Source: an uncultured Acholeplasmatales bacterium (lineage in GTDB: Bacteria; Bacillota_I; Bacilli_A; Acholeplasmatales; Anaeroplasmataceae). Taken from it: a stretch of DNA of 39,741 nucleotides. Location: the NCBI GenBank assembly GCA_944324795.1, contig CALUXR010000018.1:1-39741 (forward strand), read 5' to 3'. Position 1 is the stretch's first letter. The number at the start of each line of letters is the position of its first letter. The notes under the pieces were generated by a model that saw only the letters and a program-made list of their open reading frames with translations, was not told where the DNA came from and did not search any database. The translations under genes and the position numbers were made by a program. This document shows, in pieces, positions 1 through 39,741 of this stretch.

Positions 1-37
1 ATATATCTTATTATAAAAATTATTAATTACTAAAAAC

Positions 38-73
38 AAAAAAAACTGCTGACAATAATAGTTTGTCAACAGT
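38..73 (-). terminator. Intrinsic terminator after the first ATPase pseudogene
   Basis: On the minus strand an 11-bp stem (arms at 63-73 and 45-55, one G-U pair) with a 7-base loop is followed by a run of eight T's. It lies just downstream of the stop codon at 106-108 and is the natural end of that transcript. Confidence 0.8.
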
Positions 74-76
74 CTG

Positions 77-107
77 AGGTATTTAAAATTAACTAAATAC
101 CTTTTTT
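77..107 (+). terminator. Second hairpin with a plus-strand U-run
   Basis: AGGTATTTA at 77-85 pairs with TAAATACCT at 94-102, followed on the plus strand by a T run to 107. It abuts the minus-strand stop codon. It could be the plus-strand half of a bidirectional terminator, although no plus-strand gene lies upstream inside the window. Confidence 0.4.
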
Positions 108-1444
108 ATATTAAGAATGTTAAATAATAAGGAATATTAATTATATTATCATTAACACTTATATTTTTACTAGATAATTTAATGGCCTTATGAACATCAT
201 ATTTATCATTATTTATTACTTCTTTTAATGATTTAGCTCTACCATCTGACGCCTTAACTTCAAGTGGAATAATATTATTATTTATTTCTATTATAAAATC
301 TAATTCTAAACCACCATTTTTTGAATAATAATATAATTTTTTATTATTTTTAATTAACATATCAGCTACTATATTTTCATAAATAGCTCCTTTATAAATT
401 CCTAAATCACCCATTAAAATACTAGCTGTAGTTCCTTCGCTAAAATTAGAAATTAATAAACCAGTATCATTAAAATAAATTTTAAATTGTTTATTTATCT
501 TATAGGCATCAAGTGGTAATAATAAAGCATTTAAGTTATTACAAATTGAAATAATTTCTGCATCTTTTAACCACATAATTGCTTCATAATATTTTTTAAG
601 TCTAGCCTCTTTTTCAATTAAATTAAATTGAAATTTTTTATTTTCTTTAGCTAATTGATTAGGTATAGAATTATAAACTGCTAATATTTTAGCTAGTTCA
701 GTTTTATTTACATATTGTTCATCACTATTATTAAGATGTTTACCAAAATCATCTTTATATTCTTCTAATATATTTTGTTGAATTTTATGAACTAAAGACA
801 TATTTTTTGTTTTTAAAAATGTATCTACAACTTCAGGCATTCCCCCAACAACGATATATTCTTTAAAATAATCTAACATTAAGCTATGTAAAGCTAAATC
901 TATAGGTTTCAAGGAAATAACGTTATTTTTCATTGTATCTATTATTTCTCTTTTTATTCCACGAGCTAACAAATATTCTTCAAAATCTAAAGATTTCATA
1001 TTAATAAAATATTCAAAGCCTGTTGGTATAGACTTAAAATCATTTTTACTATAACCTCTAATTCCAAGAAGAGAACCGGTAGCTATAATATCATATCTAC
1101 CATCTAGCATAAAAGGTTTTATGGCTGAGCGAGCATGACTGCATTCTTGAATTTCATCAAAAATTAAAACAGTTTTAAAAGGTATAAATTTTTCTTTAGG
1201 GTAATAAGCACTTAATAACATAATTAATCGATCAACATTTAAATCATTATTATTAAATATTTTTTTACTCCCTCATCAATCATAAAATTAATATAAATAA
1301 CATTTTCAAATTTAGTCTTAGAATATTCTAAAGCGATTGTTGTTTTACCAACTTGTCTAGCACCTCTTATAACTAGAGCCTTTTTTTAACATTTCTTAAC
1401 GAATACCAAGCATCCATTTCTTTAACTATTTTTCTAATAAACAA
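106..1444 (-). pseudogene. DUF4143/AAA_14-family ATPase, two frameshifts
   Basis: This is a broken member of the ATPase family that joins an N-terminal P-loop domain to a C-terminal DUF4143 domain with a PD-(D/E)XK-like core. The likely start is TTG at 1442-1444, behind GAAGGTGAT. The Walker A motif GARQVGKTT is read in one frame around 1345-1370. Walker B (LIFDEIQ) and everything downstream are in another frame, in the 371-residue piece 106-1221. The C-terminal core ELDF...PLEVKAS is intact. Two single-base losses explain the break, one in an A7 run near 1382-1388 just before Walker A and one in an A7 run at 1260-1266. Restoring one A at each gives a continuous protein. The gene is related to the broken copy at 22987-24323 and the intact copy at 38327-39715. 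The family is widespread in host-associated bacteria and poorly characterised. Homopolymer sequencing error is an alternative to genuine decay. Confidence 0.85.
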
Positions 1445-1506
1445 AATATCACCTTCAACTGTAGCATTTTAATTCTAATATAATTTTACACTTTTAGACC
1501 TGAATT

Positions 1507-1549
1507 TTAAAAAACTCTAATATCAAGCTTCTAACTTAATATTAGAGTT
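1507..1549 (-). terminator. Strong intrinsic terminator of the RNase/MBL operon
   Basis: The arms at 1535-1549 and 1513-1527 form a 15-bp stem with one G-U pair and a 7-base loop, followed on the minus strand by six T's. It lies directly after the stop codon of the metallo-beta-lactamase gene. Confidence 0.9.
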
Positions 1550-1554
1550 ATCCT

Positions 1555-3009
1555 TTAACTAGGCCATATTCTTCTTGGAACTGCTTTAGAATATGGTGTA
1601 TCTTTTGTATAAAAATCTGTTTTTCCTTTTCCACTTGAAACATATACATCATTTACTACATATATTGTTTCATTAAACCATTCTGAATCTTTTAATTTAG
1701 TTGTATTATTTGAGGCACTTACTGCTACTTCGCTACCATTACTTGAAACGATAATATTACCATTTAAAGGTTTCATTTTTAATTCTTCTTCATCATAATA
1801 ACTTGTGACATAAACTTGATCTGTATATTTTGCCACTCTATTTATAAATTCTTGCGTAGGAAATATTGTTTGATAATTAGCTGTATATTCAGTTGAACCA
1901 GCACAACAACAAATGCTAACTATCTCTGGAGTGATCAATTTTAATAAACATTCATTAGATGATGTTCTTGAACCATGATGTCCTGCCTTAAATAAATCGA
2001 CATGTGGTAATGTTTTTTCTTCTGTTGAACCATCATAATATTCTGCCATTTTTTCCTCGCCTTCAAGCTCTAAATCACCTGTTAACATATAATGATGTTC
2101 ATTATAATTAAACATCGTACATACTGAATAATTATTTTCATCATCTGTTTTATTAAAATAGAAATAATTATATAAGATATCCATTGTTATATTTTTATTT
2201 TCATCTAAAATAAAACTACTTTTAGCCCCATTAACATTATTAAAGCAATCATCTGCATACATTACATTTGTACCATTATTGCCAATATAATCAACAGCTT
2301 CTAATAAATCTTGATAAATTTGTGTAGTTTTTGATGTTTTATCATTCATTATAAAATTATCAATTTCATAATTATATAAAATTCCTGTATAACTATCACC
2401 ACTCTTATTACCAACAAACCCAGCTATATGGTCTTGATCACCGTGTGTAGCAATAACATATTCTAATTTATCATCTGTTACATAATTATCTAAATAACTT
2501 ATAATATCATCAGCACTATCTTTTCTTGATCCTGCATCAATTAAAATATCTGTCTCCCCTGCTTTAATATAAATAGAATCTCCAGTGTAATCATTACCAA
2601 GCATTAAAAAATGAATTTGAAAATCGTCATAGGTTGTTCCTACAACAGCTTGATTATTATTAGGTTTTAGATCCTCATCATCTTTATTAATATTATTAGT
2701 TATACCATTAATTATTTTATCAGCAAAACCAATATTAATAATTTTATAATAATCTAAGGCAAATAAAACGCCAAAACCAATTATTAAAATAAATAATATA
2801 ATTAAAATTGGCTTCCAATATTTTTTTGCTTTTTTACTGTTTATCTTAACTTCATTATCACCAATATTAATGCCAACTTTAAAATTATATCCTTTACTTT
2901 GACAATAATTAATAGCTTCTATTTTACTAGAAAATATTTTACTTGCTCTTTTACTTCCTTGTTTTTTAACTTCAAAAGAGCCATCTTCTCTTTCATTTAT
3001 ATAATACAT
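1555..3009 (-). CDS. Membrane-anchored ComEC-type metallo-beta-lactamase with DUF2188-like head
   Basis: This 484-residue protein has three parts. Residues 1-50 resemble the small DUF2188 domain (GSF.VKKQGSKRASK pattern). Residues 66-87 are one transmembrane helix. From about residue 125 there is an extracellular metallo-beta-lactamase domain. The metal site HGDQDH (H189, D191, D193, H194), the strand ILIDAGS and the late LFKAGHHGSRTSS motif match the C-terminal domain of ComEC/Rec2 and its stand-alone relatives, which are implicated in cutting DNA during uptake. No Rec2 channel is present, so it is not a full ComEC. It is the last gene of an operon, 14 bases after the preceding lipoprotein gene, with a weak ribosome site. 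Inference: a surface phosphodiesterase or nuclease. Another hydrolase activity is possible. Confidence 0.8.
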   Translation of the reverse strand: MYYINEREDGSFEVKKQGSKRASKIFSSKIEAINYCQSKGYNFKVGINIGDNEVKINSKKAKKYWKPILIILFILIIGFGVLFALDYYKIINIGFADKIINGITNNINKDDEDLKPNNNQAVVGTTYDDFQIHFLMLGNDYTGDSIYIKAGETDILIDAGSRKDSADDIISYLDNYVTDDKLEYVIATHGDQDHIAGFVGNKSGDSYTGILYNYEIDNFIMNDKTSKTTQIYQDLLEAVDYIGNNGTNVMYADDCFNNVNGAKSSFILDENKNITMDILYNYFYFNKTDDENNYSVCTMFNYNEHHYMLTGDLELEGEEKMAEYYDGSTEEKTLPHVDLFKAGHHGSRTSSNECLLKLITPEIVSICCCAGSTEYTANYQTIFPTQEFINRVAKYTDQVYVTSYYDEEELKMKPLNGNIIVSSNGSEVAVSASNNTTKLKDSEWFNETIYVVNDVYVSSGKGKTDFYTKDTPYSKAVPRRIWPS

Positions 3010-3023
3010 TTTTTATTTCATTT

Positions 3024-4556
3024 CTAAAAATATGAATTTACTATTTCATTTATTTTATTATTAATTAATATATCTTTAGTATTATTATTTAAATCTAAAT
3101 AAAAATCAATTATTTTATCATTTAATGGTAAACATCTAATGTTATTATAATATTTTTTAACCATTTCTTGACTTAAACTATATCTACTATCAATCATTAA
3201 AGAATAAATATCTGAATTATAAGCATCATAATTGACAGGAACAAAGCCATTAACTAATGTAGCTTGAACATGTTCATTTAATAATGAAACCATTATCCCA
3301 TAAATTATATTATTTATTTCTTCATTATTACTATCAAACATCATCATACTATTACAATTAGCAAATAAAGTAACATCTTTATTTTCTTCTTTAAATGGAG
3401 GCATTACCATATATTCTAAATCAAAACCATCATAAGTTATCCCACTTAAACTACCATAAGCAAATAAAACATGAATATTTTTTGGTTCATTTTCATCATA
3501 AGGAGCTAAGCGAGCAATATATCCATTAACTACTTGCCCATATTCTATAACTTTATGATTATATTCATTTTTAATTATATTTAATATCTCTATTATTTTA
3601 TCTTTATTATACCCATCACTATTAATAGCATTATTTTGTAACAATCTTAACATTACAGAATTACTAAAAGAATCAGAAGCGAATAAATCAGGTTTATCAC
3701 CAAAATTAGAAGTTATAATATCACTAAATTCTAAATAATCATTCCATGACCAGTTTTCTATATCAACAACTTCATTTTCTGAAATATATTCTTTTTCTAT
3801 TAAATAATTAATAAAATGTTTATTTATTCTTACTATATCTAAAGATAAAGAATAAGGTAACATTATTTGTTTATTATTATAATTTCCTTGTTTTATAGCT
3901 TCTTCATTTAAATTATTTAAATTAAATGCATTAAAACCAATTTTAGAATCATTAATATATTTATTTAAATCAACTACATTTTTATCTTTATATTTATTTA
4001 ATATTAAAGAATCACCAAATAATAAATTCACTTTTTTACCTTTTTCTTCTAATTCTTTAATATCATTATCTAAATAACTAGAATGAGAATTAATTAATTC
4101 AAAATTATAATTTGGATAAATAATTTCTAAACTTTTAATAATCGAATTTATTTCATCTTCTATTCTACTATCACAAGATAATATTACAATGTCATTATTA
4201 TTTACTATTATTTCTTTTTTAAGAACTTTTAAATTAAATGTTTTAACATAATTTTTATTATCTATAACTACAATTACATTAATTTTAACTTTTTCATCTG
4301 AATCTTTTCTTGTTACTTTAGCTAAATAATTTTCATCTTCTTCTATTATTTTTATAACATCATTATCAACTTCATAATTTAATTTATATTTATTTCCTTC
4401 ATAATCTAAATATAATGGTAAATCAAAATCTTCTTCTACATTTTCTACTTCAATTATAAAATCTTCTAATGGGTTAATATTTTCATTTTTATTATTTGTC
4501 TCACAACTAAATAAAAATATTAAAATAACAAAACTAAATATAAATAATTTCTTCAT
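3024..4556 (-). CDS. Lipoprotein: Ig-like domain plus family-1 solute-binding-like domain
   Basis: This 510-residue protein begins with a signal peptide ending in a lipobox (LFSC). Residues about 35-115 form an Ig-like beta domain of the same kind found in the endonuclease I lipoprotein (the ...V.EDF..P pattern and the NLKVLKKE end). Residues about 120-510 resemble sugar-type extracellular solute-binding proteins, with a central DLNKYINDS segment and a MLPYSLSLDIVRINK segment typical of the hinge side. No permease is adjacent, so it is an orphan binding protein. The start follows AGGAGAT, and the gene is 35 bases after the barnase-like lipoprotein in one operon. Inference: it captures a ligand at the surface, perhaps for the importer at 15841-20393. 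The ligand is unknown. Confidence 0.7.
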   Translation of the reverse strand: MKKLFIFSFVILIFLFSCETNNKNENINPLEDFIIEVENVEEDFDLPLYLDYEGNKYKLNYEVDNDVIKIIEEDENYLAKVTRKDSDEKVKINVIVVIDNKNYVKTFNLKVLKKEIIVNNNDIVILSCDSRIEDEINSIIKSLEIIYPNYNFELINSHSSYLDNDIKELEEKGKKVNLLFGDSLILNKYKDKNVVDLNKYINDSKIGFNAFNLNNLNEEAIKQGNYNNKQIMLPYSLSLDIVRINKHFINYLIEKEYISENEVVDIENWSWNDYLEFSDIITSNFGDKPDLFASDSFSNSVMLRLLQNNAINSDGYNKDKIIEILNIIKNEYNHKVIEYGQVVNGYIARLAPYDENEPKNIHVLFAYGSLSGITYDGFDLEYMVMPPFKEENKDVTLFANCNSMMMFDSNNEEINNIIYGIMVSLLNEHVQATLVNGFVPVNYDAYNSDIYSLMIDSRYSLSQEMVKKYYNNIRCLPLNDKIIDFYLDLNNNTKDILINNKINEIVNSYF

Positions 4557-4591
4557 ATAAATCTCCTAATAAGCGCTAAACAAAGACATTT

Positions 4592-5926
4592 TTAACTAAA
4601 TAAAGCTTTAAAACTTTTTCTTACAACTTCTACATAAGGTGTAGGATTATAATAATATTTGCTTGAAATAGTACCACCACCTGTGATGTTTCCAAACATT
4701 TCACCCCAACCACCATAATAATTTAAATATTCTTGAAAATCATTATAATGATTATATGTATAAAATAAATATTTTTCATTAATATCTATAATTTTATCAT
4801 GATTTTCATCATATCTTGTATAAACAATTCGTGCTGCCCCTCTAGTTATAATGTTGCCATCATTATATATTTTAGATGGGTATTTAGGGTCACAATCAGT
4901 ACCTGTAGTTCCTAGGTCAACTTCATAATAATATAATTCGCCACCACAACCTCTAATATTAGGTAAAATTGGTTCGTAAGGATAGTTATCTACATCACCA
5001 CTAAAGTATGAATTATTTAATCTTAAATATTTACCCCATATACTTCTTTTTGGATCAGCACTTTTTTCATCTATATAATTAGCTGGTGTTTCTCCAAAAG
5101 CAAAAATATAAGCTGCCACTTCTTCAAGAGTAGTATAAGCACCACCTCTATAAACAACATCTTTTACTTCACCACTACTATCGACAATATAGTAAGTATC
5201 TAAATCATCACTATAATAACTATCCGTATTACGAATAAATTTACCATCTTCTTCAGGTCTGTTTAAAGAAATGGTTGGTTCTTGATCTTGTTCTGAAATA
5301 GAACCAGACATTAAGCCGTGTAATGAGCGATACATTGCATCAGTAGCTGATGTAGCTTCAGTATAATTTAAGTAAAATTCTTCTACATCAATATTTATAT
5401 ACGGATCTTCTTCAACTTCTATTTTTTCATAAATAGGGTATAACGTAATATCACTTGTAATAGGTATTGTAAAATCATAAGCTACCCCATCTTCACTTAA
5501 AGACCAATATTTAAAAATATAACCATCTTTTTTAGGATCAGCTATAACTTCAGTTAAATTTCCTTCTTTAACTTCCATTATTTTTTTATTATTATCATCT
5601 ATTATAAAAATTACTTTATAATATTTTATCGGCTTTTCTTCTTCATTAATATTAACAATAACACTATCACTATAATTATCAATTGTTAAAGTAACAACAG
5701 TTGTTCCTTCTTCTAAGGCTGTTATTTTTCCATCATTAGTAATATCTACTATTTCTTTTGAACTTTTCCAAATTTTATTACCATTAATATTAGTATTATA
5801 TTTAATATTTACTGTGTCCCCAACTTTTAAATTTATTTCTTCTTCAACTATATTAAGAAATTTATCTTCACAAGATGCAAGACTTAATAATATTAATAAA
5901 AATATTAAACTAATTTTCTTAATCAA
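4592..5926 (-). CDS. Barnase-like ribonuclease lipoprotein with Big_2 and InlB-type repeats
   Basis: The preferred start is TTG at 5926, giving MIKKISLIF...LASC. It sits about 9 bases after AAAGGA; an in-frame TTG at 5935 touches the ribosome site. After lipobox Cys19 come a Big_2-like Ig domain (about residues 30-95), an InlB B-repeat-like domain (about 100-168, ending DITLYPIYEK) and a linker. The last third is a microbial RNase (barnase/RNase N1) fold. Glu335 in YYEVDLG, Arg366 in AARIVY and His393 in YNHYNDF match the barnase catalytic Glu73, Arg87 and His102. It is therefore likely a surface RNase that cuts RNA. No barstar-like inhibitor is in the window. First gene of the operon ending at 1549. 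Confidence 0.85.
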   Translation of the reverse strand: MIKKISLIFLLILLSLASCEDKFLNIVEEEINLKVGDTVNIKYNTNINGNKIWKSSKEIVDITNDGKITALEEGTTVVTLTIDNYSDSVIVNINEEEKPIKYYKVIFIIDDNNKKIMEVKEGNLTEVIADPKKDGYIFKYWSLSEDGVAYDFTIPITSDITLYPIYEKIEVEEDPYINIDVEEFYLNYTEATSATDAMYRSLHGLMSGSISEQDQEPTISLNRPEEDGKFIRNTDSYYSDDLDTYYIVDSSGEVKDVVYRGGAYTTLEEVAAYIFAFGETPANYIDEKSADPKRSIWGKYLRLNNSYFSGDVDNYPYEPILPNIRGCGGELYYYEVDLGTTGTDCDPKYPSKIYNDGNIITRGAARIVYTRYDENHDKIIDINEKYLFYTYNHYNDFQEYLNYYGGWGEMFGNITGGGTISSKYYYNPTPYVEVVRKSFKALFS

Positions 5927-5949
5927 GTATATCAATCCTTTCGCTAACG

Positions 5950-5978
5950 ATTATATCATAAACTAAATCTTAAAAGAT
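5950..5978 (-). promoter_or_regulatory. Extended -10 promoter for the barnase-like operon
   Basis: On the minus strand TGATATAAT contains a consensus TATAAT (5950-5955) with the extended TGn element. The -35 region is poor. It lies 24 bases upstream of the TTG start. Confidence 0.65.
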
Positions 5979-6011
5979 AATTAAATTCTATTTTATTAAT
6001 AATATTTTAAT

Positions 6012-6048
6012 AAATATAAAATAAAAGAGTATTAAATTTTAATACTCT
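6012..6048 (-). terminator. Terminator of the HipA-like gene
   Basis: AGAGTATT at 6026-6033 pairs with AATACTCT at 6041-6048. The inner bases extend the helix, and a T-rich tail follows on the minus strand. It begins six bases after the stop codon. Confidence 0.8.
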
Positions 6049-6053
6049 CAAAT

Positions 6054-7181
6054 CTAAATGTTTAATAAGATATTAATCCTTTCTTTAATAATATTTTCTA
6101 ATATATTTAATCTATATTTATCTAAATTATAACGTGAATGTTTTTTTAACTTAAAATTAATTAATTTCTTTAACATATCTTTTTGTCTTTTAGTAATATA
6201 TAACTTTGCTTCTAAAATAAAATCATTATAACAGCTTGGTAATAATGTTTTAATATATTTATTATAATTTTTCAAATCATCTGCCATAGCAAAATTTAAT
6301 AATGATAAACCATGATCAAATAAAGGAGCAGGTTTAATAATTTTATTAGTTTTATTATCAATTAATAAGCCAAAATTACCAAAATGCCTATCAGTATTTA
6401 ATATAATAGCATCAAATACAATCATATCTATTAATGAATCATAAAATATAGGACCTAAAGTCTTATAATAATTAATAACTTTATCCATATTACAATCTTT
6501 AATTATTCTACCAATAGGGATAAAAGAATAATTTAAACTTGTAAATAATTTAGAATATGAACATAATTTCCCCTTCCATTTAGCTAAATTATAAGGGATT
6601 ATATCAATACCCATAGTAAAGCCAATTTGACTAGCATAATATTCTGAATATGGTTCATTACCGCTATTAGCAAAACCTTCTGTTCCACTTTTAAAAAGAT
6701 AAACTTCGCCATTAATTCTTCGCCAACATTTAGCTAACATGCCATTTGTTGTAAATTCGGGTGATGATCTAAATGTGCTTTTTAAATAAGAACCATAACC
6801 TGTAAAAGCTATTAAAGCTAAAACATTACTAAAATTATTTTCATATAAATTATAATCTTCAAATAAACCATTAAAATTATCTTCTACTACCCAAAAACAA
6901 TCATTTAAAGATAACCCCTTACTTATATTAAGTATCCCTATTAAATCTCTATGATTTAGGCCTAATTTAGCTAAAAAATTTTCTACATAAGCTCTATTTT
7001 TAGGAATAATTCTTCTATATAACCATTTAATTAAACCATCATTAGTTAATTCTAAATCTAATGGTAATAAATATTTAAATTCACCATTAATATCAAGAAT
7101 ATTAACTTTAATTTCACCTAATTCTCTTATCATTTCAAAAGATAAAAGAATATTATCAAATGATTTAAGATAATATTTCAT
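6054..7181 (-). CDS. HipA-like kinase, no HipB partner
   Basis: The product is 375 residues. ATG at 7181 is preferred over ATG at 7190 because AAAGG directly abuts the latter. The C-terminal half carries HipA-fold kinase motifs: a candidate ATP lysine in YLFKSG (Lys164), the catalytic loop NTDRHFGNFG (Asp264, Asn269) and the metal-binding LFDHG (Asp289). Residues 1-130 are not the usual HipA N-terminal subdomain that I can recognise. HipA proteins phosphorylate targets such as glutamyl-tRNA synthetase and normally sit beside the DNA-binding antitoxin HipB. Here the gene has its own promoter and terminator and no HTH gene next to it. It may be an orphan Ser/Thr kinase rather than a toxin. The target is unknown. 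Confidence 0.8.
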   Translation of the reverse strand: MKYYLKSFDNILLSFEMIRELGEIKVNILDINGEFKYLLPLDLELTNDGLIKWLYRRIIPKNRAYVENFLAKLGLNHRDLIGILNISKGLSLNDCFWVVEDNFNGLFEDYNLYENNFSNVLALIAFTGYGSYLKSTFRSSPEFTTNGMLAKCWRRINGEVYLFKSGTEGFANSGNEPYSEYYASQIGFTMGIDIIPYNLAKWKGKLCSYSKLFTSLNYSFIPIGRIIKDCNMDKVINYYKTLGPIFYDSLIDMIVFDAIILNTDRHFGNFGLLIDNKTNKIIKPAPLFDHGLSLLNFAMADDLKNYNKYIKTLLPSCYNDFILEAKLYITKRQKDMLKKLINFKLKKHSRYNLDKYRLNILENIIKERINILLNI

Positions 7182-7205
7182 TCTAATCATCCTTTCCTAT
7201 TTTTT

Positions 7206-7234
7206 ATTATACTAAATAATAAAAGTGTCCTCAA
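7206..7234 (-). promoter_or_regulatory. Promoter of the HipA-like gene
   Basis: TTGAGG (7229-7234), a 17-base spacer and TATAAT (7206-7211) on the minus strand. The -35 box lies inside the descending arm of the terminator of the gene upstream, so the two elements share sequence. Confidence 0.7.
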
Positions 7235-7264
7235 GTAAATGATTAAACATTTAAATAAGGACAC
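7215..7264 (-). terminator. Terminator of the endonuclease I gene
   Basis: GTGTCCT (plus strand 7225-7231) pairs with AGGACAC (7258-7264), with partial pairing further in and a T-rich tail on the minus strand. It begins seven bases after the endonuclease stop codon. Confidence 0.75.
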
Positions 7265-7270
7265 AATATA

Positions 7271-9436
7271 TTAAGAAATATAAGATAAAGTGAAATTTTT
7301 CATAATCATTCTAGGAGCAGACCCATAAACAACTATAGCAAAATAACCAGATTTAGTAGAATCAAAACTATATTCAAAGATATTTCCTTCTTTACATTGG
7401 CTAGAAACATCAGCAATAAGTTCATAATTTTGACCATTACTTGAATAAATGATACTACATCCATCAAAATTTTTATTTATTGTTCCAACTTCAAAGCTAA
7501 TTTTATTTAAATTTTCAACATTAAATTCAAGTATTGCAAACATTTCCCAACCACCAATATTATATTTATCATTAGGAGCATTATAATTTTTTTCATCATT
7601 GAAGCCTAATAAAAATTCACTGTCTTTTGTACTATAATTTGTAGTATAAAAAGTAACACCTTGATCTGTTATTTCAGCCTCTTTACTAAATGTATTGCCT
7701 GTTGATGGAAATTTCATTAAATTATAAACAATATCACTTATACCAAGTAATTCATTATATTCCCTATATTTTTGTTGTAATAAATTATAATTTGTAACTT
7801 TTGATTTATCAGCTGCAGATAATAAATCATATCTAGATTGTAATGAATCTAATAATGTCTTATCTTCTAAAGTAATAGTTTTATTTCTTAATTCTTCAAT
7901 ATCATTAATTAAATCAGCAATAGTAGTATCTTCTATATCTCCGCCACCAATATTGCCATTTTCTACTTTAGTTAAGACATTTTCTTCTGTTATTCCTAAT
8001 TCTTCACTTTCATCTTGATATAAGAAATATACAAATTCAGGATGATCAATATAAGGGTTACGATCTCCTTGATAAGAATAAACTACTTCATTTCTTTTAA
8101 TTTCAGTTTCACTTACAGGATCTTCATAATGCCATTTAACTAAAGTGTCAAGCATTCCAAGATTTCCTACGCCTTTACTATTAGGGTAACTGCCACTATT
8201 ATCTAAAGTTAAAGTTAATGTACTATCATGATATCTTGTAACCATATAAAATAAAATTCTAGCTACATCACCTTTTACTTCATCACGTGGCTCAAAAACA
8301 GAACCAGTCCATTTATTTCCATGTTGATCACTATCAGTTGGATTATTAACTTCATCAAAATACTTGTTACCACGTGAACTATTAATAGCTTTGCCAGTCG
8401 CTCTTAAATGATGACAATCTGAATATGCCCAATAACTTTGATCATCAAAACCATGTGATTTTGCCCATACATGTTCTCTATTCCAAATTGTATTATCGCT
8501 ACCAGAACCTTGATCTCTTCTATCTTTTTCTATAATTAAACCTGTATAAAAACATTCAATATGATCACTATCATAAGCATCAGATTCTTCTAAAATTGTC
8601 CAAGCTTTGGAATATGATCCTTTACTAGTATGTGTAGATACTAAAATATCATTTAAAGTATTAAAGAATTCGTCATATGTATCAAAATTACCAGTCATAT
8701 CTGAATAATAACCAGTATAAGTTATATCGCTTGGTAGTTCTCCTGAAGGAGTTATAGTTCCATCTTTTTTAGCTATAGTAATATTAAAATCTTTAGTTTT
8801 AATAATACCATTATATGAAATGCTAGCTGTAAAAGTTGTAGAAACATCATTATCTCCTCTTGTAATAACAACATTATATTCATTATCAGATTTATTAAAA
8901 CCAAGTAAATTAGAATCTTTAGCCGTCCAAGTTATATCATAACTAGCTCCACCATAAGAAACACTAGCAGGAACTTTAAAATCAGCACTAACCTTAGTTC
9001 CATTAACACTAACATTAATAGAATTAATGATATTTAAAGCTATTTCTTCATCATTACTTTGAATAGCTTCTTTTTTAGCTATAGTAACATTAAAATTCTT
9101 ACTCGCGCTAGCATCATTATAGGTAACACTAGCACTAAAATTAACTTTAACATCATTATCACTTCTTACAATTTTAGCATCATAATTAGAACCGTTTAAA
9201 CTAAATGTTAAAGCATTAGTATTTTCACTAATATAAGTTAAATCATAATTTTTTCTTTCATAACTAATACTAGCAGGAACACTAAAATCTTCATCAACAG
9301 TCATATTATTAACACTAATGTTTAATGAATCGATTATTTTTTGTGCAATTTCACTATTATTTATATTATTAACATCATTACATGAAACTAATATTATTAA
9401 CAATAATGAACTTATAAATATGCCTAATTTTTTCAT
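7271..9436 (-). CDS. Secreted endonuclease I lipoprotein with two Ig-like domains
   Basis: This 721-residue protein starts with a lipoprotein signal (Cys19 in LVSC). Two Ig-like repeats follow (about residues 28-122 and 130-224); both contain ..DF.VPAS.SY and end FN.TIAKK. Residues about 238-440 are an endonuclease I (bacterial EndA/NucM-type) domain. The metal and catalytic segment NREHVWAKSHGF has His322, and DCHHLRATGKAINSSRGN includes His342-His343 and Asn352. The family cleaves double-stranded DNA, and some members cut RNA. A coiled linker (about 500-570) and a C-terminal beta-sandwich of the galactose-binding kind (about 575-721) follow. It has its own promoter and terminator. The position between the RNase operon and the importer operon supports a role in degrading environmental DNA. 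Confidence 0.9.
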   Translation of the reverse strand: MKKLGIFISSLLLIILVSCNDVNNINNSEIAQKIIDSLNISVNNMTVDEDFSVPASISYERKNYDLTYISENTNALTFSLNGSNYDAKIVRSDNDVKVNFSASVTYNDASASKNFNVTIAKKEAIQSNDEEIALNIINSINVSVNGTKVSADFKVPASVSYGGASYDITWTAKDSNLLGFNKSDNEYNVVITRGDNDVSTTFTASISYNGIIKTKDFNITIAKKDGTITPSGELPSDITYTGYYSDMTGNFDTYDEFFNTLNDILVSTHTSKGSYSKAWTILEESDAYDSDHIECFYTGLIIEKDRRDQGSGSDNTIWNREHVWAKSHGFDDQSYWAYSDCHHLRATGKAINSSRGNKYFDEVNNPTDSDQHGNKWTGSVFEPRDEVKGDVARILFYMVTRYHDSTLTLTLDNSGSYPNSKGVGNLGMLDTLVKWHYEDPVSETEIKRNEVVYSYQGDRNPYIDHPEFVYFLYQDESEELGITEENVLTKVENGNIGGGDIEDTTIADLINDIEELRNKTITLEDKTLLDSLQSRYDLLSAADKSKVTNYNLLQQKYREYNELLGISDIVYNLMKFPSTGNTFSKEAEITDQGVTFYTTNYSTKDSEFLLGFNDEKNYNAPNDKYNIGGWEMFAILEFNVENLNKISFEVGTINKNFDGCSIIYSSNGQNYELIADVSSQCKEGNIFEYSFDSTKSGYFAIVVYGSAPRMIMKNFTLSYIS

Positions 9437-9473
9437 TTATTTGACACCTCATTCATATATATTTACCACTTAA

Positions 9474-9502
9474 ATTATAATATAGATAATATAATTATTC
9501 AA
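9474..9502 (-). promoter_or_regulatory. Sigma-A promoter of the endonuclease I gene
   Basis: TTGAAT (9497-9502), a spacer of exactly 17 bases and a perfect TATAAT (9474-9479) on the minus strand, followed by GAGGTG before the ATG at 9436. Confidence 0.85.
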
Positions 9503-9506
9503 TTGC

Positions 9507-9545
9507 AAAAAAATAAAGGAAGAAGTTTTTATTTCTTCTCCCTTT
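9507..9545 (-). terminator. Terminator of the importer-nuclease operon
   Basis: On the minus strand AAAGGGAGAAG (9535-9545) pairs with CTTCTTCCTTT (9515-9525) with one G-U pair and a 9-base loop, followed by a T run. It lies 19 bases after the stop codon of the giant lipoprotein and sets the 3' end of the operon. Confidence 0.9.
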
Positions 9546-9564
9546 ATATAAATTTTCTCAAATA

Positions 9565-12500
9565 TTAAGCAGCAAAAGTGATAGATATACTGTAAATGTA
9601 CAATCTACAATTTATTTTAGAACCATCGCGTGTAGAGTTTAAAATTTTTATAGTATCAACGCCATTTACAAAACTTACTTCTGTAGTATGTTCAACACTT
9701 AAATCAGTAATATCAAACCATGAATCATTTATTTTAAATGCTCCACCAATGGCGTTATTTCCTTTCCAAGTGATTGAAATTTTAACAATTTTTTTACCAT
9801 TTAGAGATGTAATGTTCAACTCATTTCCTACACCATCTGAAGCATTTCCGTATAGTCTTAAACCCCCATCTGTATTCAAGGCTGGCAACGTAGCTGAATT
9901 ATTCTTATTAACTATTAAAGATACGTTGTCTTTTGCATTTTCATAATATTCTGTAATATCTGTCCCATCTTTAATGTTTTGAACATTGTCAGCTACACTT
10001 TGCGTTAAAGTTATAGTTTCACCTTCAACAACTGTAGATAATTGAGTTGTGAATTTAATAACTATTTCGGATTGATCTTCGCCAATACTTGCAACAACTT
10101 TTAATGATATTTCTTCTGGATCATCTTTTGGACTAATTGTTATAACATTATCTGCATATGTTACACTAGTAAAATCTCCTTCTAATGTATATGATAATAC
10201 AACATCTTCATAAGTTTTACCATTAGCATAAACATTGATAGTTTCATCTTTTGTATAGCTTGTAGCAAATAATTCCTTAATATCATTTAATTCTTGTTCT
10301 ACTTTTGCACTATTTGGAATAGAAATTAATTCAATATCTTCATCCCCAAATAATGGAGAGATTTCAAAAATACTATTATATCTTTGAAGATATCCTGAAA
10401 TCTTATAAGTGCCATTTTTTACGAATTTAATGTTTACACTTGTAAATGACCAATCCTCGTAATATTGAATCTTTTGTTCGCCTACATATAAGTATTCTTT
10501 CTTACCATCAACTTTATATTCCCCTATTACAGATACATACATTGCTTCAAGTTCAGGATGATCATTAGGATTTAATTTACCTTCTTGAACTATTGATGTT
10601 ACATCTTTAGCTACAACAGGAGTTGTTGATTCACCTAATGTAACACCGTCTTCGTTAACAGTAAATACATGTTTAGAGCTATTAATATCTTTAATTCCAG
10701 ATAAAGTTACATTGTGTCCTGCAACAAATTTTGTCATCCACCAGTCTTTAGCACTTGAATTTTGAACTAAATAAGCTCCATTTTCATCTTGAACAATAGC
10801 AGTACCCTTGCTTCCATTTAGACCAGAAGCTACAACAACACCACTTGCTTCTATAGCATCACCAGCAGCAGCATTATAATATTTTTCCCAATTAGATAAT
10901 GCTCTACCTACAACTGTGATGTCTTTAGAGACATCAGCAGTTGCAGTATTACTTGCATCAAATGTTACAACTATAGTAGCAATAATTTTTACAGTTGCTT
11001 GTTCACTTGGAAGATTAGCAAAAGTAATCTTATTTTCTGCTATAGTTGCGTATTCTGAACCTTGTTCAACTTTATAAGTAACTTGAACACGATTGTCTTC
11101 AGAAACATATAAATCATATATCATTTCAGATTCAGCATTAATATTTGGAATTAAATCTAAAGCTGCTTGAACTTTACCTTTTTCAATACCTAGAACTGTA
11201 TCTGGTGTTTCTGTAACTTGTTGTTCTTTAGCAAAATCTAATGAACTTGGACATAATTGAAGAGCTTTGTTACTTACAGCTAAGAAGCCTTCCATTAAAT
11301 AAGTTTTACCAACTTCTAATTTAATATCACTATCTTCATATTCAGTTCCTAAATAATCATCTTTTAAGTAAACTGTATAAACATTAGCACCAATTGTAAC
11401 TTTAACTGTGCATTTGAAATCATTAACTTTGCCAATTTCTGTTACAGTTGCTACAAATTTAGCTTTTGTGTTTTGTAAAGCTATTACACTTTTATCTGTT
11501 GCAGGTTTTGCAGATAAAGTATTTGTTAAATCTACATATTCAAATGTTTTTTCTTTTGCATCAGTAATAGCATAATATTTAGAACCACTTCCTATTTCAT
11601 CCCAACAACTATATGGACTCTTTTTACCAACAATAGCAACCTTTTTACCAACTGCTAAATATTTTTCTACTTCAGCTTTTGCTTCTTCTTCAGTAGTTGA
11701 ATATAAATACATATTGTAAGCATAATAGCCACCATTTTCATCTTGTAGCCATAATGAAACTTCATAATCATCATAATATTTTTTAAATAGATGAGTATAT
11801 GTTACATAACCTTGAATAGTTACAGCTACATTATCTGCGGCAGCTGCATATTCTTCATATGTCATAGGATTCATAGCATCAATTTCAGCTTGTGTTTTTT
11901 CCATTTCTGGTCTAATAGTAGCATTAGTTGTAATAGTTATGATACCTTCTTTTACAACACTACCAAGTTTAGCAGTAACTTTAATCTTAACTACTTCTTC
12001 AGTGTTAGCTGGAGTAATAGTTAATTTACCATCTGCTAATGAAACTGTAGTATAAGTACCATCTAAAGCATAAGTTAATTCAACTTTATCAAATGAATCA
12101 CCTTTAGCAGCTAATGTAACACTAGCATCTTCAGAATAAGTTTTATTATTTAATGAATTTACAACTGAATCTAATTCATATTGTGCTTTAAATTCATCAG
12201 TAGCTTCAGATACTAAAGAAACTGCATCTGTACTAATTGGAGAAATTTGATAATTTTTATAAATATTAACGAAACCTTTAACATCATAAGTATTACCTAC
12301 AACTAATTTAGTTTCTAAATCACCATTTAAAATCTTACCATCTAAATACCAAGCAATTTCACCATTACCTACTTTGAAACCACTACCAGTATACATAGCG
12401 CCTTTTAATTCAACTAAATGAGCCATTAATGGTCTTAATTCAGTTGGATTTGCACCATTAGAAATGATACTTGTAATATCTGTATAGCTTGGTTTTGCAC

Positions 12501-14544
12501 CTTCTAAGTTAGTAACAATAGTGCCTGCACCATTTTGTAATACTATTTGATATAAGCCATTAAAATATTCTAATGAACCTGTAACTCTTACAACATTACC
12601 AACTTTGAATGTATTTTCAAATTTATTACCATAACCAAGAGCTCTTACATATACAGCACCAGCACTAGTTTGTAATAAAACTACTGGTTTATTTGTATTA
12701 GAATGAACTACTGTACCTTGATATGTTACAGTTGGATATGGAGCTTCAGTAGTAGTAGTATTGTTAATGATGTCTTGTTGAGCTTTTTCTTCAGCTTCAG
12801 TTAAAGCTTTTAAAGCATCAACAATATTGAATGTTAATACTACAGAATCAACTTTAGCATTTTCGCCTTCACCATAAGTGATAGTTGCGATAACGTTAAA
12901 TTCTAATAAATCTTCTGGATAATCAGGATGATCTTTATCTTTTAAGCATGCTTCTAAATAATAACCACCTGAAGCATATTGACCAATTTTTACATATTTT
13001 TCAACATCATTACTTTCTAATGCATAGACAATCTTTGCTCTTGATGATTTATATAAATCAACCCTAGCACCTCTTAATTCAGTAGTGAATGCAGTATATG
13101 TTAAAGATTGACCTGATGTAGCTGCTACTTCTTCTTCTAATACATCTTGATTTGTCTTAGTAACAATATTCCATTCATGTGTTTTAGGGTCTACACCATC
13201 TAATTTAGCTGTAGCAACTAATGTAGCTTTTGATGCTGTTTGAGGATCAACAGTAACCATTAATTTATTACCCTCTGTTAAAGTAATACCATTACCTTCA
13301 ACATCTTTTAATTCATATGAAATAGCTACTTTTACATCACCAGTTGCAACATATTCAGTAATTAATTCTAATGGAGCATTTAATGTTGAATAATTTTCTT
13401 CAACGACTTCTTGTCTACTAACTGCAGCTATTGCAGCATCAATTCTATCTTGGTCAGTTACTACTTTACTTGTAATTGTATAGCATTCTGTAGCAATTGG
13501 GCAAATTTGAGCCCCATCACGACTAATTGAAACTATACCTTCAATTTTAATTGTATAACCAACTTCTAAATCAGATAAATAATTTTCAGGTAATGCACCT
13601 AAATATGAATCTTTGAAGAATGCACCATAGCCTGTTTGACCATTAACAGTTAAACCAACTTTCATTTCTTCACTATTATATTCATCTATACTAGCTACTT
13701 TAGCAGTAACTGTTACTTTCTTATTTTGAACTGCTTGAGCTTCTTTTGAATTTGGTTTTAAACCGCCCCATAAGCTTGTTACATCTTCAAAATCATATTT
13801 CTTAGGTTCTGCATCTTTAATATAGTAATAAGTAGAACCTGAACCTACTTCATCCCAACCGTTAAATGGACTCTTTTTACCAACAATAGCAATTTTATTT
13901 CCTTCTTTAAAGTAAGTATCCCATTCACGTTGTGAATTTACTTTAACTCTATAAGCATAATAACCACCATTGTCATCTTGTAACCAAACTGAACCTTGTG
14001 CATATGATGAGCTATAATCATGTGGATGAGTTATATACCCTTGAATAACAATAGAGTCGCCAGATTCAGCAGCTGCATATTCTTCATATGTCATAGGATT
14101 CATAGCATCAATTTCAGCTTGTGTTTTTTCCATAGATAAATCTAGGGCATCTACATTAAATTCCCAAGATCTAGGATCTACTTTTTCAATTGTTACAGTT
14201 AAAGTGAATTTTTGAGCTTCACCTGTTTGAGTAACATCTATAGTAACCGTTTTTGCTGAATCGTTTTTAACGACTGCAGCACCAGTACCAGAAATTTCAT
14301 ATGAAACGCCAATAATTTCACCATCAACATTAATTTCATAAGGAACAGTGAAATCACTGTTTACAAAAGAACCAAGAGAATTATTATCATCATCTAGTCT
14401 TTCGTTTTGATCCCATGTAGTATCTAATAATAGACTAACATTAGTCATAGCTTGTTCATATTTTTTATTGCTACAAGCAGTAAGGGCAATCGCTACTACA
14501 AGTAACATAAATAATGAGGCTATTAATCTAAAACTCTTTTTCAT
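9565..14544 (-). CDS. Giant modular lipoprotein of Ig-like and OB-fold domains
   Basis: This 1659-residue protein has a lipoprotein signal (ALTAC). I read its architecture as repeated units of Ig-like domains plus paired OB-folds. OB-like segments lie near residues 160-245, 272-360, 600-680, 695-775, 903-990, 1010-1090, 1215-1290 and 1300-1380. Ig-like domains lie between them. A C-terminal beta-sandwich covers about 1490-1659. OB segments show pairs such as VTIQGYV...VSLWLQDENGGYYAY and VGKKVAIVGKKSP. Residues 138-159 and 881-902 are identical and come from a 65-bp perfect DNA repeat, evidence of recent internal duplication. The same paired OB domains follow the nuclease domain in the preceding gene. 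No catalytic motif was found. Inference: a surface nucleic-acid-binding scaffold that holds substrate for the nucleases. Carbohydrate or protein binding cannot be excluded. Last gene of the operon, 15 bases after the nuclease gene. Confidence 0.75.
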   Translation of the reverse strand: MKKSFRLIASLFMLLVVAIALTACSNKKYEQAMTNVSLLLDTTWDQNERLDDDNNSLGSFVNSDFTVPYEINVDGEIIGVSYEISGTGAAVVKNDSAKTVTIDVTQTGEAQKFTLTVTIEKVDPRSWEFNVDALDLSMEKTQAEIDAMNPMTYEEYAAAESGDSIVIQGYITHPHDYSSSYAQGSVWLQDDNGGYYAYRVKVNSQREWDTYFKEGNKIAIVGKKSPFNGWDEVGSGSTYYYIKDAEPKKYDFEDVTSLWGGLKPNSKEAQAVQNKKVTVTAKVASIDEYNSEEMKVGLTVNGQTGYGAFFKDSYLGALPENYLSDLEVGYTIKIEGIVSISRDGAQICPIATECYTITSKVVTDQDRIDAAIAAVSRQEVVEENYSTLNAPLELITEYVATGDVKVAISYELKDVEGNGITLTEGNKLMVTVDPQTASKATLVATAKLDGVDPKTHEWNIVTKTNQDVLEEEVAATSGQSLTYTAFTTELRGARVDLYKSSRAKIVYALESNDVEKYVKIGQYASGGYYLEACLKDKDHPDYPEDLLEFNVIATITYGEGENAKVDSVVLTFNIVDALKALTEAEEKAQQDIINNTTTTEAPYPTVTYQGTVVHSNTNKPVVLLQTSAGAVYVRALGYGNKFENTFKVGNVVRVTGSLEYFNGLYQIVLQNGAGTIVTNLEGAKPSYTDITSIISNGANPTELRPLMAHLVELKGAMYTGSGFKVGNGEIAWYLDGKILNGDLETKLVVGNTYDVKGFVNIYKNYQISPISTDAVSLVSEATDEFKAQYELDSVVNSLNNKTYSEDASVTLAAKGDSFDKVELTYALDGTYTTVSLADGKLTITPANTEEVVKIKVTAKLGSVVKEGIITITTNATIRPEMEKTQAEIDAMNPMTYEEYAAAADNVAVTIQGYVTYTHLFKKYYDDYEVSLWLQDENGGYYAYNMYLYSTTEEEAKAEVEKYLAVGKKVAIVGKKSPYSCWDEIGSGSKYYAITDAKEKTFEYVDLTNTLSAKPATDKSVIALQNTKAKFVATVTEIGKVNDFKCTVKVTIGANVYTVYLKDDYLGTEYEDSDIKLEVGKTYLMEGFLAVSNKALQLCPSSLDFAKEQQVTETPDTVLGIEKGKVQAALDLIPNINAESEMIYDLYVSEDNRVQVTYKVEQGSEYATIAENKITFANLPSEQATVKIIATIVVTFDASNTATADVSKDITVVGRALSNWEKYYNAAAGDAIEASGVVVASGLNGSKGTAIVQDENGAYLVQNSSAKDWWMTKFVAGHNVTLSGIKDINSSKHVFTVNEDGVTLGESTTPVVAKDVTSIVQEGKLNPNDHPELEAMYVSVIGEYKVDGKKEYLYVGEQKIQYYEDWSFTSVNIKFVKNGTYKISGYLQRYNSIFEISPLFGDEDIELISIPNSAKVEQELNDIKELFATSYTKDETINVYANGKTYEDVVLSYTLEGDFTSVTYADNVITISPKDDPEEISLKVVASIGEDQSEIVIKFTTQLSTVVEGETITLTQSVADNVQNIKDGTDITEYYENAKDNVSLIVNKNNSATLPALNTDGGLRLYGNASDGVGNELNITSLNGKKIVKISITWKGNNAIGGAFKINDSWFDITDLSVEHTTEVSFVNGVDTIKILNSTRDGSKINCRLYIYSISITFAA
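11840..11904 (-). repeat. 65-bp perfect direct repeat, copy 2
   Basis: Identical base for base to 14069-14133, 2229 bp away and in the same reading frame. It encodes residues 881-902 of the giant lipoprotein, at the start of an OB-fold pair. Confidence 0.95.
14069..14133 (-). repeat. 65-bp perfect direct repeat, copy 1
   Basis: Identical to 11840-11904. It encodes residues 138-159 (MEKTQAEIDAMNPMTYEEY...). The flanking modules are similar but diverged, so this block has been kept identical by recent duplication, conversion or selection. Confidence 0.95.
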
Positions 14545-14559
14545 TGCTTTTCCTTTCTT

Positions 14560-15837
14560 TTAACCGAAAATTACATCTTCATAACTTACCAAACGAATTT
14601 GATAAGTCCCTTCATAATTATCAACAATACCAACAACGCTTGTTAATACTGCATTTTTAAAATCGCCTTCAGTAAGAGGATCTCCATAACTCTTATAAAG
14701 ACTACCTGTTCTAATTTGAACAGTTTTGTTATCGCTTGTTTTACATGTGATAGTCATTTCTTTAGCAACAACATCACCAACCATTTCTTCTGATGTGTAT
14801 GTGCTTGTTACAACTAAGTTTTCAATTTTAACTAGTGTATGCATAATTTCTTTACCATTATTTAATTCATCACCAGTTATTGTAACAGGTTCTGTTGTAT
14901 GACCACTACTTACTAAATGACATTCTTGAGGATACTTTTCAACTTGACCATCATGGAATGGATTATATGAGCATCCTGCTACTTGCCAATTGCCATTAAA
15001 TTGTTGAACAAAACCGTGAACTCTAACTAGATTACCAACTTTAAATGGAGACATATTACCAGTTAAAACAGAATCATAACCTAAATAAATAACAGTACCA
15101 TAAGATTTGCCATCAACTTCATTTTGTAAATAGCAATAGTTTTCATATCTTTTTGTTACATAGGCTTCAAAATTAACTCTCTTATTTAATAAAGGTTCTG
15201 GATTTATGCTAATATCTTTAATTGTTACATCTTGACCATTTGAATAATCATAATCTGGATCATTTTCGCTTGACCAAACACGTAAATTTAAATTCATTGC
15301 TTGAGTTCCAGCTTCTTGGAATTCAGTTTGATATAAAGCTCCTTCAACAGATTTATTTATTGAATAGCCTTCTTGAACTAATTCTAAATTTAAATTTCTA
15401 AATTCACTAGCACTATCCATTTTATACCAAATGAATGCTAAATAACGTGAGCCTGTTGAATCAGCATCAGGTACAGTTCCTGTTGATGATTGTAAAACGA
15501 TTGTTTCTGCATTATTTAAAATATTTTTAGTGAAATCAGAAGCAGCTTTACCCCATGGTTCAATTCTACCTGTTGATTCTGGTGTATCAACAGATACAAA
15601 TCTAATTTTAGCTTCTTCGCCACCAGTTAAGAAGTAAGCTGTATCACCATCAATATTAGCATATAATTCTACTTCACCAATACCATCCGCGAAAAATTCT
15701 TTATCTTTGTATGATACATCTAATTTTAAATTAGAAACATAATCAACTTTTTCTTTTTCATCATTATTACAAGAAGCTAAAATAAGAGAGAAAATCAATA
15801 CACCTAATATTATTAGAACATTATTGATTTTTTTCAT
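14560..15837 (-). CDS. Staphylococcal-nuclease-type lipoprotein with two C-terminal OB domains
   Basis: This 425-residue protein has a lipoprotein signal (Cys23 in LASC). Residues about 52-195 are a thermonuclease (SNase) domain. Asp63/Asp65 in NIDGDTAYF bind calcium, Arg79 and Glu87 in IRFVSVDTPES match nuclease Arg35 and Glu43, and Arg131 in DSTGSRYLAF matches Arg87. The family cuts DNA and RNA with Ca2+. Two OB-like domains follow (about 215-300 and 325-425), akin to those in the next gene. ATG follows the binding-protein stop by three bases with no clear ribosome site of its own, which points to translational coupling. In mycoplasmas a membrane SNase gene likewise sits beside a sugar-type ABC transporter (M. 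genitalium MG186 with MG187-189, from memory). Confidence 0.93.
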   Translation of the reverse strand: MKKINNVLIILGVLIFSLILASCNNDEKEKVDYVSNLKLDVSYKDKEFFADGIGEVELYANIDGDTAYFLTGGEEAKIRFVSVDTPESTGRIEPWGKAASDFTKNILNNAETIVLQSSTGTVPDADSTGSRYLAFIWYKMDSASEFRNLNLELVQEGYSINKSVEGALYQTEFQEAGTQAMNLNLRVWSSENDPDYDYSNGQDVTIKDISINPEPLLNKRVNFEAYVTKRYENYCYLQNEVDGKSYGTVIYLGYDSVLTGNMSPFKVGNLVRVHGFVQQFNGNWQVAGCSYNPFHDGQVEKYPQECHLVSSGHTTEPVTITGDELNNGKEIMHTLVKIENLVVTSTYTSEEMVGDVVAKEMTITCKTSDNKTVQIRTGSLYKSYGDPLTEGDFKNAVLTSVVGIVDNYEGTYQIRLVSYEDVIFG

Positions 15838-15840
15838 TTA

Positions 15841-17181
15841 TTAAGCACCGCAAGATCTAATAGCAAAATTGAATGCTTCATCAATTTCATATGTATCATT
15901 TAATACGTTAACAACTAATTGACCAACAGCATCACGAGCTGATGAAGAACCTTCAAATGCTGGAGATACGAAATAGTATGCTTCCATTGCTGATGATGCT
16001 TTTGCAGCTGAAGCAGCAATACCATCATAACCATCAGCACCATTTAAGAAATCTTGATAAACAGGGTTATCATAAACTGATTCTAATACTGGGTTATAAC
16101 CAGAGGCAATTGAGAATTGTGCTTGGAATTCAGTAGTTAATAAATATTCTTTCATAAATTTCCAAGTCATTTGCATTTTTTCTTCACTATTTTGTTTTAA
16201 CATACATAATGATGGGCCTTGAGAAATTGCTTTCTTTGTGAAAGTACCATCTTCATTTACAAATTGAGGATATGGTGCAATACCTACTTCAAATTCACCA
16301 TTTTGTGGTTTTTGGTGAGTAGCACCACCTGTAGAACCAATTGACATATATGAAGTTTGGCTTACAAAAATTGAAGATGTATAAGTTGTTAAAATAGTTT
16401 GAGTAGTAACATAACCTTTGTCATACCAATCTTTTAACATTCTTACAGTTTCTTTATTTTGTTCATTATTAAATAAATAATGTTCACCTGTTGCAGAAGT
16501 ATATGGAGCTTCTTTTTCTTCAGCAGTTGAAATAAAGAAGTTATCTTCACTATCTATACCAAGAGGTGTTGAATTAGGATATCTTAATTTAATAACTTGA
16601 CAAACTTGTTCAATACTATTCCAAGTAGGAACTCCTCTATTTGCTTCTATTGGATCTTCATTATTTAATAAGATGTCTGTTAATCCTTGATCATCCATGA
16701 ATGTCTTATTATAGTATAGAACTTCTGTTGATTTAGAGAATGGTAAAGTATACATAGCTCCATCACCATATACTGAACCTTCTGCATAATAACCATCAAT
16801 GAAGTCATCAACTTGTTCTTGTGTATAACCAATTTCAGGATCGTTAATGTATTGATTTAAATCAACTACAGCACTAGCTTTGTTATACATTGCAACATGG
16901 TCTGGATAACAATAAACTAAATCTGGGTTTGAACCAGCAGCAATATAAGAAATTGTTTGATTTCTAACATCATCATATGAACCGATTTGAGTAGCTTCAA
17001 CAGTCCAACCTGGATTATCTGTTTCAAATTGTTCAATAGCTGGGTCTAATACTTCTCTTAAATTAGCACCCATTGTATTCCAAAATTGAATAGTATGGCT
17101 CGTATCTTTAGAACCATTATCACATGATGCTAAGCTTATTGCTGATACAGCACCTAAAGCAAAAATTAATAATTTTTTCAT
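15841..17181 (-). CDS. CUT1-type solute-binding lipoprotein of the importer
   Basis: This 446-residue protein has a lipoprotein signal (LASC). It has the family-1 binding-protein pattern: FWNTMGAN at the mature start, a NPDLVYCYPDH segment, VDLNQYINDP and a later WKFMKEYLL. Such proteins deliver sugars, glycerol phosphates or similar solutes to CUT1 permeases. It follows the second permease by 36 bases with AGAAGGAG upstream of its ATG, and its stop is three bases from the nuclease ATG. That tight link suggests the imported solute is a nucleic-acid breakdown product, but the ligand cannot be read from the sequence. Confidence 0.88.
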   Translation of the reverse strand: MKKLLIFALGAVSAISLASCDNGSKDTSHTIQFWNTMGANLREVLDPAIEQFETDNPGWTVEATQIGSYDDVRNQTISYIAAGSNPDLVYCYPDHVAMYNKASAVVDLNQYINDPEIGYTQEQVDDFIDGYYAEGSVYGDGAMYTLPFSKSTEVLYYNKTFMDDQGLTDILLNNEDPIEANRGVPTWNSIEQVCQVIKLRYPNSTPLGIDSEDNFFISTAEEKEAPYTSATGEHYLFNNEQNKETVRMLKDWYDKGYVTTQTILTTYTSSIFVSQTSYMSIGSTGGATHQKPQNGEFEVGIAPYPQFVNEDGTFTKKAISQGPSLCMLKQNSEEKMQMTWKFMKEYLLTTEFQAQFSIASGYNPVLESVYDNPVYQDFLNGADGYDGIAASAAKASSAMEAYYFVSPAFEGSSSARDAVGQLVVNVLNDTYEIDEAFNFAIRSCGA

Positions 17182-17217
17182 GTTTTCTCCTTCTCTTAAA
17201 ATTTTGCTTCAATATTT

Positions 17218-18144
17218 TTATCCCTTAATACCTGATCTAGATACACCACGCATTACGTATTTTCTAAAGAATACGAATACTAAGAATAATGGGATTGACA
17301 CAATAACTACCGCTGCCATACGCATTGGTTGGTGAGTCATATTGGTATTTGGATCAGTGAATGATGACATTAACCAGTTGGCTACCATTGTCATTGGACG
17401 TCCATGAATTCCGGTTGCATTTACTAGACGAGGCCAAATATATGAATTCCATGCACCCATCAATTTTAAAATTGTAATTGAAATGATAGTTGGCATAGAA
17501 AGTGGGACCATAATTTTCCATAAGAACTTAAAATCACTAGTTCCATCTACTTTAGCAGCTAGATATAATTCATTTGGAACTTGCTTAAAGTTATTACGAA
17601 GTAAATAGATATAGAACACGCTAACTAAGAATGGAATTATTAAAGCAATATATGTATTTAACCATCCTAATTGAATAGTTGTTACTAAATTTGTGATTTG
17701 GAACAATTCACCAGGTACCATCATAGTAGCAAGTAATAATGTAAAGATTAAATCTTTACCAATAAAATTAAGTTTAGCAAAGGCAAAAGCCGCTAAGATT
17801 GTAACTAAAACACCAAGTAATGTAGATATTACACCTACAATTAATGTGTTAATAAAATAAGTCATAAAATCATTACCAACAAAGGCATTATAATAGTTTT
17901 CCCAAGCTACTGTAGTAGGCCAGAAAGTTTGTGGTAATTCATTAGTATAATCATAAAGTGTTTTAAGGGATGTATTAATCATCCAATAAAATGGGAATAA
18001 TGTAAATAAAGCTACAAGTATTAAGAATATATAAATTAAAACTTTACTAAATATTCTAATCACTTTTTGAGCTTTTAAAGCTTTGTCAACAGATGTACCA
18101 TGACCAGCTATTTGAATGTTCATACCAGAAGTTTGTTCTTGCAT
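17218..18144 (-). CDS. CUT1 ABC importer permease, MalG type
   Basis: This 308-residue protein has six predicted membrane helices. The cytoplasmic EAA-type loop is ELYLAAKVDGTSDFKFLWKI, followed by MVPLSMPTIISI, as in MalG/UgpE permeases. It pairs with the MalF-type permease just upstream. ATG follows GGAGGTAAGAAAT closely, 12 bases after the preceding stop. Confidence 0.92.
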   Translation of the reverse strand: MQEQTSGMNIQIAGHGTSVDKALKAQKVIRIFSKVLIYIFLILVALFTLFPFYWMINTSLKTLYDYTNELPQTFWPTTVAWENYYNAFVGNDFMTYFINTLIVGVISTLLGVLVTILAAFAFAKLNFIGKDLIFTLLLATMMVPGELFQITNLVTTIQLGWLNTYIALIIPFLVSVFYIYLLRNNFKQVPNELYLAAKVDGTSDFKFLWKIMVPLSMPTIISITILKLMGAWNSYIWPRLVNATGIHGRPMTMVANWLMSSFTDPNTNMTHQPMRMAAVVIVSIPLFLVFVFFRKYVMRGVSRSGIKG

Positions 18145-18156
18145 ATTTCTTACCTC

Positions 18157-19326
18157 CTAATAATGAACTCTCTTTTTACTTACATACATATTAATTGCAG
18201 TAAATATCATAATAATTACAAGCAATATCAATGAAGCAGCGGAAGCCATACCATATTGACCAGCAAAATTACCATCAATGTATTGATAAATATAACCTAC
18301 AATTGTAATCATAAAGTTATTATTACCCATAGATGTTCCACCTGGTGAACTAAATAGACCTAAAACTGCAGTATATTCTTTAAACGCTCCAATAAATCCA
18401 GTTACTAATAAATAAGCTATCATCGGAGAAATTAAAGGAACTGTAATTTTAGTAAGAACTCTAAATTTAGGAGTACTATCTATTTTTGCAGCTTCATAAC
18501 ATTGTTTATTAACACTTTGTAAAGCACCCATTAAAATTAAAATTTTGAATGCTAAACCATTCCAAATAGAATAAATAACTACTACCGCTACTGAAGCCCA
18601 ATAATTACTACCATTTAACCAGTCGACTTGAGTACCACCAAAAAATTCAATTACATTATTAACTATACCTTGTACAGCAGATATTGCTCCTTGATTTGTT
18701 GATTGGAACATTATTTGGAATACAGCTGCAATAGCAAGTGTATTTGTTAAATATGGTAAAAAGAATATTGTTTGGAACACTTTTTGTAATGGCTTAATAC
18801 TATTTAATGCAACTGCTATTAACAACGCTATAACAACAGATGGTATAACAGTTAAAAATACGATAACTAAAGTATTTCTTATAGCTGTCCAAAATAATTG
18901 GGTTTGGTAAGTTATAAATTGAACTTTATTTGTATTACCAGCAAATATAGCCCCAATATCATGACACCATTCAGCCCAAGTTAAATCTTGATTAGAACCA
19001 GCTAAAATTTTAGCAAAGTTCCCAAAACCTAAAGAGAATGTTACATTAGCATTTGGATTAGCAACTACTAATCTATCATACCCTTCTCTAAAAGCCAAAA
19101 TCAATGTGTTAACTAATGGATAAAAAGTAAATACAATTAAAACAGCTAAAGCAGGAAGTAAATAAATATAACCTTTCTGATTGCGAAGAAATTTAGAGAA
19201 AGCATTTTTTCTTCTACTTGCCTCAGCAACTTCTTCATATATTTCTTCAACAACTAATGGGTTAGATGTATCTACACTTGTATTACTAGCATTTTCTGTA
19301 ACTACTTTTTTAGATTCATCTTGCAT
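18157..19326 (-). CDS. CUT1 ABC importer permease, MalF type
   Basis: The product is about 389 residues. A soluble N-terminal tail of about 50 residues precedes the membrane helices, as in many MalF/UgpA proteins. The EAA loop is CYEAAKIDSTPKFRVLTKI. The chosen ATG at 19326 overlaps the TGA of the ATPase gene by one base (TGATG); an in-frame GTG one codon earlier is less well placed relative to GAGG. It forms the inner-membrane channel with the MalG-type partner. Confidence 0.92.
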   Translation of the reverse strand: MQDESKKVVTENASNTSVDTSNPLVVEEIYEEVAEASRRKNAFSKFLRNQKGYIYLLPALAVLIVFTFYPLVNTLILAFREGYDRLVVANPNANVTFSLGFGNFAKILAGSNQDLTWAEWCHDIGAIFAGNTNKVQFITYQTQLFWTAIRNTLVIVFLTVIPSVVIALLIAVALNSIKPLQKVFQTIFFLPYLTNTLAIAAVFQIMFQSTNQGAISAVQGIVNNVIEFFGGTQVDWLNGSNYWASVAVVVIYSIWNGLAFKILILMGALQSVNKQCYEAAKIDSTPKFRVLTKITVPLISPMIAYLLVTGFIGAFKEYTAVLGLFSSPGGTSMGNNNFMITIVGYIYQYIDGNFAGQYGMASAASLILLVIIMIFTAINMYVSKKRVHY

Positions 19327-20393
19327 CACTTCAACCTCATTTCTGTTTCAGCATTAAATAAAAATACTTTATTAGGTTTTAAATGGAATCTTACCTTTCC
19401 TGATGTAGGAACTTTAACGTCTGCATCAACGATAGTTCTAATAGTAGGTTTTGTACTTTCAGGATGAGTTGATACAATAGATATATCTCTACCCATAACT
19501 TCTAGTTGTCTAATATCTGTTGAGAATTCTCCATCATCAGCAACTATAAATCCTTCAGGACGAATACCAACAAACACATCTTGATCTTCAAACTCAGTAT
19601 CTAAGACTTTTTCATCAGCAATATAAACACCACCATCTTTAATATAGCCTTTAAAGATGTTAATAGGTGGAGTTCCAAGGAAGTTTGCAACAAATAGGTT
19701 AACTGGATCATCATAAACATCTTGTGGCTTTCCTACTTGTTGAACAACACCAAGTTTCATAACAACAATGTAATCAGAAATTGACATTGCTTCTTCTTGG
19801 TCGTGTGTAACAAATATTGTTGTAACACCTGTTTCTCTTTGAATACGTTTAATTTCTTCTCTTGTTTGTAGACGAAGTCTAGCATCTAGATTTGATAATG
19901 GTTCATCTAGCAACAATACATTAGGACTCTTAACAAGGGCGCGTGCAATCGCAACTCTTTGTTGTTGACCACCTGATAATTCACTAGGTTTACGATCCAT
20001 CAAATTTTCAATTTGAACAATTTTTGCAACTTCAAATGCCCTAACTGCAGCCTCTTTTTTATTCCATTTTAAATTTAAAAGTGGGAAAATAATATTTTGT
20101 GCTACAGTCATATGAGGATATAAGGCATAATTTTGGAAAACTAAGCCAATTCCTCTTTTTTCAGGTGCTAAATCAGTTACATCATCTTCACCAAAGAAAA
20201 TTCTTCCTGATGTGGGTTCTTGTAAACCTGAAATCATGTAAAGTGTTGTAGATTTTCCACAACCAGAAGGGCCAAGTAAACCAATTAATTTGCCATCTGG
20301 AATTTCTATATTTAAATCATCGACGGCTCTTGTTACCTCACTTTTCTTCTTATTTGTGAAAATCTTAGTTAAATGTTCTAATACAACCTTCAT
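19326..20393 (-). CDS. CUT1 ABC importer ATPase, MsmX/UgpC type
   Basis: The start is ATG at 20393, behind GGAGGA; the upstream in-frame TTG at 20405 is part of the ribosome site. The product, about 355 residues, has Walker A GPSGCGKST, Q-loop FQNYALYPHMTV, signature LSGGQQQR, Walker B VLLLDEP and H-loop THDQ, then a TOBE-type regulatory tail (VFVGIRPEGF). It energises the two permeases encoded downstream. First gene of a six-gene operon that runs to 9565. The gene uses TGA as stop. Confidence 0.95.
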   Translation of the reverse strand: MKVVLEHLTKIFTNKKKSEVTRAVDDLNIEIPDGKLIGLLGPSGCGKSTTLYMISGLQEPTSGRIFFGEDDVTDLAPEKRGIGLVFQNYALYPHMTVAQNIIFPLLNLKWNKKEAAVRAFEVAKIVQIENLMDRKPSELSGGQQQRVAIARALVKSPNVLLLDEPLSNLDARLRLQTREEIKRIQRETGVTTIFVTHDQEEAMSISDYIVVMKLGVVQQVGKPQDVYDDPVNLFVANFLGTPPINIFKGYIKDGGVYIADEKVLDTEFEDQDVFVGIRPEGFIVADDGEFSTDIRQLEVMGRDISIVSTHPESTKPTIRTIVDADVKVPTSGKVRFHLKPNKVFLFNAETEMRLK

Positions 20394-20421
20394 AAATTCC
20401 TCCAATTGAGTAAATATTTCC

Positions 20422-20440
20422 TTTATGATTTTATCATAAA
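20422..20440 (-). promoter_or_regulatory. Palindromic operator candidate at the importer operon start site
   Basis: TTTATGAT, a 3-base spacer and ATCATAAA form a perfect 8+8 inverted repeat. It lies between the predicted -10 box and the ribosome site, over the expected transcription start. A repressor bound here would block the importer-nuclease operon. The regulator is unknown. Confidence 0.45.
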
Positions 20441-20447
20441 ACTAAAT

Positions 20448-20477
20448 AATATAAAAGATTTTTGTCATACTTTACAA
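20448..20477 (-). promoter_or_regulatory. Promoter of the importer-nuclease operon
   Basis: TTGTAA (20472-20477), an 18-base spacer and TATATT (20448-20453) on the minus strand. No clear U-tailed terminator separates it from asnS, so read-through from asnS is also possible. Confidence 0.55.
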
Positions 20478-20494
20478 TGTTTTTACATTATAAA

Positions 20495-21874
20495 TTAGAA
20501 TTCTATATTCTTTGGTGTTCTTGGGAATGGAATTACATCACGAATATTTTCAACACCAGTGATATACATTAAAAGTCTTTCGAATCCCATACCAAATCCA
20601 CTGTGAATACAACCACCATAACGACGTGTGTTTAAATACCAATCCATAGATTCAGGTTTAATGTTAAATTCTTTCATTCTATTTAACAATAAATCCATTC
20701 TTTCTTCTCTTTGTGAACCGCCACATAATTCACCTGAGCCTGGTACTAATAGGTCAACTGCTGCCACTGTTGACTTATCATCATTTAAACGCATATAGAA
20801 AGCTTTAATTTCTTCAGGCCAATCTTTAACAAAGACAGGACATTTAAAATATGTCTCTGTTAAGTACTTTTCATGCTCCCTACCTAAGTCTTTTCCATAC
20901 TCTGGTTTGTCTTCAAAATTAACCTTAGCTTCTTTTAAAATTGTAATGGCGTCATGATGACTAATTCTTACAAAATCTTTATTTAAAACATTCTCTAGAC
21001 GAGTAATTAAACCTTTTTCAACAAATTTGTCAAAGAAAGCCATCTCTTCTTTTGCATGTTCTAAAACATAACTAATGATGTATTTTACCATTTCTTCCAT
21101 AATATCCATATCATCGTTGATATCTGCGAAAGCCATTTCTGGTTCAATCATCCAAAATTCACTAGCATGCCTTAACGTATTAGAATTTTCAGCTCTAAAT
21201 GCTGGTCCAAATGTATAAACATTGCTAAAGGCTAAAGCGAAACTTTCAGCTTCTAATTGCCCTGTAACCGTTAAGTTTGCTTGTTTTCCAAAGAAATCTT
21301 TAGAATAATCTATTTCTTTACCATCTAATTTATTTAAATCAAGTGTAGTAACTTGAAACATTTGTCCTGCTCCTTCACCGTCATTAGCCGTAATGATTGG
21401 TGTATGAACATATACAAATCTTTTTTCTTGAAAAAAATGATGAATTGCCATTGCACAAATGCTTCTTACTCTAAATACAGCACTAAATAAATTAGTTCTA
21501 GGTCTTAAATCTGCATGTTCTCTTAAAAATTCTCTTGTATGACGTTTAGGTTGAATAGGATATGTTTCATCACATCCTCCAAGCAATGTATATTTTGTAG
21601 CTTTAACCTCAAATGGTTGAGCATTATTTGGAGTTAGTACTACTACACCTTCTATTTCAATTGACATACCTGCTCTTGCTTTTCTAGCTTCAGCTACGCC
21701 AATTGTATCTTCATCATATACTATTTGAATGGATTCAAAAAAAGTTCCATCATTTAACATTATAAAGCCAAAAGATTTTTGATTACGATTGTTTCTAACC
21801 CAACCTCTTAACAAAACTTTTTTTCCTTCATAACTCTTAGCATCTTCAAAAATTTGATAACTTAAATCTCTCAT
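20495..21874 (-). CDS. asnS: Asparaginyl-tRNA synthetase
   Basis: This 459-residue class IIb synthetase charges tRNA-Asn with asparagine. The N-terminal OB anticodon-binding domain ([11 protein letters not shown]...[10 protein letters not shown]) is followed by the class II catalytic core. Motif 2 is [21 protein letters not shown], broken here as [11 protein letters not shown] and EFWMIEPE. Motif 3 is [15 protein letters not shown]. Length and motifs fit AsnRS rather than AspRS. A T-box leader lies upstream with an AAC triplet placed as specifier. The ATG follows AAAGGAGAAAATAT. An A7 run within the gene is in frame. Confidence 0.97.
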
Positions 21875-21903
21875 ATATTTTCTCCTTTTATTAACATTTT
21901 GAA

Positions 21904-22117
21904 CTTAAGGACGCCAAAAAAACGGCGCGGTACCACCTTAATTCTGAATTATAATTCAGCACTCAAATCTGTTAACGCCAGAAACGGATAGTTCTAATTA
22001 ATTTCTTCTATCATTTAAAGATGTTGTCCGATAGCCTAGTTTATTTGTTTCCACCAACCACAAATTCTCTATAAAACTTCTAGCTATCTTTCTTCTTATC
22101 ATTACTTTTCTTATTGC
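21904..22117 (-). ncRNA. T-box riboswitch leader of asnS, possibly translational
   Basis: The T-box core AAGGTGGTACCGCG is at 21926-21939. The antiterminator/antisequestrator can be drawn fully: UAAGG, bulge UGGUACC, GCGCC, a loop with U7, GGCGU, CCUUA. Stem I upstream includes a GGTTGGTGGAAAC distal-loop motif. An AAC asparagine codon at 22023-22025 is placed as specifier and is followed by A. A second AAC at 21991-21993 is less well placed. No U-tailed terminator is seen between the T-box and the start codon. UCCUU of the T-box 3' strand is complementary to AAGGA of the asnS ribosome site, so control may be by sequestering the ribosome site. Confidence 0.88.
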
Positions 22118-22123
22118 AACATA

Positions 22124-22152
22124 ATAATACAACAAAATTTTACTTTTGTCCA
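22124..22152 (-). promoter_or_regulatory. Promoter of the asnS T-box leader
   Basis: TGGACA (22147-22152), a 17-base spacer and TATTAT (22124-22129) on the minus strand, just before the leader RNA. Confidence 0.75.
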
Positions 22153-22222
22153 TTAAAAACTGAATATTTATCCATTTTAAACATAACAAAAATATAAGTA
22201 TAATCTTGTTTTTTTATTTCAG

Positions 22223-22249
22223 CAAAAAAATAAGTCTCCTTAGAGACTT
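22223..22249 (-). terminator. Terminator overlapping the stop of the small membrane protein
   Basis: AAGTCTC (22232-22238) pairs with GAGACTT (22243-22249) around a 4-base loop, followed by seven T's on the minus strand. The hairpin includes part of the stop codon at 22248-22250. Confidence 0.92.
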
Positions 22250-22799
22250 ACTTAATTAATAATGTTCTACCTAAACCAAGTACAGCACATATCGCTGAAC
22301 AAGCCATACCTAAATAGGCTCCAACAGCAGGTTGATAATAATCTGCTGCCCCTAGTGAATCAGAACCAGCGATTGATACATAATTAGGAACAAAAATCAA
22401 CATAACTGCCGCAGCAACAAAACATACAACCCCAATTAAACTTAATAGTTTAGATTTTGGAATATTTAAAACAATACCAGCAACAACTAAAATTAATGGA
22501 ATTAAAGCTACAAAACTAAAATTTAAAATATTTGCTGTTGATTCAAATATAGAATCTTCTGCTACTGTTTCAGAATAACCAAATACTATTTGCATACCAT
22601 TAAATTTAGTATGTTCTGCAAGTGCATCTTGAATCTCCCCTATAAGATCATCAAATATACCAATCCCTGTTGATTCTACTTCCTTAAGTGTTACAGCATC
22701 TAAAAATAAGAATAAAACAACACCTAATATTGCAACTACCAAAATACCAATTGTTAAATAAAAAGGTAATTGCGAATTAACTTTTTTCTTTTTTGCCAT
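22248..22799 (-). CDS. Small membrane protein, unknown function
   Basis: This 183-residue protein was not recognised. A lysine-rich N-terminus (MAKKKK) precedes one membrane helix (about residues 13-33), an exposed loop of about 50 residues, then three helices (about 88-109, 116-136 and 157-180). It has its own strong promoter, ribosome site (AAAGGAGG) and terminator, so it is a single-gene unit. No neighbour suggests a role. Confidence 0.8.
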   Translation of the reverse strand: MAKKKKVNSQLPFYLTIGILVVAILGVVLFLFLDAVTLKEVESTGIGIFDDLIGEIQDALAEHTKFNGMQIVFGYSETVAEDSIFESTANILNFSFVALIPLILVVAGIVLNIPKSKLLSLIGVVCFVAAAVMLIFVPNYVSIAGSDSLGAADYYQPAVGAYLGMACSAICAVLGLGRTLLIK

Positions 22800-22824
22800 T
22801 AAAATAGCCTCCTTTATTGCTTAT

Positions 22825-22853
22825 ATTATACTAATAAAACCGCATTTATTCAA
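22825..22853 (-). promoter_or_regulatory. Sigma-A promoter of the small membrane protein
   Basis: TTGAAT (22848-22853), a 17-base spacer and TATAAT (22825-22830) on the minus strand. The rest of 22854-22986 is AT-rich and shows nothing else I can name. Confidence 0.85.
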
Positions 22854-22986
22854 TATTGATATAATTTTTATTAGACATTTGTAATACCAATTATAATTTT
22901 CATTAATTCATCTATTAACAATTTAAATTTTTAAAGAATCTAGATTATCTTTATATTATCTAATTATTTCTATAAGTAAAAAATAA

Positions 22987-24323
22987 TTAATTTAGATTAT
23001 TAATTATAATTGGTGCTAAATAAATTGGTTTAAATTCTAACATTTCTTTATTACCTATATCTTTTTGAGAAAATAAAATTCTTCTAGAAATACATGATGA
23101 ATATTTTATAGAAAATACATCTATTGATTTATGATTATTAATATTAGATGATTTAACTTCAATTGGAATTATTTTATTATTATCACTTACTAAAAAATCA
23201 ATTTCATAAGGCCTTGATTTATCTTTTTCATACCATAAATGATAATATAATTCTCTATTACTTGTTTTTATTATTTGAGCTAACACATTTTCATATAAAT
23301 AACCTAAATTAGCTTCTAATTTATCACTCAATAATTTATTGTAGATGTTTTCAGAAATTATCCTTTTATCATTAAATAACATTGTCGTAAATAAACCAAT
23401 ATCTGCTAAATATAATTTAAATTGTTTAAGATTTCTTGTTAAATTTAAAGCTATACTAGGCTTTGTTATGTTATAACAAATTAAAACAGTTTTAGAATCA
23501 ATTGGGTCATATAATAATTTCTCATCTTTAGAGGTTATTTTTTTGTTTACAGCCTTACTTAACCTAAATTTATAATTACCTAAAGCTAGTTGACTAGGTA
23601 TTGAATCATAGATCATTGAAATACGACCACTTGGATCTATTTTTTTAAAATCATCCTTATATAAAGATATTATTTCTTTTTTATTTTATCAATTTCTAAA
23701 AATGACTTTTTTTCTATATATGCTTCTACAGCTTGTGGCATTCCACCAACAGCCATATATATTCTAAAATCGCGCATCAATATTCTATTAGTACTTTCAC
23801 CTAATGGCCTATTAGCTTTTAATATTTCTTCAAATAAAGAATAATCTTTATTACATGCCCAACAAAACTCTTCATAATCTAGGGGATAAACATCTATTTT
23901 CATTTCTTCTGATGGTATTAAAATATCTTTTATATTCTTTTTAATACTAATTAAAGAACCAGTTTCAATATAACTATATCTACCATCTTTAATTAAATGT
24001 TTTATAGCTTGTCTAGCTTTAGGAAAAAGTTGAATTTGATCAAATATAATAACTGATTCGTGTTCATATAACTTAGAACCTGTCACTGATTGTAATCTTA
24101 AAAAGAAAATGTCTAAATTAGAAATATCATCAAAAACATCAAGAATTTCCTTTGAAACATTAGAAAAGTCAATTAAAATAAATGATTTATAATTTTCTTT
24201 AGCAAAGTTAATAGCAATTGTACTCTTCCCAACCCGCCTAGCTCCTTCAAGAAGTATAGCATATCTATCGCTGTATTTTTCTTTCCATGAATATAATTTA
24301 TCTAGTACTTTGCGCTTAAAAAT
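22987..24323 (-). pseudogene. DUF4143/AAA_14-family ATPase, frameshifted, start codon apparently lost
   Basis: Walker A (LLEGARRVGKST) and Walker B (VIIFDQIQLFPKARQ, with Gln in place of the usual Glu after Asp) are in the piece that stops at 23670. The DUF4143 domain, with EIDFLVSDNN...PIEVKSS, is in the other frame (22987 to about 23680). Adding one A to an A6 run near 23682-23687 restores a continuous protein. By comparison with the intact copy at 38327, the expected start after GAGGTG falls on ATT at 24323, reading (I)FKRKVLDKLYSW. The upstream ATG at 24347 overlaps the predicted -10 box and would hardly be transcribed. Two lesions suggest real decay. An unusual ATT start cannot be excluded. 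Confidence 0.82.
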
Positions 24324-24345
24324 TTTAACCACCTCTTCCGCCCAC

Positions 24346-24374
24346 ATTTTAATATTATGGTTTCGTTTTCGCAA
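24346..24374 (-). promoter_or_regulatory. Promoter of the second ATPase pseudogene
   Basis: TTGCGA (24369-24374), a 17-base spacer and TAAAAT (24346-24351) on the minus strand. The -10 box overlaps the ATG at 24345-24347, which argues against that ATG as the start. Confidence 0.55.
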
Positions 24375-24481
24375 TACTTTGCTTTTTTAAATATCACTTA
24401 AACTATAATTCAAAGGATTTATCATGTATCTTATATTTGGTTTTTATAAATAGAATTATAGCTTAAATAAGCCATTAAAAA

Positions 24482-24510
24482 GATAAAAAGGAATGAGTTT
24501 AATTCATTCC
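24482..24510 (-). terminator. Terminator of the ABC exporter operon
   Basis: GGAATGA (24490-24496) pairs with TCATTCC (24504-24510), followed by five T's on the minus strand. The loop contains part of the stop codon at 24499-24501. Confidence 0.9.
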
Positions 24511-26286
24511 ATTTTCCATATGCTTATATTGAATTTCATAAAGAGAATAATATAAACCTTTCTTTTTTAATAATTCCTGATGAGTTCCAACTTCTACAAT
24601 TTGACCTTTCTTTAATACTAATATTTGGTCAGCATGTTGAATTGTTGATAATCTATGGGCAACAATTAACATAGTTCCTACATTCATCATTTTTTCTAAA
24701 CTTTGTTGAATTAATATTTCAGTTTCTGTATCAATATTAGCAGTTGCTTCATCTAAAATCATTATATTTGGTTTATGTATTACTGTTCTTGCAAAAGATA
24801 TTAATTGTCTTTCCCCTGCTGAAAAATTAACCCCTCTTTCTAATACTTTATGATCATATGCATCTGGTAATCTTTCAATAAATCTATCAGCGTTAACATA
24901 TTTAACTGCATTTATAACATCTTCTCTTGTAAATTTTTTATCTCTTAAAGTAATATTTGATTCAATTGAACCAGAAAACATAAATACGTCTTGTAACATC
25001 TGTCCGATATGACGTCTTAAACTTTCAATTTTAATATTCATTATATCGATATCATCAATATAAATATGCCCTTTTTGAATATCATAATTTCGAACTATTA
25101 AAGCTAATATTGTTGTCTTTCCTGCTCCTGTAGCCCCAACAAAGGCTGCGGTTTGTTTTGGCATGATTGTAAATGATACATCTTTTAAAATCCAATTTTC
25201 AGCATTATAGGCAAACCAAACATGGTCGAATACTATTTTTCCTTCAAAATGGTCAATATCTATTGCATCTTCTTTATCTAAAACAATCTTTTTAGTATCT
25301 AATATTGTTAAGATTTTTTCTGTTGAAGCAAAAGCTTGTTGAAGTTGATTAAATAATTCTGCTAATTGTTGAATTGGATTAAAGAATGAACTTATGTATC
25401 CATAAAATGAAACAAAAGATGGTAATTTTAATTTATTTTGCATAATTAAATTAATACCAAAATAAATTACTATCATTTGACATATTACATATAAAACGTA
25501 GATAGTTGGTTGAAATATACCAAAAACTAATATTTCTTTTAATGAACTTTTCTTTAAAGCTTGATTTTTTTCTTTAAATTCTTTATATTTCTTTTCTTCT
25601 TGATTAAATATTTGTGTTACTTTCATACCTGAAATATTTTCAGATAAAAATGAGTTGATAGCTGATACGTTTTGTCTAACTTCTCTATATGCATTTCTTG
25701 AATTTTTTCTAAATATTATAGTAACAAAAACTAAAAATGGAACTACACATAATAACATTAAAGTTAATTGCCATGAAATTATACTCATTATAATTATAAC
25801 AATAATAATTGTTAAAATATAACGTAAGAAATTAACTAAAACATTACTAAAAAAATCATTTAAAGTGGCTGTATCTGATGTAACTCTTGTTACTAAACGA
25901 CCTATTGGTTGTTCATTTATTTGGGCAATAGCTAAAGATTCTATATGAGAAAAAATATCTGTTCTAATGTTAAATAATATTTTTTGACCTAATTTTTGAA
26001 GTAACATTGAATTATAAAAATTGATAAAAGCTTGAATTATAATTAATAAAATAAATGCCCCTATTAATAAAAAACTATATAGCATTTTAGTATTAATATT
26101 TAATTCTTTATCAATTAAAAATGAGACAATTTGTCCTTGCATTAAAGGTGGCATTAAATCAATTATTACTAAAACTAATGTTAACAAAAATCCTACAATA
26201 AAGCCTTTATAATATGGTTTAGCAAAATTAATTAATCTTTTAATTATTTCACTATCTTTATATTTTCTTGATATATCTTTTACCAT
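24499..26286 (-). CDS. Heterodimeric ABC exporter, catalytic-glutamate subunit
   Basis: This 595-residue protein has a six-helix type IV exporter membrane domain (about residues 25-320) and an ATPase domain. Walker A is GATGAGKTT. The signature is altered to FSAGERQ. Walker B keeps the catalytic glutamate (IMILDEAT) and the H-loop is AHRLST. Together with its partner this matches TM288/LmrD-like subunits of heterodimers with one active and one degenerate ATP site. Such pumps export lipids, peptides or drugs. Its ATG overlaps the partner's TAA by one base. The operon with uppP and cls fits a role at the cell envelope. Confidence 0.9.
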   Translation of the reverse strand: MVKDISRKYKDSEIIKRLINFAKPYYKGFIVGFLLTLVLVIIDLMPPLMQGQIVSFLIDKELNINTKMLYSFLLIGAFILLIIIQAFINFYNSMLLQKLGQKILFNIRTDIFSHIESLAIAQINEQPIGRLVTRVTSDTATLNDFFSNVLVNFLRYILTIIIVIIIMSIISWQLTLMLLCVVPFLVFVTIIFRKNSRNAYREVRQNVSAINSFLSENISGMKVTQIFNQEEKKYKEFKEKNQALKKSSLKEILVFGIFQPTIYVLYVICQMIVIYFGINLIMQNKLKLPSFVSFYGYISSFFNPIQQLAELFNQLQQAFASTEKILTILDTKKIVLDKEDAIDIDHFEGKIVFDHVWFAYNAENWILKDVSFTIMPKQTAAFVGATGAGKTTILALIVRNYDIQKGHIYIDDIDIMNIKIESLRRHIGQMLQDVFMFSGSIESNITLRDKKFTREDVINAVKYVNADRFIERLPDAYDHKVLERGVNFSAGERQLISFARTVIHKPNIMILDEATANIDTETEILIQQSLEKMMNVGTMLIVAHRLSTIQHADQILVLKKGQIVEVGTHQELLKKKGLYYSLYEIQYKHMENGMN

Positions 26287-28037
26287 TAATCATTAACCTC
26301 CTTTTCTAATGTTTGGAGTTTAACCATTTCTTGATAAAGATTACTAGATTTCATTAAAGTATTATGATTACCAATTCCAACAATCTTACCTTCATCAAGT
26401 AATATTATTAAATCTAAATCTTTAACTGTCGATATCCTATGACTAACCATAATTGTAGTCTTACCTTTTCTTAATTTTCTTAAATTAGTCAATATTTTTT
26501 CTTCTGTTTTAGTATCAACTGCGGAAACACTATCATCAAAAATCATTATTGGTGGGTTTTTAATTAAAGCTCTTGCGATACTTACTCTTTGTTTTTGTCC
26601 TCCTGATAACGTAACCCCACGTTCACCAAGAATCGTTTGATAACCCTCTTGAAATTCTTTAATATTATCATGAACATCAGCCATACTTGCTGAATTTATA
26701 ATATCTTCATCACTTATATCATTATTAAAAGCGAAAGCAATATTATTTCTAATAGTATCTGAAAACAAAAAATTGTCTTGTGGTACATATCCTATATTTT
26801 CTCTAACCTGTTTAAAAGGTAAGTTCATTATATCTACATCATCTAAAAACAGCTCGTTTTCTTCAACATTATACATTCTTAATAATAGATCAACTAAAGT
26901 AGATTTACCACTACCTGTTTTACCAAGAATACCTACCATTTGTCCTTTATTTATAACAAAACTTATATCATTTAAAATTGGTGTATCAGCATCAGCGTAT
27001 TGAAAATTTAAATGTTTAAATTCAATTTTTCCGTTAATTTGACTATTTATAATCTCTTTATTATCAGTTATTTCTGGTAATTCATCTAATAATTTGCTGA
27101 CACGACCTAGGCTTGCTTTAGCTTGACTACGCAAATTAATTAACTGACCAATAGCCATCATCGGCCAAGTTAAAGTATTAAAATATGAGACATATTCTGT
27201 TAAGTTGCCAACACTAAAATTATAATCAGCACCTATTGAATAAACTCCACCTGCAAAAATAACTGCAACTATTAAATTTAATACTAATGTTATAGCTACA
27301 TTAAGTAACATATAATAGCGTAAAAAATCCATATTTTTGTCATAATTATCTTTATTAACTTCATTAAAAGCTTCCATTTCTTCTTTTTCTTTAACGAAAG
27401 CTTTAATAACATTAATACCTGTAAAATTTTCTTGAGCAAAATCAGATAAATCTTCATATGCTTTTTGGCGGATGCTAAACTTTTCTTCCATTTTATTACC
27501 TAAAAAGAAAGAAGCTACAGCTATAGCAACAGCAGGTATTAAAACAATTAACGTTAAAATCCAATTTAATATAAACATTTTAATTAAAGCTATTGAACCT
27601 AAGAAAATAAAATCGATTAACATTACTGTTCCTTGTCCAAAGAAAGCCCTAATTGTTTGTAAATCATTAGTATATAAAGCCATTAGAACGCCTGTTTTAT
27701 GCTTTTTATAATAGTTATAACTTAATTCTTCACTATGTAAAAACATCATATCGCGCATATCAGCTTCAATTCTTACACCAACCCCAAATATACAATACCG
27801 CCATGTAAAACGTCCACAAAACATTATAATAGCTATTATTCCAATCCACATAACAGCATTATTTAAAATATTTAAATTATTAAAAATAGAACCATCTTCA
27901 GTTGCATCTATTAAATCACCAAATATTTCTGGTATCATTAATTGAAAATAATCAATAACTATTAAGGCTACAATCCCTAAAAAGAAGAACCAAAAATATT
28001 TTTTATAAAATTTATTAACATGTTTACCAAATAACAT
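26286..28037 (-). CDS. Heterodimeric ABC exporter, degenerate-Walker-B subunit
   Basis: This 583-residue protein has six membrane helices followed by an ATPase domain. Walker A is GKTGSGKST, Q-loop YVPQDNFLF, a normal signature LSGGQKQR, and Walker B IMIFDDSVSAVD. In the last, Asp replaces the catalytic Glu, as in TM287/LmrC-like subunits. Its intact signature therefore completes the active site that uses the partner's glutamate. ATG follows AGAGGT, nine bases after the uppP stop codon. Confidence 0.9.
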   Translation of the reverse strand: MLFGKHVNKFYKKYFWFFFLGIVALIVIDYFQLMIPEIFGDLIDATEDGSIFNNLNILNNAVMWIGIIAIIMFCGRFTWRYCIFGVGVRIEADMRDMMFLHSEELSYNYYKKHKTGVLMALYTNDLQTIRAFFGQGTVMLIDFIFLGSIALIKMFILNWILTLIVLIPAVAIAVASFFLGNKMEEKFSIRQKAYEDLSDFAQENFTGINVIKAFVKEKEEMEAFNEVNKDNYDKNMDFLRYYMLLNVAITLVLNLIVAVIFAGGVYSIGADYNFSVGNLTEYVSYFNTLTWPMMAIGQLINLRSQAKASLGRVSKLLDELPEITDNKEIINSQINGKIEFKHLNFQYADADTPILNDISFVINKGQMVGILGKTGSGKSTLVDLLLRMYNVEENELFLDDVDIMNLPFKQVRENIGYVPQDNFLFSDTIRNNIAFAFNNDISDEDIINSASMADVHDNIKEFQEGYQTILGERGVTLSGGQKQRVSIARALIKNPPIMIFDDSVSAVDTKTEEKILTNLRKLRKGKTTIMVSHRISTVKDLDLIILLDEGKIVGIGNHNTLMKSSNLYQEMVKLQTLEKEVND

Positions 28038-28046
28038 AATTACCTC

Positions 28047-28886
28047 TTATATTGCAATTACATTAGTAACAAATAAAATAATTAAAATTATACCTAAAAT
28101 GATTCTATAAATACCAAATATCTTAAAGTCATGTTTCTTAATATATTTCATTAATAATTTAATGACTAACATACTAACAACAAAAGCTACTAATAAACCA
28201 ACAATTAAAAAGATAATTTGATTTGTGGTAATAGTATTATCTATGAAGAATTTGATACCTTTTAATAAACTAGCTCCAAGCATAACAGGAATAGATAAAA
28301 AGAAACTAAATTCTGCAGATACCGTTCTATTACAACCAATAAGCATAGCCCCTAAAATTGTAACTCCACTTCTTGAAGTACCTGGTATTAAAGATAGAAG
28401 TTGAATAAAACCAATTATTAAAGCAGTTGAGATAGTTAAATCTTTCATATCATTAATTTTAAAATTTCTTTTTTTATTAAATATTTCAATAACTATAAAT
28501 AAAATACCATATATTATTAATGTTATACTTACAGTTATTGAATTATATAAATGTTCATTTAACCAATCATCAAATAATAATCCTATTACTGCTGCCGGAA
28601 GACAAGCAACAATGACTTTTAACCAAATAAGCCAAGTATTTTTCTTAACTTCTACATCTTTATTTTTACCAAAGGGCCAAAGCTTATTAAAAAAACAAAT
28701 TATAACTGCTATTATTGCTCCTAGCTGAATAGCTACTAAAAAGAAATCCCAAAAAGCTATTCCATAAGTTTCTTTAACATCAAGTAAAGATTCTAAAATG
28801 ATCATATGACCAGTAGATGATACCGGTAACCATTCTGTTATACCTTCTATTATTCCAAATAAAATACTTTTTAAAATATCAATCAT
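28047..28886 (-). CDS. uppP: Undecaprenyl-diphosphate phosphatase
   Basis: This 279-residue BacA/UppP-type membrane enzyme recycles undecaprenyl diphosphate to the monophosphate carrier used for cell-wall and surface-polymer synthesis. The two family motifs are present: GIIEGITEWLPVSSTGH near residue 12 and IPGTSRSGVTIL near residue 165, with its catalytic Ser/Arg. Its presence argues that the cell makes peptidoglycan or a similar undecaprenol-linked polymer, unlike true mycoplasmas. ATG follows TAGGAGGATATT, with the upstream stop fused to the ribosome site. Confidence 0.96.
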   Translation of the reverse strand: MIDILKSILFGIIEGITEWLPVSSTGHMIILESLLDVKETYGIAFWDFFLVAIQLGAIIAVIICFFNKLWPFGKNKDVEVKKNTWLIWLKVIVACLPAAVIGLLFDDWLNEHLYNSITVSITLIIYGILFIVIEIFNKKRNFKINDMKDLTISTALIIGFIQLLSLIPGTSRSGVTILGAMLIGCNRTVSAEFSFFLSIPVMLGASLLKGIKFFIDNTITTNQIIFLIVGLLVAFVVSMLVIKLLMKYIKKHDFKIFGIYRIILGIILIILFVTNVIAI

Positions 28887-28895
28887 AATATCCTC

Positions 28896-30428
28896 CTATA
28901 ACATTGGGGCAAATATTCTAAGTAAAAAAGCAAAAAATTTAGCAAGTGGATTTCTACTATTCCAATCATCTAAAGTATAATTATAGCTTTCACTTATCGC
29001 CTTTAAAAAATCATCTGTCATTTTCTTTATTTCTTCATCATGCATAATGACTACACCACATTCATAGTGTAAAAATAAACTTCTATAATCCATATTAATT
29101 GTTCCACAAAAAGCATATTTATCATCAACTATAATGTTTTTAGCATGATTAAATCCAGGTGTAAATTCATAGATTTTAACACCACTTTTTAATAACTTTT
29201 TATAATGCGCTCTTGTAAACATAAATACAGTTTTTTTATCCGGTATCTTTGGAACTAAAACTTTAACATCAACACCACTTTTACTAGCTAAACATATCGC
29301 ATTTAACATTTCATCATCAATAATTAAATACGGTGTTGAAATATAAAGACTTTTAGTTGCAGTATTAATTAAACTTTGAAATACATCATATGCAGTATGG
29401 GTATCTGTATTAGGACCATCAGAAAAAGGAATAACATAATTATTTGTATATTCATTAATATTATTAGCTAAATGTTCTCTAATTTTTATTTCTTCTTTTG
29501 TTGATGTATACCACATCTCTACAAACATAGCTAAAAAACTATAAGTGGCTTCACCATCTAAGAAAACAGCATTATCACGCCAAAATCCAAATCTTTCTTT
29601 TAAATGAATATATTCATCTGCTAAATTATCGCCACCACAATATGAATATCTACCATCAATAATACAAATCTTTCTATGATCTCTGTAATTAAAGGCTGGA
29701 TTGATATTTAAACCAAGTGGTTCATATACTGCTAATTTTAAATTTGGAATATTTATTAGTCTATTAATTGTTTTATTAGATAACGCTCTTTTAGAACCTA
29801 TATCATCATATAATATTTTTATCTCAATTCCTTTTTCACCAAGTACTTCTAAAACATCCATTAATTCATTTAATAATTTACCATCTGATAAAATAAAATA
29901 TTCTAAATAAACATATTTTTTAGCTTTTTTAATTGATTCTATCATATGTTTATGCTTAATACTTGCATCTTTAAAAAATAAAACTTTAGTATTATTATAT
30001 GTAGGATAATATGAATCTTCATATATTAATTTAGCCATTCTGTTAACAAAACTATCAGAATCATTATAAAATCTAAATACTTCTTTTTTATGTTCATTTA
30101 ATAATTTTTCTAATTTTCTTCTTTTTCTTTTTGGTAGTCTTTTAGCTGTAGAATTAGAAAAATATAATAAAGAAAAGAAGAAAGGTAAAATAAATATCAA
30201 AGTTATCCAAGTCACTTTATAACTTGCCTGAGCATCGCTATTTATTATATGTAATGATACTAATACTGCTAAAACTATACCTAAAACATATAATAAAGAG
30301 GAATTTTGAAAACTGCCAGCTACCGCAAAATAATAAAGCATTATTTGTAAAATAAAGACAATTATAACAATAATTAGATATATTATTTTCTTCCATATTG
30401 GAGTTGTAACTCGTTCATTTTGTAGCAT
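28896..30428 (-). CDS. cls: Cardiolipin synthase, phospholipase D family
   Basis: This 510-residue protein has hydrophobic N-terminal segments (about residues 12-85) and two HKD catalytic motifs, HRKICIIDGRYSYCGGDN and HAKNIIVDDKYAFCGTIN. It joins two phosphatidylglycerols into cardiolipin. The stop TAG is part of the uppP ribosome site, so the two are probably translated from one message. ATG follows GAGGTGAAATT. An intrinsic hairpin lies immediately upstream (30444-30469), with no room for a promoter between. Confidence 0.93.
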   Translation of the reverse strand: MLQNERVTTPIWKKIIYLIIVIIVFILQIMLYYFAVAGSFQNSSLLYVLGIVLAVLVSLHIINSDAQASYKVTWITLIFILPFFFSLLYFSNSTAKRLPKRKRRKLEKLLNEHKKEVFRFYNDSDSFVNRMAKLIYEDSYYPTYNNTKVLFFKDASIKHKHMIESIKKAKKYVYLEYFILSDGKLLNELMDVLEVLGEKGIEIKILYDDIGSKRALSNKTINRLINIPNLKLAVYEPLGLNINPAFNYRDHRKICIIDGRYSYCGGDNLADEYIHLKERFGFWRDNAVFLDGEATYSFLAMFVEMWYTSTKEEIKIREHLANNINEYTNNYVIPFSDGPNTDTHTAYDVFQSLINTATKSLYISTPYLIIDDEMLNAICLASKSGVDVKVLVPKIPDKKTVFMFTRAHYKKLLKSGVKIYEFTPGFNHAKNIIVDDKYAFCGTINMDYRSLFLHYECGVVIMHDEEIKKMTDDFLKAISESYNYTLDDWNSRNPLAKFFAFLLRIFAPML

Positions 30429-30443
30429 AATTTCACCTCTAAA

Positions 30444-30469
30444 AACAAAAAAGAGGTTTAGCCCTCTTT
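30444..30469 (-). terminator. Terminator or attenuator between the lipoprotein gene and cls
   Basis: AAAGAGG (30450-30456) pairs with CCTCTTT (30463-30469) around a 6-base loop, followed by TTTTTTGTTTTT on the minus strand. It ends about ten bases before the cls ribosome site, so cls needs read-through or a promoter inside the lipoprotein gene. Confidence 0.85.
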
Positions 30470-31192
30470 CTTAATATCAATTATTGATGAACCATTTGTT
30501 TCAAGATTAATTTGTGAGAAATTATCTTTTAAATTACTACTTGTTAGTTCATTATTTACTGCATAAGTAAGTTCATAATATACAGGTACTAAAGCATAAG
30601 AATGTAATGTTTGGGCTGCTTCACTACCTTCTTTTGCTAGATAATAATTTACTTCTACAGGCATATATAAAACAGCTAAACTTCTATTTTGACCTTCAAC
30701 ATAAGCTAAACCTTCAAGCTCAGAATTAGGAACAGTAGTTGTTAATTCTAAAGGATTTACATCAATATTTGTAAACATTCCTTTTATTACATCTTTAGAT
30801 TGATTTATTTGACTAGCTACTCCATTTAAATCCATACCACTATATAATGTTAGATAAATAATAGATAAACTTCTAAATAAATCATGATGCCAATTATCAC
30901 CATTATTATTTCCATTATAAACTTGATTTTCTAAATCAATAACTACATACCGTGAACTATTAGTAACGTCTTTAGGTAAAAATATTTCTAAACCTGTATC
31001 ATTTACACTTCCTCTATTAATAAGAGGAGTATCTGTTGTACTAAGTACATCTCTACTTAACCAACTTTTAACAATTTCTTTACTACTGTCAACATCTGTA
31101 TCGTGTAATGAATAATCTATTTCCGTTTTATTACATGAAGCTAAACTAAAAGCAATTAATATACAAATTAAAAAAGATAATATTTTCTTCAT
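30458..31192 (-). CDS. Lipoprotein, unknown function
   Basis: The start is ATG at 31192, behind GAAAGGAAGAG. It gives a 244-residue protein with signal MKKILSFLICILIAFSLASC. A reading from 31237 would add 15 charged residues before the signal and is unlikely. The mature part has no family I recognise. It contains a SLAVLYMPVEVNYYLAKEGS segment and is predicted soluble and extracellular. The stop codon overlaps the stem of the terminator. Confidence 0.75.
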   Translation of the reverse strand: MKKILSFLICILIAFSLASCNKTEIDYSLHDTDVDSSKEIVKSWLSRDVLSTTDTPLINRGSVNDTGLEIFLPKDVTNSSRYVVIDLENQVYNGNNNGDNWHHDLFRSLSIIYLTLYSGMDLNGVASQINQSKDVIKGMFTNIDVNPLELTTTVPNSELEGLAYVEGQNRSLAVLYMPVEVNYYLAKEGSEAAQTLHSYALVPVYYELTYAVNNELTSSNLKDNFSQINLETNGSSIIDIKKEG

Positions 31193-31256
31193 TTTTCTCT
31201 TCCTTTCAAAAAGCTTTATAATTTTATCATATTTCAAAAAATAAAGAAAGCTTTTA

Positions 31257-32183
31257 CTATTTATTTTCTTCTTTTTTCGCTCGAGGATGAGCTAAAATAT
31301 ATTGTTTTTTTAAATTTTCATATGTTATATGTGTATATATTTGCGTAGTAGATAAATTAACATGCCCAAGTAATTCCTGAACACTTCTTAAATCAGCCCC
31401 ATTATTTAATAAACTTGTCGCAAAACTATGTCTTAACATATGTGGTGAGACATGAAATGTTTCTTCACAATTTTTAATAACTTTATCAAGAATTACTCTA
31501 ACTCCTCTTGGTGTTAAACTTGTTCCTTTATTATTTAAAAATAAAGTTCTATTTAATTCGTTATCACTTTTAGCTAATAAAGCAATTCTTTCATTATTTA
31601 TATAATGTATTAAATCATCTCTTATTTCATCATATATTAAAACAATTCTTTCTTTAGAACCTTTACCAAAAACTTTAATTTCTAAATTTATTAAATCTAA
31701 ATCAGTTGTTTTTAAACTACATAATTCACTAACTCTTAATCCTGTAGCATATAATAAAGAAATTATTAAATAATCTCTAAAACCTAATGTCGTATTTTTA
31801 TTACAAGCATTTAGCATTAAAACAATTTCTTTTTCTTTAATTATTTTAGGTAATCTTTTAGGTTTTTTTAAACTATTAATATTTAAAAAATAATTATTAT
31901 CAACAATATTTTCACTAACTAAATAATTATAAAAACTCCTTAAAGAAGCCATTTTTCTATTAACAGAATTAACAGAATCACCAATATTATTTAAATGTGA
32001 TATAAAAGCTTTACTACATCTATCATTGCGAATAGTTAAAATATCTTTACTAAATTTTTCTTGTTTTACAAATAAACTAAATTCAATAATATCATTATAA
32101 TAAGATATAATTGTATTTTTAGAATAATTTAGAACATTAGTTAAATATTCTATATATTTATTAATTGCTTCTTCTTCTTTCAT
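31257..32183 (-). CDS. Tyrosine recombinase, XerC/XerD type
   Basis: This 308-residue protein has an N-terminal SAM-like core-binding domain (about residues 1-90) and a C-terminal catalytic domain. The active-site residues are visible: Arg in ATGLRVSELCSL, a Lys in a KVFGKGSKER segment, HMLRHSFAT, LLGH and the nucleophile Tyr in TTQIYTHI. Xer recombinases resolve chromosome dimers at dif. With no phage or transposon genes nearby, and with trmFO upstream (the trmFO-xer order is also known from other Firmicutes), a housekeeping role is likely. XerC or XerD cannot be decided. The first 23 bases overlap trmFO. Confidence 0.92.
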   Translation of the reverse strand: MKEEEAINKYIEYLTNVLNYSKNTIISYYNDIIEFSLFVKQEKFSKDILTIRNDRCSKAFISHLNNIGDSVNSVNRKMASLRSFYNYLVSENIVDNNYFLNINSLKKPKRLPKIIKEKEIVLMLNACNKNTTLGFRDYLIISLLYATGLRVSELCSLKTTDLDLINLEIKVFGKGSKERIVLIYDEIRDDLIHYINNERIALLAKSDNELNRTLFLNNKGTSLTPRGVRVILDKVIKNCEETFHVSPHMLRHSFATSLLNNGADLRSVQELLGHVNLSTTQIYTHITYENLKKQYILAHPRAKKEENK

Positions 32184-33465
32184 AAAGGTCTTTCACCTCT
32201 TTTATCATATTTAAGGCTCTAATACCATATTCTTTTTTACGTTCTTTTTTCGAAACATTTTCTAAAGGCGTTACAATCCCAAAATTGGCATTCATAGGTT
32301 GAAAGTTTTCTTGAGGACTAGAAATATAATTTAATAAAGAACCAATAATCGTTTCATTTGGGAAAGTTAATAATTCTTTATTTAAAATTAATAAATCTAA
32401 ATTTAGAGCCGCAACAAGTCCTGTAGCGAAACTTTCAACATAACCTTCAACCCCACTAATTTGACCGGCAAAAAAGATGTTTTTATATTTTTTAGTTTGT
32501 AATGTGTTATTTAAAATTTTAGGGGCATTAATATATGTATTTTTATGGATTCTACCATATTTTGCAAATCTAACATTTTCAAGTCCTGGAATTAAACTAA
32601 ACACTCTTTTTTGTTCACCAAATTTTAAATGAGTCTGAAAACCAACCATATTATACATCGTTTTACTTACATCATCTTGACGAAGTTGAACGACCGCATA
32701 AGGACTAAAGCCAGTTGGTGTTTTTAAACCAACCGGTTTCATTGGTCCAAATGTTAAAGTTTTAGGTCCTCTTTGAGCCATAACTTCAATAGGCATACAA
32801 GCTTCAAACACCTTAATTTCAAAATCTGGTGTTTCAACCATACTAGCATTAATTAGTTCATTATAAAATAGATCAAATTCTTCTTTAGTTAAAGGACAAT
32901 TTAGGTAATCAGCAGTTCCTTTATCATAACGTGATTTAAAATAAGCTTTATTATAATCTATACTATCAGCATAAATGATAGGAGCTTGAGCATCATAAAA
33001 ATAAAAATCATCTAAACCAAATAATTCTTTTATATTATTCGCTAAAGTATCACTTGTTAAAGGGCCTGTCGCAATAATTGTATAATCATTAGGATCAATT
33101 TTACTTACTTCTTCATTTATTATTTTAATATTAGGCATATTTTTAATTTTAGTAGTTATATACAAACTGAAACCTTCTCTATCTACAGCTAAACTAGCCC
33201 CAGCAGGGACACTATTTTTTAAAGCTGCTTCCATTATTAGTGAATCAAATTCTTGCATTTCAGCTTTTAAAATACCACATGCATTCTCTAAACTAGCTGA
33301 TTTTAGACTATTTGAACAAACTAATTCACCTAATTTATCTGTTTGATGAGCTGGAGTCATTTTTTGAGGTCTCATTTCATATAATAATACTTCATAACCT
33401 CTTTTAGCTAATTGATAAGCAGCCTCGCTGCCAGCTAAACCTCCACCAATAATTTTAATTTTCAT
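32161..33465 (-). CDS. trmFO: Folate/FAD-dependent tRNA (uracil-54) methyltransferase
   Basis: This 434-residue protein uses methylene-tetrahydrofolate and FADH2 to make ribothymidine 54 in the T-loop of tRNAs. The FAD-binding GGGLAGSEAAYQLAKRG lies at the N-terminus. Typical TrmFO segments follow: LVCSNSLKS, CGILKAEM, VPAGASLAVDREGF, and GQISGVEGYVES near the C-terminus. ATG at 33465 follows GGAGGCTAGAG; the upstream in-frame ATG at 33513 lies inside ung. It overlaps ung by 11 bases and the recombinase by 23, indicating a tightly packed operon. Confidence 0.96.
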   Translation of the reverse strand: MKIKIIGGGLAGSEAAYQLAKRGYEVLLYEMRPQKMTPAHQTDKLGELVCSNSLKSASLENACGILKAEMQEFDSLIMEAALKNSVPAGASLAVDREGFSLYITTKIKNMPNIKIINEEVSKIDPNDYTIIATGPLTSDTLANNIKELFGLDDFYFYDAQAPIIYADSIDYNKAYFKSRYDKGTADYLNCPLTKEEFDLFYNELINASMVETPDFEIKVFEACMPIEVMAQRGPKTLTFGPMKPVGLKTPTGFSPYAVVQLRQDDVSKTMYNMVGFQTHLKFGEQKRVFSLIPGLENVRFAKYGRIHKNTYINAPKILNNTLQTKKYKNIFFAGQISGVEGYVESFATGLVAALNLDLLILNKELLTFPNETIIGSLLNYISSPQENFQPMNANFGIVTPLENVSKKERKKEYGIRALNMIKEVKDLYERRRSN

Positions 33466-34132
33466 CTCTAGCCTCCAAATAATCTTTTTTAATCCAATAA
33501 ATAGGGGATTCATTATTTTTAATTAAGAAATCATTACATTTACTGAAAGGTTTACTACCAAAAAAACCTCTAGATGCTGAAAGTGGGGAAGGATGTACCC
33601 CTCTTATAATATAATGATTAGGATTATTTAAATAAATACTTTTTTTTATTGCGAAATTTCCCCAAAGTATAAAAACTAAAGGTCTACTAATATTATTTAA
33701 TAATTTAATAATATTATCAGTAAAAATTTGCCAACCAAAACTTTGATGACTATTAGCTAATCCTTCTTCTACAGTTAAAGTAGAATTTAATAATAATACT
33801 CCTTGTTTTGCTAGATATGATAAATCGCCATCTTGACTAAAGCTCTTTCCTAAATCACTTGCCATTTCTTTATAAATATTAATTAGACTTGGTGGTAATT
33901 TAGAACAGTCGACACTAAAAGAAAGCCCATTAGCTTGTCCTAATTCATGATATGGATCTTGACCTAAAATAACAACTTTAACCTTATCTAAAGGACATAA
34001 AGATAAAGCTCTATAAATATAATTATAAGGTGGAAAACAAGTAGTTTTATTATATGCTTCAATTACTTTTTTCTTTAGATCTATATAATAATCTTTTTTA
34101 CTTTCTTCTTCTATAAACGTTTTCCAATCCAT
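33455..34132 (-). CDS. ung: Uracil-DNA glycosylase, family 1
   Basis: This 225-residue enzyme removes uracil from DNA. The catalytic water-activating motif GQDPYHELGQANGLSFSV and the HPSPLSASRGFFGSKPF minor-groove loop are present, and length fits the family. ATG at 34132 has GGAGGT eight bases upstream; the in-frame TTG at 34141 is too close to that site. The gene overlaps the end of the upstream membrane-protein gene by 35 bases. Confidence 0.96.
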   Translation of the reverse strand: MDWKTFIEEESKKDYYIDLKKKVIEAYNKTTCFPPYNYIYRALSLCPLDKVKVVILGQDPYHELGQANGLSFSVDCSKLPPSLINIYKEMASDLGKSFSQDGDLSYLAKQGVLLLNSTLTVEEGLANSHQSFGWQIFTDNIIKLLNNISRPLVFILWGNFAIKKSIYLNNPNHYIIRGVHPSPLSASRGFFGSKPFSKCNDFLIKNNESPIYWIKKDYLEARDEN

Positions 34133-35018
34133 TAATACCAACCTCCATAGTCAAAATAGTTTTATCTTTAATCGCTCTTCTTATCATACTTATACCAATT
34201 ATTAAAGTAAGTATTGTAACAATAAAACCAGTAAGAAAAACTAATTCTTCATTTTTTTGTTTTAAACTCTCATCACCAAAATTATCAAGCATCATCGACG
34301 CTAAAGCAACCATTGATACTAAAACCTCAGCTAAATTAATATTTCTTAAAGCTATTGTAAGTAAACTTTTAGTTTTATGAGCTTTACTTGCATTAAAAAT
34401 ACCTAAAATTAATTTATAAAATGTAATTGCAGCAATTACGATAACATGAATTTTAGCATATCGATAATTAAAGTTTGAACCGACCATTTCTCTAACAGCA
34501 ACATATAAGTAAAGTGGTAAAAAACAAAGTAAAATGCCACATATCTTATGAACATTAATTATTTTTTCTTCATTATATCCATATTTATAATATATGTATA
34601 ATGTTATTTCTCTAGCTAGAAATAATAATGTATAATAAATTGTTAAAGATAAAAACCAATAGTTAAACCTAAATACAGTAAAACCTAAATAATAAGCTAA
34701 CATTCCAAGATTAATTAATAAAGAGCCTAAGGCAAATATAGCTGTTCTAAAATCATATTCTTTTATTATTTTTCTAGTAAATTTATTTTTTTTTAAAATG
34801 TTTTTAGTTTCATCTTTAATAAATTTAAATTTAGTAATAAGAGAATATAGGCTAAATAATAATAAAAATAAAGTTAAAGCATAAATAATATATTTATAGG
34901 CTCGATCAATTTTAATTAGATTATAATAAAGCAATATTGATAAAGCTATAGTTATTAAACTAAAAAAGAATGTTATATAATAAATTAACAACCATGTTCT
35001 TTTTATCTTATTAATCAT
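34098..35018 (-). CDS. Eight-helix membrane protein, unknown function
   Basis: The product is about 306 residues, starting at ATG 35018 behind GAGGTGAAAAGC; a GTG at 35027 is part of the ribosome site. About eight membrane helices are seen across its length, with a basic loop KFIKDETKNILKKNK after the second. I do not recognise the family. It overlaps ung, so it is probably the first gene of the ung-trmFO-xer operon. Confidence 0.75.
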   Translation of the reverse strand: MINKIKRTWLLIYYITFFFSLITIALSILLYYNLIKIDRAYKYIIYALTLFLLLFSLYSLITKFKFIKDETKNILKKNKFTRKIIKEYDFRTAIFALGSLLINLGMLAYYLGFTVFRFNYWFLSLTIYYTLLFLAREITLYIYYKYGYNEEKIINVHKICGILLCFLPLYLYVAVREMVGSNFNYRYAKIHVIVIAAITFYKLILGIFNASKAHKTKSLLTIALRNINLAEVLVSMVALASMMLDNFGDESLKQKNEELVFLTGFIVTILTLIIGISMIRRAIKDKTILTMEVGINGLENVYRRRK

Positions 35019-35043
35019 GCTTTTCACCTCACATCCATAAAAA

Positions 35044-35058
35044 TTTACCTCGCCATTT
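35044..35058 (-). repeat. 15-bp direct repeat flanking the operon promoter, copy 1
   Basis: The plus-strand pattern TTTACCTCGCCATTT recurs with one mismatch at 35133-35147, 89 bp away. The pair brackets the predicted promoter of the membrane-protein/ung operon. Function unknown. Confidence 0.55.
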
Positions 35059-35089
35059 TTGTTTTACATATTTTTTTGTTAACATATAA

Positions 35090-35118
35090 ATTATAGCTTA
35101 TTTAAAAGGTTTTTAAGT
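35090..35118 (-). promoter_or_regulatory. Weak promoter candidate of the membrane-protein/ung operon
   Basis: Perfect TATAAT (35090-35095) with ACTTAA at the -35 position (35113-35118) and a 17-base spacer. The poor -35 keeps this tentative. Confidence 0.45.
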
Positions 35119-35132
35119 ATAAATTATAATTT

Positions 35133-35147
35133 TTTATCTCGCCATTT
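35133..35147 (-). repeat. 15-bp direct repeat flanking the operon promoter, copy 2
   Basis: TTTATCTCGCCATTT on the plus strand, one mismatch from 35044-35058. See copy 1. Confidence 0.55.
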
Positions 35148-35168
35148 ATTTCACTTTCTATAATAACT

Positions 35169-35408
35169 TTATATCAATATAACCCATATACCTCCTTTTT
35201 TTGACGTTTTTTCCTCAATTAAATTCAAATCTTTCAACTCTTTTATTAATCTATCTACAGTACGCTCTGATTTATTAATTTTTAAGGCTAGTTCTTTTCT
35301 TGTAATACTTGCATCATTCTTAATTAACTCAAAGACTTTTAATGCATTAACAGAAAGACGTGTTTCTTTATCTTCTTTTTTAATATCATTATAATTTAAA
35401 TTAAACAA
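35169..35408 (-). pseudogene. Winged helix-turn-helix fragment, probable remnant
   Basis: The readable 79 residues begin at TTG with no ribosome site. They contain an HTH core (ITRKELALKINKSERTVDRL) and a wing ending GGIWVILI. The frame stays open upstream to about 35456 (PQVDILNTAVKIS...), so this is the C-terminal end of a larger protein. It resembles the winged-helix tail of AlbA_2/Schlafen-type ATP-binding regulators. No catalytic part remains. A functional small DNA-binding protein is a less likely alternative. Confidence 0.6.
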
Positions 35409-35519
35409 ACTTATCTTTACTGCCGTATTTAAAATATCAACTTGTGGTTTTTTAATTTAGTTCTTTCTAATTTACTCTATCATTAATTTTGTTTATTTAC
35501 AACAATATTTTTATATTTT

Positions 35520-35548
35520 AAAGAAAAAAGAGGAATTTAATCCTCTTT
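35520..35548 (-). terminator. Terminator of the split pyruvate formate-lyase operon
   Basis: AAAGAGGA (35527-35534) pairs with TCCTCTTT (35541-35548) around a 6-base loop, with six T's and a T-rich tail on the minus strand, right after the glycyl-radical subunit. Confidence 0.92.
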
Positions 35549-35555
35549 AACATAT

Positions 35556-35786
35556 CTACATTGATTCATGAATAGTACGACGAATTACATCATCTTGTTG
35601 TTCTTTTGTTAATTTAATAAAATTAACAGCATAACCTGATACTCTAATTGTAAGTTGTGGATATTTTTCAGGATGTTTTTGAGCATCTAATAATGTTTCA
35701 CGATTAAATACATTAACATTTAAATGATATCCTCCATCAGCTACATAAGTATCTAACATTTGGACTAAATTATCTACTCTTGACAT
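35556..35786 (-). CDS. Autonomous glycyl-radical subunit of a split pyruvate formate-lyase
   Basis: This 76-residue protein corresponds to the C-terminal end of PflB. It includes [20 protein letters not shown] and RVSGYAVNF, with Gly51 as the radical site. The companion gene lacks this segment. Its own strong ribosome site AGGAGG, seven bases from ATG, overlaps the stop codon of the large subunit. The reading frame differs from the large gene by one base. It is shorter than the spare-part protein YfiD/GrcA (about 127 residues) and has no extra N-terminal domain. Inference: a required second subunit that must be activated by a PFL-activating enzyme (radical SAM). No pflA is in the window. Confidence 0.93.
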
Positions 35787-35790
35787 ATCT

Positions 35791-35800
35791 TTTCCTCCTA
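35791..35800 (-). promoter_or_regulatory. Ribosome site fused to the stop codon between the two PFL subunits
   Basis: The minus strand reads TAGGAGGAAA: the large subunit's TAG supplies the first bases of AGGAGG, seven bases before ATG. This arrangement favours coupled translation and equal subunit amounts, and argues that the split is a working gene design. Confidence 0.85.
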
Positions 35801-37831
35801 ATCATCATCTTTACCAAGAGATTGTGGTGTAACAGAGAATGTGTTAGAAATACCATCACGAGCATATTCATATGGTATTTTAGCAACAGATTCTAAAGAA
35901 GCTAAAGCCCCATGTGAATCACGACCATGCATTGGGTTAGCACCTGGAGCTAGTGGTTCTCCTGCTCTTCTACCATCTGGTGTATTACCAGTCTTTTTAC
36001 CATAAACTACATTTGAAGTGATTGTTAAAATTGACATTGTGGCTTCTGAATCGCGATAAGTATAATGTTTTTTAATTTTATTCATAAATGTTTTTACAAG
36101 CCATACGGCAATTTCATCAACTCGATCATCATTATTACCATATTTAGGGAAATCACCAACAGTTTTAAAATCAGTTATTAATCCATATTCATTACGAATT
36201 GGATAAACTTTAGCATATTTAATAGCTGAAAGTGAATCGACAGCACAAGATAGTCCTGCAATACCAGTCGCAAAGAAACGATGAACTTTAGTATCATGTA
36301 AAGCCATTTCTAATGCTTCATATGAATATTTATCATGCATATAATGAATTAAATTCAATGTGTTTACATATAGAGCAGCTAACCATTCCATCATTTGCTC
36401 ATATTTATCTAAAACATCAGCATAATCTAGGGCATCATCGCTAGTGACAGCTGCGAATTTAGGTGAAACTTGTAATGGTTTTTTAGTTGTTTTATCTAAT
36501 ACAAGTTCATCTTTACCACCATTTAAAGCATATAATAAACATTTTGCTAGATTAGCTCTAGCGCCAAAGAATTGCATATCTTTACCAACACGCATTGAAG
36601 AAACACAACAAGCAATACAATAATCATCACCCATTGAAGGACGCATTAAATCATCTGATTCATATTGAATAGCTGATGTTTTAATAGACATTTTTGCACA
36701 ATATTTTTTAAAATTACTTGGTAAATTCTTAGACCATAAAACTGTTAAATTAGGTTCTGGTGATGGACCTAAATTATCTAGAGTATGAAGAATTCTAAAA
36801 GAGTTTTTAGTAACTAAACTTCTACCATCAACACCCATACCACCAATAGATTCAGTTACCCAAGTAGGATCTCCTGAGAATAGTTCATTATATTCTCTAA
36901 TACGCATAAATTTAACTATTCTTAATTTCATAATAAAATGATCCATTAATTCTTGAGCTTCAGATTCATCTATTAAACCTTTCTTTAAATCACGTTCAAT
37001 ATAAATATCAAGGAATGTTGTATTACGACCAATTGACATCGCTGCCCCATTTTGATCTTTTACAGCTCCTAAATAACCAAAATATAAAGCTTGTATAGCT
37101 TCTTGGGCTGTTTTAGCTGGCTCTGATATATCAATTCCGTAAGATAGAGCCATTGTTTTTAAATCTTTTAAAGCCTTAATTTGTTCAGATATTTCTTCTC
37201 TATCACGTATTCTATCTGGTGTCATTTCGCCATCAATTAAAGATTTATCTAATTCTTTATGTCTAATTAAATAATCAATACCATATAAAGCTACTCTTCT
37301 ATAATCGCCAACAATTCTACCTCTACCATATGTATCAGGTAACCCTGTTAAAATATGTGCTGTACGAGCTTTTCTCATTTCTGGTGTATAAGCTGAATAA
37401 ACGCCATCATTATGCGTTTTTCTGTATTTTGTAAATATTTCTTTTACCCTATCACTAACTTGATAACCATACATTTCACAAGCTTCAACAGCCATTCTAA
37501 TTCCGCCAAAAGGTTGAAGTGAACGTTTAAATGGTTCATCTGTTTGTAGACCTACAATTTTTTCTAAATTTTTATCTAAATACCCTGGCTTATGACTTGT
37601 TATAGTAGAAATAATATCAGTGTCAGCTTTTAAAACACCGCCTGCTTCTCTTTCTTTTTTTGATAAATCTAATACAATATCCCAAAGCTTCTTTGTAGCT
37701 TCTGTAGGACCTGCTAAGAACGACTCATCACCATCATAAGGAGTATAATTCTTTTGAATAAAATCACGAACATCTATTTCATCATTACTCCATTTACCAG
37801 GAATAAATCCATCCCAACCAATATATGTCAT
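35798..37831 (-). CDS. pflB: Pyruvate formate-lyase catalytic subunit, lacking the glycyl-radical domain
   Basis: It converts pyruvate and CoA to acetyl-CoA and formate. The ATG at 37831 is preferred, giving 677 residues; ATG at 37837 is only three bases from AGAGG. The adjacent active-site cysteines are Cys408-Cys409 in IACCVSSM, and other PFL signatures ([17 protein letters not shown]) are present. The protein ends at [16 protein letters not shown], where E. coli PflB would continue for about 80 residues into the glycine-radical domain. That part is encoded by the next gene. Sum of lengths (677+76) matches a normal PflB of about 760. It has its own promoter upstream. Fermentative, oxygen-sensitive metabolism is implied. 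Confidence 0.95.
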
Positions 37832-37864
37832 AATCATCAGCCTCTTTCTTTTTTAATATGCTTT

Positions 37865-37893
37865 AATATACCAAAATAACACTTTTATTGCAA
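37865..37893 (-). promoter_or_regulatory. Promoter of the pyruvate formate-lyase operon
   Basis: TTGCAA (37888-37893), a 17-base spacer and TATATT (37865-37870) on the minus strand. Confidence 0.8.
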
Positions 37894-37907
37894 GAGAAAT
37901 GCTATAA

Positions 37908-37945
37908 TTTAAAAAGTCAATTTTATCCATTCTAAAATTGACTTT
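37908..37945 (-). terminator. 13-bp perfect hairpin upstream of the PFL promoter
   Basis: The arms 37913-37925 and 37933-37945 are perfectly complementary (AAAGTCAATTTTA), with a 7-base loop and a short T run on the minus strand. It most likely ends transcription from the decayed winged-helix gene before the PFL promoter. Confidence 0.7.
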
Positions 37946-37962
37946 GTATTATTAATTATTAT

Positions 37963-38200
37963 TTACATCAAAACTTTCCAATAACCATTTTTATTAGCCC
38001 CTACTCTTTTTATATAATTTATTTTTTTAATTTTGAAATTGCATTATCAACTGTTGTTTTACCTAAATTACAAAGTTTTGATAATTCAGGTTTTGTAATA
38101 TTAGGATTATTTCTAATTTCTGCCAGCACTTTCTCTTGTGAGTTTAATAAAGATTTATCACCCATTTTATCACCCACTTTATCACCCACTTTTATTAGTA
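37963..38200 (-). pseudogene. Winged-helix tail of an AlbA_2/Schlafen-like regulator, frameshifted remnant
   Basis: Readable pieces are KVGDKVGDKMGDK, an HTH segment (NITKPELSKLCNLGKTTVDN), then a stop at 38019. Adding one A to the A7 run at 38022-38028 continues the frame as INYIKRVGANKNGYWKVLM, ending at 37963, a typical wing and C-terminus. The VGDK repeats followed by a winged helix are characteristic of ATP-binding AlbA_2-type proteins. The N-terminal domain is missing, and upstream sequence is replaced by the divergent ATPase gene. Confidence 0.72.
38154..38189 (-). repeat. Three tandem 12-bp units encoding VGDK/MGDK
   Basis: TTTATCACCCAC on the plus strand occurs three times head to tail (last base differs in one unit). 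It encodes the VGDK repeats of the winged-helix remnant. Copy number is prone to slippage. Confidence 0.85.
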
Positions 38201-38326
38201 TAGCAATATAATATTGTGAGTTATAAATTTTAATTTTTTCAAAAACTATAACAACATCGAACAAAATTTCAGAAAACGTGATAATATCAGATTGGAAAAC
38301 TTTGGAAAACGTGAGGTGATGTTGAA

Positions 38327-39715
38327 ATGAAAAGGAAAATATATGATGAATTATTAAAATGGAAGAACACATATGCTAGACAAACCGCTCTATTAATTGA
38401 TGGAGCTAGGCGTGTTGGTAAAAGTTATATAGTTTTAGAATTTGCTAAAAAGAATTATGAAAGTTATATTTTTATTGATTTTAATGGTATTCAAAAAGAA
38501 ATTAAAGATTTATTTGTCAATTATATTCATAACTTAGATATCTTTTTTATGTATCTCAGTTCATATTATAATGTAAAATTAATTCCTCATAAAACATTAA
38601 TAATATTTGATGAAGTTCAATTATTCCCTCCTGCTCGCCCAGCTATTAAATATCTAGTGGCTGATGGTAGATTTGATTATATTGAAACGGGTTCACTAAT
38701 GTCTATTAAAGAAAACATAAAAGACATTGTAATTCCATCAGAAGAAATGCATATCAATATGTATCCTATGGATTTTGAAGAATTTTTATGGGCATTAGGC
38801 AATGAAACATTAATGCCTTTAATTAATAAATGTTTCATAGAAAAGAAAGTTATGGGTGAATTGATGCATAGAAAGGCGATGGATTATTTTAGACAATATT
38901 TAATTGTTGGTGGTATGCCCCAAGTTGTTGAAGAATATGTTAAAACTAAAGATTTTACTATAGTAGACACATTAAAAAGAAATATTTTAACACTATACCG
39001 AAAGGATATTACTAAACACGCTAATAGATATGAAACTAAAGTAAGACAAATCTTTGATGACATACCTTCACAGCTACAGCGTCATGAAAAAAAGTTTAGA
39101 TTTTCATCTTTAAATAAAGATGCTAGATTAAGAGAGTATGAAGATTCGTTATTTTGGTTAGACGACGCAATGATAATAAATGTTTGTTTTAATTCTGCAG
39201 AACCAAATATAGGTTTAAAATTAAATATGGATAGAACTACATTAAAGTGTTATATGGGTGATACCGGACTTCTTATCAGTCACGCATTTAATGAAAATAC
39301 TATTGTTTCTGAAGAAATTTATAAGAAAATCTTGTTCGATAAATTAGAATTCAATAAAGGTATGATAATAGAAAATATTGTAGCTCAAATGTTAGTTGCT
39401 GCTGGACATAAATTATACTTCTTTTCAAGAATTAAAAAAGGAGATTCTGCTTCTACTATGGAAATTGATTTTTTAATTTCTAAAAATAAAATTACTAATA
39501 GACATAACATATCTCCTATTGAAGTTAAATCAAGTAAAAACTATACTTTAAGTTCTTTAAATAAGTTTTTAAATAAATATAAAAATGAAGTTTCTACTCC
39601 TTATATAATACATACACTAGATTTTAAAGAAGAAAATAATATAATTTATTTACCTATTTATATGACTAGTATAATTAAAATGTACTTAATAATTATACTT
39701 ACTCCTTTCATTTAG
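38327..39715 (+). CDS. DUF4143/AAA_14-family ATPase, intact
   Basis: This 462-residue protein is the only plus-strand gene. Walker A is DGARRVGKSY (about residues 25-33). Walker B is LIIFDEVQLFPPARPAIKYL, followed by FDYIETGSLMSI, a sensor-like segment. A helical middle precedes the C-terminal DUF4143 domain, whose PD-(D/E)XK-like core is MEIDFLISKNK...PIEVKSSKN. ATG follows GAGGTGAT. The family is common and often multicopy in host-associated bacteria. Cellular role not established; nucleic-acid or defence-related functions have been suggested on structural grounds. It serves as the reference for the two broken relatives at 106-1444 and 22987-24323. Confidence 0.88.
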   Translation: MKRKIYDELLKWKNTYARQTALLIDGARRVGKSYIVLEFAKKNYESYIFIDFNGIQKEIKDLFVNYIHNLDIFFMYLSSYYNVKLIPHKTLIIFDEVQLFPPARPAIKYLVADGRFDYIETGSLMSIKENIKDIVIPSEEMHINMYPMDFEEFLWALGNETLMPLINKCFIEKKVMGELMHRKAMDYFRQYLIVGGMPQVVEEYVKTKDFTIVDTLKRNILTLYRKDITKHANRYETKVRQIFDDIPSQLQRHEKKFRFSSLNKDARLREYEDSLFWLDDAMIINVCFNSAEPNIGLKLNMDRTTLKCYMGDTGLLISHAFNENTIVSEEIYKKILFDKLEFNKGMIIENIVAQMLVAAGHKLYFFSRIKKGDSASTMEIDFLISKNKITNRHNISPIEVKSSKNYTLSSLNKFLNKYKNEVSTPYIIHTLDFKEENNIIYLPIYMTSIIKMYLIIILTPFI

Positions 39716-39741
39716 TTGTTTTATAGTTATGAGTACACATA

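Follow-up and report, generated by a model that had tools for sequence, protein, structure and literature searches.

Among the closest described systems are those of the mycoplasmas and the Izemoplasmatales. In M. agalactiae, an SNase, an ABC transporter and the P80 lipoprotein are cotranscribed (MAG_5030-MAG_5070; PMC3585158). The lipoprotein of the M. bovis operon (MBOVPG45_0307-0311) has a homologue in M. gallisepticum, MslA, which is reported to bind both single- and double-stranded DNA and has been suggested to supply the nuclease with oligonucleotides (PMC4045577, citing PMC3754236). In the Izemoplasmatales (Ca. Izemoplasma, Xianfuyuplasma and Hujiaoplasma), loci have been described in which extracellular nucleases are grouped with nucleic-acid-binding domains, NrnA and ABC transporters (PMC8289736, PMC8397711, PMC10470597), and in H. 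nucleasis a locus with NrnA and ABC transporters is induced by nucleic acid in culture (PMC10470597). OB-like regions also occur within nucleases: ExeM is almost inactive once the region with its two putative OB folds is removed (PMC6085458). A first-pass annotation of the lipoprotein examined here knew of no described protein with its proposed role of binding nucleic acid at the cell surface and feeding nucleases. That statement is not supported, given MslA, whose operon is equivalent (PMC4045577, citing PMC3754236), and the nucleic-acid-degradation loci of the Izemoplasmatales (PMC8289736, PMC10470597).

The window analysed is a 39,741-nucleotide stretch (contig CALUXR010000018.1) from an uncultured Acholeplasmatales bacterium of the Anaeroplasmataceae, and the locus within it comprises the following features:

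1555..3009, minus strand: ComEC-like metallo-beta-lactamase (MBL) with DUF2188 (profile matches)
4592..5935, minus strand: lipoprotein with a barnase-like RNase domain (PF00545, E 0.0059, below cut-off; motif residues identified by eye)
6054-7190: weak HipA/PI3K-like kinase domain, between the Endonuclease I and RNase-like genes
7271..9436, minus strand: Endonuclease I lipoprotein with Ig-like domains (PF04231, 4.1e-42; PF20578)
9565..14544, minus strand: multi-OB lipoprotein gene (P0001), an ORF of 1659 aa
14560..15837, minus strand: SNase lipoprotein with a C-terminal OB region, DUF5689 (PF00565, 1.4e-12; PF18942, 1.1e-6)
15841..17181, minus strand: solute-binding lipoprotein (SBP), SBP_bac_8 (UgpB and mycoplasma P68 families below cut-off)
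17218..18144, minus strand: ABC permease (Pfam)
18157..19329, minus strand: ABC permease (Pfam)
19326..20405, minus strand: ABC ATPase, UgpC/MalK-like (profile matches)

An asparaginyl-tRNA synthetase gene lies upstream on the same strand, in line with the ABC genes, and a further lipoprotein gene of no recognised family lies downstream, between the RNase-like lipoprotein and the MBL. From the ABC ATPase through the multi-OB gene the gaps measure -4 to 36 nt, with 3 nt between the SBP and SNase genes and 15 nt between the SNase and multi-OB genes. The order is of the Mollicute type, with the SNase lipoprotein gene in line with those for the SBP, the ATPase and the two permeases (14560-20405). 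As in the Izemoplasmatales loci, several extracellular nucleases accompany an ABC importer, and NrnA is found in related loci and elsewhere in the genome. The SNase retains D63, D65, R79, D84, T85 and E87, which correspond to D19, D21, R35, D40, T41 and E43 of staphylococcal nuclease; with its catalytic and calcium-binding residues kept, the enzyme is likely to be competent. The OB region that the first-pass annotation placed after the SNase domain is borne out by the PF18942 match, just above the cut-off. In the Pfam scan, none of the window genes covered was recognised as a glycosidase or as another sugar enzyme. Three AAA_14/DUF4143 ATPase genes also occur in the 40-kb window (106-1221, 22987-24374 and 38327-39715), one of them split over two ORFs.

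The multi-OB gene comprises 1659 codons (table 11), and its coordinates are as first annotated. The encoded protein carries a lipobox, LTAC, four pairs of OB-like domains (eight in all), roughly six Ig-like domains and a C-terminal sandwich resembling carbohydrate-binding modules (CBMs):

14473..14544, minus strand: signal peptide and lipobox LTAC, residues 1-24; Cys24 invariant in all 24 aligned family members
14137..14472, minus strand: Ig1, residues 25-136; all-beta in the model, resembles Ig2
13795..14133, minus strand: OB1, residues 138-250, the best-conserved domain; LysRS OB (Z 10.6), Teb1 OB-B (VIA-align, Z 10.1, 2.2 Å over 91 residues)
13450..13794, minus strand: OB2, residues 251-365; AsnRS/AspRS anticodon-binding OB (Z 11.3-11.9)
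13144..13449, minus strand: Ig2, residues 366-467; segment similarity and model
12802..13143, minus strand: Ig3, residues 468-581, partly of low confidence; model
12493..12798, minus strand: OB3, residues 583-684; strand order in the model, weak sub-cut-off Pfam matches to tRNA_anti-codon and RMI2
12196..12492, minus strand: OB4, residues 685-783; strand order, resembles the OB2 region
11905..12195, minus strand: Ig4, residues 784-880; resembles Ig6 (E 4.8e-14)
11545..11904, minus strand: OB5, residues 881-1000; LysRS OB (Z 10.6), OB1 versus OB5 E 2.3e-39
11185..11544, minus strand: OB6, residues 1001-1120; OB2 versus OB6 E 6.5e-13, strand order
10900..11184, minus strand: Ig5, residues 1121-1215; model
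10618..10899, minus strand: OB7, residues 1216-1309; PolC OB domain (Z 12.7, 3.6 Å over 116), Ifi202 HINa (Z 12.5, 2.0 Å over 88), AspRS (Z 11.9)
10309..10617, minus strand: OB8, residues 1310-1412; OB3-OB4 versus OB7-OB8 E 1.8e-7, Foldseek matches to whole two-OB HIN domains
10039..10308, minus strand: Ig6, residues 1413-1502; segment similarity and model
9568..10038, minus strand: C-terminal CBM-like beta-sandwich, residues 1503-1659; 8x8h (Z 12.2, 2.6 Å over 125), CBM15 (Z 10.3), CBM4 (Z 10)

The OB pairs separated by Ig-like domains that had been described from the sequence are therefore present, but the spacing is uneven, with two Ig domains between pairs in the first half of the protein and one in the second. 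The C-terminal beta-sandwich was likewise correctly singled out, and its last ~150 residues align to carbohydrate-binding modules with Z 10-12. This domain is common to eight other OB lipoproteins; its presence in the neighbouring Endonuclease I was looked for and not found.

Structure prediction, which the first-pass annotation had proposed as a check, yielded the OB strand order in all eight OB segments. Two AlphaFold models were used, covering residues 1-800 (pLDDT 77) and 780-1659 (pLDDT 78.6), and since their pTM is low (0.42-0.45), the domains are usable while the inter-domain arrangement is not; the fibre shape suggested for the protein is conjectural. OB1, OB2, OB5 and OB7 form the five-stranded OB barrel when compared with solved OB domains (Z 10-12.7), and the assignment of OB3, OB4, OB6 and OB8 to the same fold is supported by sequence similarity, strand order and tandem alignments. 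For OB1 and OB2, the counterparts are OB domains with which class II aminoacyl-tRNA synthetases bind the anticodon (VIA-align, Z 10-11.9). DNA-binding proteins with tandem OB folds, namely POT1, TEBP-alpha, Teb1, CST and HIN-200, are among the Foldseek matches, in which whole HIN domains give TMt 0.43-0.53 and rmsd 6.4-8.6. A sequence search of the lipoprotein for homology to solved structures found none. That the best structural matches are nucleic-acid-binding OB proteins was counted in favour of nucleic-acid capture, although a fold held in common does not by itself demonstrate function.

At the family level, 16 of the 24 members match the Pfam model tRNA_anti-codon (OB-fold nucleic acid binding domain) at E<=0.01, the best at 6e-11; the multi-OB lipoprotein itself falls below the cut-off, with 20.2 bits against 27. 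Three members match the ExeM/NucH DNase model (ExeM_NucH). Membership of DUF5689 (PF18942) was rejected for the multi-OB lipoprotein, which gave no match at E<=1; none of the 24 relatives matched at E<=0.01. Those relatives that carry a name come from uncultured members of the Acholeplasmatales and Anaeroplasmataceae, long members of 1235-1565 aa also occur in other bacterial families, and no relatives were found in viral contigs. In two loci (L112, 5711-12144, and L115) large OB lipoproteins come in pairs, the first of 722 aa and the second of 1371 or at least 1155 aa, and neither an importer nor a nuclease was recognised in the vicinity.

The length of the protein appears to reflect duplication. 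Residues 130-365 (OB1-OB2) recur at 880-1102 (OB5-OB6) with E 1.7e-55, beyond chance in the segment search; OB3-OB4 resemble OB7-OB8, and OB1-OB2 resemble OB3-OB4 (E 1.1e-6). These repeats were detected with phmmer on domain segments, plain self-BLAST giving none. Three orthologues (L021, L022 and L023) are 921, 1029 and 769 aa long and cover residues 1 to ~800, with a C-terminal domain present in two of the three. Since these orthologues are half as long, the 1659-aa copy is best explained by an internal duplication that added an extra OB-Ig half. At the nucleotide level, OB1 and OB5 begin with an exact direct repeat:

14069..14133, minus strand: 65-nt direct repeat, copy 1, start of OB1
11840..11904, minus strand: 65-nt direct repeat, copy 2, exact, start of OB5

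The copies are spaced by 743 codons, and the parts flanking them have diverged, which suggests recent gene conversion or recombination. An in-frame deletion between them would shorten the protein to 916 aa, about the length of the 921-aa orthologue, and variation in the length of the surface lipoprotein via this repeat is possible. Assembly error was considered as the source of the duplication and rejected, as both repeat copies must be traversed and error alone therefore cannot create it; extra module copies between the repeats could be hidden in the assembly.

Related loci were selected by OB match alone and their neighbours were then mapped. The conserved gene string consists of a UgpC-like ABC importer, SBP, SNase-OB, multi-OB, Endonuclease I, RNase-like lipoprotein and ComEC-like MBL, to which NrnA is added in relatives. 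Short oligoribonucleotides are the substrate of NrnA; the gene of L021 was recognised by an NCBIfam match of 1.1e-25. Around OB lipoproteins of at least 500 aa in 34 other loci, which are related by descent so that the counts are not independent, an SBP was found in 29 and an SNase in 26, with Endonuclease I in 12, MBL in 12 and NrnA in 13. These counts bear on the search for this architecture beside SNase genes that the first-pass annotation had also suggested. In 24 of the 34 loci the SNase-containing gene is directly upstream of the large OB lipoprotein, and this adjacency occurs in four families of the class; chance would not be expected to produce it repeatedly in genera that have diverged. 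The linkage to SNase, Endonuclease I and the ABC importer is likewise conserved across several families. Against a foraging role, four of the 34 loci have no nuclease, MBL or NrnA nearby, and around the small OB lipoproteins (<500 aa; 20 loci) an SBP was found in 18 but an SNase in none, with no nuclease at all in 19. Small OB lipoproteins of 250-530 aa that come straight after an SBP and two permeases, in nuclease-free surroundings, were seen in L062, L064, L065, L067, L069, L070, L072, L073, L102, L105 and L109-L111. In L068, L079 and L085, MBL genes adjoin genes for NrnA and for OB proteins.

The host genome, which is 99.5% complete, lacks a PBP transpeptidase domain that was detected in control genomes. 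This is in line with a wall-less cell, and the host is apparently wall-less, so that its lipoproteins face the medium directly. A BacA (UppP) gene is nonetheless present in the window (28047-28886), and its role may be in glycosylation rather than wall synthesis. Both purF and pyrB score over the cut-off, and deoC is also present; judged from these genes, de novo nucleotide synthesis looks present. Nucleotide auxotrophy was therefore rejected as the reason for the locus, and nucleic-acid use would be nutritional rather than a cure for auxotrophy. Two tandem NrnA-like genes lie away from the locus (G000, contig C37:1602-3474).

Together, these observations suggest, with a probability of roughly two in three, that a wall-less gut bacterium of the Anaeroplasmataceae/Acholeplasmatales forages for nucleic acid by means of this locus, in which the protein is the lipoprotein that captures the substrate. 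The lipid at Cys24 would anchor the protein, with the four OB pairs held outside the membrane on Ig-like spacers. The OB pairs would hold DNA or RNA, probably single-stranded stretches, chiefly by aromatic stacking, and the captured polymer would be handed over to the SNase-OB, Endonuclease I and RNase-like lipoproteins anchored alongside, which would cut it. The fragments would then be taken up by the SBP and the UgpC-like transporter; they may be short oligonucleotides, as the NrnA genes in many related loci suggest. The nucleic-acid binding and feeding of nucleases originally proposed for this protein are putative but well supported by genomic context, and the first-pass interpretation as a whole is supported in part. 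A broader proposal, possible but doubtful, is that wall-less Bacilli have loci for nucleic-acid utilisation on the plan of those for polysaccharides: a multi-OB lipoprotein free of nuclease domains would capture the polymer, anchored nucleases would cut it, a dedicated ABC system would import the oligonucleotides and NrnA would complete their breakdown in the cell, while receptor length would change by in-frame recombination between the internal repeats.

Against this reading, every OB domain has a negative net charge (pI 4.5-5.7), although the neighbouring nucleases are equally acidic, and in the family alignment a single column, K224 (0.54), is basic in at least half of the sequences. Conserved aromatic columns are found at Y156, Y177, W187, Y196, Y198 and F227, with tyrosine at the S341 column. 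Of the basic or aromatic binding face on which the first-pass annotation made nucleic-acid binding depend, the aromatic positions are thus conserved and a basic face is not. Aromatic conservation on acidic domains fits base stacking better than contacts with backbone charge. Sugar binding would be compatible with it too, and the conserved aromatics may be structural or sugar-fitting. The transporter is moreover of the sugar/glycerol-phosphate type by profile, which counts against foraging. Together with the CBM-like C-terminus, this UgpB/MalK-class transporter keeps alive an alternative in which the protein is an adhesin whose OB and Ig modules attach to glycans or mucin, with sugars bound by the OB domains and the CBM-like end. 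The ABC system would then bring in oligosaccharides, and the nucleases would be separate passengers with the task of clearing host DNA, as the small OB-SBP loci without nucleases would also allow. We consider it unlikely, because SNase accompanies most large OB lipoproteins, the same kind of OB region is fused to SNase itself, MBL and NrnA neighbours recur, and the Pfam scan of the window recognised no glycosidase.

A purely structural role, in which the protein is a spacer or scaffold for surface nucleases and its OB domains have lost ligand binding to mediate protein contacts, appears less probable still. The acidic domains, the fast divergence of OB3 (16-30% identity) and the varying domain number would suit it, and engineered OBodies (structural matches 4gn4 and 4glv) show that OB folds can bind proteins. 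Yet OB1 is the most conserved of all domains (75/78/54% identity to the three orthologues) and retains the conserved aromatic positions.

That the protein is a DNA receptor for natural transformation, which binds long DNA to be taken up by a machinery that includes the ComEC-like MBL, is highly improbable. In its favour, a DUF5689 protein, proposed to bind DNA, is essential for transformation in Riemerella (PMC8459023) and a ComEC-like gene occurs elsewhere in the genome besides the locus MBL. Yet incoming DNA would be degraded by the several nucleases encoded with the protein, the match of the locus MBL to ComEC is confined to the C-terminal part (model positions 450-659), and the ABC importer and NrnA suit nutrition better.

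If nucleic-acid capture is indeed its function, the protein adds a non-catalytic capture component to the nuclease and importer systems of wall-less bacteria, and gut relatives, not only marine or parasitic ones, would forage for nucleic acid. From the recurrent association with NrnA follows the testable claim that the ABC systems import oligonucleotides rather than nucleosides. The receptor family, which occurs in several families of the class, also offers a way to name many surface proteins that lack annotation.

In its overall composition, the locus resembles the mycoplasma SNase-ABC operon, which likewise brings together a surface lipoprotein, an SNase lipoprotein and an ABC importer in wall-less bacteria. 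The mycoplasma MAG_5030/P80 protein is, however, a modelled solute-binding protein that corresponds by position to the window SBP, and no multi-OB protein is described for that operon in the literature examined. The rationale also differs, as the mycoplasma host lacks de novo nucleotide synthesis, whereas the window genome has the genes for it. In the Izemoplasmatales, a large protein of 1,049 aa joins nuclease, nucleic-acid-binding and lamin-tail domains; the window protein has no recognised nuclease domain. Tandem pairs of OB folds, as in OB7-OB8 and others, also occur in HIN-200, POT1 and TEBP-alpha, but these are eukaryotic intracellular proteins, their whole-chain superposition is poor and a sequence relationship was not found. 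SusE and SusF are non-catalytic surface lipoproteins that bind glycans through repeated modules and whose genes accompany those for enzymes and an importer. The window protein is like them in build and would work in a similar way, with OB folds in place of starch-binding modules and a different putative substrate, and no homology is claimed. The open-licence literature searched yielded no multi-OB lipoprotein that stands apart from any nuclease domain and is regularly encoded next to SNase. The role is therefore known in outline, and the separate multi-OB receptor beside SNase is the part that appears undescribed: in ExeM, NucH and YhcR, paired OB-like regions lie within the enzyme, whereas here four such pairs are carried by a non-catalytic lipoprotein of their own.
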